Below, one piece after another: positions 1 through 64,000 of a DNA stretch of 64,000 nt. The notes beneath the pieces are model-generated. The model was not told where the DNA came from. It searched no databases and saw only the letters and a program-made list of their open reading frames with translations. The DNA comes from Thiothrix subterranea. Its GTDB lineage: Bacteria > Pseudomonadota > Gammaproteobacteria > Thiotrichales > Thiotrichaceae. Within the stretch, counting starts at the first letter, position 1. The number at the start of each line of letters is the position of its first letter. A program made the position numbers and the translations under genes. The stretch spans positions 1-64,000 of the forward strand of contig NZ_CP133216.1 of the NCBI RefSeq assembly GCF_030930995.1, in the 5' to 3' direction.

Positions 1-159
1 GCCTTCCTGACCTTCGGGCCAGCGGTAAATCTTGTAGCCGCAACCGATGGTGCAGTAGTCGCAAGCCGTGGTCATCACCGCCGCGTCCTTGGGTGGCAGC
101 GGCACTTTCTCGGCAGCGAAAATGTCGTAAGGGTTGGAACCCGTCTTTTCGGTACTCAT
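1..159 (-). CDS. idrA: Arsenite-oxidase/iodate-reductase-type molybdopterin large subunit, N-terminus only
   Basis: The first 53 codons of a bis-MGD molybdopterin oxidoreductase are visible; the gene runs off the window edge. A CDYCTIGC motif (Cys33, Cys36, Cys40) followed by GYKIYRWPEGQEG matches the [3Fe-4S]-binding N-terminus of the AioA/IdrA branch of the DMSO reductase family. The start at 159 is preceded by GAGAGGA and lies 14 bases after the Rieske gene, so the two are surely co-transcribed. The upstream pair of di-haem peroxidases favours iodate reductase IdrA over arsenite oxidase AioA, but the visible part cannot separate them. Activity would be periplasmic with the Rieske subunit as partner. 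Confidence 0.8.
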   Translation of the reverse strand, partial: MSTEKTGSNPYDIFAAEKVPLPPKDAAVMTTACDYCTIGCGYKIYRWPEGQEG

Positions 160-173
160 AGCATTCCTCTCTT

Positions 174-752
174 TCAGGCACTGCGCCCAACGGTGTTGTC
201 GGCATAGCCGTAAAGCAGGCCCATCACGCCCACTGCGTAAATGTCGTCGCCTTCCAGCTCCAGCATGATTTGCGGCAGGCTTTCCGTGCCATGCCCGGAC
301 ACCACCATGCCGTGGTGGGTGAGGTCAAAGGTGGTCAGGTGCAGCGGGCAAGGCCCCAATACCTGATACTGGTCTTTGTAAGTGGACTGCAAGGGGCCGC
401 CCATGTGGGTGCATTGCTGGTTGAAGGCCACCACGTCCTTGTCCGAGCCGACGCCGCCACCGGCTTGTGCACCCAGCTTGACCAGGATGTTGCTGACATC
501 TGCGAAGGGGTAGGCAAAATCTACCGGGACTCCGGCTTTCAGGGCAGACAGCGAACCGATTTTCTGGCGCTGGTAGCCTGCTTGCACTGCACTGACGGTT
601 TCCCCTGCGGCACGCACCAGACCGGGCAAGCCGCCGCCCAAGGCAACGACCCCCAGGGCCAGCCCGCCAGTCAGCAGGAAGCGGCGGCGGCTCATGCACA
701 CGTGGTCGTCATGCTGGTGCTGTCCGTTTTGTATGGCAATGGTCTTTTTCAT
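174..752 (-). CDS. idrB: Tat-exported Rieske subunit of an iodate reductase/arsenite oxidase-type enzyme
   Basis: 192 residues. Residues about 20-50 form a twin-arginine signal (SRRRFLLTGG, then a hydrophobic stretch to VRAAG). The Rieske [2Fe-2S] ligands are CTH (in QQCTHMGGPL) and CPLH (in GPCPLHLTTFD); the MVVSGHGTESLPQI stretch after them is typical of AioB/IdrB. The extra Cys pair that makes a disulfide in some arsenite oxidase Rieske subunits is absent. It would pass electrons between the molybdenum/3Fe-4S subunit and periplasmic cytochromes. It sits between the peroxidase genes and the large subunit in one minus-strand operon. Confidence 0.85.
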   Translation of the reverse strand: MKKTIAIQNGQHQHDDHVCMSRRRFLLTGGLALGVVALGGGLPGLVRAAGETVSAVQAGYQRQKIGSLSALKAGVPVDFAYPFADVSNILVKLGAQAGGGVGSDKDVVAFNQQCTHMGGPLQSTYKDQYQVLGPCPLHLTTFDLTHHGMVVSGHGTESLPQIMLELEGDDIYAVGVMGLLYGYADNTVGRSA

Positions 753-763
753 AACCTGATCTC

Positions 764-1933
764 CTATTCTTTGTCCGCCACGGCTGGCAGCGGTGCATAC
801 GGTGGCAGGGTGGGGGCATCCATCACGAGGGGTTCATCCATGCTCAGGGCTTCGAGGAAGGCTGCTAGGTCTTTTTGCTCATCCTCACTGAGTTTCAGCG
901 GCTTGAGCAGCTCGGCCTTGTTTCCGGCCTTGCCGCCACCTGCGTTGTAGAACGCCACCACTTCAGGCAGGGTCTTGAATGCGCCGTTGTGCATGAAGGG
1001 GCCGGTGTATTTCAGCTCGCGCAGGGATGGCACCCGGAACTTGCCCTTGTCCTTGGGGTTGTGGGTGACGTAGTAGTAACCTTCGTCGGTCTTGCCATCG
1101 CGGTATTCGCTTTCCGGCACGCCTTTCTGGTAAATCTCCCAACGGTGGGTGATCTGCAACAGGTTGTCGTCCTGATAGTCCTTGAGGTCTGGCACGCCCA
1201 GCGCGTAGAACTTCTGGTTGGAAGCCAGCGGCCCGTTATGGCACTGGATGCAACCCGCCTTGCCGTTGAACAGTTGCATACCGCGTGCCTGCGGTTCACC
1301 CAAGGCACTGGCATCGCCGTTGGCATGGCGGTCAAACGGCACTTTGTTGGCATCGGAAATGACGGTGCGCTCAAACGAGGCTATTGCCCGGTAAGCGTCG
1401 TTCATGCGCGGCCATTCCGAGCCGAACACCTGCTTAAAGGCGGTGACGTATTCCGGGATGTGGCGCAGGCGCATTTCCATCACCGAGGGGTCGCCGTTGC
1501 CTGCCACCGCGCCTTCCGCTGCTGCCGGGGCTTGTCCTTCCAGGCTGGTGACACCCCCTTCCCAGAAATACTTGTTGTAGAAGGCCGAGTTCAGCACGGT
1601 CTGGGAATTGCGCCAGTGCTTGGTGCCGGGGTAGCCGCGTGAAATCTGCCCGCCATCGCCCCAGCCGAGGGTAGGCAAATGGCAGGACACGCAGGGCATT
1701 GAGCCGTCACCGGACAGGCGGTTGTCCCAGAACAGTTGTTTGCCCAGCGCAATCTTTTCCGGGGTCATCCGGTTGTCCACCGGGTCAGAAACTGCCCCCA
1801 GCGGGGCGAGTGGCGGAAAGGCGGGCTTGTCTGCCGCGCCCTTGGCGGCTTCCGGGGCAGCGAACATGACACCGGACAGCATGGCTGTCAGGAGGCCGCC
1901 AACGGTCATCAAGGTCAATTTATGTGGGTTCAT
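764..1933 (-). CDS. idrP1: Di-haem cytochrome c peroxidase family protein (IdrP type)
   Basis: 389 residues with a signal peptide (about 1-26) and two CXXCH haem c motifs: CVSCH at 81-85 and CIQCH at 228-232. MauG/CcpA family features such as GKQLFWDNRLSGDGSMPC and FMHNGAFKTLPEV are clear. Such periplasmic enzymes reduce H2O2 with electrons from c-type cytochromes. In iodate reductase clusters two paralogues of this kind (IdrP1, IdrP2) are thought to remove peroxide or process oxygenated iodine products. It lies 11 bases upstream of the Rieske gene and 13 bases after its paralogue. Which paralogue is P1 and which is P2 is a guess. Confidence 0.8.
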   Translation of the reverse strand: MNPHKLTLMTVGGLLTAMLSGVMFAAPEAAKGAADKPAFPPLAPLGAVSDPVDNRMTPEKIALGKQLFWDNRLSGDGSMPCVSCHLPTLGWGDGGQISRGYPGTKHWRNSQTVLNSAFYNKYFWEGGVTSLEGQAPAAAEGAVAGNGDPSVMEMRLRHIPEYVTAFKQVFGSEWPRMNDAYRAIASFERTVISDANKVPFDRHANGDASALGEPQARGMQLFNGKAGCIQCHNGPLASNQKFYALGVPDLKDYQDDNLLQITHRWEIYQKGVPESEYRDGKTDEGYYYVTHNPKDKGKFRVPSLRELKYTGPFMHNGAFKTLPEVVAFYNAGGGKAGNKAELLKPLKLSEDEQKDLAAFLEALSMDEPLVMDAPTLPPYAPLPAVADKE

Positions 1934-1946
1934 TGCTTGGCTCTCC

Positions 1947-3134
1947 TCAGTTCTTGCCGAATTCGCGTGGTTTGAAGTCAGGCAATTTGGGCGCGTTGAC
2001 GACCACCTGTTCGCCGGACAGCGACAGCAGGAATTCCTTCAAGGCTGCCTTTTCGTCCGCACTCAGGCTGAGAGGCTTGAGTGCGCTGCCTTCCGCCCCG
2101 CCCTTGTCGTAGAAATCAATGACTTCTTCCAGCGTGGCTAACATGCCATTGTGCATGTAAGGCGCGGTGTACTTGAGGTCACGCAGCGGCGCGGTCTGGA
2201 ATTTCCCGGCATCCTTCGGGTCTTTGCTGATGGCCTGAAAACCTACGTCGGTGCGGGTGTTCATGTAGTTGGGCAGCCCGGAGGTGGAATAGTGGCGCAA
2301 CATCGTGATGGAACGCAGCGGGTCTTGCATGATTTCCGGGTTTTCCGGCACGCCGAGGCGGTGGAGCTTGCCATCCGAACCGATCGGGCCGTTGTGGCAG
2401 GACACGCAGTTGGCCTTGCCCTTGAACAGGTCGTAGCCGAGTTTGGCCTGCGGGGTGAGGGCGTTTGCATCCCCTTCCTTGTAGAAGTCGAAGGGTGCGT
2501 ACTGCGATTCCACGGTTTTGACGAATTCGCCGATGACGTTGAACATGTTGGGGCCGTAGGGGTCTTTGCTCTTGCCTTCAAAGGCTTTTTCCCATAGGGC
2601 AACGTATTCGGGGATTTGCTTGAGGCGTTCCTGCACCAGCCGCCCATCCATGTTCATGGTGTGGGTTTCCGTCACCATGTCACGCACCAGCGTCCCCATG
2701 TCCTTGCCTTCCAGCCGCCCGTCCCACATGAAGCGGTTGCGGTATTTGCTGTTGAGCAGGGTCGGGGCATTGCGGAAATGCAGCATCGAAGGGTAGCCCG
2801 CCGACAGCGCCATGCCATCGCCAAAGCCTTGTTTGGGGTCATGGCAGGAGGCGCAGGATACGCCCCAGTCGCCGGAAACGCGCTTGTCAAAGAACAGGTG
2901 TTTGCCGAGTTCCACCATGTCGGGCTTTTCCGGCGGCTTGAAGTCGGGCAATGGCAGGAGGTCGGGTGGCCCTGCGGGCTTGGCGGGTTCAGCAGGTTTG
3001 GCGGGTTTGGCTTCCGCAGGCTTGTCCTTGGCGGTTTCTGCCCAGACGGTGTGATAACCGCCCAGCGCAAACGCCATGCCGACAGCAACGGCTCCGACAC
3101 GCCGTGCCAACGGTTTGAGTTTGGGTATTGGCAT
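1947..3134 (-). CDS. idrP2: Di-haem cytochrome c peroxidase family protein (IdrP type), first gene of the cluster
   Basis: 395 residues from the ATG at 3134, which has GAGGAGA just upstream; a longer frame reaching 3188 is rejected because it would begin at the predicted sigma-54 transcription start. A signal peptide is followed by a Pro/Lys/Ala-rich linker (about 36-58, repeated KPAEPAKP) and two haem c sites, CASCH 94-98 and CVSCH 243-247. It resembles the next gene along its whole length, so the pair is a duplication. First gene of the operon and periplasmic. Role as for its paralogue: peroxide or oxyanion reduction with cytochrome c. Confidence 0.8.
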   Translation of the reverse strand: MPIPKLKPLARRVGAVAVGMAFALGGYHTVWAETAKDKPAEAKPAKPAEPAKPAGPPDLLPLPDFKPPEKPDMVELGKHLFFDKRVSGDWGVSCASCHDPKQGFGDGMALSAGYPSMLHFRNAPTLLNSKYRNRFMWDGRLEGKDMGTLVRDMVTETHTMNMDGRLVQERLKQIPEYVALWEKAFEGKSKDPYGPNMFNVIGEFVKTVESQYAPFDFYKEGDANALTPQAKLGYDLFKGKANCVSCHNGPIGSDGKLHRLGVPENPEIMQDPLRSITMLRHYSTSGLPNYMNTRTDVGFQAISKDPKDAGKFQTAPLRDLKYTAPYMHNGMLATLEEVIDFYDKGGAEGSALKPLSLSADEKAALKEFLLSLSGEQVVVNAPKLPDFKPREFGKN

Positions 3135-3198
3135 AATGTTCTCCTCGGTCATGCAGCATAAGGGTGGGATACCACTAAAGGTGCGCATTAACCTTAGA

Positions 3199-3213
3199 GC
3201 AAGAGTTGTGCCA
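3199..3213 (-). promoter_or_regulatory. Sigma-54 (-24/-12) promoter of the idr/aio-type operon
   Basis: Read on the minus strand the sequence is TGGCAC-AACTC-TTGC, an exact match to the RpoN consensus TGGCAC-N5-TTGC with correct spacing. Transcription would begin near 3187, leaving a leader of about 50 bases before the ATG at 3134. Arsenite oxidase operons of several proteobacteria are known to use sigma-54 with an AioR-type activator; no such activator gene is in the window. AT-rich sequence farther upstream (3215-3250) could hold activator or IHF sites. Confidence 0.75.
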
Positions 3214-3318
3214 AAATATTAACAATATGATAAATATGGATTTATTGTAATTTTTGCATGATCAGGTGGATTGGGATCGACCAGTTCAGCCGGGTAAGCG
3301 GCAAGGAATCGACCGGCT

Positions 3319-5648
<2,330 letters not shown>

Positions 5649-5652
<4 letters not shown>

Positions 5653-6248
5653 GCTTGGTATCCGAGTACAGCCGCAATCAGGAATGCAAATATTGCAATA
5701 GCAGCTTGCACAGGGTTGATGGCTTGAATGGCGGTTTTTTCCCTGACTTCACACACACCACCGGGGCAATGGCTGGCTTTATTAGAGGTTAGCCAGTTGT
5801 ATAGCACACAGCCGATACAAATCCCAAACGCAGCTTCACTGAACAGCAGAATCAAACAGGCCACACAAATGCCGATTTTGATAGGGGTCATCATTTCCAG
5901 TACCACCACCAGCACAAACATGATGACTGACAAAATCAAGCCAATGCTCCACGCAAATCTTTTTTGGGCAGCTCCTACATATTCCGGGGTTTGACGGGCA
6001 ACAAAGAAGCGACCTGCAATTAGGCTTGGGGAGTACTTCGGATTGAGCAAGACGCGAATGAAAAAATCCACCATGAAAAAGGTGATGAACAGGCGTGTGT
6101 AACGGAAATCCATAAAAATATAGGAATACATGAAGGTCATGATTCCGAATGCAAACAGAATTCCTGCCGCTGCACGGGCTTCGCGTTCGTTCAAAACTCG
6201 AATGGCGTAGCCCTCAACAACTTCGCCAAAATGGAGATGCTTATTCAT
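5649..6248 (-). CDS. DUF4395 family membrane protein
   Basis: 199 residues from the ATG at 6248; a longer frame to 6614 would overrun the small Cys-rich gene and is rejected. Four or five hydrophobic segments are visible, with a CIGCVLYNW motif near the middle of the C-terminal half and [12 protein letters not shown] typical of DUF4395. The family often sits beside thioredoxin-like genes; here it is coupled by an ATGA overlap to the DUF255/DsbD-alpha protein. The paired cysteines suggest redox or metal contact in the membrane, but no function is established. Confidence 0.7.
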
Positions 6249-6322
6249 GTGCTGACTCTTTTCCAATGCTTCACCCTTATTACGTTCCACCGCCTGATTT
6301 GGACGCAGGGACAGATAAAAAA

Positions 6323-6544
6323 CTACCCGTGTTGCCCACAACAACCGCTTTGTTGCTGAATCGGTGGGCATTTCACCGAGCCGAACGAGCAGAATACGCA
6401 GCAATCCTCCGCATTCGGGCGTAGCAGGGTTTTGCATTGTTCGCATTCGTAGAAAAACTGGCAGGCATCGGTGGGCATGGTTTCCTGCTTGGCAAACCCA
6501 CAGTGCGGGCAGGTCAGGACGGATTCCAGAATAATGTCGGTCAT
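6323..6544 (-). CDS. Small Cys-rich zinc-ribbon-like protein
   Basis: 73 residues with ten cysteines: CPHCG near the N-terminus, CEQC in the middle, then CCVFCSFGSVKCPPIQ and a CCGQHG end. The block around CCVFCSFGSV is the mark of a small conserved protein family found near mercury- and thioredoxin-related genes. The arrangement suggests a zinc ribbon or metal-binding protein. It is transcribed in the same direction as the DUF4395 gene 74 bases downstream, probably as one unit. Function unknown. Confidence 0.65.
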   Translation of the reverse strand: MTDIILESVLTCPHCGFAKQETMPTDACQFFYECEQCKTLLRPNAEDCCVFCSFGSVKCPPIQQQSGCCGQHG

Positions 6545-6671
6545 GTGTTTGGGACTCCTTGTCTGTTTGGTCTATCTGGGAAAAGTACAAACTGTACGCC
6601 TTGCTTGTGTGCATCTGCTACCCATTCTTGAACGTATCTCCCTGTATCACGCATCGACAGGGAGATTCACG

Positions 6672-7601
6672 ATGAACACCAAAGCCTTATTGTTTTCGTT
6701 CCTGCTGGCAGCCAGCTCCGCCAGTTTTGCGGTAGAGAAAAACGGGTTTGACTTGACGGGCAGCCTGATTCCCGCCGAACAGATACTGGCGGGTGGGCCG
6801 CAACGTGACGGCATCCCCGCCATTGAACAGCCCAACTTCGTCAATGCCCTCGCTGCCAATTTCCTTGAGAATGATGACCGGGTGCTGGGGCTTGACTACA
6901 AGGGGGTGAAACGTGCTTACCCGATCCGCATCCTTAACTGGCATGAAATCGTCAATGACCAGATGGGCGGGGAAGCCATCACCATCACTTACTGCCCACT
7001 CTGCGGGACGGGGCTGGTGTATTCAGGCAATATCGGTGGTAAAACCTACCAGTTCGGGGTATCTGGCCTGCTTTACAACAGTGATGTGCTGCTCTACGAC
7101 CGCAGCACCGGGTCATTGTGGTCACAAATCCTGTCACAAGCCATCAGCGGCAAGCTGAAAGGCACGACACTGACCACCTTGCCAGTACTGCACACCACCT
7201 GGGGTGAATGGCGCAAACAACACCCTGATACGCAAGTGCTTTCCACCCAAACGGGCTACAGCCGCGATTATGCCCAGTCACCTTATATCGGTTACGAATA
7301 CAGTGAAACCATCCACTTCCCCCTGAATGCGCAAAGCCGCCGTTACCACCCCAAAGAGCGGGTGTTGGGGCTGTTGTTGGGTGATACCTACAAGGCTTAT
7401 CCCTTCATCGAACTGGCGAAGGCAGGCGCGTCCCCCTTGAGGGACAAAGTGGCGGGTGTGGATGTCACCATCGAGTTCGATGCCGACAAACGCAGCGGAC
7501 AAGTGCTGGATGCCGCTGGTAAACCGTTGAATGCCATCAACAGTTACTGGTTTGCTTGGTATGCGTTCCACCCGGATACAGAGGTATTTACCCAACCTTG
7601 A
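6672..7601 (+). CDS. Exported DUF3179 domain protein
   Basis: 309 residues starting at the ATG at 6672 with GGGAGA upstream; a longer frame from 6471 has no ribosome binding site and overlaps the divergent gene. A signal peptide (about 1-19) precedes DUF3179 blocks: RAYPIRILNWHEIVND, YCPLCGTGLVY, LLYNSDVLLYDRSTGSLWSQ. The CXXC in YCPLCG may bind metal or be redox active. The family is widespread, periplasmic and of unknown function. Its last bases overlap the end of the convergent DMT permease gene by 14 bp. Confidence 0.75.
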   Translation: MNTKALLFSFLLAASSASFAVEKNGFDLTGSLIPAEQILAGGPQRDGIPAIEQPNFVNALAANFLENDDRVLGLDYKGVKRAYPIRILNWHEIVNDQMGGEAITITYCPLCGTGLVYSGNIGGKTYQFGVSGLLYNSDVLLYDRSTGSLWSQILSQAISGKLKGTTLTTLPVLHTTWGEWRKQHPDTQVLSTQTGYSRDYAQSPYIGYEYSETIHFPLNAQSRRYHPKERVLGLLLGDTYKAYPFIELAKAGASPLRDKVAGVDVTIEFDADKRSGQVLDAAGKPLNAINSYWFAWYAFHPDTEVFTQP

Positions 7602-8496
7602 GTAAAAGCAGCGCATTCACAACGTGGGATGGAGCGTACTGAGCCACCCCCAACACCAGCAACCCCAACGCAATCAATCCCGCTGCCAGCAAACGCTGTT
7701 GCCAAGCCTCTTTTTCCTTTAAAACAAGCATTGCCAACAGGCTTGCCAGCACAATCCCCGTATTGGTAAACGCCACCACATAGGCGGCTGGCAGGTATTG
7801 CATCGACTGGATCACCAGCGCATACGCTGTCCCAATGAACAGCCCACCGGGCAGCAAGTAACGCCATTCCGGGCGGCAGGTGGGTACGATATTGGCAGTC
7901 TGGCGGTAATTCATCCATGACAGCGCCACAAACGAAGCCAGATAGCCCAATGAAACAAAACCCAGCAAAGCAGGCAAGCTGGGCAAGGCTGACACGGCGA
8001 CTTTATCACTCAATGAATACAGGCTCGTTGCCAATGCCGCCAACCCTACCCACGGCAAAGCGGAACGGGTAGCCGCATGGGAACGCGCCGTATTACCCAA
8101 CAACCACAACCCCACGACACTAATCAACAAGCCCAGCAGTGCCAGTTTACCCGGTTGGCTTGACCACAATAACCACTCCCATAACAGGATCAGCAAGGGC
8201 GAACTGCGAGCCAAGGGGTAAACATAAGTGGCAGGAGCGCGGACATAAGCCTCACGCAAACCGATAAAATACAGGCTATTCATCAACATTGTCACCACTG
8301 TGGCGGCAAGCAATGTCCATGACCAGTGTGCATCCTGCCACAAACCGTAAGCACCCACCGGCCCCAGCAATACCAAATGCACCAACAGCCCCCACCACAA
8401 ATAATTGCAGCGGGCTGCCACATGCCGCGCCAGCAAATTCCAAATGACATGCATCAAGACCGACAGGCCGATCAAGACACCTGCGGTTAACATCAA
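7588..8496 (-). CDS. EamA/DMT-family permease at the end of the phn operon
   Basis: 302 residues with about ten hydrophobic helices and the internal duplication typical of the drug/metabolite transporter superfamily. It begins inside the last codons of phnP (4-bp overlap), so it is the final gene of the carbon-phosphorus lyase operon. A link to phosphonate metabolism, perhaps export of a by-product or uptake of a substrate, is inferred only from position. The substrate cannot be told from sequence. Confidence 0.7.
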   Translation of the reverse strand: MMLTAGVLIGLSVLMHVIWNLLARHVAARCNYLWWGLLVHLVLLGPVGAYGLWQDAHWSWTLLAATVVTMLMNSLYFIGLREAYVRAPATYVYPLARSSPLLILLWEWLLWSSQPGKLALLGLLISVVGLWLLGNTARSHAATRSALPWVGLAALATSLYSLSDKVAVSALPSLPALLGFVSLGYLASFVALSWMNYRQTANIVPTCRPEWRYLLPGGLFIGTAYALVIQSMQYLPAAYVVAFTNTGIVLASLLAMLVLKEKEAWQQRLLAAGLIALGLLVLGVAQYAPSHVVNALLLLKVG

Positions 8497-9263
8497 GCCA
8501 ACACCATGCCATCAAACCCCACCCGCACCGACTCCGGTAGCACAGAAGGATTTTCCAGTAACCAAACATCCAGCGTATGATCAAGGTGGGTCAACACGGT
8601 TTGCTTGGGCTGGATGGATTCATGCAAAGCCAGCAAGGTATTCAAATCATTATGACCACGCGGGGTGGCGGTTGCAGGGGGAAAGGAACAATCCATCACC
8701 ACATAATCCGGCTGCGCGGCGTGCAGAAAATCCTGCACCTCGGTTTGTAATCCGGCAGTATCCGTCAGGTAGGCAAATACCTTGCCGCCTTGTTCCAGAC
8801 AATACCCCAGCGTCAACTTGGAATGGTTCAGCGGCAGCGGGGTGACATGCACCCCACCCAGCCGGAAGCTACGAAACGGGTAAGCCCGCTGGCTAAAATC
8901 CAGAATGCCGGGGTGTTTGTACAAATCCGCGCAACCTTCCGCATCATCCGGGCTGATCACGGGAATCCGGGTGTTTTTTCCCCAGCGAAGGTGGAACAAG
9001 CCCTGCACATGGTCAGGGTGGTAATGGGTCAGCAGGATATGTGACAGGCTACCCGGCGGGAAGCGTTCCGCCAAATCCATCAAGCCCGCATCCAGCAACA
9101 CCTGCTGTTCGCCATTGCTCAGCAGCGCACTGCATGGGCGGCGGCGCAGGCGGTCATCGGCACGCGCCTGTTCACAGGCAGTGCAGTGGCAGCCGTAAAC
9201 CGGCAACCCCGCTGCATTGCCCGTCCCCAATAGCTGTAGCGTTAACCCATCAATAGTTGGCAT
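8493..9263 (-). CDS. phnP: Phosphoribosyl 1,2-cyclic phosphodiesterase PhnP
   Basis: 256 residues, metallo-beta-lactamase fold with the metal motif HYHPDH (in LTHYHPDHVQGLF), a later TDTAG Asp and HNDLNT/THLDHTLD His residues. PhnP opens the 1,2-cyclic phosphate of ribose 5-phosphate left by the C-P lyase reaction, so that PhnN can act on the product. CHCTAC near residue 25 is the family's N-terminal zinc site. It overlaps phnN by 22 bp. Confidence 0.9.
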   Translation of the reverse strand: MPTIDGLTLQLLGTGNAAGLPVYGCHCTACEQARADDRLRRRPCSALLSNGEQQVLLDAGLMDLAERFPPGSLSHILLTHYHPDHVQGLFHLRWGKNTRIPVISPDDAEGCADLYKHPGILDFSQRAYPFRSFRLGGVHVTPLPLNHSKLTLGYCLEQGGKVFAYLTDTAGLQTEVQDFLHAAQPDYVVMDCSFPPATATPRGHNDLNTLLALHESIQPKQTVLTHLDHTLDVWLLENPSVLPESVRVGFDGMVLA

Positions 9264-9802
9264 AATTTTTCCCCCGCAGCATCCAATGCACCATCGTTAT
9301 CCAGTATTTGCAAACGGGGCAAATCCGGCAGGCTAAAGGCTTGCGCCCGTTGCAGACGTTGCTGGATGTCAGCGGCGGTTTCCCGCCCGCGCTGCTGTAG
9401 GCGCTGCGTCAGCACCTCCGGTTTGACCCGCACCCAAACGGGGACAAGCGTGGGGAACAGTGCCACGGCTTGCGGCAAATAAGCGCGTGAACCATTGACG
9501 ACCACATTCAAACCCAACTGCATCCAAGCGTTGATTTCCACTCCCACGCCATAGGACAAGCCGTGGCTTTCCCAATGCATGATAAAACAGCCCTGCGCCC
9601 GCCGTTCAGCAAACTCTGCCGGACTCAAGGCAATGTGGTTTTCCCCGCTGAGTTCCACCGGGCGGGTAATGTAACGGTGGGCGAAGGTAACGGGCTTCCC
9701 TGCCAAGCGCGTCCGCGCATAGCGCAACAGGCTGTCTTTCCCCGCCCCAGAAGCACCAACCAGATAGAACAGCGTGCCATCCTTGGTGTCAGGTATGGTC
9801 AT
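9242..9802 (-). CDS. phnN: Ribose 1,5-bisphosphate phosphokinase PhnN
   Basis: 186 residues from the ATG at 9802, which lies inside the end of phnM (14-bp overlap). The P-loop GASGAGKDSL and the guanylate-kinase-like fold are evident, with ITRPVELSGENHIALSP as in PhnN. It phosphorylates ribose 1,5-bisphosphate to PRPP, returning the ribose moiety of phosphonate breakdown to nucleotide metabolism. A longer frame to 9841 adds unconserved residues and is rejected. Confidence 0.9.
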   Translation of the reverse strand: MTIPDTKDGTLFYLVGASGAGKDSLLRYARTRLAGKPVTFAHRYITRPVELSGENHIALSPAEFAERRAQGCFIMHWESHGLSYGVGVEINAWMQLGLNVVVNGSRAYLPQAVALFPTLVPVWVRVKPEVLTQRLQQRGRETAADIQQRLQRAQAFSLPDLPRLQILDNDGALDAAGEKLCQLLMG

Positions 9803-10940
9803 ATTGCACCCGATAAGCCGCCGCCCCCTGCACCCAAACATCAGCCACTTGCGGTAATGCCCCTAAGTGGCTGACGGCAATCAGGTCGGCACGTTTGCCC
9901 ACGGCGATTTCCCCCCGGTCATGCAGCCCCGCTGCCTTGGCTGGGTTATTGGCAACCAGTTGTACCGCTTGCGGCAAAGTCAGCACTGCGTCTTCTACCA
10001 GTTTGAACACCGCAACAATCAACGCCGCCGGGGCATAGTCCGCACACAGGCAGGTGGCTACCCCGGCATGGATCGCATCCACCGCCCGCATGGAACCGGC
10101 TTGGCTTTTGCCCCGTAAAATATTGGGTGCGCCGAAAATGGTGTGCATCCCCTTGTCACAAGCGGCTTGCGCCGTTGCCAGATTGATGGGGAATTCGGAA
10201 ATGTTTACCCCTAACGCCGTCATCGTAGCGACCCGTTCCGGGGTGTCATCGTCGTGGCTGGCGGTGGCAATGCCTTGGGCATGGGCAGCCGCCACCAGCG
10301 TCTGGATACGGTCGATTGCCCCGGCAGCTTCATCCTGCTTGCGTTGCAGCAGCGCATCCAGTTCCGCTTCGGATTTTTGGTAGGTACGGGCAATGTAGTC
10401 ACGGTAAGCCGCCACATCCTTGAACTGCCCTTGCCCCGGTGTGTGATCCATGAAAGAAATCAGGTGCGCTTCCTGCTTTTCCAGCAAGTCCAGCAGTACC
10501 GGAAACCCGGTCGGGTCGGTAATTTCGTAGCGGCAGTGTACCCGGTTGTCCACCAAGGCGTGCGGCATCCAATCATGCACTGCGCGAGCAATAGATGCCG
10601 CAAACGCATTGTTACGTACCCCCAGTTCTTCATTGGCAAAGGATAAGGCATGGAACACGGTGGTAATGCCCGCTGCGGCATTGCGTTTGTCGGCTTGCGC
10701 ACAGGCAAAATCCAGCGGGAAATGCACATTGGGGCGGGGTTCGACTTCTTTTTCCAGCGCATCGCAGTGCAGGTCGATCATACCGGGCAGCAAGGTTTTG
10801 CCGGACAGGTTTTCCACCCGCGCATCCGGGGCTGTTTCAGGGTTAACCGCAGCGATCACGCCGTCTTCCAGCAACAGGCTGGCATTCTCCAGCACACAGT
10901 CAGCCAGCACGATACGGGCGTTGGTGAGTAAGGTTTTCAT
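9789..10940 (-). CDS. phnM: Alpha-D-ribose 1-methylphosphonate 5-triphosphate diphosphatase PhnM
   Basis: 383 residues, amidohydrolase superfamily. Metal ligands are visible as DLHCDALEKEVEPRP near residue 57, HALSF, a SHDDDTPERV block and CLCADYAPAAL near the end. PhnM removes pyrophosphate from the phosphonate-ribose triphosphate made by PhnGHIL, giving the substrate for PhnJ. Its start overlaps the end of phnL by 4 bp (ATGA). Confidence 0.93.
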   Translation of the reverse strand: MKTLLTNARIVLADCVLENASLLLEDGVIAAVNPETAPDARVENLSGKTLLPGMIDLHCDALEKEVEPRPNVHFPLDFACAQADKRNAAAGITTVFHALSFANEELGVRNNAFAASIARAVHDWMPHALVDNRVHCRYEITDPTGFPVLLDLLEKQEAHLISFMDHTPGQGQFKDVAAYRDYIARTYQKSEAELDALLQRKQDEAAGAIDRIQTLVAAAHAQGIATASHDDDTPERVATMTALGVNISEFPINLATAQAACDKGMHTIFGAPNILRGKSQAGSMRAVDAIHAGVATCLCADYAPAALIVAVFKLVEDAVLTLPQAVQLVANNPAKAAGLHDRGEIAVGKRADLIAVSHLGALPQVADVWVQGAAAYRVQYDHT

Positions 10941-11665
10941 GGTGTAGTCCCTTCAAAAAAATGTTCAGTCCCCGGCGGTGGGGCGAGTTCCACCACCGCA
11001 TCGGCGAGGCGTTCCACCAGCGTGGGGCTGTGAAAAATGGCTAACAAGCCCGTGCCGCCCTGTTTCAGTTCGGCAATCAGTTCCACCACGCGGTCGGTGG
11101 TTTTGGGGTCAAGGCTGGCGGTGGGTTCGTCCAGCAGCAACAGGCGCGGTTTTGCCAGCAGCCCGCGTGCCAGATTGACGCGCTGGCGTTCCCCGCCGGA
11201 AAAGGTGGCGGGTGAGACTCCCCACAGGCGTTCCGGCAAGTTCAGGCGTTGCAGGATGTCGCGGGCTTGGGCGCGTGCCGTGCCACGTTCGACACCCCGC
11301 TGGAACAGTGGCATTGCCACCACATCTTCGGTGCTTTGGCGCGGCAAGGTATGCAGGAACTGGGTCACAAAGCCGATGTCCCGCTGGCGCAGGGCGAGGA
11401 TCTGATGCTCATCCGCTGTTGCCAGATCCACCCTACCACCGTTGGCAGTGCGGTACAGCAACTGCCCGCCACTCGGCAAATACGTGCGGTAAATGCCCTT
11501 GAGTACCGTGGACTTGCCCGCCCCAGTAGGGCCAATTAACGCCGTCAAACGACCGGGGTACACGTTCAGGTTGACATGGCTGCTGGAGGGCAAGGTTTTA
11601 CCCTGCTCGTGCAACACAAAGGTTTTGGAATAGTCACGGACTTCCAGAATCGGTTGGTCAGACAT
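10937..11665 (-). CDS. phnL: PhnL, ATP-binding cassette protein of the C-P lyase pathway
   Basis: 242 residues with Walker A GPTGAGKST, signature FSGGERQRVNLARG and Walker B LLLLDEPTASLD. PhnL is an ABC-type ATPase that works with PhnGHI in the first phosphonate-activation step and does not act as a transporter. It lies 9 bases after phnK. Length equals that of the E. coli protein within a few tens of residues. Confidence 0.9.
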   Translation of the reverse strand: MSDQPILEVRDYSKTFVLHEQGKTLPSSSHVNLNVYPGRLTALIGPTGAGKSTVLKGIYRTYLPSGGQLLYRTANGGRVDLATADEHQILALRQRDIGFVTQFLHTLPRQSTEDVVAMPLFQRGVERGTARAQARDILQRLNLPERLWGVSPATFSGGERQRVNLARGLLAKPRLLLLDEPTASLDPKTTDRVVELIAELKQGGTGLLAIFHSPTLVERLADAVVELAPPPGTEHFFEGTTP

Positions 11666-11674
11666 GCTTAACTC

Positions 11675-12535
11675 CTACAAGGCGGAAGCCACTAAGCGTT
11701 GGGTATAGGCGTGCTGCGGGTCTTCCAGAATCTGGTCGGTCAGCCCTGACTCAATCACGCGCCCGTATTTCATGACCAAGGTGCGCCCCGCCAGCAAGCG
11801 GATCACACCCAAGTCGTGGGTGACGGCAATCATTGCTGTACCCAGTTCTTGCTGGATTTCCATAATCAGGTCGAGGATGGCGGCCTGCACCGACAAATCC
11901 AGCCCGGTGGTGACTTCATCCAGCAACAGCAAGGGCGGGTTGGTGGCGAGTGCTTTGGCAATCTGTACCCGTTGTTGCATCCCACCGGAAAAGTTTTTCG
12001 GGAGTTCATCCATGCGTTGTGTCAACACTTCGGTACGGCGCAACAGCGTGGTGGCGCGTTGGCGAATCTCGCCGTAATGGCTGAGGTTGCTCATCAACAG
12101 GCGTTCGGCGATATTGCCCCCGGCGGATACATTGAAGTTCAGCCCCAACACCGGGTTTTGGTACACCATGCCAAACCGCTGGTTGCGTAACTGGCGTTGT
12201 TGCGCGGCATTGAGGGCGTACAAATCGTAGGCATTGCCTTGGTCATAAAAGACCGCCGTGCCGCAGGTCGGGGCTTCATCAAAATACAGTGCCTTGACAG
12301 CCGTGGATTTCCCTGACCCCGATTCCCCTATGATGCCGAGGATTTCACCCCGGTACAGGTCAAACGAGAGGTTGTGCGCGGCTACCACACTGCCACAACG
12401 CGGGCAAATATTGGTGTCGTGTTCTGGGCCGGTGAGATCAAAACAGTGTGGGCAACCGTTACCGTACACTTTCCCCAAGCCGCGTACTTCCAGCACCTTG
12501 TCGAGGGTGGGTGTGCTGATGTTGTCATTCATCAT
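11675..12535 (-). CDS. phnK: PhnK, ABC-type ATPase of the C-P lyase complex
   Basis: 286 residues from the ATG at 12535 (tandem ATG at 12532), overlapping phnJ by 11 bp; a frame reaching 12643 would lie wholly inside phnJ and is rejected. Walker A GESGSGKST, signature FSGGMQQRVQIAKA and Walker B LLLLDEVTTGLD are complete. Residues 25-50 carry CPHCFDLTGPEHDTNICPRCG, a four-Cys zinc-finger-like insert found in some PhnK proteins and absent from the E. coli one. PhnK binds PhnJ in the lyase complex. Confidence 0.9.
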   Translation of the reverse strand: MMNDNISTPTLDKVLEVRGLGKVYGNGCPHCFDLTGPEHDTNICPRCGSVVAAHNLSFDLYRGEILGIIGESGSGKSTAVKALYFDEAPTCGTAVFYDQGNAYDLYALNAAQQRQLRNQRFGMVYQNPVLGLNFNVSAGGNIAERLLMSNLSHYGEIRQRATTLLRRTEVLTQRMDELPKNFSGGMQQRVQIAKALATNPPLLLLDEVTTGLDLSVQAAILDLIMEIQQELGTAMIAVTHDLGVIRLLAGRTLVMKYGRVIESGLTDQILEDPQHAYTQRLVASAL

Positions 12536-13406
12536 GCGCTTGCTCCTGCTGTTGGGTGCAATAGTCACTGTCTGAACATTGGTAGACTTTTCCGCCCGCA
12601 TGAGGCGTATGGGGGTCGCTGAACTCATCCAGAAAACTGGCACGCGAACCGCACTGCTGGCAGGCGCGGCGTTCCCCGCTTACCGGGTCGGTAAAGTCTT
12701 CGGTACGGAATGGCACATCATCAAACACCAAGGGTTCAGTGCGGGTGTAGGGGGGGACGGCGTAAATCTTTTTCTCACGCCCAGCCCCCAGCAACACCAG
12801 TGCCGCACTCTGGTGCAACTTCGGTACGTCGTAGCGAGGGATGGGGGAAGGGTCGATCACGTAATGCCCGTTGATACGGGTCGGGTAGCGGTGTGAAATG
12901 GTGATCTCACGGAATTGCACCAAATCTTCGTACAATTTCACCAGCAAGCGCGAATAATCGGCTTCACCGTGCATCACTTTGCGGCGAGTTTCCGAGGGTT
13001 CGACGATCACCAGCGGGTCAGGGTAAGGCACTTGCAACACCAATATCTGCTGTTCCTGCAACCCCGTTTCCGGGATGCGGTGACGGCTCTGGATCAGCGT
13101 CGCCTCCTGCACGCGGGTAGTGGTGTGGATACCGGGGCAAGTCAGCTCAATGAAATGGCGCAGGTTGACCGCATTGACCGAATCATCCGACCCTTGATCA
13201 ATGACTTTCAGGGTTTCACCCTCACCGATCAGGCTCAAGGTGAGTTGCAGCCCACCTGTGCCAAAGCCTCTCCCCATCGGCATTTCCCGACTGGCATAGG
13301 GAACTTGATAACCGGGGATGGCAATCGCTTTGAGAATAGTACGGCGCACTTCCTTTTTGGCATAACTGTCCAGAAAACCAAACGGGTAATGGGTGGTGGT
13401 ACTCAT
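12525..13406 (-). CDS. phnJ: Carbon-phosphorus lyase catalytic subunit PhnJ
   Basis: 293 residues from the ATG at 13406, which overlaps the phnI stop (ATGA). The radical-SAM iron-sulfur cysteines are in the C-terminal part as CQQCG followed by YQCSDSDYC, matching the four conserved Cys of PhnJ. It cleaves the C-P bond of the ribosyl methylphosphonate, releasing the alkane (methane from methylphosphonate). Slightly longer than the 281-residue E. coli protein, mainly at the C-terminus. Confidence 0.93.
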   Translation of the reverse strand: MSTTTHYPFGFLDSYAKKEVRRTILKAIAIPGYQVPYASREMPMGRGFGTGGLQLTLSLIGEGETLKVIDQGSDDSVNAVNLRHFIELTCPGIHTTTRVQEATLIQSRHRIPETGLQEQQILVLQVPYPDPLVIVEPSETRRKVMHGEADYSRLLVKLYEDLVQFREITISHRYPTRINGHYVIDPSPIPRYDVPKLHQSAALVLLGAGREKKIYAVPPYTRTEPLVFDDVPFRTEDFTDPVSGERRACQQCGSRASFLDEFSDPHTPHAGGKVYQCSDSDYCTQQQEQAHDE

Positions 13407-14506
13407 GCCTTGCCCTCCGGTTGTTGCTGTTGCGTGGTGCGTAACCTGTCCATGTCCGACTGGAACGTGACGTAATGCGGCATTTTGTAGTGGGTACAAA
13501 AACCCATTGAGTCGATGCCATCCACGTGCAGCAGCACAAATTCAGGGTCTTCTGACGGGTTTTGTGGCTTGCCAGCCTGCCCGTTTTGCAAGGCACGATC
13601 CAGAATCGCCATCGAAATGGCCTTGACTTCGTTATGCCCAAAACACGCACCGTAGCCGAGGGTAAAGGTCGGTTTCTGGCCTTTTTCTGCCTTGCCATAC
13701 ATGGCAACCACTTCGCATTCGGTGATTAGCACCTCCCCCGCCTCAATCAGCTCACCGCTGATGGGGTGGGGCAGCAATACCGGCAAGTAGCCTACCCGCA
13801 ATTCCGCTACGGTAGGATGCACATCGCCATAACCGCGCATATTGGAATAGGCAATCGCCAGCAATGACCCGGTTTCCCCCCGTGCCAGCGTCGATAAGGC
13901 TGCCGAACGCGGCACGGGGAACACCAGTGGCTCGCGGGTAATGTCAAATGGCGTACCCGTGGTAGGTTGCGGTTCAGGCAACAAGCCTTCGGCACGCAGT
14001 GCATCCAGCACCTTGGGGAAGGTATCGGGTATGTCCGTCTGTGGCGTATCCGCCAGCCATGCCTTGGCAATGGCGCGGAATTGTTCGGGTGACTCATCCA
14101 GCAACTGCATTTTTAACAAACGTAAGGCATAGTCGGTGGTTGCCCCCAGCATTTGCCCCCCCGGAATGTCCTTGAATGCCGAGGAAATGCGCCGTACTAC
14201 CCGCAGGTTGCGGGTATCCAGCAACGGGCTTTCCAGCAAGCGCGGCTGGGTGGAACGGAATGCCCGTAACGCAAAGGCCGCCTCTAAGGTATCGCCCAGA
14301 CTTTGCTTGATGGCGAGTGCCGCCAGTGTTGGGTGGTATAGCCCACCTTCGGACATCACCCGGCTGTGCAAATAACGCAACTGGGTTTCAATGGTGTGTG
14401 TGTCCAGCGGTAACCCGGTCTCACCCTGTTCAGTGCGCAGGTAATCCAGCAACGCTTCTGCCCCGGCGATGGCTTTACCCCCCCCTTTGATGGCTACGTA
14501 ACCCAT
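13403..14506 (-). CDS. phnI: PhnI, nucleosidase/transferase subunit of the C-P lyase complex
   Basis: 367 residues. The ATG at 14506 shares its A with the phnH stop (TAATG) and has GGAGGTG upstream; the frame open to 14626 is rejected. MGYVAIKGGGKAI is the typical PhnI N-terminus. With PhnG, PhnH and PhnL it exchanges the adenine of ATP for phosphonate to form ribose 1-phosphonate 5-triphosphate. Overlaps phnJ by 4 bp. Confidence 0.92.
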   Translation of the reverse strand: MGYVAIKGGGKAIAGAEALLDYLRTEQGETGLPLDTHTIETQLRYLHSRVMSEGGLYHPTLAALAIKQSLGDTLEAAFALRAFRSTQPRLLESPLLDTRNLRVVRRISSAFKDIPGGQMLGATTDYALRLLKMQLLDESPEQFRAIAKAWLADTPQTDIPDTFPKVLDALRAEGLLPEPQPTTGTPFDITREPLVFPVPRSAALSTLARGETGSLLAIAYSNMRGYGDVHPTVAELRVGYLPVLLPHPISGELIEAGEVLITECEVVAMYGKAEKGQKPTFTLGYGACFGHNEVKAISMAILDRALQNGQAGKPQNPSEDPEFVLLHVDGIDSMGFCTHYKMPHYVTFQSDMDRLRTTQQQQPEGKA

Positions 14507-15054
14507 TAGCACACCTCCAGTTGTGTAGTCCGTGGGATCGCCACAAACTGGCGTTGCGTATCGGTTAAAATGCAATCCACCCCCAGCGGGAAGTGACAGC
14601 ACCAGTCCGCCCGTTGCGCCAGCCAAGAAGGATGCAAACCCGCCAGTGCCAGCGTGGTTTCCTGCTGGATACCAGGGCCGCGCAAGCGCAACGCCTGTGT
14701 GCCGTTACCGATACTTGCCACAGCCAATAACAAGGTGGCAGATTGCTCAGGGTCGGTGAGTGTTCCCAACAGCGGGGTAAAATCTGCTGCTTGTGTGCCG
14801 TCACACACAATAAACTGTGCGCTTGAAGCACTGGCAGGTTTGGCTTGCAACAGTGACCACTGTGTGGCTTCCAACAAGCCATCCCGGTCACACAAGCTGC
14901 TTGTGCCATCCAGCAGCGTTGCCAGCAGCGCGTGATAAGCCGCCGCCGGTAACGCATCAGCGAGGGTTTGCACCTTGCCGGGGTAAGAATAGGCATCCAG
15001 TAATTGCCGGAACACCTGTTGTTGCAGCGGCGTTTGCCAAATCGGCTCAATCAT
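14506..15054 (-). CDS. phnH: PhnH, C-P lyase complex subunit
   Basis: 182 residues, PhnH family (PLP-transferase-like fold without PLP chemistry). LLDAYSYPGKVQ near the start and RLRGPGI further on fit the family. It forms part of the PhnGHIJ core that activates and splits phosphonates. It overlaps phnG by 8 bp and phnI by one base. Confidence 0.9.
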   Translation of the reverse strand: MIEPIWQTPLQQQVFRQLLDAYSYPGKVQTLADALPAAAYHALLATLLDGTSSLCDRDGLLEATQWSLLQAKPASASSAQFIVCDGTQAADFTPLLGTLTDPEQSATLLLAVASIGNGTQALRLRGPGIQQETTLALAGLHPSWLAQRADWCCHFPLGVDCILTDTQRQFVAIPRTTQLEVC

Positions 15055-15520
15055 CGTTTTCTCCTGTGGTTTCCAGCAGGGAAAAATTCACGTGGGTTTT
15101 CGCCAACATGGTCTTACGGTTGGCTTGCACTTGGTCACGAATTACCTGTCCTTGCGCCACCGCTTGGGCAACCGCTTCCGCACCCGGCAACTGTCCGCTC
15201 ACAATGGCATCGCAGACTGCTAAAGCTTCTGCCAATTCAGCGTTGTCCTGCATGACGTGTACTGCCCCTTGTGCTTGCGTGCCATCGGGCAGGGTCAATT
15301 CCACCCATGCACTGGCGACTGGAAATTCGCCCAGATAGAAAGCCTGATGCAAGGTACTTTCCTGCAACTGCAACATGCCTAAACCCTGTTCTGGCAGGGC
15401 GAGATACCTGCGTTGCCAGCTTTGTGCCAACCGCTGTGCCAAGGCAATGACCTCGGCCGCAGGCAGGCTTGCCAGTGCAGGCAAGCAGACGCTACGCCCT
15501 TCGTAATGGTGCTTATCCAT
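15047..15520 (-). CDS. phnG: PhnG, C-P lyase complex subunit
   Basis: 157 residues from the ATG at 15520, which follows a strong GGAGGGAGG; an upstream TTG at 15535 is less likely. PhnG family, subunit of the PhnGHIJ core complex. The conserved stretch around EVTLPDG-like WVELTLPDGTQAQGAVHVMQ is visible. The gene begins 11 bases after the second phnE. Confidence 0.88.
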   Translation of the reverse strand: MDKHHYEGRSVCLPALASLPAAEVIALAQRLAQSWQRRYLALPEQGLGMLQLQESTLHQAFYLGEFPVASAWVELTLPDGTQAQGAVHVMQDNAELAEALAVCDAIVSGQLPGAEAVAQAVAQGQVIRDQVQANRKTMLAKTHVNFSLLETTGENDD

Positions 15521-15531
15521 GCCTCCCTCCT

Positions 15532-16329
15532 TCAATGCAATTTGCTACGGATCAGGCCAGACAGCCGATCCAGCACGATGATCGCACCCAGCATGATGAT
15601 CAATAAAGCCGCAGCCTGATTGTAATTGAACATCCGCAAGGTGTCGTACAAGGCAATCCCGATGCCCCCCGCCCCGACCAGCCCCAGCACCGCTCCGGTA
15701 CGGATATTGCGGTCGAGGATATACAAGGTATACCCCGTCATTTCGCGTAAAATGGAAGGCCAGCCCGCATACAGCACTTTTTGCGAGAACCCCGCCCCGA
15801 CCGCATCCAGTGCTTCGTAACGCCCGTGTTCGACCCGCTCCAGACTTTCAGCAAAAAATTTACCCAGAAACCCGGCGGTGTGAATGCCCAGCGCCAATGC
15901 CCCCGGCAATGGCCCCAGCCCCATGCTGGACACCAGAATCAACGCCAGCAAAATGTCAGGCATAGCCCGCATAAAATTCAGCAATTCACGGGTCAGGTTA
16001 TACACCCAAGGGTTAGGGCTAAGGTTACGCGCCGCATACGGAGCCAGCAGGAACGCGATGGCGAATGCCAGTACTGTCCCCCACAAACCCATCGCCATGG
16101 TTTCCAGCATCAGCCACAAGTACTTGGGGGCATGGCGGAAATCGGGGGAACTGTAACGGCTAAAATATTCCAGAATGTCTTGCCAACCCCACAACAGCGT
16201 CTGGAACGAAATGTCCAGATGCCACACCACCAGCCAACACAAACCCAGCAACAGGCTAACCCACACTGGCAACAGGTTGCGCGGTTTAGGTGGCAACGCT
16301 GGCAAATTCAGTAAACGCTCAGTCGCCAT
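15532..16329 (-). CDS. phnE: Phosphonate ABC transporter permease, second PhnE
   Basis: 265 residues from the ATG at 16329, which overlaps the first phnE by 11 bp. Five or six membrane helices and the binding-protein-dependent permease EAA-type loop (EALDAVGAGFSQKVLYAGWP) are visible. It should pair with the other PhnE and PhnC to import phosphonates delivered by PhnD. Two dissimilar PhnE genes in tandem suggest a heterodimeric permease. Confidence 0.88.
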   Translation of the reverse strand: MATERLLNLPALPPKPRNLLPVWVSLLLGLCWLVVWHLDISFQTLLWGWQDILEYFSRYSSPDFRHAPKYLWLMLETMAMGLWGTVLAFAIAFLLAPYAARNLSPNPWVYNLTRELLNFMRAMPDILLALILVSSMGLGPLPGALALGIHTAGFLGKFFAESLERVEHGRYEALDAVGAGFSQKVLYAGWPSILREMTGYTLYILDRNIRTGAVLGLVGAGGIGIALYDTLRMFNYNQAAALLIIMLGAIIVLDRLSGLIRSKLH

Positions 16330-17140
16330 GACGATACCCCCCACCGTGGATTACCTGCCCACGCACATAACTGGAAAAACGGTCAATCAGGGTAACAGCG
16401 AGGTAAATGCCCAAAATAATAATGATCAGGCGTTCAAACTCGAAATAACGGATAGACGTGACCAAATCAAAGCCAATGCCGCCCGCACCCACAATCCCCA
16501 ACACTGTGGCGGCGCGTACATTGTGGTCTAGCACATACAGCAACGTACCGATAAAGTCCGGCAAGGCTTGCGGGAACATGGCAAAACTGCGTACCTGCAA
16601 CCAGCCCGCCCCGTGTGCTGCCACGCCTTCCACCGGCCCGGACGGGATCACCTCAAGGGCATCGGCAAAAAACCGCGCCATGAAACCGACACTGACGACG
16701 GTAATGGCGAGTACCCCAGGAAACGGCCCCAGACCAATCGCCGAGACAAACACCAATGCCCACACCAATTCTGGCAATGCCCGCAAAAAAGCCGTGACAT
16801 CACGCACAAGCTGCCCAACCCAAGGGTGGGGGGTGGCATTGCGTGCCGCCAGAAAACCCAGTGGCAAGCTGATGAGGGTAGCCAGCACCGTTGCCAGCAA
16901 GGCAATTTCCAGCGTTTCCAGCATTTTCAGCGCAAACTGGGGCAGGTATTCCCATTCGGGTGGCTGGTGGAACATCCGCCCCATGAACAGCACGGCATCA
17001 TCGGCTTTGGTCACTAATGTCCACAGGTTGAACTCAACCAAGGGCGCGGATACCAGCAACAGCAGCAGCACTGCCAACGCTGTTACCCACAATGCCTTGG
17101 GTGGGCGACCATCAGGCGTGGGCCAGCGTAAGTCCAGCAT
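16319..17140 (-). CDS. phnE: Phosphonate ABC transporter permease, first PhnE
   Basis: 273 residues from the ATG at 17140; this start lies 29 bp inside phnC. Multiple membrane helices and the loop EGVAAHGAGWLQVRSFAMFP match the family. It differs clearly from the second PhnE, though both keep the GAGGIG motif (LGIVGAGGIGFD here, LGLVGAGGIGIA there). Import of phosphonates at the inner membrane. Confidence 0.88.
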   Translation of the reverse strand: MLDLRWPTPDGRPPKALWVTALAVLLLLLVSAPLVEFNLWTLVTKADDAVLFMGRMFHQPPEWEYLPQFALKMLETLEIALLATVLATLISLPLGFLAARNATPHPWVGQLVRDVTAFLRALPELVWALVFVSAIGLGPFPGVLAITVVSVGFMARFFADALEVIPSGPVEGVAAHGAGWLQVRSFAMFPQALPDFIGTLLYVLDHNVRAATVLGIVGAGGIGFDLVTSIRYFEFERLIIIILGIYLAVTLIDRFSSYVRGQVIHGGGYRHGD

Positions 17141-17894
17141 GGCGTGTCTCCTGTGGTTGGCTGTCACGGTGGTAAATCGTTTGCAGGCGGCTATCCGTCA
17201 ATTGGCTCGGTGCATCATCAAAGATGACCCGCCCGCTATTCAAGCCGATGACCCGATCCGCATACTGGCGGGTGTAATCAGGTTGGTGCAGGTTGGCAAC
17301 CACGGCAATGCCGTCTTCCCGGCAAATCTGCTTGAGCAAACCCAGCACTTCGGTACTGGTGACGGGATCAAGGCTGGCAACTGGCTCATCCGCCAGAATC
17401 ACCCGTGGTTGTTGCGCCAATGCCCGCGCAATCCCCACCCGTTGCTGTTGCCCACCGGAAAGCTGGTCAGCGCGTACCCACGCCTTTTCTGCCAGCCCGA
17501 CCCGTGCCAAGGCTTCATGGGCGATGCGAAAATCTTCCTCACGGAACAAATGCAACATGCTGCCCAACCAAGAACGGTAAGCCAGCCTGCCGACCAGTAC
17601 ATTGGTCATCACGTTTAGCCTGCCTACCAGATTGAAGTGCTGGAACACCATACCGACTTCACGGCGGACTTGGCGCAGGTTACGCCGTTGCAAAACCGTG
17701 CCATTGACACTCACACTGCCTTCGGTAGGGGTTTCCAGCCCATTGAACAGGCGCAACAGGGTGGACTTGCCCGACCCGGACGGCCCAAGGATGACGGTAA
17801 ATTGCCCCGCTTCAATGGCAAGGCTGACACCGTTGAGGGCGGCTGTACCATTGGCGTAGCGTTTGCTGAGGTGGCTGGTGCTGATGATGGCCAT
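17112..17894 (-). CDS. phnC: Phosphonate ABC transporter ATP-binding protein PhnC
   Basis: 260 residues with Walker A GPSGSGKST, signature LSGGQQQRVGIARA and Walker B VILADEPVASLD. It energises the PhnE permeases. The 118 bases between phnD and this gene hold a terminator-like hairpin, so phnC and the genes after it may be expressed less than phnD. Confidence 0.92.
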   Translation of the reverse strand: MAIISTSHLSKRYANGTAALNGVSLAIEAGQFTVILGPSGSGKSTLLRLFNGLETPTEGSVSVNGTVLQRRNLRQVRREVGMVFQHFNLVGRLNVMTNVLVGRLAYRSWLGSMLHLFREEDFRIAHEALARVGLAEKAWVRADQLSGGQQQRVGIARALAQQPRVILADEPVASLDPVTSTEVLGLLKQICREDGIAVVANLHQPDYTRQYADRVIGLNSGRVIFDDAPSQLTDSRLQTIYHRDSQPQETRHAGLTLAHA

Positions 17895-17955
17895 GAGACG
17901 TGTCCTGTTATCGTATCTAGTTGTCTATATAAGTTGTGGTGCATGAGAATTTTCC

Positions 17956-17984
17956 AAAAATCCCCTCCCCAGCAAGGGGGAGGG
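17956..17984 (-). terminator. Hairpin terminator/attenuator between phnD and phnC
   Basis: On the minus strand CCCTCCCC (17984-17977) pairs with GGGGAGGG (17970-17963) across a short loop and is followed by ATTTTT. It stands just after phnD and before the permease and lyase genes. Solute-binding-protein genes are often set off from the rest of an operon by such partial terminators. Confidence 0.6.
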
Positions 17985-18012
17985 TAAACACTTTGGAGAG
18001 GAGGAGAGCGCT

Positions 18013-18876
18013 TTATTTCATCATGTCTTCTTTAGCCAGACCCAGTTCCTTGATCATGTCGCGGATCATCTGGTAGTCCTCTGGCTTGACTTCATCGTAA
18101 CGTGCCAGTTCGCCGTAGCCGGTCACTTCGATGTCCTTGTGGGCATTGAGGATGGCATCCTTGATCTTGGCTTTCTTGGCAGCGTCCAGATCGCCACGGT
18201 AGGTCAGCGGTGAACCCGGCAGTGGGTCAGACTCAGCGATAATGCAGGTTTCATCCTTGCTGATTTCGCCTTTCTTGAGCATTTTTTCGTAAGTGATGTC
18301 GTTGTCAGCCGCTGCGTCAGCCGTTTTGTTTTTTACTGCCAATTCGGCGGCATCATGCGCACCTGTGTAGGCAAATTTGCCAAAAAATTGGTCTGGCATT
18401 TTGCCGGTTTCTTTTTTGATCATGTAGGTCGGCATCAAACCACCCGAAGTGGAAGTCGGGTTGACGAACACGACGTTTTTGCCTTCGAGGTCTTTCAGGG
18501 TTTTGATGCCGGAATCACAACGGGCAACGAAGATGGATTTATAGGTGTGGCTCTCGCCACCTTTGCGGATACCGGCTGCAAACGGTTCTGCACCCGCTTC
18601 CTGTTCTGCCAGTACGTAAGACAGTGGGCCAAACCAAGCGATGTCGATGCGCTTTTTGCGCATGGCTTCGATCACGCCCGCGTAGTCGGTAGCGGTGAAC
18701 ACTTTCACTGGCTCGCCCAGCTTCTTTTCCAGATAAACACGCATGGGTTCAAATTTCTTGACCATTTCCTCGGCGTTTTCAGCCGGGATCAAGCCGAAGG
18801 TAAGGTCAGCTTGTGCCGCAGGGGCAACCAGTGCCAAACCCATCAGGGTGGCGGCAAACAGTTTTTTCAATGGCAT
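18013..18876 (-). CDS. phnD: Phosphonate-binding periplasmic protein PhnD
   Basis: 287 residues with a signal peptide (about 1-23, ending AAQA). The family blocks FGLIPAENAEEM, IDIAWFGPLSYVLA and VNPTSTSGGLMP (ligand-binding Ser/Thr cluster) are present. It captures phosphonates in the periplasm for PhnCE. It follows phnF by 27 bases and carries GGAGATT as ribosome site. Confidence 0.93.
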   Translation of the reverse strand: MPLKKLFAATLMGLALVAPAAQADLTFGLIPAENAEEMVKKFEPMRVYLEKKLGEPVKVFTATDYAGVIEAMRKKRIDIAWFGPLSYVLAEQEAGAEPFAAGIRKGGESHTYKSIFVARCDSGIKTLKDLEGKNVVFVNPTSTSGGLMPTYMIKKETGKMPDQFFGKFAYTGAHDAAELAVKNKTADAAADNDITYEKMLKKGEISKDETCIIAESDPLPGSPLTYRGDLDAAKKAKIKDAILNAHKDIEVTGYGELARYDEVKPEDYQMIRDMIKELGLAKEDMMK

Positions 18877-18903
18877 GGATAATCTCCAGTTAGTAATAGC
18901 TAG

Positions 18904-19632
18904 TCAGGGTTGAAGCGAAAGTTGTACCCGATCCGCCCGGAAGCGGGTCAGGGCGTATTCGATAACTTTGCCCGTGGCGATGTCGATGTTCAGGCTTTTC
19001 ACCCGTAATACCGGCTGGTTGCGCGGCATTTTCAGGTAATGGGCATCCAGCCCTTGTGGCAGCATGGCGGTGACGAGGCTTTCCGTGCGCTGCAACTGTA
19101 AGCCACAACACTCTGCCAGAAAGCTGTGCAGCGAACCGCCCGTGTACCTTTCCAGCAAGGCTTCCAAGCCTGCTTGGGGCAGGAAGTGGCTAACCACGCA
19201 AAATGGCGTACCATCGACCAGCCGCAAGGTTTCCAGCAGGATAATGGGTGTGCCTTCCGCTAGTTGCAGCCGTCGGGCGACCCCGCCTTGTGCGCTGCCC
19301 TGCTGTTTGTGCAGCAGTTGGGTAGCAGTGGGTTTGCCACTGGGAGCCAGCGTTTCGGTGAAACGGGTGCGCTGGTTAATGGCGTAATCCAGAGCGCGTT
19401 CCACCACACAAATGCCTTTGCCGTGCTGACGCTCAACTAGGCCCTTATCGACCAACTCATCCACTGCCCGCCGCAAGGTGTGGCGGTTTACCCCGAAACG
19501 TTCCGCTAGGACTTGTTCAGCGGGGAGGTAGTCCCCCGCTTCGTAGTTCCGAGCAATGTCCGTTTCCAGCATTTGGCTGATTTGGGCATACAGTGCTTGT
19601 CCTTGTTGGCGGGTGATGAGTGATACAGTCAT
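18904..19632 (-). CDS. phnF: GntR-family (HutC/UTRA) regulator PhnF
   Basis: 242 residues: N-terminal winged helix (about 10-75, with LPAEQVLAERFGVNRHTLRRA) and a C-terminal UTRA ligand domain (GTPIILLETLRLVDGTPFCV). First gene of the phn operon, so it probably represses its own transcription and that of the downstream genes until phosphonate is present. On the minus strand TGTATAGATGACTGTATC overlaps the start region and could be its operator; HutC-type operators often contain TGTATA-like halves. Confidence 0.88.
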   Translation of the reverse strand: MTVSLITRQQGQALYAQISQMLETDIARNYEAGDYLPAEQVLAERFGVNRHTLRRAVDELVDKGLVERQHGKGICVVERALDYAINQRTRFTETLAPSGKPTATQLLHKQQGSAQGGVARRLQLAEGTPIILLETLRLVDGTPFCVVSHFLPQAGLEALLERYTGGSLHSFLAECCGLQLQRTESLVTAMLPQGLDAHYLKMPRNQPVLRVKSLNIDIATGKVIEYALTRFRADRVQLSLQP

Positions 19633-19731
19633 CTATACATCTCCATGAGTTGGGCGAATCCTAACAGGGATTATTGAGGGGGTTGGTGAAGGTTTGGTGA
19701 AGGTTAACCGTTTAGGGTGCATCCAGCCTAT

Positions 19732-19753
19732 AGAGGGTTACGTATAACCCTCT
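19732..19753. promoter_or_regulatory. Perfect 9-bp inverted repeat in the phnF/peptide-gene intergenic region
   Basis: AGAGGGTTA (19732-19740), CGTA, TAACCCTCT (19745-19753), 23 bases before the start of the plus-strand peptide gene. Just upstream (19682-19706) are two copies of GGTGAAGGTT. The lack of a T-run argues for an operator over a terminator. It may serve the plus-strand gene, the divergent phn operon, or both. Confidence 0.5.
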
Positions 19754-19776
19754 GAACCCAACCAAAGGAGTATCCC

Positions 19777-20100
19777 ATGAAAACACGTCATTTCTCCCTC
19801 GCCCTATCGCTCGGCACGGCTGCCGCCATTTTTGCCGGGAGCGCCCTGGCATCACCTGCCCACACCGACAGTTCGCCTTTTTCTGCCGAAAGGATTGAAG
19901 TCACCAAAACCGGGGCGGCTGAAGGCAAATGTGGTGCAAACCAAGACGGTAAATGCGGTGCAGCAAAGCCAGGTGGCAAACCTGATGCTGGGCACAGCAT
20001 ACCGCCTGCTGCCAAACCCATCGTCAAGCCAAAACCCAAGCATGGCAAAAAGCACAAGTCCAAGCGCAAGCACACCACAAAATCCAAAAATCGGCGTTAA
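19777..20100 (+). CDS. Secreted Lys-rich peptide with two GKCG motifs
   Basis: 107 residues: signal peptide (about 1-25, ending ALASPA), then EGKCG (49-53) and DGKCG (57-61), then a Pro/Lys stretch ending with about 20 strongly basic residues. Repeated EGKCG motifs are known from the HvfA-like peptides that MNIO enzymes modify into copper-binding RiPPs. No MNIO gene is next to it; the nearest is bufB at 45.9-46.7 kb. It is followed by a strong terminator, then by thioredoxin and CcdA-like genes. The metallophore idea rests only on the motif. AAGGAG precedes the ATG. Confidence 0.65.
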   Translation: MKTRHFSLALSLGTAAAIFAGSALASPAHTDSSPFSAERIEVTKTGAAEGKCGANQDGKCGAAKPGGKPDAGHSIPPAAKPIVKPKPKHGKKHKSKRKHTTKSKNRR

Positions 20101-20150
20101 TTTCCTCTCTCCATGCATCCATGACGCAGCTACCAGCGTATAAGCGCAGT

Positions 20151-20207
20151 CCACGACGGAATACACGGGAATGGTCAGTGTAGGGGAACCGTTCCGTCGT
20201 GGCTTTT
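20151..20207 (+). terminator. Rho-independent terminator after the GKCG peptide gene
   Basis: CCACGACGGAA (20151-20161) pairs perfectly with TTCCGTCGTGG (20192-20202) and is followed by CTTTTTA. The 30-base loop is long, but the 11-bp stem and T-run are convincing. It separates the peptide gene from the thioredoxin gene. Confidence 0.65.
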
Positions 20208-20233
20208 TACTGTTTATTCAAGGAGTGCTTTAC

Positions 20234-20641
20234 ATGCTGTCTATCCACGCAAAACAACGTTTGTCTCAGGGCTTACTGCTGATGCTGGCAACTTTCGCCT
20301 TTGCCGGGAATGCGTTCGCGGCGGAAGTGCCGTTTGACCGCACCCAGTTTGTCGCAGCACAGGCCACCGGCAAGCCAATACTGGTGCGTTTCCACGCCAC
20401 TTGGTGTTCCACTTGCCGTGCCCAGGAGCCGGTTATTGCCGAACTGCTGGCAGCACCGGAGAACAAGGATGTCACCGCTTTTCTGGTTGATTTCGACGCA
20501 CAAAAAGATGTGGTGAAAAACTTTGAAGTCCCCATGCAAAGCACGCTGGTGGTCGTCAAAGGTGAAAATGAGGTCAGCCGCACCATCGGCGAAACCCGCA
20601 AGGATGCGCTGGCGGCTGAAATCGCCAAAGCCCGCCTGTAA
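20234..20641 (+). CDS. Periplasmic thioredoxin-like protein
   Basis: 135 residues from the ATG at 20234 with AAGGAG 10 bases upstream; a longer frame from 20171 starts within the terminator hairpin and is rejected. A signal peptide ending FAAE precedes a thioredoxin fold with WCSTC as active site. The CcdA/DsbD-like membrane protein gene is 28 bases downstream, so the two form a split DsbD-like reducing system that brings electrons into the periplasm. Confidence 0.8.
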   Translation: MLSIHAKQRLSQGLLLMLATFAFAGNAFAAEVPFDRTQFVAAQATGKPILVRFHATWCSTCRAQEPVIAELLAAPENKDVTAFLVDFDAQKDVVKNFEVPMQSTLVVVKGENEVSRTIGETRKDALAAEIAKARL

Positions 20642-20669
20642 CCCCCACTGACAGAACAAGGAACACCAC

Positions 20670-21398
20670 ATGGATATTGGCCTGGGGTCATACGGGCTTG
20701 CCTTTCTGGCGGGCATCCTTTCCATTCTCTCGCCCTGCGTGTTGCCGCTGGTGCCAATTCTGGTCGGTACGGCGGCCAGCAGCCACCGTTACGGGCCACT
20801 GGCATTGGCGGCGGGGCTGATGGTGTCGTTTACGGCGGCAGGCATCCTGATCCTGAGCATCGGCAGTTCGTTAGGGCTGGATCAGTCCAGTTTGCGGGTC
20901 GCGGGTGCGGTTATCCTGCTGGTGTTTGGCTTCGTGCTGCTATCCGGCAGCTTGCAGGCAAAGCTGGCGGCAGCAACCAGTGGGGTTTCCGGGGCAGGCA
21001 ACCAGTTGCTGGCCCGCGTTTCCCTTGACGGGTTGGCGGGTCAGTTTGTCATCGGCTTGTTGCTGGGGATTGTCTGGAGTCCCTGTGTCGGCCCCACGCT
21101 GGGTGCGGCGATTGCCTTGGCAAGCCAAGGGCAGCAGTTGGCGGAAGTCACCTTGGTCATGGCGCTGTTCAGCCTTGGCGCGGGCATCCCGCTGATTGTG
21201 CTGGGGACGCTTTCCCGCGAATTCATGCTGCGTATCCGGGGCAAACTGATGAGTGCCGGGAAACATGGCAAGCAAGCCTTGGGCATCCTGCTGCTGGTGC
21301 TGGGGGCTTTCATCCTGCTGGGAATCGACAAGCAACTGGAAGGCTGGATACTCGACCATGCCCCAGCGTGGTTTACCCAAATCGGTACGAGCCTGTAA
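20670..21398 (+). CDS. CcdA/DsbD-beta-like transmembrane thiol transporter
   Basis: 242 residues, six to seven helices. Cysteines in LSPCVLPLVP (near residue 24) and WSPCVGPTLG (near 137) are the redox pair of the CcdA family, which carries electrons from cytoplasmic thioredoxin across the membrane. The partner is the periplasmic thioredoxin encoded just upstream. It could serve cytochrome c maturation, needed for the haem proteins at 1-3 kb, or peroxide defence. Confidence 0.85.
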   Translation: MDIGLGSYGLAFLAGILSILSPCVLPLVPILVGTAASSHRYGPLALAAGLMVSFTAAGILILSIGSSLGLDQSSLRVAGAVILLVFGFVLLSGSLQAKLAAATSGVSGAGNQLLARVSLDGLAGQFVIGLLLGIVWSPCVGPTLGAAIALASQGQQLAEVTLVMALFSLGAGIPLIVLGTLSREFMLRIRGKLMSAGKHGKQALGILLLVLGAFILLGIDKQLEGWILDHAPAWFTQIGTSL

Positions 21399-21495
21399 AT
21401 GCTTTCCAAAAATCTGCATCTGCCTGCATCTAACCAGTAAACAGGTGCGTATTTGTCCTGAACCTAACAAAAAGACGGCAATCTGGAGGAGGCTT

Positions 21496-22623
21496 ATGAA
21501 AAGCATTGTGATCGCGGGGTATACCCGCACCCCGTTTACGCTTGGTTACAAAGGCGCATTTGCCAAAGTCCGCCCTGATGACCTTGCCACTGCTGCTGTT
21601 GTTGGTCTGCTGGCAAAAACCGGCGTTGATGGGACGGAAATCGAAGACCTAATCCTCGGTTGTGCCTTCCCCGAAGGTGAACAAGGTTTCAATATTGCCC
21701 GGCTGGTGGTGCTGATGGCAGGTTTGCCGCAGTCTGTCGGCGGTGTCACCGTCAACCGCTTTTGTGGTTCTTCCATGCAAGCCATCCACCAAGCGGCTGG
21801 CGCAATCCAGATGAATGCCGGAAATGCCTTCATTTGTGCCGGGGTGGAATCCATGACCCGCATCCCCATGACCGGCTTCAACCCCTCACCGAATCCTCAC
21901 CTGTATGAAAGGTTGCCTGCTGCCTACATCAGCATGGGGCAAACCGCCGAAATCGTGGCGAAGCGTTACGCTATTTCCCGGCAGGAACAAGAAGCCTTCG
22001 CCCTCGCCAGCCAGCAAAAAGCGGCTGCTGCACAAGCTGCTGGCAAACTGACCGATGAAATCATCCCGGTTGGCAAGGTGACGCAAGATGGCTGTATCCG
22101 CCCCGATACCACGCTGGAAGGCTTGGCTGGCCTGAAACTCGCCTTCGATGCCAACGGCACGGTCACGGCAGCCACCTCTTCCCCGCTTACCGACGGCGCA
22201 TCCGCCACCTTGGTATGCAGTGAGGAATTCGCCAAAGCACACGGGCTGCCCATCCTTGCCCGCATCCGCAGTATTGCCATTTCCGGTTGCGCCCCGGAAA
22301 CGATGGGGCTGGGGCCAATCCTTTCCAGCCAGAAAGCCCTGCAACGTGCTGGGCTAAGTGTTGCCGACCTCGACATCATCGAACTTAACGAAGCCTTTTC
22401 TTCCCAGTCCATCGCCTGCATCCGCGACCTTGGACTGGATGCCAGCAAGGTCAACCTCGACGGCGGAGCCATTGCCCTCGGTCATCCACTCGGTGCAACC
22501 GGCGCACGCATCACCGGTAAAGCGGCTGCGCTGTTGCAACGGGAAGGCAAACAATTTGCCCTTGCCACCCAGTGCATCGGCGGAGGGCAAGGCATCGCCA
22601 CCATTCTGGAGGCGGTGTCATGA
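21496..22623 (+). CDS. fadA: Acetyl-CoA C-acyltransferase (thiolase)
   Basis: 375 residues from the ATG at 21496, preceded by GGAGGAGG; the frame open from 21253 overlaps the ccdA-like gene and is rejected. Catalytic Cys in [10 protein letters not shown], His in [12 protein letters not shown] and the second Cys in TQCIGGGQG are in place. It performs the last, thiolytic step of beta-oxidation. Its stop overlaps the next start (ATGA). Confidence 0.9.
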
Positions 22624-24944
22624 ACATCCGACAAGTTGCCGTCATCGGTGCAGGCGTAATGGGTTCCGGCATTGCCGCCCACATCGCCAATGCCGGAACT
22701 CCTGTGTTGCTGCTCGACATCGTGCCACAAGGTGCAAGCGACCGCAGCCAGATTGCCAAAACTGCGCTCGACAAGCTGCTCAAAGCCGACCCCGCGCCCT
22801 TCATGCACAAAAAGAACGCCCGCCTCCTCACCCCCGGCAATCTTGAAGACGACTTGCCACAACTGGCGGAATGCGACTGGATTATTGAAGCCATCGTCGA
22901 AAACCTGAACATCAAGCAAGACCTGTACCGCAAGCTGGCAGCCGTGCGCAAAACCGACGCGATCATTTCCTCCAACACCTCCTCGATCCCGTTGCACGAA
23001 CTGGTGGCAGGCTTGCCGGACGGTTTCGCCGCACATTTCATGATTACCCACTTTTTCAACCCGCCGCGCTATATGCGCTTGCTGGAAATCGTCACCAGTG
23101 ATCAAACTGATCAGGATGCTGTCGCCAAAATCCGCGAGTATGCTGACCTGAAGCTGGGTAAAGGTGTGGTGGATTGCAAGGATACCCCAGGATTCATTGC
23201 CAACCGCATCGGCATTTTCTGGCTACAGACCGCGATCCACGAAGCTATTGCACTGGGCTTGACGGTGGAGGAAGCGGATGCCGTGGTCGGTAAACCGCTG
23301 GGCATTCCCAAAACCGGCGTATTCGGCCTGTCCGATCTGGTCGGTATCGACCTGATGCCGCATTTGATGCGCAGCATGAACCGCAGTTTGCCAGCGGGAG
23401 ATGCCTTACGGGAAAAAGCCACCATTCCGCCACTGATCCAGAACATGATTGATGACGGTTATACCGGGCGCAAAGGCAAGGGTGGTTTCTACCGCCTCAA
23501 TACCGCAGGCGGTAGCAAGGTGAAAGAATCCATCAATCTGCAAACGGGTGAATACAGCCCTTCCCAACCCGCACAACTGGCCAGCGTGAAAGCCGCAAAA
23601 GCAGGTGGTTTGCCTGCACTCATTGCCCACCCCGACAAGGGCGGGCAGTATGCATGGCGGGTACTGTCGCAAACCCTGCGCTACGCCGCCGCACTGGTGC
23701 CGGAAATCGCCGACGATATTTGTGCCGTCAACACCGCCATGAAACTGGGTTACAACTGGAAATTTGGGCCGTTTGAGCTGATCGACCAGTTGGGGGCAGA
23801 GGGTTTTGCGCAAAGGTTGGCGGCGGATGGGATGAGTATTCCGCCACTGCTGGAAAAAGCGCGTAAACACGGGTTTTACCAGTACGACGCAGGTGAAACC
23901 CACTACCTCCAACCCGATGGCACATACATCCCCTTACAACGCCCGTCTGGCGTCCTGCTGCTCGCCGACCTCAAACGCCACGCCAAACCCCTGCTGGAAA
24001 ACGATGCCGCCAGCCTGTGGGACATCGGCGATGGCGTAGCCTGCCTCGAATTCCACAGCAAGATGAATGCCCTCGACCCGTTGATCTTGGAAATGATCGG
24101 GGAAACCGTCGAATTCATTCCCCGCAACCACAAGGCACTGGTCATCTATAACGAAGGCAGCAACTTCACCGCAGGCGCAAACCTTGGTTTGCTGGTGTTC
24201 GCTGCCAAACTCGGTGGCTGGGATGAAGTTGACAAGATGGTAAGTGGCGGTCAGCAAGCCTACAAAAAGCTCAAATACGCGCCATTCCCTGTGGTTGGTG
24301 CGCCTTCCGGCTTAGCCTTGGGCGGAGGCTGCGAAATCCTGCTGCACTGTGACGCACTGCAAGCCCATGCCGAAACCTATGTCGGGCTGGTGGAAACCGG
24401 CGTTGGCCTGATCCCCGGCTGGGGCGGCTGCAAGGAAATGCTGCACCGCTGGACAACCTTCCCCAGACGCCCCGGCGGATTCCTGCCCCCTGTGCTGAAA
24501 TGCTTTGAGATTATCAGCGTGGCAACCGTTGCCAAATCCGCGCAAGAAGCCCGTGATTACTTGTTCCTGCGCCCCACCGACGGCATCACCATGAACCGTG
24601 ATAGGTTGCTTGCCGATGCCAAAGCCCGCGCCCTAGCAATGGCAGCAAGCTACCAACCGCCCGCACCACCCGTGTTCCATCTCCCCGGCGCAACTGCCAG
24701 AGTAGCGATGGAAATGGCGGTCAACGACTTCCGCACCAGCGGCAAAGCTACCCCTTACGACGTGGTGGTTGCACAAGCACTGGCAACCGTCCTCAGCGGT
24801 GGTGACACTGACATCACCGAAACCCTGAGCGAAGACGACTTGTTGGCACTGGAATACCAGCAATTCAGCCAGTTGGTGCGCCAGCCCGAAACGCTGGCGC
24901 GGGTCAGCCACATGCTCGAAACCGGCAAACCGCTAAGGAACTGA
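22620..24944 (+). CDS. 3-hydroxyacyl-CoA dehydrogenase/enoyl-CoA hydratase fusion (FadN type)
   Basis: 774 residues. The dehydrogenase is N-terminal (NAD motif [10 protein letters not shown] at 10-19, then SSNTSSIP and HFFNPP), and the hydratase/crotonase part is C-terminal ([30 protein letters not shown]). This order is the reverse of E. coli FadB and matches FadN-type proteins. It carries out hydration and oxidation of fatty acyl-CoA. Lies between thiolase and acyl-CoA ligase genes in one operon. Confidence 0.88.
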
Positions 24945-24954
24945 GGAGGCGCAA

Positions 24955-26622
24955 ATGGACAAGTTATGGTTGCAAAGCTACCCACCCAGCGTCCCGGAAC
25001 TGATTGATCTGGGGCAGTACCATTCACTGGCTGACTTGTTCCACCACAGCGTTGCCAAGTACCGTGATCACCCAGCTTTCAGTAATCTGGGTAAAGTGCT
25101 GACTTACGTGCAAGTGGACGTGCTGACCCAGCAGTTTGCCGCTTACCTGATTCACCGTGCGGGACTGCAACCCGGTGAGCGCATTGCCATCATGATGCCT
25201 AACCTGCTGCAATACCCGGTTGCACTGTTCGCGGCTCTGCGTGCCGGGCTGGTGGTGGTCAACACCAATCCGCTCTACACCGAGCGCGAACTCGAACATC
25301 AGTTGCAGGATTCCGGCGCGAAAGCCATCGTCATCCTCGCCAATTTCGCCACCACACTGGAAAAAGTGGTGGACAAGACCGGCATCCAGACCATTATCAC
25401 CACTGAAATCGGCGACCTGCTGGATTTCCCCCATTCGTTGCTGGTCAACACGGTGGTCAAGTGCGTGAAAAAACTGGTTCCTGCGTATCATTTGCCGCAA
25501 GCAGTCAGTTTCAAGCAGGTGTTACGGCTGGGCAAGCAGGTTGCCGAGCAGTATCAGGATGCGGATACCCGGCAGGAAGACGTGGCTTTCCTGCAATACA
25601 CGGGCGGCACGACGGGTGTTGCCAAAGGTGCGGCACTGACGCACCGCAACCTGCTGGCGAATATGCTGCAAGCGGATGCGTGGACGAAAGGCTGTCTGGA
25701 ATACGGCAAGGAAACCTTCATCACCGCGTTGCCGCTTTACCATGTGTTTGCCTTGACCGCCAATGCCCTGTTTGCCCTGGAACTGGGGGCAAAAAATGTC
25801 CTCATCACCAACCCACGCGATTTACCGGCTTTCCTCAAGGAACTGGGCAAGGAACCGTTTACCTTCATCACGGGTGTCAACACCCTTTACAACGCACTGC
25901 TTAACCACCCGGACATTGGCACGGTGGATTTTTCCCGCCTGAAAATCAGTCTGGGTGGTGGCATGGCAGTGCAGAAAGCGGTTGCTGAACGCTGGCAAGC
26001 CCTGACGGGCAGTGTGCTGCTGGAAGCCTACGGCTTGACGGAAACCTCCCCGGCGGTGTGCATCAACCCCGTCACTTTGCGGGATTACAACGGCATGATT
26101 GGCTTGCCTATCCCGTCCACTGAAGTATCCGTCCGTGATGTGGATGGCAATGAATGTGGCGTAGGCGAAGCGGGTGAGTTGTGGATACGCGGCCCACAGG
26201 TGATGCAGGGTTACTGGCAACGCCCTGACGAAACCGCCAAGGTGATGACGGATGAGGGTTGGCTGAAAACGGGTGATGTTGCCGTGATCAACGAACAAGG
26301 TTTCGTCAAACTGGTTGACCGCATCAAGGACATGGTGCTGGTGTCCGGTTTCAACGTTTACCCCAACGAAGTGGAAGACGTGCTTGCCAGCCATCCCAAA
26401 ATCCTCGAAGCCGGTGTCATCGGCGTACCGGATGAGCATTCCGGTGAAGCGGTGAAGGCGTTTGTGGTCAAAAAAGACGACAGCCTGACGCTGGAGGAAG
26501 TCAAAGCCTATTGCCATGACCAACTGACGGCTTACAAACGCCCCAAACACGTGGTGTTTGTGGAAGCCCTGCCGAAAAGCAACGTGGGTAAAGTTTTGCG
26601 CAAGGAATTGCGCAAGTTGTAG
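24955..26622 (+). CDS. fadD: Long-chain fatty acid-CoA ligase
   Basis: 555 residues, adenylate-forming family. The P-loop-like YTGGTTGVAKGA, the AYGLTETSP motif, and the hinge/C-terminal GWLKTGDVA...DRIKDMVLVSGFNVYP are complete. It activates fatty acids to acyl-CoA for the enzymes encoded upstream. It starts 10 bases after the dehydrogenase gene with GAGGAGG as ribosome site. Confidence 0.9.
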   Translation: MDKLWLQSYPPSVPELIDLGQYHSLADLFHHSVAKYRDHPAFSNLGKVLTYVQVDVLTQQFAAYLIHRAGLQPGERIAIMMPNLLQYPVALFAALRAGLVVVNTNPLYTERELEHQLQDSGAKAIVILANFATTLEKVVDKTGIQTIITTEIGDLLDFPHSLLVNTVVKCVKKLVPAYHLPQAVSFKQVLRLGKQVAEQYQDADTRQEDVAFLQYTGGTTGVAKGAALTHRNLLANMLQADAWTKGCLEYGKETFITALPLYHVFALTANALFALELGAKNVLITNPRDLPAFLKELGKEPFTFITGVNTLYNALLNHPDIGTVDFSRLKISLGGGMAVQKAVAERWQALTGSVLLEAYGLTETSPAVCINPVTLRDYNGMIGLPIPSTEVSVRDVDGNECGVGEAGELWIRGPQVMQGYWQRPDETAKVMTDEGWLKTGDVAVINEQGFVKLVDRIKDMVLVSGFNVYPNEVEDVLASHPKILEAGVIGVPDEHSGEAVKAFVVKKDDSLTLEEVKAYCHDQLTAYKRPKHVVFVEALPKSNVGKVLRKELRKL

Positions 26623-26743
26623 GCAGGGTGTTTAGGGTGGTTCATTGATTGTTTATACCCAAAAGCAACCTTCACTTACAGCCAACGGTTCGCTATACTG
26701 TATGCAGCAAAGATAGCTGGCTGTACCGAAAGGGCAGCAAATC

Positions 26744-26774
26744 CTATAGCCGCCTCAAGCGGCTATAGTTGTTT
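26744..26774 (+). terminator. Terminator hairpin after the fatty-acid operon
   Basis: CTATAGCCGC (26744-26753), CTCAA, GCGGCTATAG (26759-26768), then TTGTTTCT. A perfect 10-bp stem; the U-tract is short. It lies between fadD and the DUF3800 gene. Confidence 0.55.
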
Positions 26775-26788
26775 CTGGGGAACAAGAA

Positions 26789-27631
26789 TTGCATATTCTC
26801 TATATTGCCGAGTCCGGCGATACCGGGCAGTTGCCAGCGCAACCCGGCGCAAATGACCAACCTGTTTTTGTGATCGGCGCATTGATTGTGGACGCTGCCA
26901 AACTCGGCGATTTGACCCGCGATTTCATCGACCTGAAAACCCGTTTTTATCCGGGGCTGGTAGGGGAGTGCAACAAACACCTTGACCGGATACTGCCGGA
27001 AATCAAAGGGGCAGACCTGCGCCGTAATGCGCTGCGCGGTCGGCATAACGTCCGCCGTCATGCGGTCGGTTTCCTTTCCAAATTGTTGCTGATCCTGCAA
27101 GCGCATGATGTGCGCTTGTTGTCCCGCGTGTGGGTCAAACCGTTGGGGCAACGCTTTGACGGCAGGGCGGTGTATACCTCGTCCATCCAGTGGCTGTATT
27201 CCAGCTTTGAAAATTTCCTGCACGACCAAGACAGTTTGGGGTTCTGCATTGCTGACAGCCGCGCCCCACTTAATAACGCTATCGTGGCGCATTCGGTCTT
27301 TACCCAAAAATTCCAATCCTCATCAGCCGCCTATGGGCGCACGCTGGAACTACCAACCTTTGCCCATAGCGAGAACCACGCGGGTATCCAGCTTTGTGAC
27401 ATCGTGTGTTCTGCTTTGTTGTATCCGATTGCGGCGGAAGTCTATTGCAGCGGTCATGTGGGGAATATCCATGTGCAGGCAGGGGCTGCTGCCTTGCGGC
27501 AGCGGTTCGGGGAGGAATTGCAGGCTTTACAATTCCGCTACCGTGAGCCGTTGGGGAAGTGGAATGGCGGAATTGTGGTGTCTGACCCCATCGGGTTGCG
27601 CAATGCGGCGGGGATGTTCGCGTTTGATTGA
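26789..27631 (+). CDS. DUF3800 domain protein, TTG start
   Basis: 280 residues. ILYIAESGDTG at the N-terminus and HAGIQLCDIVCSALLYP near residue 195 are the two Asp-containing blocks of DUF3800, an RNase H-like family common in mobile elements and near defence genes. No ATG is usable; TTG at 26789 follows GGGGA. It starts right after the terminator of the fad operon and probably has its own promoter around 26690-26740. Function is unknown; a nuclease is possible. Confidence 0.65.
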   Translation: MHILYIAESGDTGQLPAQPGANDQPVFVIGALIVDAAKLGDLTRDFIDLKTRFYPGLVGECNKHLDRILPEIKGADLRRNALRGRHNVRRHAVGFLSKLLLILQAHDVRLLSRVWVKPLGQRFDGRAVYTSSIQWLYSSFENFLHDQDSLGFCIADSRAPLNNAIVAHSVFTQKFQSSSAAYGRTLELPTFAHSENHAGIQLCDIVCSALLYPIAAEVYCSGHVGNIHVQAGAAALRQRFGEELQALQFRYREPLGKWNGGIVVSDPIGLRNAAGMFAFD

Positions 27632-27918
27632 TCGGGGCATCCTTCCGGGCGTGTGGGAAGAAATAATAGCCTAAGTACTTGCTGTGTCTGTTCACCGACG
27701 ATCTCTGACAGTACCGCATAGGTTTTTGCCTGCATCCTTAATACACCGTCAATGTTACCAATCGCAGCCGCAAATTGTGCGTCACGGAGGCAGGCCAATA
27801 GCTCTTGTTCACGGCTGATATACAGCACATCATTCATGCTGGTTGCTGGTTGCTGGTTGCTGGTTGCTGGTTGCTGGTTGCTGGTTGCTGGTTGCTGGTT
27901 GCTGGTTGCTGGTTGCAT
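27538..27918 (-). CDS. Small protein gene with heptanucleotide repeat at its 5' end (possible phase-variable frame)
   Basis: 126 residues from the ATG at 27918. The first 27 residues are encoded by an AGCAACC repeat, giving a QPATSNQ repeat; after it the frame continues MNDVLYISREQELLACLRDA, an otherwise unrecognised sequence with heptad-like hydrophobics. Since the unit is 7 bp, gain or loss of one copy would change the frame and cut off translation from the upstream ATG. A second ATG at 27837 lies right after the repeats without a ribosome site. The 3' end overlaps the convergent DUF3800 gene by 94 bp, which weakens the case for the last residues. Confidence 0.4.
   Translation of the reverse strand: MQPATSNQQPATSNQQPATSNQQPATSMNDVLYISREQELLACLRDAQFAAAIGNIDGVLRMQAKTYAVLSEIVGEQTQQVLRLLFLPTRPEGCPDQSNANIPAALRNPMGSDTTIPPFHFPNGSR
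27841..27917. repeat. Heptanucleotide tandem repeat (GGTTGCT)n
   Basis: Ten perfect GGTTGCT copies (27841-27910) and an eleventh, GGTTGCA. The unit length is not a multiple of three and the tract is preceded, on the minus strand, by ATG, so copy number decides the reading frame downstream. Similar heptanucleotide repeats are known as neutral intergenic elements in some bacteria, so a role is not certain. Confidence 0.9.
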
Positions 27919-27996
27919 AGGATTTTCTTGTATTTGTGGTGAGGGGGCAATGCTAACACTCTTTGGCTTTCCGCTTAGGTAGACATGGATAATTGG

Positions 27997-28023
27997 ACAC
28001 CGGGGCGGGCTATTCCCCGGTGT
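27997..28023. repeat. Inverted repeat downstream of metE
   Basis: ACACCGGGG (27997-28005) and CCCCGGTGT (28015-28023), perfect 9-bp arms with a 9-base loop, no T-run on either side. It lies in the 262 bases between the repeat-containing gene and metE, where no other feature is seen, and may end or stabilise the metE transcript. Confidence 0.4.
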
Positions 28024-28180
28024 TGGGCAGTACCGAACGTGAAAGTGGTCAAAAGCGGATACTGCTTATACGCCATCGCAACACAAAGCCTAAAGGGAAG
28101 TCATCAAAATAACGTCCTGTCTTGTTTTTTTATTCATCACTTTGGTTGAAGGTTGAATGTAGCCCTGTTCAAGTCATTTG

Positions 28181-30463
28181 TCAGTATAAACCTGTTGACC
28201 GTAACACCTTGGTAGCCTCCACCATGTTGGCCAGTGCCGGGATCACCTCCGCCCATTGTCGTGTCTTCAACCCACAATCCGGGTTAACCCACAAGCGTTG
28301 GGGCGGGATGTCACGGCTGGCTTTCTGCATCATCCGCACCATGCTGTCTACCGTGGGGATATTGGGGCTGTGGATGTCGTACACGCCGGGGCCGATTTCA
28401 TTGGGGTAGGCAAATTCACTGAACGCTTCCAGCAATTCCATATCGGAACGCGAGGTTTCGATGGTGATCACGTCCGCATCCATCGCGGCAATCTCCGGCA
28501 TGATGTCGTTGAACTCGGAATAGCACATGTGGGTATGGATTTGGGTATCATCGCGCACCCCCGCTACTGACAGACGGAACGCCTCCACCGCCCATTGCAG
28601 GTAGGCTTTCCATTCACTGTTGCGCAGGGGCAAACCTTCGCGGAAAGCGGGTTCATCCACCTGAATAATGCCGATGCCAGCCGCTTCTAGGTCAAGGATT
28701 TCATCCCGCAACGCCAACGCAATCTGGAACGCGGTATCACGGCGCGGCTGGTCATCCCGCACGAATGACCATTGCAGCATTGTAACCGGGCCAGTGAGCA
28801 TCCCTTTCATGGGCTTGGTGGTGAGGGACTGGGCATAAGCCGACCATTCCACCGTCATGGCCAACGGGCGTGACACATCGCCGTAAATGATCGGCGGTTT
28901 GACGCAGCGGCTGCCGTAGGATTGCACCCAACCCAGCCGGGTGAAGGCATACCCGGCAAGTTGTTCACCGAAGTATTCCACCATGTCGTTACGCTCGGCT
29001 TCACCATGCACGGGGACATCCAGCCCCAGTTGTTCCTGTACTTCGACGGCGTGGCGGATTTCAGCCTGCATCGCGGCGTGGTAGCTGGCTGCGTCCAGTT
29101 GCCCAGCTTTGAAATCATGCCGTGCCTTGCGGATTTCTTGCGTTTGCGGGAATGAGCCAATGGTTGTGGTGGGGTACAGCGGCAACTCGAAGCGTTGCTG
29201 TTGCACCTTGGCGCGTTCGGGGTAGGCGGAAGCGCGTTGCAGCAGTGCCGGGGTAATGTCTGCCATGCGTTGTGCCACTGCTGGGTTGTGTACCCGTGTG
29301 GAGGTTTGGCGGCTTTCAATGGCGGCGTGGTTGGCTTCCAGCGCAGTACGCACACTGCCACGTCCTTGGGTCAGGGCTTGGCTGAGGATGCGCAATTCGT
29401 CCAGCTTCTGCACGGCAAATGCCAGCCAGTTTTTCAGTTCCGTATCCAGCGTGGCTTCCAGCCCCAAATCCAGCGGTACGTGCAGCAATGAGCAGGACGG
29501 GGCAAGCCACAGGCGTTCCCCTAAGCGTTGGTGGATGGGTTCGAGCCATGCCAGCACCGCGTTGAGGTCGGTTTTCCAGAGGTTGCGCCCATCCACCACC
29601 CCAAGGGACAGCACTTTGTAGGGTGAAAGGTTGTCCAGCACCCGCGCTATTTCTTCCCGCCCGCGCACCGCATCCAGATGCAGTCCTGCCACGGGCAAGT
29701 TGCACGCCAGCCGCAAGTTGTCGCGCAACTCACCGAAATAGCTTGCCAGCAACAGGTTCAGGCTGCGGGTCTGGAGCTGGTTGTAGGCGGATTCAAAAGC
29801 GTTTTGCCATGCCAGCGGCAAATCCAGCACCAGAATGGGTTCGTCGATTTGCACCCATTCCACCCCCAACGCGGCGAGGTATTGCAACACTTCCACATAC
29901 ACGGGCAACAGGCGTGGCAGCAGTTCCAGTTTGTCGAATTCCTGCCCCTTGACCTTGCCCAGCCACAGGTAGGACAACGGCCCCAGCAGGACGGGCTTGG
30001 GGTTGAACCCGGCGGCTTTGGCTTCTTTCACCTGATCCAGCAACTGGGTGGAAGCCAGATGGAAATCGGTATCGCTTGCCAGTTCCGGCACGATGTAGTG
30101 GTAATTGGTGTCAAACCATTTGGTCATTTCACAGGCAAAGGTCGGTTCGCCTGTCGGGGCGCGTCCGCGTGCCATGCGGAAATACTGGTCAAGTTCGTTT
30201 GCCCCTTGCCCTTGCTGGAAACGCGGTGGCAAGTTGCCCAGCATCAAACTGGTGTTCAGCACATGGTCGTACAGGGCGAAATCGCCCACTGGCACAAAGT
30301 CCAGCCCCGCTTGTTGCTGGATGTTCCAGTGCTGTTGGCGTAAGCCGTAGGCAGTGGTTAGCAGGCTGTCGGCATCACTTGCCCCTTTCCAGTAGCTTTC
30401 CAACGCAAATTTCAATTCACGGCCAGCCCCCATGCGTGGGAAGCCGAGGTTGTGGAGTCGCAT
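28181..30463 (-). CDS. metE: Cobalamin-independent methionine synthase
   Basis: 760 residues, full length. N-terminal domain starts [21 protein letters not shown]; the catalytic C-terminal domain carries the zinc ligands HMCYSEF (His/Cys), a Glu in [13 protein letters not shown] and the last Cys in [11 protein letters not shown]. It transfers the methyl group of 5-methyltetrahydropteroyl-polyglutamate to homocysteine. Transcribed away from the mod operon, whose last gene is a MetR-like regulator likely to activate it. A near-match to the MetR site (TGAA-N5-CTCA at 30548-30560) stands 85 bases upstream. Confidence 0.93.
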
Positions 30464-30628
30464 ACAATACCCTTCCGATTAATGATAGAAAGGGGGATTG
30501 TGCCGTTTACGCTCAATGAATAAAATCGCGTTTTTTTCAAGAAAAAATGAAATATACTCATAATTTACACTGGCAACTTCGGCATTATACCTTCGATATG
30601 CCTGATACAAGCCTTCCTATTGCCTTAG

Positions 30629-30652
30629 CGTTATATTCCATGATACATAACG
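30629..30652. promoter_or_regulatory. ModE-box-like operator
   Basis: CGTTAT (30629-30634) and ATAACG (30647-30652) form a dyad with 12 bases between, including ATAT-like inner positions; this matches the form of ModE sites (CGTTATAT...ATATAACG). It lies 6 bases upstream of the modE start, a position suited to autorepression by ModE when molybdate is plentiful. Confidence 0.65.
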
Positions 30653-30657
30653 AAACC

Positions 30658-30996
30658 ATGAATGCAGTACCCCTCACTTATCACCTGCGTGGACGCTTTT
30701 GGATCGAAAGCCCCCAAGGAACCTTCCTCGGTCAAGGTCGTGTTGCCTTGCTGGAACGCATCCGCGAACACGGCTCGATCAGCGCGGCGGCACGTTCGAT
30801 ACAAATGTCCTACCGCCAAGCGTGGGAACTGGTCAACTCCATGAACACTCACAGCGACACCCCCTTAGTCAGCAGTGCCACGGGCGGGAAGGGCGGCGGT
30901 GGCGCAAGCCTGACCGAAACGGGCGAAAAAGCCATTGCGGTTTACGCTGACTTCGATGATTTTCTGGCAAAGCGTTCCGAATCCCTGACCTTGTAA
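30658..30996 (+). CDS. modE: ModE-type molybdate-responsive regulator, DNA-binding domain only
   Basis: 112 residues from the ATG at 30658. The LysR-like winged helix of ModE is clear (LLERIREHGSISAAARSIQMSYRQAWELV, then a Gly-rich ATGGKGGGGASLTETG loop). The C-terminal molybdate-binding (TOBE) domains of E. coli ModE are missing, a common short form in sulfur- and photosynthetic bacteria. It heads the molybdenum operon. A longer frame from 30547 contains the operator and is rejected. Confidence 0.8.
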   Translation: MNAVPLTYHLRGRFWIESPQGTFLGQGRVALLERIREHGSISAAARSIQMSYRQAWELVNSMNTHSDTPLVSSATGGKGGGGASLTETGEKAIAVYADFDDFLAKRSESLTL

Positions 30997-31037
30997 AAAT
31001 TTTTTGCCACTCGTTATGTTTTTTAGGAAATAGCGAA

Positions 31038-31496
31038 ATGAATGCACCATTACTTAACATTGCCATTAACCCGGTTAACGCCGCGCCAATGGATGTAACG
31101 CCCACCACGACGATGGAAATGTGTGGGTTGGGTCTGGCTTGCCTGATCGACATCCGCCAGACATTTGAGCTGGAGATCAAAGGCGAAATCCCCCGTGCCA
31201 CCCATATCCCATTTTTCAACGTCAAACAGTTCTTTGGCTTTCAGCTCAGTGATGACGAGCAGGAAATACTCGATGCTGACGAACCCAACGATCTGGACAT
31301 CCGTTCCTTTATCAAAGCCATCAACACCCTAAAACAAAGCCGGGATTGTACCTTCCTGATCGTGTGCAACAGCGGCAAACGCAGTGTTTGCGCTACCAAG
31401 TTGTTGCGTGAACTCGGCTATCCCAAGACGTTCTCTGTGCAAGGCGGTTTTATTGCCTTGAAACCCTTACTACCCATGCCCGGAGCAAGCGCATGA
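31038..31496 (+). CDS. Rhodanese-like domain protein in the mod operon
   Basis: 152 residues. Rhodanese blocks: CLIDIRQTFELEIKGEIPRATHIPFF and IVCNSGKRSVCATKLLRELGYPKTFSVQGGF, with the active Cys in VCNSGKRS. It may supply sulfane sulfur, for instance for molybdenum cofactor sulfuration, but the substrate is unknown. It lies 41 bases after modE and its stop overlaps the moeA start (ATGA). Confidence 0.75.
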   Translation: MNAPLLNIAINPVNAAPMDVTPTTTMEMCGLGLACLIDIRQTFELEIKGEIPRATHIPFFNVKQFFGFQLSDDEQEILDADEPNDLDIRSFIKAINTLKQSRDCTFLIVCNSGKRSVCATKLLRELGYPKTFSVQGGFIALKPLLPMPGASA

Positions 31497-32749
31497 GCAA
31501 TACCCTGAAACCAGCCATTTCCTGTGACACCATGCCGCAGGGCACACTCAGCGTCGAACAGGCGCAATCACGCATACTGGAAAGCATTGCGCCACTGCAC
31601 GACATAGAAGATGTCGAATTGCTGCAAGCTGGCGGACGTATGCTTGCCCAGTCCGTCCATGCGCAAATGAATGTCCCGCCCCATACCAATTCTGCGATGG
31701 ATGGTTATGCCCTACGCCATGCCGATCTGGTTGAGGGTGTGTTGTTGAAAATTGTCGGTAGCGCTTTCGCGGGTCGTCCCTTTGCTGGTGTGGTGCAGGC
31801 AGGCGAATGTGTGCGCATTATGACGGGCGCGGTGTTGCCCGCTGGCGCAGATACCGTGGTCATGCAGGAAAATGTGCAGCGCGAAGGTGATGCCATTCAA
31901 ATTTCTGGCAAACTCGCTATCGGCGCAAACGTCCGCCATGCCGGGGAGGACAGCAAGGTGGGTGATCTGCTGCTGACCGCCGGACACAAGCTGAATGCTG
32001 CTGATATTGGTCTGCTGGCTTCGCAAGGAATTGCCAAAGTGGCGGTGATCCGCCGTCTGCGTGTGGCGTTTTGCTCCACGGGCGACGAACTCAAAACCCT
32101 CGGTGACACCCTGCAACCCGGCGATATTTACGACAGTAACCGCTATACCCTCTACACCTTGCTGCAAAAGCTCGATGTGGACGTGTTCAATCTGGGTGTG
32201 GTACGCGATACCCGCGAATCGGTGGAAAAGGTGTTCCACCATGCCCGCGATATGGCAGATGTTTTCATCACCAGCGGCGGTGTATCCGTCGGCGAGGCGG
32301 ATTACGTCACCGACACCCTGAAAAGCATGGGGCAAGTCAATTTCTGGAAAATCGCCTTCAAACCGGGAAAACCGTTGGCGTTTGGTACCTTGGGCAACTG
32401 CCTGTTCTTCGGCTTGCCGGGGAATCCGGTGTCAGTGATGGCAACCTTCCTGCTGTTCGTGCGCCCTGCCATTCTCGCTTTGCGCGGGGAAACCGTGCCA
32501 CTTGTGCCGGAATACACCGCCATTTGCACGACACCCCTGAAAAAAGAACCGGGGCGCAAAGATTACCAACGCGGCATTTGTGAGCGTGACAGCAGCGGGC
32601 AATGGCACGTCCGCACTACGGGCAACCAAGGTTCACATGTGTTGCGCTCCATGAGCCAAGCCAACTGTTTTATTGTCTTGCCGCTTGAGTGGGGCAATGT
32701 GGAAGCGGGAATAGCGGTCACGATTATCCCGTTCGAGGGGCTGATGTGA
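31493..32749 (+). CDS. moeA: Molybdopterin molybdenumtransferase MoeA
   Basis: 418 residues. MoeA blocks: PPHTNSAMDGYAL, IMTGAVLPAGADTVVMQE, FCSTGDEL...GDIYDSNRY, FITSGGVSVGEADY and FFGLPGNPVS. It inserts molybdate into adenylated molybdopterin. Placement in the molybdate uptake operon fits the demand made by the molybdoenzyme at the left window edge, though other molybdoenzymes may exist. Confidence 0.93.
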   Translation: MSNTLKPAISCDTMPQGTLSVEQAQSRILESIAPLHDIEDVELLQAGGRMLAQSVHAQMNVPPHTNSAMDGYALRHADLVEGVLLKIVGSAFAGRPFAGVVQAGECVRIMTGAVLPAGADTVVMQENVQREGDAIQISGKLAIGANVRHAGEDSKVGDLLLTAGHKLNAADIGLLASQGIAKVAVIRRLRVAFCSTGDELKTLGDTLQPGDIYDSNRYTLYTLLQKLDVDVFNLGVVRDTRESVEKVFHHARDMADVFITSGGVSVGEADYVTDTLKSMGQVNFWKIAFKPGKPLAFGTLGNCLFFGLPGNPVSVMATFLLFVRPAILALRGETVPLVPEYTAICTTPLKKEPGRKDYQRGICERDSSGQWHVRTTGNQGSHVLRSMSQANCFIVLPLEWGNVEAGIAVTIIPFEGLM

Positions 32750-32814
32750 CTGGTTGCGTACTGACTTCCTGATTTCACCCATGATTGTTTCAACACACTC
32801 CAAAAGGAACAACC

Positions 32815-33633
32815 ATGAAACTGTTCAAACAAACCCTGCTTGCGGCCGCTATCGCTTGCAGCACTGCCAGCGCGTGGGCAGACGACCTGAAAATTGCCGC
32901 CGCCGCTGACCTCAAGTTCGCGCTGGAAGAGATCAAGACCGCTTATGTGGCTGCCAACCCCGCTGACAAGGTGGACATCACCTTCGGTTCATCCGGCAAG
33001 CTCAGCACCCAGATCGAACAAGGCGCACCGTTTGACCTGTTCTTTTCCGCCGACATCAAATACCCCAAACAACTGGCAGAAGCCAAACAAGCCGCGTCCG
33101 AGGTGAAACCCTATGCCGTGGGGCGGATTGTGTTGTGGAGCAATACCCACGATGCCAGCAAACTGACGCTGGAAAACCTCACCGAAGACAAATTCAAGCA
33201 CATTGCGATTGCCGACCCTTCGCACGCGCCGTATGGCAAACGTGCCGAAGAAGCCCTCACAGCCAGCAAACTGTGGGATACGGTCAAGCCTAAGCTGGTC
33301 TACGGTGAAAACATCTCGCAAACCGCCCAGTTCGTGGAATCCGGCAACGCTGACATTGGCATCATCGCCCTGTCACTGGCACTGAACCCGGAACTCTCCA
33401 AACAAGGTGGCTACTATTTGATCGACAACAAGCTGCATGAACCGCTGGAACAAGCCTTCATCGTCACTGCCCACGGCAAGGATAATGCGGCTGCCCAACG
33501 CTTTGCCGATTACATGCAAGCCCCCGAAGGCCGCAAAGTGATGGTGAAATACGGCTTTGTACTGCCGGGTGAAGGTGCGGATACGGCTGATAAACCAGCG
33601 GGTGATAAACCTGCTGCCACGGTTGCGCAATAA
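32815..33633 (+). CDS. modA: Molybdate-binding periplasmic protein ModA
   Basis: 272 residues, signal peptide ending SAWA (about 22). ModA features: AAAADLKFALEEI, FGSSGKLSTQIEQGAPFDLFFSAD and the HAPYGKRAEEAL block. A Pro/Ala/Asp tail of about 20 residues follows the folded part. The stop overlaps the modB start (TAATG). AAAGGAAC precedes the ATG at 32815. Confidence 0.92.
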   Translation: MKLFKQTLLAAAIACSTASAWADDLKIAAAADLKFALEEIKTAYVAANPADKVDITFGSSGKLSTQIEQGAPFDLFFSADIKYPKQLAEAKQAASEVKPYAVGRIVLWSNTHDASKLTLENLTEDKFKHIAIADPSHAPYGKRAEEALTASKLWDTVKPKLVYGENISQTAQFVESGNADIGIIALSLALNPELSKQGGYYLIDNKLHEPLEQAFIVTAHGKDNAAAQRFADYMQAPEGRKVMVKYGFVLPGEGADTADKPAGDKPAATVAQ

Positions 33634-34334
33634 TGGACTGGCTGCCTTTTACTGCTGAAGACTGGGCAGCCATCCGCCTGACGCTGGAGCTTTCCGCCGG
33701 GGCTACCCTGATCCTGTTGGTATTGGGTACGCCGCTGGCCTGGTGGCTGGCGCAAACCCGTTCCCGCTTCAAGCCCGTGGTGGCTGCACTGGTGGCAATG
33801 CCGCTGGTGTTGCCGCCAACGGTACTGGGGTTTTACCTGTTGATGCTGATGGGGCCGCACGGTTGGGTGGGGCAAGCTACCCAAGCCTTGGGGTTAGGGC
33901 GTTTGCCGTTCAGTTTTGGCGGGATGTTGGTTGCGTCGGTATTGTTTTCGATGCCGTTTGTGGTGCAACCGCTGCACAATGCGTTTGAAGGGCTGGATAA
34001 ACGAATGCTGGAAGCTGCTGCGACCTTGCGGGCAAGCCCGTTGGATACGTTTTTCAGCGTGGTGTTGCCGCTGTCCCGGCGTGGTTTCCTCACTGCCACC
34101 ATTTTGGGTTTTGCGCATACGGTAGGTGAATTCGGTGTGGTGTTGATGGTCGGGGGCAATATCCCCGGTCAGACACGGGTGGTTTCCATGCAAATTTACA
34201 ACCATGTGGAATCCATGCAATACAGCCATGCGCATTGGCTGGCGGGGCTGATGGTGGCATTTGCCTTCATTGTGCTGCTTTCCATGCACCTGATGAATCA
34301 CAAGCTGGATGTGGAAAAGGCGGTGAAAACATAA
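33633..34334 (+). CDS. modB: Molybdate ABC transporter permease ModB
   Basis: 233 residues, five membrane helices, with the permease loop EAAATLRASPLDTFFSVVLP and HTVGEFGVVLMVGGNIPGQT typical of ModB. No modC follows; the next gene is a LysR-type regulator whose start overlaps the modB stop (TAATG). The ATPase must come from elsewhere in the genome. Confidence 0.92.
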   Translation: MDWLPFTAEDWAAIRLTLELSAGATLILLVLGTPLAWWLAQTRSRFKPVVAALVAMPLVLPPTVLGFYLLMLMGPHGWVGQATQALGLGRLPFSFGGMLVASVLFSMPFVVQPLHNAFEGLDKRMLEAAATLRASPLDTFFSVVLPLSRRGFLTATILGFAHTVGEFGVVLMVGGNIPGQTRVVSMQIYNHVESMQYSHAHWLAGLMVAFAFIVLLSMHLMNHKLDVEKAVKT

Positions 34335-35218
34335 TGGACATTGCCCACTTACGCATTATCCACGCCTTGCACCAGCACCAGACCCAAGGCTTGGCAGCAG
34401 CAGCCCTGCACCTCACCCAATCCGCGCTCTCGCACCGCATGAAGGCACTGGAGCATGAGCTAGGCATTGCTTTCTGGAACAAGCAAGGGCAACGCCTGAG
34501 CCTTACCCCGGCGGGGCAGGAGCTGCTACGGCTGGCGCAACGGGTGTTACCAGAACTGGATGTGACCCACCAACGCCTCAAACTGATGGCGGACGGCAAG
34601 GCGGGCAGGCTGCATATTGCGGTGGAATGCCTGCCCTGTGCGCAATGGCTTAACCCGGCATTGCCCTACTTCATGCGTGATTGGCCGGATATTGATGTGG
34701 ATGTGGTCAGCCAGTACCGCTTTTCCGCCTTGCCTGCGCTGCTGGATTACCGGATTGATGCTTGCCTGACACCTGATCAGATGCCCCACGGCGATTTGCA
34801 CCACGAACCACTGTTCAGCTACCGCCTATGCTTGGCAGTGGGCAAACAACACCGCTTGGCAACTTGGCAAACCTTTACGGCAGTGGATTTGGCAGAAGAA
34901 ACCTTGTTGACCTACCCAGTGGAACGTCAACGGCTGGATGTATTCACCCAAATCTTGCAACCAGCCAGCCTTGAACCGCGCCATCACAAAACGGTAGGTG
35001 ATACTGAACTGATGTTGGGGATGGTGGCAAGCCAGCGAGGGGTTGCGCTGATCCCTGAATGGTTGGCGGAACGTAGCCATTACAAGCCCGATATTTGTTT
35101 ACTCCCCCCAGCAGGCAGGGCATTGGATAAACAGTTGTATTTGGTCATCCGGCAAGAAGACAGGAATTTGGTTTGGATGAACAGTTTGTTAGCGGTCTTG
35201 GAAAAGCACACGGTCTGA
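34334..35218 (+). CDS. metR: MetR-like LysR-family regulator
   Basis: 294 residues. N-terminal helix-turn-helix (LAAAALHLTQSALSHRMKALEHELG), then an effector domain with LHIAVECLPCAQWLNPALPYF, a block very close to MetR (homocysteine-responsive activator of metE/metH). It is translationally coupled to modB, an unusual place. metE lies 4 kb away in the opposite direction. The regulator is assigned to metE by family, not by a strong binding site. Confidence 0.75.
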   Translation: MDIAHLRIIHALHQHQTQGLAAAALHLTQSALSHRMKALEHELGIAFWNKQGQRLSLTPAGQELLRLAQRVLPELDVTHQRLKLMADGKAGRLHIAVECLPCAQWLNPALPYFMRDWPDIDVDVVSQYRFSALPALLDYRIDACLTPDQMPHGDLHHEPLFSYRLCLAVGKQHRLATWQTFTAVDLAEETLLTYPVERQRLDVFTQILQPASLEPRHHKTVGDTELMLGMVASQRGVALIPEWLAERSHYKPDICLLPPAGRALDKQLYLVIRQEDRNLVWMNSLLAVLEKHTV

Positions 35219-35292
35219 AACCTGCTACACTCTGCACCGCTTGCAAATTCTTCGACTCCTCCAAAGTCTGCAAGCACCACAGTTAGCCAGCT

Positions 35293-35330
35293 AGCGGGCG
35301 TGACCTCCTCCCGTTGGTTGGTTTTTTTTT
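35293..35330 (+). terminator. Terminator of the mod-metR operon
   Basis: AGCGGG (35293-35298) can pair with CCCGTT (35310-35315, one G-T pair), followed after GGTTGG by nine T (35322-35330). A weak stem but a strong T-run, 75 bases after metR. Confidence 0.4.
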
Positions 35331-35345
35331 AGGGAATGGCATGGG

Positions 35346-35468
35346 ATGAAAACGGTACTGGCGGATATTATGGCTGTCTGTTTGGCGGTGTTGCTGTTGC
35401 TGTCTTCTGCCGCCATTGCGATTACGGTATTGGTGTGCCTGTCCCGATGGGTATACAGATTGCTATAG
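35346..35468 (+). CDS. Possible 40-residue single-helix membrane peptide
   Basis: An ATG at 35346, preceded by AGGGA, opens 40 codons ending TAG at 35468. Residues 5-34 are strongly hydrophobic (Leu/Val/Ala/Ile) and the C-terminus has Arg and Trp, as in small membrane peptides. No homologue is recognised. It occupies most of the space between metR and the convergent patatin gene. Confidence 0.3.
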   Translation: MKTVLADIMAVCLAVLLLLSSAAIAITVLVCLSRWVYRLL

Positions 35469-35473
35469 CCTGC

Positions 35474-36919
35474 CTATTGCCGGACATTAAGCGTGTCTAA
35501 AAACGCCTTGAAAGCTGGTGACTCATCCAGCAATTCCCCCGCCAGACTGATCACCGCATCGACATCCTTGGCTTCGAGGTCGAAAGAGGTCGGGATGGTA
35601 TTGATACGCTCGTACTGTTGTTGATCGTGGATTTGCTCAAACGTCAGCGGTACGAAGAACGTTTCTACCTGCGGCTGCTCAGGGCTGCGGCGTGCATTCA
35701 GGTAATCCCCCCACCGTTCAAACGTGGTTTTTGCCATCCCCACCGTTTCGGTATTCAGCAGGTCAATCGCAGCATTGGCGGAGGCTTCCAGCGTATCCAG
35801 CAAGCCCGGTTCGCGGCCTGCCAGCGACCATCCGTAATCCGGGTAGCGTTGCTGGGCATTGGCGATGATGACCAGCACCCGTTTGACCTTCGCCATCGCC
35901 GTCGGGTCAAATGCACCTTTCATTTGCAACACATTGCCATAATGTGCCACCGGGCTTGCCATTGAGCCGCGTACCCCCAGATTGTCGGTCAACCCGCCAT
36001 CTAACAAACGTACCAACGGTATGCGCTTGGCATCGGCATAACGTTGCAGGGTTCTGGCCACCTGATAACGCTGGTCAAACAGGCCGTCTTCACGAAGGGC
36101 GTTTTTCACCCAGTCGGTTTTGCCGGTAAGGTCAGCCTGACACCCCGCGTTGTGGTTGGCGAGCGTAATGGGGGCAAAAATCAGCGGCACTGCGGATGAG
36201 GCCATCACCGCATTGGCAACCGGATAGGGGTTAATGTCCGAACACAGGAAGTCAAACTGTTGCTGGATAAAGGAAAACGTCATACCGGTATTCAGGTCAC
36301 TGGCATTGAGGATGACATAAGGCAGCTCCCCCAGCGACATATCGGCAAAGGTTTTATTGGCGAACACTTCCCGCCCCAGCCATGTTGCCACCATGTCGCC
36401 CCGGTTGTAGTCGGAACTGCCGAGTGCGCTCAGGGTGGTTGGCTGTACCAGTTGGGAAAGCATCACCCCTTCGATGTCGCGGCGCAGGAAAACCCGTTCA
36501 TAATCCTCAAATACCCGCTTGCCGAACAAGCCATAGTAGGCGGCTGTGAAACTGCCGCCAGATACTGAACTGATCACATCCACTTCATCCAGCAAACTGC
36601 CGGTTTTGCTATCAAGCGTGACCGGGGTATCGCGCAATTTGCGTAACAGCCCATAGGAAAATGCTGCCGAGCGTGTCCCGCCGCCTGAAAAGGCCAGCAC
36701 GACAAAGGTTTCGCTGGAATTATGCCGGGGCAAACGGTTGGCAAAGACATAAGGGGTGGCAGAGGGGGTAGCGGCAAGCGGGGTGTTCCAAGCTCTGGTG
36801 GCGCAACCGGATGAACCGGCGAGCAACAGGCCAAGCAGCATCGCGGCTGCCAGCCTGCGCTGTATGCGTGTACCCGTTTCAGGCGGATGTCCGCTCGGTA
36901 TTACGCTCCCGTTGATCAT
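35474..36919 (-). CDS. Patatin-like phospholipase lipoprotein
   Basis: 481 residues from the ATG at 36919, which lies 41 bp inside fadE. A lipobox LLAGSSGC marks a lipoprotein signal. Patatin motifs are complete: oxyanion loop FSGGGTRSAAF, nucleophile elbow SVSGGS (GXSXG type) and the Asp of the dyad in LLDGGLTDNLG. It should hydrolyse acyl chains of lipids at the membrane. The overlap with fadE suggests that fatty acids it frees feed beta-oxidation. Confidence 0.8.
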   Translation of the reverse strand: MINGSVIPSGHPPETGTRIQRRLAAAMLLGLLLAGSSGCATRAWNTPLAATPSATPYVFANRLPRHNSSETFVVLAFSGGGTRSAAFSYGLLRKLRDTPVTLDSKTGSLLDEVDVISSVSGGSFTAAYYGLFGKRVFEDYERVFLRRDIEGVMLSQLVQPTTLSALGSSDYNRGDMVATWLGREVFANKTFADMSLGELPYVILNASDLNTGMTFSFIQQQFDFLCSDINPYPVANAVMASSAVPLIFAPITLANHNAGCQADLTGKTDWVKNALREDGLFDQRYQVARTLQRYADAKRIPLVRLLDGGLTDNLGVRGSMASPVAHYGNVLQMKGAFDPTAMAKVKRVLVIIANAQQRYPDYGWSLAGREPGLLDTLEASANAAIDLLNTETVGMAKTTFERWGDYLNARRSPEQPQVETFFVPLTFEQIHDQQQYERINTIPTSFDLEAKDVDAVISLAGELLDESPAFKAFLDTLNVRQ

Positions 36920-39176
36920 GGTGTGGTGGCTCCTCTTGCCGATGGGGACGGAAATACTCAGCCGGGAAATCATCCACCCGCACCGCATTTGCCGTTGCCC
37001 GCCGTGCTGCCAGCAGTTTTTCCACGCTGAAGGCATCCAGCAAGCCCTTGGCTTTGGCTTCTGCCAAGGCGGCCTCCGTCGTGTAAGCCGCCAGTTTGCC
37101 GTCTTTCAGCAGCTTGCGGAATTGTTTCTCTACATCAGTAGCCGCCAGCACCTTGTGCAGCGCATCTTCAATCCGCCCCATGCGGTCGTTGGGGTCATTG
37201 GTCAGGTAAATGCCTTGGGTCAAACGGTCACGGGTGGCAGAAGGTTCGAGTGCCAGCCTTGCAACACGGTGGATCAATGCATCATCCGGTGGGCTGAACG
37301 GTTTGCCATAGGGGAACATCAGGGTACGCAACAGTTTTGCCAGCCAAGGTAGCGGCAGGTTGTGGAAAGCAGCGAGCATAGCCTGCTGGGTGCGGTGGAT
37401 GGTCAACCTGCAAGCGTATTCGAGCAAGGGCAGGTCGGTTTCCGGCTGCCCCTGCTCTTCAAAGTGCTTGAGTACCGCTGAACACAAATACAGGTTGGCA
37501 AGGATGTCCGCCATCCGCCCCGACAGGCGTTCCCGGCGTTTCAGGTCGCCGCCCAGTGACAGCAGGGCAAAGTCCGACAACAAGGCAAACTGGCTGCTCA
37601 AGCGGGTCAGGTGGCGGTAATAATGGCGCGTCATCGGTGTGCCGGAAACGGTAAAAATGGCATTGGTCAGCCCATACCAGACGCTGCGCCCAAGGTTACG
37701 CACGATATGCCCAAGATGCCCTGCCGCTGCCCGTTCAAACGCTGCCACATCCCCTGACTGGGTAGCCTGTATTTCTTGCAACAGCCAAGGGTGGTTACGG
37801 ATTGCCCCTTGCCCAAACACAATCAGCGAACGGGTGAGGATGTTCGCGCCTTCCACGGTAATGCCAATGGGGATGGACTGGTAAGCCCGCGCCAGATAGT
37901 TGGAAGGCCCCATGCAAATGCCAGCACCCCCCGCAATGTCCATTGCATCATTGACCAGTTTACGCATGGCTTCGGTCAACTGGTATTTCAGCAGCGCGGT
38001 AATGACCGCCGGACGTTGCCCTTGGTCGATGGCGGTAGCTGTGAGGATACGTCCGGCATCCATCAGGTAGGTATTGCCGAGGATATGCGCCAGTGGCTCT
38101 TCCACCCCTTCAAAATGACCGATGGGCAAACCAAATTGCTGGCGTACCCGCGCATAAGCCCCCACATAGCGGCTGACCATCTTGGCAGCCCCGGTGGACA
38201 AGGCGGGCAAGGAAATGCCGCGCCCTTCGCCCAGTGCCTCCACCAGCATCCGCCAGCCATTCCCAACCTGTTCCTGCCCACCGATCAGCCAATCCATCGG
38301 GATGAAAACGTCTTTGCCCTTGTTCGGGCCATTCTGGAACGGGATGTCGAGCGCAAAATGGCGGTTGCCGATTTCCACACCGGGGTGGTCGGTCGGGATC
38401 AGTGCCAGGGTAATGCCGATGTCTTCCTTGTCACCCAGCAAATGTTCCGGGTCGTACAAACGGAAGGCCAGCCCTAGCAAGGTGGCGACTGGCCCCAAGG
38501 TGATGTAGCGTTTTTCCCAGTTGAGGCGGATGCCCAGCACCGCCGGTTGCCCGTTGAAATCCTGACGGCAGACAATGCCATTGTCAGGGATGGAACCGGC
38601 ATCACTGCCTGCTTCCGGCCCAGTCAGCCCAAAGCAGGGAATGTCGCGCCCATCCGCCAGCCGTGGCAGGTAATGATCCTTTTGTGCTTGTGTGCCGTAT
38701 TTGATCAGCAGTTCACCCGGCCCCAGTGAATTCGGCACCATCACTGTCACGGCAGCCGTCACGCTGCGGCTGGCAATTTTCATCACCACCTGCGAATGCG
38801 CCAAGGCAGAAAAGCCCAACCCGCCGTATTGTTTGGGGATGATCATGCCAAAAAAGCGTTGTTGCTTGAGGAAAGCCCAAGTGTCGGGCGGCAGGTCAAG
38901 CAGTTCGTGGGTAATTTGCCAGTCATCCAAGTTACGGCACAGCTCTTCCACCGGGCCGTCAAGGAACGCCTGTTCTTCCGCACTCAATTTGCTGATCGAC
39001 AGGTCACGCAAGCGACACCAGTCAGGGTTGCCGGAAAACAGTTCGGCATCCCACCAGACATTGCCGCTGTCGAGCGCATCCTGTTCAGTACGCGAAATGG
39101 GGGGAAGGCGTTGTTCCACGAACCGCATCAGTGGGCGGCTCAGGTAATGTTGGCGTAACGTGGCAAACCAGCTCAT
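36879..39176 (-). CDS. fadE: Acyl-CoA dehydrogenase FadE
   Basis: 765 residues from the ATG at 39176 with GGGGAG upstream; an extended frame to 39197 is less likely. Large FadE-type dehydrogenase: FGMIIPKQYGGLGFSALAHS, FGLTGPEAGSDAGSIPD (FAD binding) and the helical C-terminal extension. It catalyses the first oxidation of acyl-CoA. It complements the thiolase/FadN/FadD operon 10 kb away. Confidence 0.9.
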   Translation of the reverse strand: MSWFATLRQHYLSRPLMRFVEQRLPPISRTEQDALDSGNVWWDAELFSGNPDWCRLRDLSISKLSAEEQAFLDGPVEELCRNLDDWQITHELLDLPPDTWAFLKQQRFFGMIIPKQYGGLGFSALAHSQVVMKIASRSVTAAVTVMVPNSLGPGELLIKYGTQAQKDHYLPRLADGRDIPCFGLTGPEAGSDAGSIPDNGIVCRQDFNGQPAVLGIRLNWEKRYITLGPVATLLGLAFRLYDPEHLLGDKEDIGITLALIPTDHPGVEIGNRHFALDIPFQNGPNKGKDVFIPMDWLIGGQEQVGNGWRMLVEALGEGRGISLPALSTGAAKMVSRYVGAYARVRQQFGLPIGHFEGVEEPLAHILGNTYLMDAGRILTATAIDQGQRPAVITALLKYQLTEAMRKLVNDAMDIAGGAGICMGPSNYLARAYQSIPIGITVEGANILTRSLIVFGQGAIRNHPWLLQEIQATQSGDVAAFERAAAGHLGHIVRNLGRSVWYGLTNAIFTVSGTPMTRHYYRHLTRLSSQFALLSDFALLSLGGDLKRRERLSGRMADILANLYLCSAVLKHFEEQGQPETDLPLLEYACRLTIHRTQQAMLAAFHNLPLPWLAKLLRTLMFPYGKPFSPPDDALIHRVARLALEPSATRDRLTQGIYLTNDPNDRMGRIEDALHKVLAATDVEKQFRKLLKDGKLAAYTTEAALAEAKAKGLLDAFSVEKLLAARRATANAVRVDDFPAEYFRPHRQEEPPHHDQRERNTERTSA

Positions 39177-39188
39177 AAAACTCCCCTT

Positions 39189-39206
39189 GCCCGTCAAATG
39201 ACGGGC
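39189..39206. promoter_or_regulatory. Palindrome upstream of fadE
   Basis: GCCCGTCA-AA-TGACGGGC is a perfect 8+2+8 palindrome ending 13 bases before the fadE start. Its symmetry and place suggest a repressor operator or an RNA hairpin near the ribosome site. The regulator is unknown. Confidence 0.5.
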
Positions 39207-39309
39207 GGATCAACCATTGACTAAAGAAATTTCACATCCATTGTTATGTACGTCTGATCGGGGTAGCTGGATCAAAATAAACCGGATCAGGTTGCTAAAA
39301 ACAGGGATT

Positions 39310-39876
39310 TCAGGTGTTGGCGAATGGCGCAAACATCCCGTCAATCTCCGTATTGAACAGATGGTTGGAATAGTTGCTCAAGACCTTGACCGATATGGCC
39401 AGCACAATCGAGAGTACCTGCTGCTCGGTATAACCCGCCGCGAGGAAGGCATCAAGGTCAGCACGCGCAGGATTGCCACGGGTTTTCACCATCACCCGTG
39501 TAAACGTTTCCAGTGCAGATAAACGTGCATCGGCTACCGGCTTCCCGGTACAGACAGATGCCACCACATCCTTGGCAACCCCTGATTTCATCACCGCCAA
39601 CATGCTGTGTGCTGCCACACAGTATTCGCAGTTGTTTTCATGGCTGATGGTGAGAAATACCACCTCCTGTTCCGGCGGTGTAAACCCGCTTTCTTCCCGG
39701 AACAGCGCGTAACCGTGCAGGTAAGTGTCCAGCACCGCTGGCTGGTTGACCATGTTGGCGTACATATTGGGGATGAACCCCACTTGTGCCAGTGCGGTAT
39801 CCAGCACGTCCTTGCTGCGTCCGCTGGCGGATGCGTGGTTGATGCCCTCAAGTGTCAGCATTTTTTCCCGGCTCAT
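39310..39876 (-). CDS. Carboxymuconolactone decarboxylase/AhpD-family protein
   Basis: 188 residues from the ATG at 39876. The AhpD-type redox motif CEYCVAAHS is present, with the Glu before it (HENNCEYC). Such proteins reduce peroxides or disulfides through a CXXC pair. It is the last gene of the tusA-dsrE2 operon (16 bases after dsrE2), so it probably deals with sulfane sulfur or peroxide in the same pathway. Confidence 0.8.
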   Translation of the reverse strand: MSREKMLTLEGINHASASGRSKDVLDTALAQVGFIPNMYANMVNQPAVLDTYLHGYALFREESGFTPPEQEVVFLTISHENNCEYCVAAHSMLAVMKSGVAKDVVASVCTGKPVADARLSALETFTRVMVKTRGNPARADLDAFLAAGYTEQQVLSIVLAISVKVLSNYSNHLFNTEIDGMFAPFANT

Positions 39877-39892
39877 GGTGTGTCTCCTTGGG

Positions 39893-40504
39893 TTAAACAA
39901 ACAGGTTTACGTCAGCTTTTTGCGCCAACGGCAGGAAACTGGCAGCCCCCACCCAGTCATGGATGTCAGGGATGAAGTCAGATTTTTCATAGGTGAACAG
40001 GTCAACGGTCATTTGGCAGGCGACCAGTTTCACCCCGGCTTCTACCGCCAGTTCGCGCAGTTCCTCAATCGAAGCCACGCCTTTTTGCTGCATGGTCTGC
40101 TTCATGAAATGGGTGGCGATGCTTTCAAAACCGGGCAAACCCGCCATCAGCAGGTTAGGGATGGGCAGGTTGGTTTCACGCAACCATTGCGGGCCGGTGG
40201 GCAGCTTGAACGGCATGGCAGGGTTGCCGAGCGGACTGATTTTCAAGTCCAGGTCTTTTTTCAGCAAGTTCAGGCCATAAAATGTGAAAAACACCGCCAC
40301 ATCCCACCCCAGCGCGGCGGCAGTAGCGGCGAGGATGAAGGGCGGATACGCCATGTCCAGCGTCCCTTTGGTGGCGATGATGGTCATGGAAGGGATATGG
40401 TTGGCTTCACGCTCTTCCATCTTGTGTTGGAAACGTTCATCGAACCACTGGTCAAACAAGGCTTTGTCAAAACCAGCGGGATCGGTTTGGACTGCGGCTG
40501 TCAT
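39893..40504 (-). CDS. dsrE2: DsrE2-family sulfur-carrier protein
   Basis: 203 residues from the ATG at 40504 (AAGGAG upstream). DsrE/F/DrsH fold: SMTIIATKGTLDMAYPPFILAATAAALGWDVAVFFTFYGL and the conserved Cys in LVACQMTVDLF. DsrE2 proteins pair with TusA in sulfur oxidisers and carry persulfide sulfur, often at the membrane. It lies 11 bases after tusA. Confidence 0.8.
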   Translation of the reverse strand: MTAAVQTDPAGFDKALFDQWFDERFQHKMEEREANHIPSMTIIATKGTLDMAYPPFILAATAAALGWDVAVFFTFYGLNLLKKDLDLKISPLGNPAMPFKLPTGPQWLRETNLPIPNLLMAGLPGFESIATHFMKQTMQQKGVASIEELRELAVEAGVKLVACQMTVDLFTYEKSDFIPDIHDWVGAASFLPLAQKADVNLFV

Positions 40505-40515
40505 GGTCAATCTCC

Positions 40516-40749
40516 TTACGCTTTGCGGATGAGGAAAGCATATTCACCACCGGCATCGTTGGAGGACACCAGTTCATTGCCGGTCTGCTGGCAAAACGCC
40601 TGTATGTCCTTGACCGAACCGGGGTCACTCGCCTGTACTGCCAGCGTGTCGCCGGGGTTCAGGGTGTTCAGTGCCTTTTTGGTGCGCAGGATAGGCAACG
40701 GGCAGTTGAGGCCGCGTGCGTCAAGGGTTTGGGTTGCTGCTGTGGTCAT
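40516..40749 (-). CDS. tusA: Sulfur-carrier protein TusA
   Basis: 77 residues. LDARGLNCPLPILRTKKAL holds the active Cys in the CPXP motif, as in TusA/SirA. It receives persulfide sulfur and passes it to partners such as DsrE2 or the sulfur-oxidation machinery. First gene of a three-gene minus-strand operon, with a TetR operator 25 bases upstream. Confidence 0.9.
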   Translation of the reverse strand: MTTAATQTLDARGLNCPLPILRTKKALNTLNPGDTLAVQASDPGSVKDIQAFCQQTGNELVSSNDAGGEYAFLIRKA

Positions 40750-40773
40750 GTGATTGCTCCTGTGTGAATGTCA

Positions 40774-40794
40774 TTAGTTGACTGGTCGGTAAAA
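40774..40794. promoter_or_regulatory. TetR-family operator, copy 1 (tusA side)
   Basis: The 21-base site beginning TTAGTTGACTGGTC matches the site at 41430-41450 at 18 of 21 positions and contains the dyad GAC-YR-GTC. It sits upstream of tusA and just downstream of tetR, where it would control the tusA-dsrE2-ahpD operon. Confidence 0.7.
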
Positions 40795-40825
40795 ATTGAG
40801 GGCAAAAAATTTTACACGGGCAGGA

Positions 40826-41419
40826 TTACCCCACCCGGATGCCGAGGATGGCTGAACCCAGTTCCCGAATCACTTCCGGGTCATTGCGGGCTTTTGCCAT
40901 CAGCAGCATTCCTTCTATATACGCAAACATCGCCCGCGCAGATGCAGCCGTATCCAACGGCGGTATGTCGCCTTTGCTGACGGCTTCTTCCAAACAAGCA
41001 TGGATTTCTGCTTCGATGCGTTTGAACAGGGTCACGGTATGCTGGCGGATGGGTTCATCTAGCGAACCTAGTTCAGAAGCAATATTGCCGTAAGGGCAAC
41101 CGAGGGCTTTACCCGTTTGTTCCTTGACCCTTTTCTGGAAGGCGTAGATGTTTTCCACCAGCTTGCTGATGCGCTCCAGCGGCGGGTATTCGGGGCGGAA
41201 AGCGCGGGTGAAGATATTTTCCTTTAACGCCACGTAGTGTTCATCCAGCACCGACAGTGCCAAATCCTGTTTGGATGGAAAGAAATGGTAAAAGCTGCCT
41301 TTTTGTACGCCAGCAGCATCACAGATTTCTTTGACCCCAACATGCCCATAGCTGCGGGCGTACAGCAGGTCACGGGCACTGTTGATCAGGCGTTGGCGGG
41401 TGTCGGTTGCAATATTCAT
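40826..41419 (-). CDS. TetR-family regulator of the sulfur-trafficking genes
   Basis: 197 residues from the ATG at 41419. The N-terminal helix-turn-helix (VKEICDAAGVQKGSFYHFFPSKQDL) is standard. A Cys in KALGCPYGNIASELG lies where redox-active TetR proteins keep a sensing Cys. Two copies of one palindromic site flank the gene, so it probably controls both tusA-dsrE2-ahpD and itself with the plus-strand yeeE unit. The inducer may be a sulfur or electrophile species; this is inferred from context. Confidence 0.8.
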   Translation of the reverse strand: MNIATDTRQRLINSARDLLYARSYGHVGVKEICDAAGVQKGSFYHFFPSKQDLALSVLDEHYVALKENIFTRAFRPEYPPLERISKLVENIYAFQKRVKEQTGKALGCPYGNIASELGSLDEPIRQHTVTLFKRIEAEIHACLEEAVSKGDIPPLDTAASARAMFAYIEGMLLMAKARNDPEVIRELGSAILGIRVG

Positions 41420-41429
41420 AATACGAATC

Positions 41430-41450
41430 TTAGTTGACCAGTCAGTAAAA
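41430..41450. promoter_or_regulatory. TetR-family operator, copy 2 (tetR/yeeE side)
   Basis: The 21-base site beginning TTAGTTGACCAGTC, 10 bases before the tetR start and about 60 before the divergent small membrane gene. Same dyad and flanks as copy 1, so the protein likely represses in both directions here. Confidence 0.7.
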
Positions 41451-41512
41451 TGCAATTATAGTCGCAGCACAAGAATTTACCATAATCACCACTGTTAGTA
41501 AGGAGTCCCCCC

Positions 41513-41701
41513 ATGGCTAAAATGGGTTGCCCAATGCGCCTCACCTTCATTTTTATGTCCACCCTGATTTGGTTGGGTATCTTTTTGACAGGTTTCAGTA
41601 ACGTCCACTGGTTGTTGTATGTGCCTGCCATCGGCACGGCATTTGCCGGGCTTTCCGGCATTTGCATGGGTGCTGCCATCTTCGGCAAAGTCTGCCAGTA
41701 A
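41513..41701 (+). CDS. Small two-helix membrane protein
   Basis: 62 residues: a short N-terminus with Cys (KMGCPMR), two hydrophobic segments (about 10-30 and 34-55) and a Cys at the end (KVCQ). AAGGAG precedes the ATG at 41513. It abuts the yeeE-like gene without a gap, so it may be part of the same transport unit. Not recognised otherwise. Confidence 0.6.
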   Translation: MAKMGCPMRLTFIFMSTLIWLGIFLTGFSNVHWLLYVPAIGTAFAGLSGICMGAAIFGKVCQ

Positions 41702-42724
41702 TTGCTGCTGACCCTTTCCATCCTGCTGGCGGCAATCCTTGGGTTTGCCGCACATCGGGCAGGCATGTGCAGTGTGCGTGCGGTGGGGGAAATCCTCACA
41801 ACGCGCCGTTCCCTGATGCTGCAAAGTTTTATCAAGGCCAGCTTTTGGGTGGTGGGTATTGCTGTGCCTTTGGCGTGGCTTTCCCTGACTCCGCCACACA
41901 GTATCGCCCTATTTGCATTGGCGTGGTCTGCCTTGTTGGGTGGCTTTGTGTTTGGGGTGGGAGCTGCTTTCAATGGCGGTTGTGCTTTTTTCACCTTGTC
42001 GCGGCTGGTCGGTGGGGAACTCAAGTTGCTGTTCACCCTACTGGGGTTTGTGTTGGGGTTTGTCTTGCACAGCCAGCTATTCCCGGCTTTCCATAGCCTG
42101 CCAGCCGCGCCGTTATTGGCGGTGTACCAACGCTTTGAATCCTCTTACTTGTTGTTATTGCTGCCCGTTTGGGGGTGGATGGTGTATGAATTGTGGCGTT
42201 TGTGGGCAAGCCGCCCAGCAGGTATGACGTGGTTGCAACGGCTGTTGGCAGACCAATACCGTTTGTCTACGGGCGCATTCCTGTTTGGGGTGAGTAATGC
42301 GGTGCTGATTTCCATCTGGGGCGGTTGGTCATACCCCGGTACGTTGTACGGATTGGTGACACATCCTGTCATTGGCAGTGTGGATGTCACCCGTTTGCTG
42401 CTGTTTGCGGCCTTGCTGGGCGGTATGGTGTTTTCAGCCGTGCAACGCCGCAGTGTGCGTTGGCGGTTCGATAGCCCCCGGCAATGGCTGGTGCATTTGT
42501 TAAGTGGCGCATTGATGGGGATTGGGATTGCGATGACCCCCGGCGGCAATACCGGCCTGTTGCTGGAAGGAATACCGATGCTGTCGCCCCACGCGATTCC
42601 CGCTTACCTTGCGATGATGGCCGGGGTAGCGGCGGTGCTGATGCTGAAAATGGCACTCTTCAGGAAGCCGATGAACGTGGATTGCCGAGGGGATGTGGTG
42701 CAAACCGAGAATACCCATCTGTGA
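41702..42724 (+). CDS. YeeE/YedE-family sulfur-compound transporter
   Basis: 340 residues with about nine helices. Conserved Cys motifs of the family are present: HRAGMCSVRAVGEI, FNGGCAFFTLSRLVGGE and TPGGNTGLLLEGIP. The family includes the thiosulfate importer TsuA. The start is TTG at 41702, directly after the previous stop; the next ATG would remove most of the first helix. Linked by the shared operator to tusA and dsrE2, so import of thiosulfate or another sulfur species is likely. Confidence 0.8.
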   Translation: MLLTLSILLAAILGFAAHRAGMCSVRAVGEILTTRRSLMLQSFIKASFWVVGIAVPLAWLSLTPPHSIALFALAWSALLGGFVFGVGAAFNGGCAFFTLSRLVGGELKLLFTLLGFVLGFVLHSQLFPAFHSLPAAPLLAVYQRFESSYLLLLLPVWGWMVYELWRLWASRPAGMTWLQRLLADQYRLSTGAFLFGVSNAVLISIWGGWSYPGTLYGLVTHPVIGSVDVTRLLLFAALLGGMVFSAVQRRSVRWRFDSPRQWLVHLLSGALMGIGIAMTPGGNTGLLLEGIPMLSPHAIPAYLAMMAGVAAVLMLKMALFRKPMNVDCRGDVVQTENTHL

Positions 42725-42727
42725 CAA

Positions 42728-43240
42728 TCAATCAGCAGGTCGGGTATGCCGCTGGTACAGTCGCTGGGGTTTGGGCGTTTCCCGTGGAGAAATGACACTA
42801 ACGCACAGCCGATCACACGACAGATTGCCAGGGCCAAACACAAACAGGACTAACAGCATCCCGCCCCAGATAACGTGTTGCAACAGGCCAGCAGCACCAG
42901 CAGGCGTAAATAAATAAGGGTAGGAAAATACCGCCAATAGGTTAAAGGCGAACAGCACCAAAGCCGCAGGGCGGGTCAGTACCCCGAACGCAACCAGCAC
43001 CGGTAAGGTCAGCTCGATACCTGTCCATAGGGCGGCTGCCAGTTCCGGCGCAAATAACGGCACACGGTACTCTTCGCGGAATACCGAAAGCGTGGCTGCC
43101 CAGCTTTGGAGTTTGACCGAACCATCGACAAAGAAAGCCCAGCCAACGTACAGGCGGAAGGCCAACAACAGCAAGGGTTGCAAGGCGTACTGGGTGAATG
43201 GGCGTTCTGCCATCAGGAATGTCCGTATATGTAACCGCAT
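42728..43240 (-). CDS. DoxX-family membrane protein
   Basis: 170 residues, four helices, DoxX family (FRLYVGWAFFVDGSVKLQSW, LTRPAALVLFAFNLLAVFSYPY). It is a close paralogue of the DoxX encoded in the bufferin operon at 44615. Converges with yeeE, 3 bases apart. AAGGAG before the ATG. DoxX proteins are tied to thiosulfate or thiol redox reactions; no specific role is shown. Confidence 0.75.
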   Translation of the reverse strand: MRLHIRTFLMAERPFTQYALQPLLLLAFRLYVGWAFFVDGSVKLQSWAATLSVFREEYRVPLFAPELAAALWTGIELTLPVLVAFGVLTRPAALVLFAFNLLAVFSYPYLFTPAGAAGLLQHVIWGGMLLVLFVFGPGNLSCDRLCVSVISPRETPKPQRLYQRHTRPAD

Positions 43241-43350
43241 GGTGTTCTCCTTGTGTGCAAACCATACCGTTTGTACGGCAAAGGGCAGGTTACAGATGCA
43301 AGATAGGCATAAAAAAAGACCAGGTTAACAACAATAAGGAGGAGGAATTC

Positions 43351-43611
43351 ATGCAGCAGGTCGGGAAATGGCTCACCCGGAGTGGGCAAGGTGACAGCGA
43401 GGCATTCCACAAACTTTACCAGCATACCTCGCCGCGATTGTATGGCTTGTGTTTACAGTTGCTGGGTGATCCCAGTAAGGCGGAACAGGTGCTGGAAGCA
43501 GGTTTTGTGCAAGTGTGGCAGCGTGCCGCCTGCTATACCCCAGGCGGGGAGGATGCTTTCGTGTGGATGTTGCGCATTTTCCAGAAAACCGCCCGCAAAA
43601 CCGGTGCATAA
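43351..43611 (+). CDS. Short sigma-70 region-2 protein (truncated ECF-like)
   Basis: 86 residues from an ATG with strong AAGGAGGAGG upstream. The sequence from GDSEAFHKLYQHTSPRLYGLCLQLLGDPSKAEQVLEAGFVQVWQ matches sigma region 2 of ECF factors, but region 4 is absent: the frame ends soon after. It lies divergent to the doxX gene. It may be an anti-/co-sigma-like mini factor or a remnant; the intact ribosome site argues that it is translated. Confidence 0.6.
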   Translation: MQQVGKWLTRSGQGDSEAFHKLYQHTSPRLYGLCLQLLGDPSKAEQVLEAGFVQVWQRAACYTPGGEDAFVWMLRIFQKTARKTGA

Positions 43612-43726
43612 AAAAGCCAGCCGACAGTTTGAACCTGTGGCTAGCTACTGTGGTGCTAACATGAATGGGAGGAGTCATTCTCTGTTCATGGCAAGCACGG
43701 CAGAGGATAACACGTCAGGCAGCTAA

Positions 43727-43963
43727 TCACTTCAGGTCAGTCATGCTTGCCCCAAAATTGATGTGGAATACCGCTCCCCCCAACACAAGGGCAGGTACTG
43801 ATGCAACACCAGCGGCTTCTGCTTCCGGGATGCGGGATTTATCCATACCCAGATGTACGATTTCCACGGCATAGCGTGAACGGTCAATGGCATCGGCTAC
43901 GGCGTTCTCTGCGGCTACGCATACCGGACATCCGGCATGGTAGAAAATGGCTTTTTCATTCAT
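43727..43963 (-). CDS. Small thioredoxin/glutaredoxin-fold protein
   Basis: 78 residues: FYHAGCPVCVAAENAV gives a CPVC active site, and ASVPALVLGGAVFHINFGA carries the cis-Pro. Likely a cytoplasmic thiol oxidoreductase. It is divergent from the HxlR-type regulator gene 136 bases away, which probably controls it. Confidence 0.75.
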   Translation of the reverse strand: MNEKAIFYHAGCPVCVAAENAVADAIDRSRYAVEIVHLGMDKSRIPEAEAAGVASVPALVLGGAVFHINFGASMTDLK

Positions 43964-44098
43964 GATGATTCTCCTGATAGGTTTGCTATGGTGTGCGCAC
44001 TATTTTATGGTAGTGCTGCCATAGCTGGAAAAACAGTGGTCACAAACTGGTGGGGTAGGTACTTTCTGGTGTAAATTATTTGGAATAAAAGGAGAAAA

Positions 44099-44419
44099 AT
44101 TATCGAACACCCACACAATACTTACCACAAACTGGAAGATGTTATTGGCTGCAAGTGGTCAGTTTCTGTATTGCTTGCTGTTGGGGAAGGTGTACACCGT
44201 CCGGGTGCGCTGGAACGGCATATAGAAGGCATATCAGCCAAAGTGTTGTCAGAACGCCTGCGTAAGCTCACACGGTATGGCCTGCTGGAGAAAAGGAGTT
44301 TTCCTGAAATACCACCCCGTACCGAGTATTCCCTGACGCTTTCAGGCTACAAACTGATTGCCATCATCCAGCAAATCAATGATCTGGATGGGAAGCTACG
44401 AAAAGCCGGAAATGACTAA
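44099..44419 (+). CDS. HxlR-family regulator with a non-standard start codon
   Basis: About 106 residues. The winged-helix sequence (DVIGCKWSVSVLLAVGEGVHRPGALERHIEGISAKVLSERL in order) is HxlR type, with a single Cys at IGCKWS where some members sense redox or electrophiles. The N-terminal residues IEHPHNTYHKLED are in frame upstream of any ATG/GTG/TTG; no ATG exists before an in-frame TAA at 44072. AAGGAG at 44089-44094 points to ATT (44099) or ATC (44102) as start. A start at TTG 44171 would lose the first helix. It likely controls the divergent thioredoxin-like gene. Confidence 0.6.
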   Translation: MIEHPHNTYHKLEDVIGCKWSVSVLLAVGEGVHRPGALERHIEGISAKVLSERLRKLTRYGLLEKRSFPEIPPRTEYSLTLSGYKLIAIIQQINDLDGKLRKAGND

Positions 44420-44455
44420 CCCGGTATTTACCAACACACATCAAAGCTGTGGATT

Positions 44456-44502
44456 AAAAAAACAGCACGCCAGCAGAAAGGACTAAAACGGCTGGCGAGC
44501 TG
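44456..44502 (-). terminator. Terminator of the bufferin operon
   Basis: On the minus strand CAGC-T-CGCCAGC (44502-44491) pairs with GCTGGCG-T-GCTG (44474-44463), followed by TTTTTTT. It lies 113 bases after the end of doxX and also faces the hxlR stop from the other side. The rest of 44420-44614 shows no gene. Confidence 0.6.
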
Positions 44503-44614
44503 TGGTGCTTGCTCGGTTCAGTGCGGAGGAGTGATAAAAGCAAGCATGAAAAGAGGCACTTATCCAGTGGTGTATGGAGAGTTCACCACCGGAAAGTGCC
44601 TGTGGAGCGAAACC

Positions 44615-45082
44615 TTAGTCGCGACTCAAGCGGCGACTCAGCGGGAAATCCAGCGACCACTTACCGGGGCCAAACACGAACACCGTCCAAAGCATTGCAC
44701 CCCATACGACGTGTTGCCAGAAGCCACCCGCACCTTCAATCGTGAACAGATACGGATAAGAAATCACCGCCACAATATTAAACACAAACAATCCCAAGGC
44801 GGCTGGGCGGGTCAAAAGCCCTACTGCCAGCAATACGGGCAACACCAATTCTGCCGCTGTTCCCAAATACGCCGCTAATTCGGGTGACAAAATCGGCACA
44901 ACGTATTCATCCTCAAACAACGAAAGCGTACTCGACCAGCTTTGCACCTTCGTCAAACCGGAGGCAAAAAATGCCCACGCCACATACAGGCGAAAACCCA
45001 GCAGGGTCAACGGTTTCAAAAAACTATCCAAAGGCCAGCAGTCGCCCATCAGGAAGCCGGGTAAAGTAATGGGATTTTTCAT
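44615..45082 (-). CDS. bufD: DoxX-family membrane protein of the bufferin operon
   Basis: 155 residues, four helices (LLGFRLYVAWAFFASGLTKVQSW; LTRPAALGLFVFNIVAVISYPYLF). DoxX-like proteins are the usual fourth member of bufferin operons. It lies 25 bases after bufC with AAGGAG upstream. Similar over its whole length to the DoxX at 42728-43240. Confidence 0.75.
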   Translation of the reverse strand: MKNPITLPGFLMGDCWPLDSFLKPLTLLGFRLYVAWAFFASGLTKVQSWSSTLSLFEDEYVVPILSPELAAYLGTAAELVLPVLLAVGLLTRPAALGLFVFNIVAVISYPYLFTIEGAGGFWQHVVWGAMLWTVFVFGPGKWSLDFPLSRRLSRD

Positions 45083-45107
45083 GGTGAACTCCTTACGTTA
45101 TTAATTT

Positions 45108-45881
45108 TTAAACCGTTATTTCAAACGACAGTATCCAGCCCTGCCGGATCGCTGCCATCAACAAAGCAGGCAATTGTTCCTGAAACCGCCCCGCCAGTTC
45201 GGGCAAGGTTTCCCGTTGTTGTACGGCGGTTAGGAATTCCCATTCACTGCTATTCAGTAGGACTTGCTGCAAACGTCGTCCTGTCCGCCATACCAGTACA
45301 TACGTTTGCTGTTGTAGCTGGATGCGTTCCAACGGCAATTTTTCGGGGTGATCTTCCGGCTGATGCGCCAACCACACCGCATGAATCGCGTAATCCGACG
45401 GCAACAAGTGGGCGGAATCGGGCGTATGCAGCGTCAAACTTTCCTGTTGCACCTCATTCAATGCCATCAGTTGGGCAAAGTCGGATGCGGGCTGGTTGAC
45501 CGCATTCCATGCCTGATGCCGCGCCCATTCCAGCCGCGCCATATCGGCTATCCACTGCATATTGAGGAGTGCAGGGTGCTGCTGCAAAAAATCCGCAAAT
45601 CCATCCCCGTATTCCGCAAGGAACGGGCGGGTGGGCGGCGATTGGTCAACATAACGATCACTGGCTGCCTCAAAAAACGCATCCCCCAGCAATTGTTGGC
45701 ACACGGGATACAGCGAGCCGAGGTATTGCAGCAAAATGCCGTGGACACTGTTGCGGTAAATGCCGACCCGTTGTACCGCATCCAGTTCCCCGTGCGGTTT
45801 GACCAAGACGGCTGCCGCGTCGCGCTTGTCACGGTCGAAAATAGCCTCAATAAAACGGTGCTGGAGTTCAGGCAAGGACAT
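45108..45881 (-). CDS. bufC: DUF2063 protein, partner of the MNIO enzyme (BufC/HvfC type)
   Basis: 257 residues from the ATG at 45881, overlapping bufB by 14 bp. DUF2063 N-terminus MSLPELQHRFIEAIFD and VGIYRNSVHGILLQYLGSLYPVCQQLLGDAFF. Proteins of this family bind the precursor peptide and form a complex with the MNIO enzyme that modifies its cysteines. A frame open to 45941 is rejected because it lies inside bufB. Confidence 0.85.
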   Translation of the reverse strand: MSLPELQHRFIEAIFDRDKRDAAAVLVKPHGELDAVQRVGIYRNSVHGILLQYLGSLYPVCQQLLGDAFFEAASDRYVDQSPPTRPFLAEYGDGFADFLQQHPALLNMQWIADMARLEWARHQAWNAVNQPASDFAQLMALNEVQQESLTLHTPDSAHLLPSDYAIHAVWLAHQPEDHPEKLPLERIQLQQQTYVLVWRTGRRLQQVLLNSSEWEFLTAVQQRETLPELAGRFQEQLPALLMAAIRQGWILSFEITV

Positions 45882-46689
45882 GGGCTTGCACCTCCGCTGC
45901 TTTGGTAGCTTCTGCCAGCAATATGTCCAGCTCCGGCACATTATTGTCCCACTCGATCAGGGTGGGGATTGCACCGAAACGCCGGATAGCCGTTGCGTAT
46001 AATTTCCAAACCGCATCATTAACAGGGTAGCCATGCGTATCCAGTAAGTGCGTGCCCCGGTCTTCATAACCCGCCAAGTGCATTTCCTGCACCCGTTGGT
46101 GTGGGATCGCATTCAAATAAGCCAGCGGGTCAAAATCATGGTTGCAGGCACTGACATAAATATTGTTCACGTCCAGCAAAATGTCGCAATCTGCCTCTTC
46201 CGCCACCGCACACAGGAAATCCCATTCGCTCATGGCTGATTGCTGGTATTGCAGGTAGCTGGAAACGTTTTCGATCACCAACCTGCGCTCCAGCATATCC
46301 TGCGCTTGGCGGATGCGGCGGGCGGCATGGTGGATAGTTTCCTCGGTATAAGGCAGCGGGATCAGGTCGTGAGTGACCAGCCTGTGAACCGATGTCCAGC
46401 ACAGATGGTCGGAAACCCACGCAGGGTTCACCCGTTCCACCAATGCTTTGACACGGCTAAAGTATTCGGTATCCAGCGGGTCAGTCGAGCCTAATGACAT
46501 GCCAACCCCGTGGAAAGTGAGCGGGTAATGTTCCGCAATTTCAAACAAATAATCCTGCTGCACACTACCGGGCAGCAGGTAGTTGTCGGTCAAAACCTCC
46601 AGCCAAGGGATGGGCGGCTTGCTGTCCGCAATCGTGTCGATGTGCTGGAAACGCAAACCAATGCCGCAACCGTTGACTGGATTTGACAT
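45868..46689 (-). CDS. bufB: MNIO (DUF692) peptide-modifying enzyme BufB
   Basis: 273 residues, TIM-barrel DUF692 family of multinuclear non-haem iron oxidases. Iron-ligand regions are visible: FHGVGMSLGST, WVSDHLCW, ENVSSYLQYQQSAMSE, LLDVNNIYVSACNHDFD, MHLAGYEDRGTHLLDTHG. It converts Cys residues of the bufferin precursor to thiooxazole-type rings that bind copper. It is 10 bases downstream of bufA. Confidence 0.9.
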   Translation of the reverse strand: MSNPVNGCGIGLRFQHIDTIADSKPPIPWLEVLTDNYLLPGSVQQDYLFEIAEHYPLTFHGVGMSLGSTDPLDTEYFSRVKALVERVNPAWVSDHLCWTSVHRLVTHDLIPLPYTEETIHHAARRIRQAQDMLERRLVIENVSSYLQYQQSAMSEWDFLCAVAEEADCDILLDVNNIYVSACNHDFDPLAYLNAIPHQRVQEMHLAGYEDRGTHLLDTHGYPVNDAVWKLYATAIRRFGAIPTLIEWDNNVPELDILLAEATKAAEVQAHVLA

Positions 46690-46699
46690 GGGGTAGCCC

Positions 46700-46984
46700 T
46701 TACTTTTTCATTTCTGGAACGACAACACCGCCGGTAATTTTTTCACAAGTACCTTTGGGGACTTTGAGCCATTCACCGGCTGCGCTGTCTGTTTTGGATT
46801 GACCTGCACACGCATGACCGTTTGCGCCACAATCATTCATGCCAGCTTTAACGATGCCGGAACATTTTTCCATTTCAACTTTTGCAGCATCTTTGGCATC
46901 ATCAGCGGCGAACAATGCGCCAGAGGTTGCAGCCATGCCCAGTGCCATCAGTGCAGCAGCCATTACTTGTTTGTTCATGTTCAT
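46700..46984 (-). CDS. bufA: Bufferin precursor (DUF2282), copper-binding RiPP
   Basis: 94 residues with a long signal peptide (to about 26, ALFAAD). The mature part carries the four conserved Cys of DUF2282 bufferins: [25 protein letters not shown], then VPKGTCEKI. The central pair is what MNIO enzymes modify. Exported to the periplasm where it buffers copper. AAGGAG lies 8 bases before the first ATG (46984); a second ATG at 46978 is possible. Confidence 0.9.
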
Positions 46985-47057
46985 TGTCTTAACTCCTTAA
47001 ATAAACTAAAAATAATCTTCTCTGTTTACCTGTCAGTCTTGTGTCAGGTACGGGGTT

Positions 47058-47103
47058 ATACGGGGCTTGCATCGGTCTGGATGCAAGCCAGCCGTATTTT
47101 TTT
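47058..47103. repeat. Long hairpin between the small peptide gene and bufA
   Basis: Outer arms ATACGG/CCGTAT and inner arms GGCTTGCATC/GATGCAAGCC enclose a 6-base loop (47058-47097); seven T follow on the plus strand. On the minus strand, in the direction of the genes, the hairpin has A7 before it and no T-run after it, so it may guard the bufA mRNA or act as a site for a regulator more than as a terminator. Confidence 0.55.
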
Positions 47104-47111
47104 CAGTTTCT

Positions 47112-47285
47112 TCAACCGTTGATACTCAACTCGTCGAACCATGCGCTGGAGTCATGGCTGTTGCGCTCGAAGGTGGGGGCATTGTCCGCACCCGGCTGGA
47201 TGCAGGTGGCAGCCGAAGCTGTGGCGAAAATACCGGAGAAGAACAGGGCTGCCAGTAACAGGGCAGATGCTTTGATCGCTTTCAT
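47112..47285 (-). CDS. Small secreted peptide upstream of bufA
   Basis: 57 residues: signal peptide of about 26 residues (MKAIKASALLLAALFFSG..., ATASA end) and a mature part of about 31 residues starting ATCIQPGADNAPTF, with one Cys and acidic/aromatic character near the end (SAWFDELSING). GAGGTGA stands 6 bases before the ATG. It lies 127 bases upstream of bufA in the same direction, preceded by a palindrome, so it may be the first gene of the copper-stress operon. Family unknown. Confidence 0.6.
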   Translation of the reverse strand: MKAIKASALLLAALFFSGIFATASAATCIQPGADNAPTFERNSHDSSAWFDELSING

Positions 47286-47330
47286 GATACGTCACCTCAA
47301 TTTGATTGATTTGCTCGAATGATGATTCGG

Positions 47331-47348
47331 GGACAAGGTGTCTTGTCC
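47331..47348. promoter_or_regulatory. Palindrome upstream of the small peptide/buf unit
   Basis: GGACAAG-GTGT-CTTGTCC, perfect 7+4+7, 46 bases before the peptide start. A good candidate for the operator of this unit. The regulator is not known. Confidence 0.55.
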
Positions 47349-47439
47349 TTGCTGTTAAATACGGTCATGTTGGGTATTCAGATGCATTCAGAGGTGTGAA
47401 ACTTTTTTAGCTTGTAGCGCCGTTACTGTTTTTCCAGAT

Positions 47440-47469
47440 AGCATATGATAATGCCTTTTATCATATGCT
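47440..47469. repeat. Perfect 12-bp inverted repeat downstream of hipA
   Basis: AGCATATGATAA-TGCCTT-TTATCATATGCT. It lies 40 bases after the hipA stop and 155 upstream of the peptide gene. No T-run follows on the minus strand, so it may be an operator, or a transcript-end hairpin of hipA. Between 47349 and 47439 nothing else is seen. Confidence 0.5.
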
Positions 47470-47508
47470 AACCGACTCCCGGAAACCCCATCCTGGGGCA
47501 GGCACAAA

Positions 47509-48783
47509 TCAGGTGGCAGACAGCGCCTGTTCCAGCTCCCCATGCTCGAAAGCAGGCTCGAACTTGTCCCTTTCCGTTCCAGACATGCCTACCTTGGTAG
47601 CCAGGTTGCACCAGTTCTTCACTGGAGTCGTGACTTCCTTCAGGATGCGGGTCGTGTCTGCCTTGTCCAAGCCAAAGTAACGCGCCACCGCCAGGCAATC
47701 CCGGATGCTGCCACTGGGGCCGCTGTCCTCACTGATCCAAGTTTTGAGTTCCCGCTGTTTGTCCGGGAATGGGTTCAAATCGAAAGCGGGGGATAATACC
47801 CACTGTCCATGGCCCCGATGCAGGAAACCGTGGTTGTTGAGGTGGTCATCCACATTGGTGATGAGGATGTTGAACACCATCCTGCGCCATAACTCCGCCA
47901 TGTCCTGTTGGGCATGGGGGCTAACCTTACGGATCACGTCCACAATTTCCGTGTAACTGTGCTCCTCATCCGGTTTCGCACTGAGCATGGTTCTGGCGGA
48001 CACATACAGGATGCGGCCTCCAGCTTCACGGTCAAACCGGCGGATGAGGGCTACAGGTGTGTCTTCCACCATTTCCACCCGGCCTTTGGCGGCATTGATG
48101 CCAGCGGCATCAGCCAATGCCAGTGCGAGGATCTCGCCTTTGGTTACAGCCCTGTCATCGCCGATACTGGGAAACTTCCCCAAGCAGAGGGAACCGTCGT
48201 GATCTATGACCGTGCATTTGGGGCGCATCCCTCCGAGTGAAGTGCCTTTGCCCCGCAGGTAAGCCAAATCGGCAGCCGTTTCTTTTTCCTGTTCCACAGC
48301 GAGGCTGGCCCGGTAAATCTTGCCGAGATCAATCAACGGGGGTGTACCCCGTTCCGCATCACTGTGGCTGCGTTGGGGAATACCTGATTCATCCAGAAAC
48401 CGTAATGCCCCTGCCCTGCTGATGTCGTCAACTGCCAACAGGTAATCCAAGGCGTTCAGTGGTTGGGTATTGGGAGCCAAGCCTTGTTGCAGGGATTGTT
48501 TACGGCGTTTGGTGTGATCCCGCAGGATAACGCGCTTGCCCCACCCATCGGGTTCCGTGTCGGCAATGCAATCAAAGAATGTAGACCCATCTCTGGTTCT
48601 GGGGTGAAACATCATACCGGCCTGCAATGGCAGATCTGGTGACAGGGCAAAGCGTTTCGGGGATGCCAGCCATTCAGGATGATAAGCGAAACTACAACTT
48701 TCCCGATTGCCGCTGGTTTCATACAACAGTGTACCCACGGGTTCTTTGGCTTTACCGATGCAGACTTGAATACGACGGTTCAT
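47509..48783 (-). CDS. hipA: HipA-family toxin kinase
   Basis: 424 residues. HipA Ser/Thr kinase motifs: GTSLGGMRPKCTVID (P-loop-like), FNILITNVDDHLNNHGFL (catalytic Asp and Asn) and LSPAFDLNPFP (DFD-like metal site). It phosphorylates targets such as glutamyl-tRNA synthetase to stop growth. Its start overlaps the hipB stop (ATGA). Confidence 0.88.
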   Translation of the reverse strand: MNRRIQVCIGKAKEPVGTLLYETSGNRESCSFAYHPEWLASPKRFALSPDLPLQAGMMFHPRTRDGSTFFDCIADTEPDGWGKRVILRDHTKRRKQSLQQGLAPNTQPLNALDYLLAVDDISRAGALRFLDESGIPQRSHSDAERGTPPLIDLGKIYRASLAVEQEKETAADLAYLRGKGTSLGGMRPKCTVIDHDGSLCLGKFPSIGDDRAVTKGEILALALADAAGINAAKGRVEMVEDTPVALIRRFDREAGGRILYVSARTMLSAKPDEEHSYTEIVDVIRKVSPHAQQDMAELWRRMVFNILITNVDDHLNNHGFLHRGHGQWVLSPAFDLNPFPDKQRELKTWISEDSGPSGSIRDCLAVARYFGLDKADTTRILKEVTTPVKNWCNLATKVGMSGTERDKFEPAFEHGELEQALSAT

Positions 48784-49112
48784 AATGCCCCCGATGGCTG
48801 TTTTGGGGGATGTACCCGTTTGGGTAATCTGGCTTCATCCAACAGCAGACCTGTTTCATCCCGTGAAATGTCCAACAGGTCGTTGATCCTGTCGGCTTCG
48901 CCCAGCGCGAACAGCACCATGCAATAGATGCCGAAAGAAACGTTAGGGTCGCCTTTTTCTACCCGCAGGTAAGTGGGTTTGGAGATGCCAGCACGTTGCG
49001 TCATCATGGCTACCGTCAGTTTCCGCCGCCGCCTTGCTGTATTGATGTCATGCCCCAGTTTCCTGATGGCGCGTTTCAGGTTGGGGGGCATGATTTCTTC
49101 AATCTTTGACAT
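48780..49112 (-). CDS. hipB: HipB-like antitoxin (HTH)
   Basis: 110 residues from the ATG at 49112; upstream ATG at 49127 and downstream ATG at 49091 are alternatives since no site has a good Shine-Dalgarno. Helix-turn-helix: INTARRRRKLTVAMMTQRAGISKPTYLRVEKGDPNVSFG. It should bind HipA and repress the operon through the 10-bp inverted repeat in front of it. Confidence 0.8.
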   Translation of the reverse strand: MSKIEEIMPPNLKRAIRKLGHDINTARRRRKLTVAMMTQRAGISKPTYLRVEKGDPNVSFGIYCMVLFALGEADRINDLLDISRDETGLLLDEARLPKRVHPPKQPSGAL

Positions 49113-49171
49113 TTTAAGGTAAACCATAGCTATCTTTGTAATTATCATGGTATCTTGTAGATTACCTTAAA
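49113..49171. promoter_or_regulatory. hipBA/integrase shared operator-promoter
   Basis: TTTAAGGTAA (49113-49122) and TTACCTTAAA (49162-49171) are perfect inverted copies, with ACCAT/ATGGT nested inside. The element fills the gap between hipB and the divergent recombinase gene, so HipB may control both. Confidence 0.6.
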
Positions 49172-49174
49172 GCA

Positions 49175-50167
49175 ATGAAAGGCATTATGTTACTGATCAG
49201 CACACCCCAGAATTCTGCCATCGTCACCCTCGGCAATGCCGAGTTGCCGGTCGTGGTCAGTGCTGCCGGTGAACGTGCCACTTACCGTTTCGTCGAGTTC
49301 TTCACGGCCCAGATCCGTAACCCCAATACCCGGCGTGCGTACCACACGGACATCAGCCAGTTTTTCCTTTGGTGCCATTCCCAGAACCTGAAACTCCATC
49401 AGATACACTCCATTCATGTGGCCACCTATGTTGAGCAGTTGCAGCGACACGTTTCTGCACCGACGGTAAAACAGCACATGGCGGCCATCCGTAAGTTGTT
49501 TGACTGGCTGGTGGTGGGACATGTAATGGAAACCAACCCATCACAGGCGGTGCGTGGCCCCAAGTATGTGGTCAAGCGTGGCAAGACGCCGATCCTGACC
49601 CCTGAAGATACCCGTGCCCTGTTTGACAGTATCCCGACGGATACCCTGATTGGCCTGCGTGACCGAGCCTTGCTGGCAGTGATGGTCTACAGCTTTGCCC
49701 GCGTGGATGCGGCTGCCAAAATGCGGGTCAAGGATTACTACCCGAATGGGAAACGCTGGTGGATTCGCTTGCATGAGAAAGGTGGAAAACACCATGAAAT
49801 GCCTGCCCACCATACCCTGGAACAGTATCTGGATGAGTATATTGAGGCCGCTGGGATCAAGGATGACCCGAAAGGTTTCCTGTTCCGCACTTTCAAGGGC
49901 AAGACCGGAACCATGACTGAAAACCGGATGTTACAAACTTATGCTTGGCAGATGGTGCAGCGCAGGGTCGCAGCGGCAGGGCTTTCCCTGTCAGGTATCT
50001 GTAACCATTCTTTCCGGGGAACCGGGATCACGACTTATTTGAAGAATGGCGGGACGCTGGAAAAAGCCCAGCAAATGGCCAACCACGAATCACCGCGCAC
50101 CACCAAGCTCTACGACCGCACCGATGATGAAATTTCACTGGATGAAGTGGAAAAGATCATTATCTGA
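49175..50167 (+). CDS. Tyrosine recombinase/integrase
   Basis: 330 residues: N-terminal SAM-like core-binding domain (about 25-110) and catalytic domain with Arg in YSFARVDAA, Lys in HEKGGKHHEMP, HSFRGTGI (His-x-x-Arg) and Tyr in TTKLYDRT. Likely mobilises or resolves the plasmid-like island. An alternative start is the ATG at 49187. No attachment site could be recognised nearby. Confidence 0.88.
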   Translation: MKGIMLLISTPQNSAIVTLGNAELPVVVSAAGERATYRFVEFFTAQIRNPNTRRAYHTDISQFFLWCHSQNLKLHQIHSIHVATYVEQLQRHVSAPTVKQHMAAIRKLFDWLVVGHVMETNPSQAVRGPKYVVKRGKTPILTPEDTRALFDSIPTDTLIGLRDRALLAVMVYSFARVDAAAKMRVKDYYPNGKRWWIRLHEKGGKHHEMPAHHTLEQYLDEYIEAAGIKDDPKGFLFRTFKGKTGTMTENRMLQTYAWQMVQRRVAAAGLSLSGICNHSFRGTGITTYLKNGGTLEKAQQMANHESPRTTKLYDRTDDEISLDEVEKIII

Positions 50168-50200
50168 AGGGCTTTCTTGAACGGAAAGTAGGTGTCAACA

Positions 50201-51376
50201 TCACTGTAAGGACGCCAATTCTTCAGCGAGTTCGCGCAAGCTGATGATCTCCACCCCATTTCCCAGCGGGTAACGGTCTTGTCCTGCATACACAATAAAT
50301 GTCCGTGAGGGTTGCAGATCTTCCCGCGCATGATGGAATCCCTTTGTGGGTACTGGTGCGAGGCTACGCTTGATTTCTACAGCCCATAATCCATGTTGCC
50401 CACCCAATTCCAGCACCAGATCCATCTCTGCCCCAGCCGCAGTGCGGTAAAAGCTGGCTTGTGTGCGTTGGGGGGCAGCAGCCAACAGGTTCTCAATCAC
50501 GAAACCTTCCCAACTCAGGCCAACCACAGGATGCCCTGCCAAGGTGTTGAGGTCGCCTATCCCCAACAAGGCATGAACCAGACCGCTGTCGCGGATATAG
50601 GTGCGGGGGGACTTGACCAAACGTTTGCCAATGTTGGTGTGATAGGGTTGTAGGCGTCGCACCAGCAACAAATCCACCAATAAGCTGATGTAGTGGTTAA
50701 CAGAAGGGGAACTCACCCCCAACCCCGCAGCAAGTTGTGAGACATTGAGTAATGCACCTTGTTGGTGGGCAAGCATAGTCCACAATCGTCCGACGATTTC
50801 GGCGGCAATTCGGAAACCAAATTGTGGAACATCCCGTTCCAGATAGGTGCGGATGAAGCTCTGTCGCAGGCTTAGGCTGTCAGCATCATCACCAGCGAGG
50901 AAGCTGTCAGGGAAACCACCCCGCAACCATAGCCGGTTGAGGATGTTATCACTTTCACCTGCCTCCAATAGGTCGAATGGCCCCATATCCACGTATTCGA
51001 TACGCCCAGCAAGGGTTTCGCTGGCTTGGCGCAACAAGTCAATGGAGGCCGAACCAAGAATCAGGAATCGCCCGGTACGTTTACCATTACGCCGCCCCTT
51101 GTCGATCAGCCCGCGTAGGCTCTGGAACAATTCCGGCATCCGGTGGATTTCGTCTAGCACCACCAGCTTGTTTTCCTGTTGGCCAAGAAACAATTCAGGG
51201 TCATGCAGCTTGTTACGGTCAGTGGCTGATTCAAGGTCAAGGTAAACAGATGGGCAGGTATCTGCCAGCGCATAAGCCAACGTGGTTTTGCCAACTTGGC
51301 GGGGACCAATAATGGCGACCGCAGCTTGCCGATTGAGGGCTTGCTGTACGGTAGAAGTGATGTGTCTAGTAATCAT
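50201..51376 (-). CDS. AAA (AAA_14) ATPase with DUF4143 domain
   Basis: 391 residues. Walker A GPRQVGKTT (24-32), Walker B KLVVLDEIHRM, sensor ILGSAS, then the DUF4143 C-terminal domain (RTAAGAEMDLVLEL...VEIKRS), which resembles a PD-(D/E)XK nuclease fold. The family is frequent in accessory DNA; its function is not known. Convergent with the integrase gene. Confidence 0.8.
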   Translation of the reverse strand: MITRHITSTVQQALNRQAAVAIIGPRQVGKTTLAYALADTCPSVYLDLESATDRNKLHDPELFLGQQENKLVVLDEIHRMPELFQSLRGLIDKGRRNGKRTGRFLILGSASIDLLRQASETLAGRIEYVDMGPFDLLEAGESDNILNRLWLRGGFPDSFLAGDDADSLSLRQSFIRTYLERDVPQFGFRIAAEIVGRLWTMLAHQQGALLNVSQLAAGLGVSSPSVNHYISLLVDLLLVRRLQPYHTNIGKRLVKSPRTYIRDSGLVHALLGIGDLNTLAGHPVVGLSWEGFVIENLLAAAPQRTQASFYRTAAGAEMDLVLELGGQHGLWAVEIKRSLAPVPTKGFHHAREDLQPSRTFIVYAGQDRYPLGNGVEIISLRELAEELASLQ

Positions 51377-51478
51377 CCTTGTAATTTATAGGTCTGTCTT
51401 TAAATTTGCAAGGATGAATGGCGGTGTCCTTGTCAGTACCCCTTCCGTTATAGCCAGCCATGCTGGAGTCAAAATTCA

Positions 51479-51648
51479 CTAGGGGCTTCGCCCCACGCGC
51501 CCCGCAAGGGGTATCCCCAACCTTCCGCGTTCACTGCGTTCCCTTGTGCAGGCCGGGTGATCCCCCTCCCCTTGCGGCTTGCTACCCCCACGCTTCGCCA
51601 GCGAGGCAAGGGTTGCCGGGCTTTGAGCTGGCAACCTTTTAAATCAAC
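51479..51648 (+). ncRNA. Structured leader, copy A, 5' of the 62-residue gene
   Basis: 170 bases nearly identical to 53668-53837. Visible hairpins: GGGGC-TTC-GCCCC (51482-51494), CCCC-GCAA-GGGG (51500-51511) competing with GGGG-TAT-CCCC (51508-51518), GCTTCG-CCAG-CGAGGC (51592-51607), and last GGTTGCC.../...GGCAACC-TTTT (51611-51640), an intrinsic-terminator shape 20 bases before the start codon. Of three differences to copy B, two (51621 C/T, 51627 G/A) change one base pair of the last hairpin in a compensating way. This fits a cis-acting regulatory RNA; ligand or trigger unknown. Confidence 0.6.
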
Positions 51649-51660
51649 TGGAGAAGAGCG

Positions 51661-51849
51661 ATGAAAGCAAGGACAGGTTTCTGGATAAATGTTGGTTTCC
51701 GCGTGGAAGCCGAGACTATCAGCAAGGAAGAACTGGTCAGGCAGTTGACCGAGTGGGCAGAGGAACACCACTCATTGGATGGCTTCAGGCTGGAGAATGG
51801 TGAAGAACCAACGCTTGAGTCTGTGCATTTTGAATGTGATGACTGCTAG
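51661..51849 (+). CDS. Small hypothetical protein of the island
   Basis: 62 residues, acidic, no signal or membrane segment; ends in HFECDDC. Preceded by GGAGAAGAG and by structured leader copy A. It lies 11 bases before the methyltransferase gene, so the leader probably governs both. Not recognised. Confidence 0.6.
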   Translation: MKARTGFWINVGFRVEAETISKEELVRQLTEWAEEHHSLDGFRLENGEEPTLESVHFECDDC

Positions 51850-51860
51850 GGGGAACGGGT

Positions 51861-53585
51861 ATGGACAAGGAACAATATTACCCTACCCCTGTCAGTCTGG
51901 CAGTGAGAATGTGGGAAGCCTTTCGTGATGGATCCTATCTGCACCGGGATAGGCATATCCTTGAGCCGAGTGCTGGGACGGGTGATCTGGTGAAAGCCAT
52001 GCCAGAATCACGTTATGGCAGTAACCGGCCTATCGTGGATGTGTGTGAGATTGACCCGGAGCGGCTGGAGATATTGGGCAAGACCGCTGGTGTGAATGTT
52101 GTGGGGCATGATTTTTTGGCGTTCGAGCCATCACGCCTGTACACCCATATCATTATGAACCCACCGTTCAGGCTGGGAGCCAAACACCTCATCCATGCGT
52201 GGCAGATTGTCAGGAATGCAGAGATTGTTTGCCTGTTGAATGCTGAGACACTCAGAAACCCCAATACCAAGGACAGGGAATACCTTCAGGAGCTGATTGG
52301 GGCATATGGTAGTGTTGAGTATGTTGATGGGGCATTCCTTGTACCGGATACCCAACGGACAACCGCCGTTGAATGTGCCTTGGTGTGGCTGAAAAAGGAA
52401 ACACCGGTTGCCCACAGCTATCTGGATGGCCTGAAGCTGGACAATGAAACCTTTGAGTTTGGGGAAATCCGGGGGGATGTGACTGACCTTTGCTTGCCGG
52501 AGAACATTATTGAAACAGCCGTCAGGGTTTACCGGGCAGCACGGGATGTACTGTACCGGAAGCTGGAGTCTGATGCTGTTCTGGCCTGTGAGTATGCCCG
52601 CTGGTCAAGCATTCTTGGTGGTTCCTTGTTGGAGTCGGATCAGGAGCGCAGCAAACGGGTCATGCAGCAACAGGCAGCCCGTGCCGTAGACAGCCGCAGC
52701 GTGCAAGACCAGTTCAACAAGGAACATGACAAGCTGAAAGAAAAGGCATGGAACTACATTCTGTCCGGGATCAGGTTCTATGAGCAGCTCAGTACAGCAG
52801 CACTGAAAGCTTTTCAGGCGGAATACAAAAAAGTTGCCCAACTGGAATTCACCGAAGCCAATATCCACGGTTTTCTGGCAGGTGTTGCCCTGCAACGTAC
52901 CGCGATGACCGATGAAATGATGATCGACATTTTCGACCGCTTTACCGAGCGTTACCCGGATAACCGCGCCTATTACCGTGCATGGCAATCGAATGCCAAA
53001 CACCGGGCGGCAGCTTGGCGGATCAAAATGAGCCGGATCATTATCCCGGTCAATTGCAAGCGTTGGGGAAATTACCTTGACCGTGAGGCACGGGAGACGT
53101 TGGGCGACATTGACAAGAGCTTTGCGGCACTGGATGGCAAGGATGTGGGTGGTATCTATGGGTTGGTAAAGGCCGCCCTCGGCAATCCTATCGAAAACTC
53201 AAGACGCTATGAGTCTGATTATTTCGAGTTCCGTTACTACCCCGGTGCGCAGACCGTACACCTGTACCCTAAACGCAAAGACCTGATAGACCGGCTGAAC
53301 CGGACAGTTGGGCGGATACGCCAATGGCTACCCAACGAGGAAGGTGCTGTCACCGCCGCATTCTGGCAACAATATGAACAGGCCGAGAAAGTCACCAACC
53401 AGATGTCCATCAATACACAAGACTTGTCCCGCTATCAGTGCAGGCTGGATAACCCGGACTATGTTGAACGGCTCATTCAAGCACATACCGAAACCTGTGT
53501 CCGGCTGGACATGCCGCTTGATTGTTTGCTGGCTAGTCCAGTAGCAGGACAGGGCGGCCAGCAACTGCTGCCTGTACTACCGTAG
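51861..53585 (+). CDS. DNA methyltransferase-like protein with DUF4942 domain
   Basis: 574 residues. N-terminal SAM-dependent methyltransferase: motif I ILEPSAGTGDLV (about 34-45) and motif IV IIMNPPF (about 93-99), the N6-adenine type. The C-terminal half matches DUF4942, common in conjugative plasmids and integrative elements. No restriction enzyme gene is beside it, so it may protect the element against host restriction. Expressed after structured leader copy A and the 62-residue gene. Confidence 0.8.
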   Translation: MDKEQYYPTPVSLAVRMWEAFRDGSYLHRDRHILEPSAGTGDLVKAMPESRYGSNRPIVDVCEIDPERLEILGKTAGVNVVGHDFLAFEPSRLYTHIIMNPPFRLGAKHLIHAWQIVRNAEIVCLLNAETLRNPNTKDREYLQELIGAYGSVEYVDGAFLVPDTQRTTAVECALVWLKKETPVAHSYLDGLKLDNETFEFGEIRGDVTDLCLPENIIETAVRVYRAARDVLYRKLESDAVLACEYARWSSILGGSLLESDQERSKRVMQQQAARAVDSRSVQDQFNKEHDKLKEKAWNYILSGIRFYEQLSTAALKAFQAEYKKVAQLEFTEANIHGFLAGVALQRTAMTDEMMIDIFDRFTERYPDNRAYYRAWQSNAKHRAAAWRIKMSRIIIPVNCKRWGNYLDREARETLGDIDKSFAALDGKDVGGIYGLVKAALGNPIENSRRYESDYFEFRYYPGAQTVHLYPKRKDLIDRLNRTVGRIRQWLPNEEGAVTAAFWQQYEQAEKVTNQMSINTQDLSRYQCRLDNPDYVERLIQAHTETCVRLDMPLDCLLASPVAGQGGQQLLPVLP

Positions 53586-53627
53586 CACACAAGGTTGGGG
53601 CAGGTTGCCTGCCCTAGTCACCAAAAT

Positions 53628-53655
53628 CTGCCAGTGCTGGTGACAGCACTGGCAG
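53628..53655 (+). terminator. Hairpin after the methyltransferase gene
   Basis: CTGCCAGTGCT (53628-53638), loop GGTGAC, AGCACTGGCAG (53645-53655). A perfect 11-bp stem 42 bases after the stop and 12 before leader copy B; no T-run. Probable transcript end or processing point. Confidence 0.45.
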
Positions 53656-53667
53656 GTTATGAAGATG

Positions 53668-53837
53668 CTAGGGGCTTCGCCCCACGCGCCCCGCAAGGGG
53701 TATCCCCAACCTTCCGCGTTCACTGCGTTCCCTTGTGCAGGCCGGGTGATCCCCCTCCCCTTGCGGCTTGCTACCCCCACGCTTCGCCAGCGAGGCAAGG
53801 GTTGCCGGGTTTTGAACTGGCAACCTTTTAAACCAAC
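53668..53837 (+). ncRNA. Structured leader, copy B, 5' of the DUF2958 gene
   Basis: Same 170-base element as 51479-51648, with three substitutions. The terminator-like hairpin here has T53810 and A53816 in place of C and G, keeping the pair that closes the TTTGA loop. It ends 18 bases before the DUF2958 start codon, with GAAGGAG between. Position right before a different gene shows the element is a portable 5' leader and not part of a coding duplication. Confidence 0.6.
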
Positions 53838-53855
53838 CTGAAGAAGGAGAACGCA

Positions 53856-54212
53856 ATGAAACTGTTTACCCAAGCGCAATATGCCCAACTGCTGGCAAAT
53901 GGACGCAAGCAACAGGAGGCGATGGCAAAGAATGAAGACTTTGATCCGAAGCCGGTTATTAAATTATTCACCCCAGATGCCGCAGCCACTTGGTTACTGA
54001 GCGAGATTGACCCGGAAGAACCTGACATTGCTTTCGGGCTATGTGACCTTGGATTGGGGTTTCCTGAGTTGGGGAGAGTCAGTTTGACTGAAATCCGTGC
54101 TGTCCGTGGTCGGCTCAAGTTGCCGGTAGAGCGTGACTTGGGGTTCATCCCGGACAAAACACTGTCTGCCTATGCCGAAGAAGCGCGGCAACATCGCCAG
54201 ATTATTGCCTGA
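53856..54212 (+). CDS. DUF2958 domain protein
   Basis: 118 residues. The family blocks PVIKLFTPDAAATWLLSEIDPEEPDIAFGLCDLGLGFPELG-type sequence (residues about 32-72) and ERDLGF are clear. DUF2958 proteins are found in plasmids and integrative conjugative elements, function unknown. Preceded by leader copy B and a good AAGGAG. Confidence 0.85.
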   Translation: MKLFTQAQYAQLLANGRKQQEAMAKNEDFDPKPVIKLFTPDAAATWLLSEIDPEEPDIAFGLCDLGLGFPELGRVSLTEIRAVRGRLKLPVERDLGFIPDKTLSAYAEEARQHRQIIA

Positions 54213-54220
54213 CCCACTTG

Positions 54221-54244
54221 GGCGGGCAGTGTTTACTGCCCGCC
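54221..54244 (+). repeat. Hairpin between the DUF2958 gene and the next gene
   Basis: GGCGGGCAGT (54221-54230), GTTT, ACTGCCCGCC (54235-54244), a perfect 10-bp stem just after the DUF2958 stop; no T-run. It could end part of the transcript or mark a processing site before the 191-residue gene. Confidence 0.5.
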
Positions 54245-54268
54245 ATACTGACCACAAGGAGAAAAGCC

Positions 54269-54844
54269 ATGCCGCAATATATTGTTTACGCGCAGCAAGT
54301 GCTGTATGTGGAGCGGGTGATTGATGCACCCGATGAGGAGGCCGCCGCCACTATCGCCGATCAATTGGTACAGACAGGGATGTTGCAGCCGGTCAATTCG
54401 GTTGAGTTTGAGAATGGGGTGTTGTGTGAGGTGGTGGAAGCGGATGTACCTACCAAGGAAGCACCACCCACTTCAACCCTGCTGGATGTGTTTGGGGAAC
54501 CGCCTTCAGATGCCCCAGCCTTTGGGGAAAACAAACTGGATTTTCTGGCAAAAAGCCGTCTTAACACCATTCTGTTTGCCACCGAGCCACGCAAAATTGG
54601 CAAAACATGGTGGGTTTATGCTGTCTATAACAGCGCATTTTTTCCGGGGGGCAATGCCACGGAGATGTACTTCTATGACCCGAATACGTCAGTGTGGCTG
54701 GATTCACGGCAACATCCCCGCTATGACGATCATGATGGCGAGTATGCCGGGTTGCCCAAAGGGTTGCGCCGCCTGTATGAAGACCATGAACAGGCCGTCC
54801 GCGCTGCATTGTGTCAAGACTGGCAGCCCAGACAGGCAGGATAA
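54269..54844 (+). CDS. Hypothetical protein of the island
   Basis: 191 residues from the ATG at 54269 with ACAAGGAG upstream; a frame from 54218 spans the hairpin and is rejected. Residues 1-60 form a small beta-alpha unit (IVYAQQVLYVERVIDAPDEEAA), residues 85-185 an alpha-beta part rich in Trp/Tyr (IGKTWWVYAVYNSAFFPGG, VWLDSRQHPRYDDHDGEY). No family recognised. Co-oriented with the DUF2958 gene and followed by a strong terminator. Confidence 0.65.
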   Translation: MPQYIVYAQQVLYVERVIDAPDEEAAATIADQLVQTGMLQPVNSVEFENGVLCEVVEADVPTKEAPPTSTLLDVFGEPPSDAPAFGENKLDFLAKSRLNTILFATEPRKIGKTWWVYAVYNSAFFPGGNATEMYFYDPNTSVWLDSRQHPRYDDHDGEYAGLPKGLRRLYEDHEQAVRAALCQDWQPRQAG

Positions 54845-54859
54845 TGGGTGATGGCAACC

Positions 54860-54894
54860 GCAGACCCGCCCGGCAAGGCGGGTCTGCCTTTTTT
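54860..54894 (+). terminator. Strong rho-independent terminator
   Basis: GCAGACCCGCC (54860-54870), CGGCAA, GGCGGGTCTGC (54877-54887), then C and six T. Ends the transcript of the leader-B genes. Confidence 0.85.
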
Positions 54895-54961
54895 GGTGAG
54901 TTGGTGCAGCATAGCTGCCACAATGCTTGCATCCAATCAGCATAATGGAGCAGACAACCTG

Positions 54962-55663
54962 ATGGTCAGCGCAATACAGATAGAAAACAGCCTCAAGGCA
55001 TTGGGCAACGCCGATCATGCTACCGATGCCCAACGCTTCTTCAAGACAGGCGTTGGGGAGTATGGCGAAGGCGACCAGTTTTTGGGAATTCGTGTCCCGG
55101 TATTGCGCCAACAGGTGAAACAATATCGGGGCTTGCCGCTGGGGGAAGCCCTGTTGCTGCTGCATTCCCCGCTCCATGAGGTGCGCCTGTTTGCCTTATT
55201 GTTACTGGTTGAGCAATTTCAACGGGGTACAGCGCAGCAACAAGCTGACATCCACGCGCTGTACCTTGCCAACACGCAGTACATCAATAACTGGGATTTG
55301 GTGGATACTTCTGCCCCGTACATTATGGGGATCTACCTGCACGGGCGGGACAAACAAGTGTTGTATGCGTTGGTAGCATCCAGCAGTTTGTGGGAACGGC
55401 GCATTGCCATGATTGCCACTTTTTTCTTTATCCGCCAGAACCAGTTTGGGGATGCGCTGGCTATTGCCAAACTGCTACTGGCTGACCGGGAAGACCTCAT
55501 CCACAAGGCCGTTGGCTGGATGTTGCGGGAAATTGGCAAGCGTGACCAGGCAGTTGAAACCACCTTCCTGCAAGCCCATTACCGGATCATGCCGCGCACC
55601 CTATTGCGCTATGCCATCGAGCATTTCAGCCCGGAAGAACGGCAGCGGTATTTGCAGAAGTAG
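54962..55663 (+). CDS. DNA alkylation repair protein (AlkD-like HEAT repeats)
   Basis: 233 residues from the ATG at 54962 (GGAG 12 bases upstream); ATG 54923 is an alternative, while 54848 would include the terminator. AlkD family: GIRVPVLRQQVKQYRG, HEVRLFALLLLVEQF, NNWDLVDTSAPYIMG, WERRIAMIATFFFIRQ, DLIHKAVGWMLREIGKRD. It is a glycosylase that removes alkylated bases. It seems a chromosomal-type gene within the island. Confidence 0.85.
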   Translation: MVSAIQIENSLKALGNADHATDAQRFFKTGVGEYGEGDQFLGIRVPVLRQQVKQYRGLPLGEALLLLHSPLHEVRLFALLLLVEQFQRGTAQQQADIHALYLANTQYINNWDLVDTSAPYIMGIYLHGRDKQVLYALVASSSLWERRIAMIATFFFIRQNQFGDALAIAKLLLADREDLIHKAVGWMLREIGKRDQAVETTFLQAHYRIMPRTLLRYAIEHFSPEERQRYLQK

Positions 55664-55834
55664 GCGGAGCATCGTTCGATAAACGGGCGCTGGAGTGAGC
55701 TTTACCAGCAGGCCAAACAGGCTTGAGTTCCAATGTAACGAAAATTTCTTACCCTTCCGCCTGTTTTATAATATCATAGGAATACAGCTCTCCCCTCGGT
55801 TGTCAGCGATTCAGTTACGCTTTCCCCTTGGGGC

Positions 55835-55863
55835 GGTAAAACCACCCTAGCGGTGGTTTTACC
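55835..55863 (+). promoter_or_regulatory. 12-bp hairpin in the leader of the NYN gene
   Basis: GGTAAAACCACC (55835-55846), CTAGC, GGTGGTTTTACC (55852-55863), 35 bases before the NYN start. It could be an attenuator or operator. The rest of 55664-55834 holds no gene; an AT-rich stretch near 55765-55785 may be the promoter. Confidence 0.5.
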
Positions 55864-55898
55864 AATTTTACCCCCTGAAAATTTATCCAGCCCCACGA

Positions 55899-56576
55899 AT
55901 GCAGACCACGGTTTATATTGACGGTTACAACCTCTACTATGGGGCATTGCGGGGTACTCCGTACAAATGGTTGGATGTGGTGCGCCTGTTTGAAACTATC
56001 TGCCATGCCCAGAATCCGGCTACTCAAATCCAGGAAGTGAAATTCTTCACCGCTCCCATCAAGGCCAGGATTTCCACCCGCAAGGATCAGGCGTTACGTT
56101 CACAGCGGCTTTACCTTAACGCGCTCCAGCAGCTCCACCCCGACCGGATGACCGTGGTAGAAGGTTTTTTCCAACTGACCAAGGGCATGTTTCCCCGCTA
56201 TCAGGAACCGCTCGATAAAACCGACAAGGTGGCCGTCTGGCGACTGGAAGAGAAACAGACTGACGTAAACATAGCACTCCATTTGTATGATGATGTGGTG
56301 CAGGGCAAAGTTGGGCAGGTGGTGCTGGTTTCCAATGATTCTGACCTTGTACCGGCCTTTCAGTTTGCCAGACGTGCCGTGCCGTCGTTGGTCATTGGCA
56401 CAATCCTGCCTCGCCACCACCCTGAATCAGGCAATCCCCGCCCCAACAATATTGAACTCTCCAGTATCTCTGACTGGTCACGCCAGTACATTCGGGATGA
56501 AGAGCTGCAAGCGGCTCAGCTCCCCGATAAGATACCGACCCGAAAGAAACCCATTTTCAAACCGGATTACTGGTAG
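55899..56576 (+). CDS. NYN-domain (PIN-like) nuclease
   Basis: 225 residues. NYN blocks: VYIDGYNLYYGAL (first Asp/Asn), KQTDVNIALHLYDDVV (second Asp) and VVLVSNDSDLVPAF (third Asp pair), followed by a basic tail. NYN proteins are RNases or related hydrolases; this subgroup is frequent in accessory genomic regions. It has its own structured leader and stands alone, opposite in direction to the ProQ/FinO gene. Confidence 0.85.
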   Translation: MQTTVYIDGYNLYYGALRGTPYKWLDVVRLFETICHAQNPATQIQEVKFFTAPIKARISTRKDQALRSQRLYLNALQQLHPDRMTVVEGFFQLTKGMFPRYQEPLDKTDKVAVWRLEEKQTDVNIALHLYDDVVQGKVGQVVLVSNDSDLVPAFQFARRAVPSLVIGTILPRHHPESGNPRPNNIELSSISDWSRQYIRDEELQAAQLPDKIPTRKKPIFKPDYW

Positions 56577-56595
56577 GCATTGTCAGGACAGTCGT

Positions 56596-57111
56596 TTAGG
56601 CAGGCGGCAGGGAAGCCAGTTTCAATGCGGCAGATTCCCGTTCTGTCGGGATGACTTCCCCGGCAGGTGAACCGTCTAGGTGGTATCTCAGTGGTTGCTG
56701 CATCAGGTTATGCAGGTATTGCATAGCCGAGGTGTGGCGGTGCAGCAGTTGCTGCACGACCCGTTTGCTGGCACTGATGTGGTTTGTGCTGATGTAGCGG
56801 TAAATGGCCTTTTCGACCCCCAGTGCCAACGGCAGATAGTCACGCCATGCCCCAAAATGCCCGTTGAGTTGCTGGTCAAGTGCCTGCGCACGGATAGTGC
56901 TGGGAGGTATGACCACCTTTTTGGGGGCAGCCGGTTTTTTACGGGGTGCTTTCCCTTTGGTGGGCTTGTTGCGCGGTGGGGATGAAGTAGTTGATGCTTC
57001 ACGCCGTATGACCCGTTTGCCTGCAATGGTCTTGCTGCCAGATGGGGATGTTCCATCAGGTTTATCTGTTTTCCTGCCCAGTGACAGGGTTTTGCGTGGC
57101 TTGTCGGTCAT
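56596..57111 (-). CDS. ProQ/FinO-domain RNA chaperone
   Basis: 171 residues. The first 70 residues are basic and disordered (Lys/Arg/Pro rich); residues 80-165 form the FinO-type domain (LNGHFGAWRDYLPLALGVEKAIYRYI, then KRVVQQLLHRHTSAMQYL). Plasmid FinO-like proteins bind structured RNAs and terminator hairpins. In this island it could act on the structured leaders found upstream of the small genes, which is a guess. Confidence 0.8.
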   Translation of the reverse strand: MTDKPRKTLSLGRKTDKPDGTSPSGSKTIAGKRVIRREASTTSSPPRNKPTKGKAPRKKPAAPKKVVIPPSTIRAQALDQQLNGHFGAWRDYLPLALGVEKAIYRYISTNHISASKRVVQQLLHRHTSAMQYLHNLMQQPLRYHLDGSPAGEVIPTERESAALKLASLPPA

Positions 57112-57440
57112 GTGTCAGGCTTGTTGTCCAAGGTTATCCAGCGTGTACACGGATGTAATATCTGTGTGCTTGTCCTGCCAATCTATCACGGGATTTCAAA
57201 TTTACAAGACAGCGGGTTGCCCTGCGAGCCGGGCTGCTCCAGGTTCCGCTAGCGCTGCATCCCTGCGGGACTTGGCCTTGCACATCCCTAACCCCTCCAA
57301 AAGTGCCAGCTACGCACGCACTTTTTCCGCGCTACCGCTTGGCGTTGGGACACCAGACCTGCTTGCAGCAGGACTGGTGGCAGTGGTTTGTCCTGGTGGG
57401 GGTGCTTCCCCCGTCTGAGTCAATGACAGGCTACGTGCCA
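57112..57440. other. Non-coding stretch upstream of the proQ-like gene
   Basis: About 330 bases with no credible gene on either strand; G+C-rich with short repeats (CTGCTTGCAGCAG at 57358-57370 forms a small dyad). It should hold the promoter of the minus-strand proQ-like gene near 57120-57200 and the promoter for the plus-strand leader copy C. Confidence 0.4.
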
Positions 57441-57595
57441 ACCGGGGTTTCCCCAACCTTCCGCGCTCACTGCTGTTCCCTTGTGTAGGCCGGGTGATCC
57501 CCCTCCCCGCCTGGCATCATTGACGCCGCCTCCCCCGTTCTCGCCGAAGGGCGTAAGCCGCAGTGCGGCTGTGACATTGCATTTTTAAAGGAGGA
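57441..57595 (+). ncRNA. Diverged structured leader, copy C, 5' of the 67-residue gene
   Basis: The core 57451-57508 matches copies A and B (CCCCAACCTTCCGCG, then TCACTGC, TTCCCTTGTG, AGGCCGGGTGATCCCCCTCC) with a few changes and a one-base length difference. The GGGG-TTT-CCCC hairpin before it corresponds to GGGG-TAT-CCCC in A/B. The 3' part differs, but again forms a hairpin (AGCCGC-AGT-GCGGCT, 57557-57571) followed by ATTTTTAAAGGAGG and the start codon, the same layout as the other copies. Confidence 0.5.
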
Positions 57596-57602
57596 CAAGC
57601 CG

Positions 57603-57806
57603 ATGCAAGACATGGAAAAGCTACACCACCTTGGTGGTGGAGAGTTCTGTTTCAAGTGGGATGGTAAAGGTGATGTGCGGGGCTACCGACCACCCGCAGG
57701 GTTTGAGGCAACGGCAGACCTGACCGACCGTCACCCGGTGACAGGTGAACAACTGGCGGTTTCTGAATGGTGGATGTTCCTGAAACCCGAAGGAGGTGAA
57801 CAATGA
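57603..57806 (+). CDS. Small hypothetical protein after leader copy C
   Basis: 67 residues, no signal or membrane segment (GGGEFCFKWDGKGDVRGYRPPAG near the start, then SEWWMFLKPEGGE). Strong AAAGGAGG before the ATG. Unrecognised. Probably expressed under control of the leader. An ATG within CAATG at the stop suggests nothing further downstream before kfrA's convergent end. Confidence 0.55.
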   Translation: MQDMEKLHHLGGGEFCFKWDGKGDVRGYRPPAGFEATADLTDRHPVTGEQLAVSEWWMFLKPEGGEQ

Positions 57807-57864
57807 TAATCCGTACTTAGGCTAGAAGCGCGGCTACCCTGCCCCGGTTGGCAGGGTAGCCGGG

Positions 57865-58881
57865 TTAAGCCGCACCGGGTGCGGGTTTATTTTCCGCCGT
57901 GCCGTCGGGGGTCAGGGCTGCCAGCCTGCCTTTCAGTTCCGCTGCGGTTGCCTTGGCCTGTTCTTCAGCCTGCTGGCTTTGCTCCAGCCGTTGTTTCAGC
58001 TCCCCTTCCCTGATGGCTGCATCCTCCAGCCGGGTTTGGAGGATAGCAAGCTGTTGCTGGACTTCCTGCTGCCCTGCCCTTGCCTGATCCCGTGCGGTTC
58101 TCAAGCTGTCTTGCTGTTGTTGGGCTGCGATGAGTTGCCCATTCAGTGCCTGTTGGGTGCTTTCGGCATTTTTCAGGTCGGCTTTCAGGGTGTTGTTTTC
58201 CAGCTCAAGCTGTTGGTGCGCCAGACTGGCAGCTTCCAGCTTGCCTTGTAGTGTGTTGATGGTGATCTGCTGCTCCCTCGCCTGCCCTTCCAGTATCCGG
58301 GTTTGGGTTTCGTTGACGGTTAGCTGTTTTTCCAGTTCGCGGTTACGGGCTTTTTCATCTTTGGCTTCCAAGGTGGCCTTCTCGGCCTTGTCGGTCATGG
58401 TTGTTAGCCGTTCCTGCAAGCGGGAGTTGTTGGCACTGACCCGTTTGAGTTCTGCCTGAAGTTGTTCCACTGCTCCCTGTAGGCGGGCATTTTCGCTGTC
58501 CAGTTGTTCAACGGTGTCCATCGCTTCCGCCACTTCCACCTCGGCGGTTTCCTTGGCCTTGCGGGCGGCGGCAATGGTTTCACGTACACGGGACTCGGCA
58601 ATTTCCTGTGCCCTGCCATACATACGTTTGGCCAGCTCATCCAGACTGCCCTTGGTGGCTTCTAATGCATCGGCAAATTCAGTCGGCAGCTCCACCCAGT
58701 GGGATACTACCTGCCCTTCCAAAGCCGTTTTCTGGCTTTCTTCCCAGATGGTTTTGATTCGGGCTGGATTGCCACCTCCCAGAATGTTGCGGATGGCAAA
58801 AGGTGTGACCCGTTTCTTATCCGCCAGCAATTGCATCCCTGCTTCGATGATCTGTTCGTTGGTGTAGGTGGCTGGCTTCAT
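57865..58881 (-). CDS. kfrA: KfrA-like plasmid protein with long coiled coil
   Basis: 338 residues from the ATG at 58881 (AGGAG upstream). The KfrA N-terminal DNA-binding domain is about 1-110 (NEQIIEAGMQLLADKKRVTPFAIRNILGGGNPARI), then a coiled coil of some 200 residues rich in Gln/Glu/Ala/Leu, then a short Pro/Ala tail. KfrA proteins bind their own promoter and aid plasmid maintenance. Strong sign that the island derives from a plasmid. Confidence 0.85.
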   Translation of the reverse strand: MKPATYTNEQIIEAGMQLLADKKRVTPFAIRNILGGGNPARIKTIWEESQKTALEGQVVSHWVELPTEFADALEATKGSLDELAKRMYGRAQEIAESRVRETIAAARKAKETAEVEVAEAMDTVEQLDSENARLQGAVEQLQAELKRVSANNSRLQERLTTMTDKAEKATLEAKDEKARNRELEKQLTVNETQTRILEGQAREQQITINTLQGKLEAASLAHQQLELENNTLKADLKNAESTQQALNGQLIAAQQQQDSLRTARDQARAGQQEVQQQLAILQTRLEDAAIREGELKQRLEQSQQAEEQAKATAAELKGRLAALTPDGTAENKPAPGAA

Positions 58882-58910
58882 GTGGGTCACTCCTGATTTG
58901 TCTGTCAACC

Positions 58911-58970
58911 ATTATATATTAACTTTACTTACATAACAAACTAACTTAACATACTTACTTAATAAAACAG
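58911..58970. promoter_or_regulatory. AT-rich kfrA promoter/operator region with ACTTA repeats
   Basis: Between kfrA and the divergent WGR gene. Several ACTTA units (TTTACTTACATAA, AACTTAAC, ATACTTACTTAATA) stand in an AT-rich stretch that contrasts with the G+C-rich surroundings. KfrA is known to bind repeats in its own promoter, so these are likely its sites. Confidence 0.5.
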
Positions 58971-58986
58971 CGACGACCATGAAGCC

Positions 58987-59241
58987 ATGTATACAAGCAA
59001 CCTCTGGGTACATCCTGAAAAGCGGCGTTATTACCGGGCATCCGTGTATAAGGATTTGCTGGGGCATTGGGTAATGGTCAGGGATTGGGGGTCACTGGAT
59101 ACGAAACTGGGTGGTACAAAGATCGAATTGCTGGATGGTTTCGGGCAAGGGAAGGCGCAACTGGAGGCTGTTGGCAAGCGGCGGGCAAACCACCGTTATC
59201 GGCTGGTGGAAACTGATGGTATCGGCCTTGGTGTTTGTTGA
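58987..59241 (+). CDS. WGR-domain protein
   Basis: 84 residues. The WGR-like core is visible: RYYRASVYKDLLGHWVMVRDWGS, LGGTKIELLDGF and the end block VGKRRANHRYRL. WGR domains bind nucleic acid; small stand-alone versions are common on plasmids. Divergent from kfrA and probably under the same operator. Confidence 0.75.
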   Translation: MYTSNLWVHPEKRRYYRASVYKDLLGHWVMVRDWGSLDTKLGGTKIELLDGFGQGKAQLEAVGKRRANHRYRLVETDGIGLGVC

Positions 59242-59322
59242 TTGCCTAATATGTAAGCAATGCGTGATATATTACTGTTTTATTGGGGCGGTTCCCGGTT
59301 AGGGCGTCGTTTATACACGGCG

Positions 59323-59345
59323 TTATCCACAGATTCTGTGGATAG
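59323..59345. promoter_or_regulatory. Pair of inverted DnaA-box-like sites
   Basis: TTATCCACA (59323-59331), GATTC, TGTGGATAG (59337-59345): one perfect and one near-perfect DnaA box in inverted order. Next to kfrA and WGR genes this could be a relic of a plasmid origin. No repA gene or iteron set was found, so replication function is unproven. Confidence 0.4.
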
Positions 59346-59601
59346 GTTATGGCTAATAAAAGCAACTCCGCAGTTTTCCAGTTATTGCAGTGCCTGTTGC
59401 CTCTGGCAAAGTAATTGCCGGACATTTACCGGGATACCTTGCCGGAACTGCAAACAGAAGCTGGAACAGCTCGAAGGCTGCACCCGTGCAATCGTTGATT
59501 TGGCATCGGCCAGTGCTGATGTGGAGGGCAATGTTGTCCCCCAACAGGTCATCGACACGCTGACGGCTGCCGGATACCCCACCACCTTGCTAGAAGGCTA
59601 A
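59338..59601 (+). pseudogene. Heavy-metal-associated (HMA) domain fragment
   Basis: Residues from FTGIPCRNCKQKLEQLEGC (Cys codons near 59440-59450) to VIDTLTAAGYPTTLLEG follow the HMA/CopZ pattern (GMXCXXC, then AAGY). The N-terminal strand normally before the metal motif is not recognisable and the only upstream start in frame is a GTG at 59338 without ribosome site. Probably a decayed CopZ or the first HMA domain of copA. Confidence 0.4.
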
Positions 59602-59631
59602 CCGCCCCGAGGTTTCCCCATGTCAACCCAT

Positions 59632-59645
59632 CCCCCCATCCCCCC
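59632..59645 (+). repeat. Two C6 tracts in the copA start region
   Basis: CCCCCCAT is repeated at 59632-59639, then CCCCCCAT again (59640-59647). An ATG at 59620 with GAGG upstream reads MSTHPPIPP and then leaves the copA frame, ending at a TGA near 59668. One extra C, loss of one 8-bp unit, or a -1 ribosomal slip on the second tract would join this start to copA (reading on as IRLSITGMMC). Confidence 0.6.
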
Positions 59646-59651
59646 ATCCGC

Positions 59652-61847
59652 TTGTCCATTACCGGCATGATGTGTGCCGGTTGCGTCAGCAGCGTGGAAA
59701 CTGCCTTGCAGTCCGTCGCGGGCGTGACGCAAGCCAATGTCAACCTTGCCGAACGCACCGCGCAGGTCTTGGGTAAAGTTGACCCCGCAGCCCTGGTGCA
59801 GGCCGTCAAGGCAGCCGGTTACACCGCAGCCATCATGCAGGGCCGCGCTGCCGAACAGGAAAAGGAAGCGCATGAACAGGCGCAATACCAACGCCTGTGG
59901 CGCAGGGTCTGGGTGGCTGGTATTCCGGCAGCAGCCCTGTTCATCGGTGACATGCTGCTGCACGTATTACCGGGCATGGAAGGCTCAGGCCGCTGGTTCT
60001 GGCTGAGCACAGGGCTGGTGACGCTGGCAGTGATGGTGTATTCCGGTGGGCATTTCTTCACAGGTGCGTGGCAACAACTCAAGCACCGTAACAGCAATAT
60101 GGATACCCTGATTGCCCTCGGCACGGGAACAGCGTGGCTGTACTCGATGCTGGTGGTGCTGTTTCCCGCCGCTATCCCCTCACTGGCACGGCACGCCTAC
60201 TTTGAGGCCGCGCTGGTGATCATCGCCCTGGTCAGTTTCGGCAATGCGCTGGAAATGCGGGCACGCGGGCGTACTTCCGCCGCCATCAAAAGCCTGATGA
60301 AACTGCAACCGCCCATTGCCCACGTCATCCGCAACGGGCAGGAACTGGATTTGCCGCTGGAAGAGGTCGGGCTGGAAGAAACCTTGCGGGTACGGGCGGG
60401 TGAAACGGTTCCGCTGGATGGCAAGCTGCTGCAAGGCCAGTCACATGTGGACGAATCCATGCTCACCGGGGAATCAGTGCCGGTTACCAAGAACGCGGGC
60501 GATACCCTCACAGGCGGGACGCTCAACGGTTCGGGCAGTTTCCTGATGCAAGTCAGCCATATTGGGGCGGATACAGTGCTGGCACAGATTATTGCCATGA
60601 TTCGTCAGGCGCAAAGCTCCAAACCGGCGATTGCGCGGCTAGTGGACAAAGTGGCTTCCGTGTTTGTGCCGGTGGTGGTATCCATTGCCATTGTGACTTT
60701 CATGCTCTGGTACTGGCTGGGTCCTGAACCGTCCTTGAGCTATGCCATCGTCACCTCCATGACGGTGCTGGTGATTGCCTGCCCGTGTGCACTGGGGCTG
60801 GCAACCCCGATTTCGATCATCGCCGGGGTCGGCAAGGCGGCACAATCCGGTATCCTGATCCGCAATGGTGAAGCACTGCAACAGGCTGCCAAACTGGATA
60901 CGGTGGTACTGGACAAGACAGGCACGATTACCCAAGGCAAGCCTACCTTGAACCTGACCCATGCTGCTGCCGGACAGGATGCCGACCACCTGTTACAGCT
61001 TGCCGCGAGCCTTGAACGCGGTTCAGAACACCCCTTGGGTGCAGCTATCCGTGAAGCTGCCAAAGCCAAAGGGTTGGCAGATGTGCCCGTGGCTAACTTT
61101 ACCGCCATCGTTGGACACGGCGCACAGGCGGTGCTGGACGGGCAAACCTGGTACATCGGCAACACCCGTCTGATGACCCGGCAAGGTCTGGCGTTGGATG
61201 CTTGGCAAGACCGGTTAAAGGCGTTGGATGCACAGGGGCAAACCCCGGTGTTTCTGGCGGACAGCCAACAGGTTGTGGCACTGTTCGGTATTGCGGATGC
61301 CATCAAGCCTGATGCGGCAGCGAGTATTCACGCCCTGCAACAACAGGGGCTGGACGTGATCATGCTGACTGGCGACCGTCGTGAGGTGGCGGAACACATT
61401 GCCCAGCAAGTGGGTATCCGTAGTGTCTATGCAGAAGTGTTACCCGCCGACAAATTGCAGCTTATTGGGACATTGCAAGCCCAAGGGCGCAAAGTGGCGA
61501 TGGTCGGGGATGGTGTCAACGATGCCCCGGCACTGGCACAAGCAGACGTAGGCATTGCCATTGGTGCAGGGACGGATGCGGCGATTGCTGCCGCTGACAT
61601 CACGCTGGTGGGGCATTCCCTGCGTGGCATCAGCCATGCCATTGCCGTTTCCAAAGCCACAGTACGCACAATCTGGCAAAATCTGTTTGGGGCGTTTATC
61701 TACAACGTACTGGGTATCCCGGTGGCTGCCGGACTGCTGTACCCGTTTACCGGATTGTTGCTTGACCCCATGATTGCGGGGTTGGCAATGGCATTGTCGT
61801 CGGTAACGGTTGTGGCTAATGCTAATCGGTTGGCAAGGCTGAAATAA
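59652..61847 (+). CDS. copA: Copper-exporting P1B-type ATPase CopA
   Basis: 731 residues from TTG 59652. One HMA domain (GMMCAGC, residues about 5-70), membrane CPC motif ACPCALGLATP, phosphorylation DKTGTITQG, SEHPLG (the HP motif) and hinge GDGVNDAPAL. It exports Cu(I) from the cytoplasm. TTG lacks a ribosome site; the better ATG at 59620 is out of frame across two C6 tracts, so the true start needs a frameshift or a sequence correction. It fits with the bufferin operon as copper defence. Confidence 0.9.
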   Translation: MSITGMMCAGCVSSVETALQSVAGVTQANVNLAERTAQVLGKVDPAALVQAVKAAGYTAAIMQGRAAEQEKEAHEQAQYQRLWRRVWVAGIPAAALFIGDMLLHVLPGMEGSGRWFWLSTGLVTLAVMVYSGGHFFTGAWQQLKHRNSNMDTLIALGTGTAWLYSMLVVLFPAAIPSLARHAYFEAALVIIALVSFGNALEMRARGRTSAAIKSLMKLQPPIAHVIRNGQELDLPLEEVGLEETLRVRAGETVPLDGKLLQGQSHVDESMLTGESVPVTKNAGDTLTGGTLNGSGSFLMQVSHIGADTVLAQIIAMIRQAQSSKPAIARLVDKVASVFVPVVVSIAIVTFMLWYWLGPEPSLSYAIVTSMTVLVIACPCALGLATPISIIAGVGKAAQSGILIRNGEALQQAAKLDTVVLDKTGTITQGKPTLNLTHAAAGQDADHLLQLAASLERGSEHPLGAAIREAAKAKGLADVPVANFTAIVGHGAQAVLDGQTWYIGNTRLMTRQGLALDAWQDRLKALDAQGQTPVFLADSQQVVALFGIADAIKPDAAASIHALQQQGLDVIMLTGDRREVAEHIAQQVGIRSVYAEVLPADKLQLIGTLQAQGRKVAMVGDGVNDAPALAQADVGIAIGAGTDAAIAAADITLVGHSLRGISHAIAVSKATVRTIWQNLFGAFIYNVLGIPVAAGLLYPFTGLLLDPMIAGLAMALSSVTVVANANRLARLK

Positions 61848-61851
61848 CCAT

Positions 61852-62092
61852 CTACAGCAACACCACCCCAAACCGCCTCATCATCAAGGCAAATACTCCG
61901 AAGCAAACGATGGTCAACACCGCCGATACGAACAGTGTCAGCCAAAATCCCAGCCGAGGTAACAGTATTGGAAACACCAGAAACATCGGCAGCGTTGGCA
62001 CGACATACCAGAACGTGTACCATGCATGATTGGCAATTTTGGTGGCAGGTTGGTTTTCAAGGTATAACCACACCAAGGTCAACAGGGTAATC
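61852..62092 (-). pseudogene. DUF3147 membrane protein, 3' part, interrupted by a group II intron
   Basis: The open frame ending at 61852 gives about 80 residues (YPITLLTLVWLYLENQ, VVPTLPMFLVFPILLPRLGFWLTLF) matching the C-terminal two thirds of DUF3147 proteins, which are about 115 residues. The N-terminal exon is missing because the group II intron begins its 3' end here; it should lie beyond 64000. If the intron still splices, the gene may work. Convergent with copA, 4 bases apart. Confidence 0.6.
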
Positions 62093-64000
62093 GGGTAGCC
62101 GGAGGTTTCTAACCCCCAGCCCCCACACCACCCTGCGTGCGGCTCCGCACAGGGCGGTTCATCAGCCGTTGGGATAACGGCACTTGACCCATTGATCCTT
62201 GAGCGACACTAACCCTTGTTCCTTCAGCCAGCGATTCGACAGCCCCATTTGCATGGCCTTGGTCTTTGCCAGCCGGTAGTAGCCTTTGGAACTCAACCCG
62301 ATGCTGACCGCCAACCGTTCCGGGACGCCCAGCTTGATCAGGTTGCGGATGCGGGTGCGCGGTTTCCGCCATTGCTTGAGGTAGCACATGCGGATTCTGC
62401 GCCGTATCCAGTAGTCCAGCCGTTCCACCGGGTCAAAGATGACCAGAGCAAAGTAGTTCATCCAGCCGGTGAGGTATTCCTTCAGCTTCCGGTAGCGGTA
62501 TTCCCAACTGACGCCCCACGAGCGGTTGGTCAGTTGGCGAATACGGTGCTTGAAGGCTGCCAGACTCGCAGGACTCCAGATAAGGTGGAGTCCCCGGAAC
62601 TGGTAGCCGAGGAAGCAGAGTTCGTTCATCGGCAGGACGCTGCTTTTGTCGGCGTTGACCGGCAACTTGAGGGTTTGCAGAAAGGTTTCGACTTCAGTTT
62701 TGATGCGCTGCCCTTCTGCAAGGGTTTTTGCGCCAATCACGAAGTCGTCGGCGTAACGGGCGAACCGGTAGCCTTTACGTTCCAGAAACCGGTCAAGGTC
62801 GTCGAGCAGGATGTTTGCCAACAGTGGCGACAGTGGACCACCTTGGGGGACACCCCGTGGGTGGCTTCGATGTTGCCGTGGTGGCTGACACCTGCCCGCA
62901 GGTATTTGCCGATCAGGGTAAGAACATGCGGGTCGTTGACCCGTTTGCCCAGCCGGTGCATCAGCAGGTCGTGGTCTACGTTGTCGAAGAATTTCGACAG
63001 GTCGATGTCCACGGCGTAACGGTCGCCGCGCCGGATGAAGCCTTGTACCGCCCTGATGGCGTGGTGGGCTGAACGGTGCGGACGGAAGCCGTAGCTGTGT
63101 TCCGAGAAGCTGGGGTCAACCAACGGTTGCAGGCGTTGTACGATGGCTTGCTGGATCAGCCGGTCGTTGACGGTGGAATACCCAGCAAACGGACACCGCC
63201 GTTCGGTTTGGAACTCTACCCGTCTGACTGGCTGCGGGCAATAATAACCCGCCAGCAACCCGCGCCGGATGTTTGCCCAGTGGGCTTTCGCCCAGTCCGG
63301 GTAGGCGTCCAGCGTGATGCCGTCGATGCCTGCGCTGCCTTGTTCTGCCGCACATGTTTCCATGCCGGGTGCAGGTTGGTGGGCAACAAAATGTCATTCA
63401 GTAAGGTTTGTTCCATGTTCATGGTTGCTCAATGGATGTTGTGGGAGGCTCGCTGCCACGTTGACCGCCTTTGGCATCGCTGCCGCCAAGGTCAGGTGGG
63501 CTGCTCCTCCCTGATGTTCCGGCCTTCACCGTGTCCCCGCCATTACGCCGGGCGTTGGGCTACTATGCCGTCTGCTGACTTCTGCTTAATCACGGTGAAG
63601 ATTGCTCCCGCCGCGCTGCCGTTTGTCATCCGGTTCGCTCGCTGCTGGCGGATGACATGCCAGAACGCCCAGACCTTTTCTATACCCGCGCCTGTACGGG
63701 TTCACGACGACCGCTGGTTAAGCAGATCTCCCCGAATAAGAACATGAACTGTCACTGCACAACCCCGTCATTTACTGTATCTCGCGAACCACTGGATTTC
63801 GTGACCTTGTGCCCACTCATCCCTGAGACTCAGCCTTGTATGACGTTTCTGTCCGTAGGCTCGCAGTTTTGCGCTTCGGCTTCCTTCCCACCAGCCCTCG
63901 CGGGGTGGCAGTTGCCGTCGGCTAGTAGTTATGCCGCTCTGAAAGCCAGAACGGTGGGTTCTCCTACAGGGGACTTGCACCCCATGAGTTCATGCCCATG
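62093..64000 (-). mobile_element. Group II intron (3' end and body; 5' end outside the window)
   Basis: On the minus strand the region before the DUF3147 remnant has domain V (ACCGCCCTG and CAGGGTGGT arms with a CG bulge, inner TGCG/CGCA; about 62126-62160) and a domain VI-like GGGGGTTAGAAACCTCC. The body encodes a reverse transcriptase/maturase at 62162-63422. From 63423 to 64000 is intron RNA of domains I-IV, e.g. GGGGTGCAAGTCCCC near 63966-63980 and GGAAGCCGAAGCGC. The precise 3' splice point is uncertain by about 15 bases. Confidence 0.8.
62162..63422 (-). pseudogene. Group II intron reverse transcriptase/maturase, two frameshifts
   Basis: Three frames together give a full RT: start MNMEQTLLNDILLPTNLHP at 63422; then GSAGIDGITLDAYPDW...HSYGFRPHRSAHHAIRAVQ...DLSKFFDNVDHDLL; then PQGGPLSPLLANILLDDL...RYADDFVIG (YADD active site) and the maturase part SWGVSWEYRYRKLKEYLTGWMNYF. 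A base seems lost near 63338-63342 (GG for GGG) and another near 62845-62852 (C5 for C6). No endonuclease domain. Either a decayed gene or sequence errors in homopolymers. Confidence 0.75.

What the first reader, a model, noticed from the sequence alone, without database searches (positions are those of the whole stretch)
1..3134. Probable iodate reductase (idr) cluster: two di-haem peroxidases, Rieske subunit and AioA-like large subunit
Seen: two paralogous di-haem CXXCH peroxidase genes, a Tat-exported AioB/IdrB-type Rieske gene, and an AioA/IdrA-type N-terminus, packed with gaps of 11-14 bases. Known: arsenite oxidase operons lack the peroxidase pair, while dissimilatory iodate reductase clusters (idrABP1P2) have exactly these four genes. 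Inferred: this sulfur-oxidiser-like bacterium may respire or detoxify iodate. Gene order here is P-P-B-A.
Basis: partly seen in the sequence, partly recalled or inferred. Interest (0 to 1): 0.85.

Follow-up and report, generated by a model that had tools for sequence, protein, structure and literature searches.

The report
Plasmid-borne iodate reductase gene cluster
A probable Thiothrix, a sulfur-oxidising bacterium, carries on a conjugation-type plasmid a set of genes that look able to reduce iodate to iodide, which suggests that this respiratory trait may travel between bacteria on plasmids.

Summary
The window starts at base 1 of a 151,453-bp contig, evidently a circular plasmid, and the large subunit closes across the contig ends (896 aa). 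It is 78% identical to IdrA of Denitromonas iodatirespirans IR-12, whose idrA deletion abolishes growth on iodate (PMC8692401). It groups with that protein at 100/99 support; AioA stands apart at 100/100. P1-P2-B-A is the usual order: 64 of 67 relatives with room show it. None of 8 Aio control loci has the peroxidase pair. Beyond the window the cluster continues with cytochrome c, MoaA, a sensor kinase and a sigma-54 activator. A consensus sigma-54 promoter lies 63 bases before idrP1. The plasmid shares replication and Trb-type conjugation genes with Thiothrix fructosivorans pTfr153; idr sits in cargo not found there. None of the 15 other held genomes of the genus has idr. It is a new member of a known kind. 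New, as far as I found, are the conjugation-type plasmid as vehicle and the promoter architecture. Iodate reduction itself is untested.

The parts
1947..3134 (-). idrP1, di-haem cytochrome c peroxidase (395 aa, Sec-type signal by eye)
   Evidence: CCP_MauG 4.9e-37 (longer frame 1947-3188); best PDB relatives are cytochrome c551 peroxidases, 3hq6 E 3.6e-39; 63% identical to the IR-12 copy
764..1933 (-). idrP2, di-haem cytochrome c peroxidase (389 aa)
   Evidence: CCP_MauG 1.6e-39; PDB 3hq6 1.6e-41; 70% identical to the IR-12 copy
174..752 (-). idrB, Rieske [2Fe-2S] small subunit with twin-arginine motif (192 aa)
   Evidence: TIGR02694 112.3 bits, cut-off 95.65; 63% identical to the IR-12 copy
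1..159 (-). idrA, first 53 codons; the gene (896 aa) continues across the contig ends at C1:151453-148922, outside the window
   Evidence: joined frame without stop; 78% identical to IR-12 IdrA; clade with it 100/99; CX2CX3C at residue 33 and six Idr-type diagnostic residues
3198..3213 (-). sigma-54 promoter TGGCAC-N5-TTGCT, 63 bases before the idrP1 start codon
   Evidence: 11 of 11 consensus positions, 0 of 200 first-order shuffles as good; coordinates and distance; sites of at least 9 of 11 in 15 of 16 idr loci that have the close response regulator; consensus recalled
3299..3315 (-). possible degenerate activator box (CGGTYA-N5-TRACCG with 3 mismatches); not claimed
   Evidence: weak: chance p 0.35; 85 bases upstream of the -24 site, within the roughly 30-145 seen in relatives by my arithmetic
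31493..34334 (+). moeA and two molybdate-transport-like genes (ModA-type binding protein, ModB-type permease) on the same plasmid; possible cofactor support
   Evidence: MoeA_N/MoCF_biosynth/MoeA_C, SBP_bac_11 and BPD_transp_1; the Mod names and the link to idr are inference
49175..50167 (+). tyrosine integrase at the edge where the plasmid becomes alike to T. fructosivorans pTfr153
   Evidence: Phage_integrase; 93% DNA identity to pTfr153

Best explanation
This is an iodate reduction island (idrP1-idrP2-idrB-idrA-cytC-moaA-HK-RR), cargo on a conjugation-type plasmid of a sulfur-oxidising gammaproteobacterium, very probably a Thiothrix. Proposed working: a periplasmic double-Cache histidine kinase senses iodate or a product of it (inferred) and activates the sigma-54 response regulator, which drives the -24/-12 promoter before idrP1 (promoter shown as sequence, use inferred). 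IdrAB is exported by the Tat system on IdrB's signal (inferred). It takes electrons from a c-type cytochrome through the Rieske subunit and reduces iodate at the Mo centre to hypoiodous acid, which disproportionates to iodide and iodate (model of PMC8692401). IdrP1 and IdrP2 remove peroxide formed on the way. MoaA, and perhaps MoeA and molybdate uptake genes on the plasmid, help to supply the cofactor (inferred).
For: IdrA 78% identical to IR-12 IdrA over residues 17-896. Clade of window, L020, IR-12 and L026 at UFBoot/aLRT 100/99; AioA apart at 100/100. All six residues that separate 82-83 of 83 Idr rows from 8 of 8 Aio rows are of Idr type in the window. Order P1-P2-B-A in 64 of 67 loci with room. 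None of 8 Aio loci has P1/P2. Cytochrome c, MoaA, HK and RR lie downstream on the same strand, the accessories also seen in Azonexus and described in PMC8801600. Sigma-54 site 11/11; rpoN present. No Cld-like family in the genome, as reported for IR-12, so the Cld step proposed for strain SCT is not available. Trb, TraG, Rep and Par families identified; backbone shared with pTfr153, idr in the unshared part.
Against: No activity data. Residues recalled as arsenite ligands of AioA are kept in the window except Glu to Asp (H202, D210, R435, H439), so sequence does not exclude arsenite as substrate. IdrA passes the arsenite-oxidase model. The activator palindrome seen in relatives is not significant here. 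The regulators lie downstream here; in L028, the one close relative with the same arrangement, idrP1 has no good sigma-54 site, and a box and sigma-54-like site precede a different operon. One relative with room, L089, has idrA without any partner match. MOB-suite typed the sister plasmid pTfr153 as non-mobilizable.
Confidence: 0.88

Rival explanations
1. It is an arsenite oxidase (Aio) operon with two accidental peroxidase neighbours; the enzyme oxidises arsenite.
For: Passes TIGR02694 and TIGR02693; 28-30% identical to AioA over about 770-800 residues; three of four recalled arsenite-site residues kept.
Against: Falls in the Idr group, not with AioA. Peroxidase pair with IdrAB in 64 of 67 loci with room and in none of 8 Aio loci. 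The matched stretch of NT-26 AioA scores 1406 bits against 423 on the same model. No arsenic-resistance family among the 10 proteins scanned on L014, a partial scan.
Confidence: 0.05
2. A true Idr system that serves detoxification of iodate or another oxidant under micro-oxic conditions, not respiration.
For: Related idr genes occur in aerobes such as Roseovarius azorensis (L054, 65% identical), whose washed cells reduced iodate only after static growth with iodate (PMC11445184, abstract); two peroxidases; the related regulator pair in L028 stands before a different redox-like operon.
Against: The nearest proven relative respires iodate (PMC8692401); a dedicated cytochrome c and regulator pair fit respiration.
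Confidence: 0.3
3. A recently arrived, poorly expressed passenger in this host.
For: Absent from 15 of 15 other held genomes of the genus; GC 0.598 against 0.539 for the 48.8-121.3 kb part of the plasmid.
Against: All frames intact, P1, P2, B and A 63-78% identical to IR-12, consensus promoter, rpoN and MoaA present.
Confidence: 0.1

Closest known systems
idr cluster of Denitromonas iodatirespirans IR-12 (L023)
   Same: P1-P2-B-A order; IdrA 78%, P1 63%, P2 70%, B 63%, HK 52%, RR 59%, cytochrome c 50% identical
   Different: HK-RR upstream there, downstream here; molybdopterin synthesis genes are missing from its island (PMC8801600, passage) but moaA is present here; the copy here lies on a plasmid with conjugation genes
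idr cluster of Azonexus hydrophilus plasmid NZ_CP151407 (L016)
   Same: Plasmid-borne; HK, RR, P1, P2, B, A, cytochrome c and moaA all present; IdrA 75% identical
   Different: Regulators upstream; a TnsA-like gene nearby; typed non-mobilizable; different IdrA subclade
Arsenite oxidase aioBA with aioX, kinase and aioR (Pseudorhizobium NT-26, L018)
   Same: Mo and Rieske two-subunit enzyme; sigma-54-type regulator 36% identical
   Different: No peroxidases; AioX binding protein; AioA only 28% identical and in a separate clade
Thiothrix fructosivorans plasmid pTfr153
   Same: Replication, partition, TraG, DUF3363 and Trb genes; 71-97% DNA identity over the shared blocks
   Different: The roughly 79-kb cargo that holds idr was not found in the 149,900 of 153,331 bases compared

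Membership tests
Dissimilatory iodate reductase (IdrABP1P2) | Large subunit falls in the IdrA clade, apart from AioA | tested here: met
   Groups with IR-12 IdrA at 100/99, Aio apart at 100/100 (37 of 92 rows); quick tree of 92 rows agrees
Dissimilatory iodate reductase (IdrABP1P2) | Adjacent pair of di-haem peroxidases and Rieske subunit in the conserved order | tested here: met
Dissimilatory iodate reductase (IdrABP1P2) | [3Fe-4S] motif CX2CX3CX70S, and Tat export signal on IdrB but none on IdrA | tested here: inconclusive
   CX2CX3C met; the serine follows after 69, not 70, residues by my count; signals judged by eye, no predictor run
Dissimilatory iodate reductase (IdrABP1P2) | Iodate-dependent growth or iodate loss | not testable with these tools
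   needs culture or purified enzyme
Arsenite oxidase (AioAB) | Large subunit inside the AioA clade | tested here: not met
Arsenite oxidase (AioAB) | Passes NCBIfam TIGR02693 and TIGR02694 | tested here: met
   423 and 112 bits, but IR-12 IdrA also passes TIGR02693 at 439 bits, so that model does not separate the two
Arsenite oxidase (AioAB) | Arsenic genes (AioX, ars) as neighbours | tested here: inconclusive
   none among the 10 proteins scanned on L014; upstream only the adjacent gene 3319-5652 was scanned
Conjugative plasmid (Trb/IncP-like) | Coupling protein, secretion ATPases and channel proteins | tested here: met
   TraG, TrbB, TrbE, TrbF, TrbG, TrbI and TrbL families
Conjugative plasmid (Trb/IncP-like) | Relaxase | tested here: inconclusive
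   only a DUF3363 protein beside traG (520 of 647 aa scanned); its relaxase role is recalled
Conjugative plasmid (Trb/IncP-like) | Transfer between cells | not testable with these tools
   sister plasmid pTfr153 is typed non-mobilizable by MOB-suite

The most novel reading that the evidence does not exclude
Iodate respiration is a transmissible plasmid trait. A self-contained kit (sensor kinase, sigma-54 activator and promoter, electron-donor cytochrome, cofactor enzyme, reductase and peroxidases) has moved from a betaproteobacterial source onto a conjugative plasmid lineage of sulfur-oxidising Thiothrix, where sulfide or thiosulfate oxidation could drive iodate reduction and so link the sulfur and iodine cycles.
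Probability: 0.4. Interest if true: 0.68.

Novelty: new member of a known kind. Interest (0 to 1): 0.5.

Why it matters
The iodate reduction island is known to be horizontally transferred. The papers I read report island predictions and markers of transfer but no specific vehicle (PMC8692401 section 10; [quoted passage not shown] A copy on a plasmid with a Trb conjugation set offers a concrete vehicle that mating can test. It also brings idr into a probable Thiothrix, where none of the 15 other held genomes of the genus has it. And because IdrA passes NCBI's arsenite-oxidase model, the Azonexus copy is annotated as arsenate reductase (azurin); such names can hide iodate reduction.

Tried and rejected
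Arsenite oxidase: rejected on tree, neighbours and diagnostic residues, although the NCBIfam models pass. A Cld-dependent route as proposed for strain SCT: no Cld-like family in the genome. A viral carrier: none of 30 pattern matches in the viral collection encodes a relative. Gene order as a variant: rejected. The palindrome CGGTYA-N5-TRACCG was spotted by eye in the upstream regions printed and then counted on the same regions: at most 2 mismatches in 15 of 16 loci with the close regulator and in 6 of 50 others, so the count is not independent of the choice. The window's own best copy has 3 mismatches (chance p 0.35), so I do not claim it here. The Fisher test for the sigma-54 sites (15 of 16 against 5 of 51, p 6.5e-10) treats related loci as independent, which they are not. 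Structure prediction of the kinase sensor gave a double-Cache fold and no ligand.

Parts used and dropped: one search found 478 relatives and kept the best 80. L057 (698 aa) was dropped from both trees; the careful tree used 37 of 92 rows (dropped: L007, two Aio rows and 52 others, chosen by me). The palindrome count had 50 rather than 51 other loci because L022 has too little upstream sequence. Kinases of 4 of 16 relatives were left out of the sensor alignment (L023, L028, L031, L061; start codon unsure) and L016 also from the structure job, so 11 of 16 plus the window's were used. Paper searches listed 20 of 201 and 20 of 4,376 papers. Yamazaki 2020 (strain SCT) was not looked up and is cited only through other papers.
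Full report
What is there. The finding covers four minus-strand genes at the very start of the window: P1 1947-3134, P2 764-1933, a Rieske subunit 174-752, and the first 53 codons of a large molybdenum subunit at 159-1. The intergenic gaps are 13, 11 and 14 bases. The window is bases 1-64000 of contig C1, which is 151,453 bases long. The rest of the large subunit lies at the other end of that contig. Joined, the frame is 896 aa without a stop and matches relatives over its whole length. C1 is therefore circular, a plasmid beside a second contig of 4,255,904 bases.

What the proteins are. P1 and P2 are di-haem CCP_MauG proteins, 41% identical to each other. Their nearest solved relatives are bacterial cytochrome c551 peroxidases; MauG is more distant. 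The Rieske protein and the large subunit pass NCBI's arsenite-oxidase models (112 bits against 95.65; 423 against 359). The large-subunit model does not separate Aio from Idr, since IR-12 IdrA also passes (439 bits), whereas the matched stretch of NT-26 AioA scores 1406.

Which branch. A scan of genome contigs (GTDB species) found 478 relatives and kept the best 80 loci, among them Denitromonas iodatirespirans IR-12 with 78% identity. In that organism deletion of idrA abolishes growth on iodate and complementation restores it (PMC8692401, sections 8-10 read). A quick tree of 92 rows and a careful tree of 37 of them both place the window's protein in a four-member clade with IR-12 IdrA (100/99 in the careful tree), inside a mainly betaproteobacterial group. 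AioA forms its own group (100/100; 6 Aio rows). The tool warns that long branches join Idr to Aio; the window-IR-12 node lies far inside Idr. Six alignment columns separate 82-83 of 83 Idr rows (window included) from 8 of 8 Aio rows, and the window has the Idr state in all six. Residues recalled as arsenite ligands in AioA are kept, except that Glu is Asp in 76 of 83 Idr rows.

Neighbours. Of 67 relatives with enough sequence on the left, 64 show P1-P2-B-A in this order and strand. The exceptions are L096 (P1 after A), L097 (same order with a split match) and L089 (no partner found). Fifteen more loci are truncated on that side, one of which still shows the full order. None of 8 Aio loci from the plasmid collection has a P1 or P2 match in flanks of 5-6 kb.

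The rest of the operon. Downstream of idrA on the same strand lie a class I cytochrome c (179 aa), MoaA, a histidine kinase with a Cache-type sensor, and a sigma-54 response regulator. The Azonexus hydrophilus plasmid NZ_CP151407 has the same eight genes, with the regulators upstream. These accessories are known: PMC8801600 reports that of ten islands two lack the two-component system, five the cytochrome and five moaA; PMC10149662 (passages seen) names a sigma-54 regulator and a kinase upstream in Azoarcus DN11. They are not new.

Control. A -24/-12 element that fits my recalled consensus at 11 of 11 positions, TGGCAC-N5-TTGCT, lies 63 bases before the idrP1 start (3213-3198, minus strand). 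Sites scoring 9 or more occur before idrP1 in 15 of 16 loci with the close regulator and in 5 of 51 others; the loci are related, so this is support and not a clean test. In those same 15 loci a palindrome CGGTYA-N5-TRACCG with at most 2 mismatches lies upstream (6 of 50 others). I chose the palindrome by eye from these sequences, and the window has only a degenerate copy no better than chance. The exception, L028, has its regulators downstream of idrA, as the window does, followed by a perfect palindrome and a sigma-54-like site in front of a different operon. So the regulator pair may serve other genes, there and perhaps here. The kinase sensor folds as a double Cache (mean pLDDT 81; best PDB match 2p7j, E 2.8e-16); the ligand is unknown. 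The genome has rpoN. A library search for iodate together with rpoN returned one paper, on antimonite oxidation in Agrobacterium (listing only).

The vehicle. pTfr153 of Thiothrix fructosivorans shares with C1 blocks at about 48.8-59.3, 70.5-92.6 and 102.2-121.3 kb at 71-97% DNA identity (149,900 of 153,331 bases compared). On C1 these hold Rep, ParA, TraG, TrbB, TrbE, TrbF, TrbG, TrbI, TrbL and a DUF3363 relaxase candidate, as annotated on pTfr153. About 79 kb, from 121.3 kb through the origin to 48.8 kb, is cargo without DNA match in pTfr153, and idr lies in it. GC is 0.598 for the idr operon, 0.555 for the rest of the cargo and 0.539 for the 48.8-121.3 kb part. Among 95 genomes searched, own included, an IdrA-level match was found in none of 15 congeners, in 1 of 44 others of the family (G048) and in none of 35 others of the class, the best of which reached 184 bits. 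The G048 copy is 48% identical and groups with a Vibrio megaplasmid copy, so it is a separate acquisition. The host is very probably a Thiothrix: the backbone matches T. fructosivorans, and genome sizes and contig numbers in the genus list resemble those in PMC8570282 (passages seen). A library search for Thiothrix with iodate returned no paper. Searches combining iodate reductase or idrA with plasmid terms listed no paper on a plasmid-borne idr (each 20 listed of more, 10 of 10; listings, with passages of PMC10746228 and PMC9732548 seen). The library holds open-access papers only, so this is weak evidence of novelty.

Mechanism and limits. I follow the IR-12 model (PMC8692401, section 9): cytochrome c to IdrB to IdrA, iodate to hypoiodous acid, disproportionation to iodide and iodate, peroxide removed by IdrP1/P2. 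The absence of a Cld-like family here fits that model better than the SCT model. Two chromosomal genes with the MoaA C-terminal domain exist, so the plasmid MoaA looks like an extra copy rather than a necessity. Shown: sequence, order, phylogeny, promoter consensus, plasmid backbone. Inferred: substrate, sensing, direction of transfer, conjugation.

Verdict. The cluster is a new member of a known kind, with moderate interest that rests on the plasmid vehicle, the host and the promoter architecture.

Noticed in passing
L028 11884-15900: Regulator pair downstream of idrA, followed by a perfect palindrome and a sigma-54-like site in front of a 588-aa gene that looks membrane-bound: the idr-type regulator may control a second operon.
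   Followed up: partly
L030 and L049; L041 and L088: Two different idr clusters in one genome bin each (JALHPU01, Sulfuritalea; JACPEG01, Betaproteobacteria), 65-77% identical to the window's IdrA.
   Followed up: no
L089: An IdrA homologue (53% identity) in a planctomycete contig with no P1, P2 or B match in the 20.7-kb locus.
   Followed up: no
L124 747-6271: A divergent, Vibrio-like idr cluster in another genus of the same family, on a 22-kb contig.
   Followed up: partly
L016 14314-17582: TnsA-like gene and a 741-aa gene without Pfam match beside the idr cluster of the Azonexus plasmid: possible Tn7-type mobilisation.
   Followed up: partly
C1:141185-142862 (L014 5186-6863) and window 45108-46689: MbnB/TglH-type and DUF2063 genes next to the idr regulators, and what looks by eye like a second such pair in the window.
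   Followed up: partly
window 9242-16344: Run of genes that look by eye like a phosphonate C-P lyase (phn) cluster in the plasmid cargo; no family search done.
   Followed up: no
window 47509-49148: HipA-type gene with a small partner at the edge of the part shared with pTfr153: possible toxin-antitoxin pair.
   Followed up: partly
C1:142834-144495: The longest frame of the response regulator (553 aa) overlaps the kinase frame; its receiver domain begins at residue 103, so the real start is probably internal.
   Followed up: no
L063: idr genes in a contig labelled Euryarchaeota; grouping with planctomycete and Omnitrophota sequences suggests misbinning or transfer.
   Followed up: no
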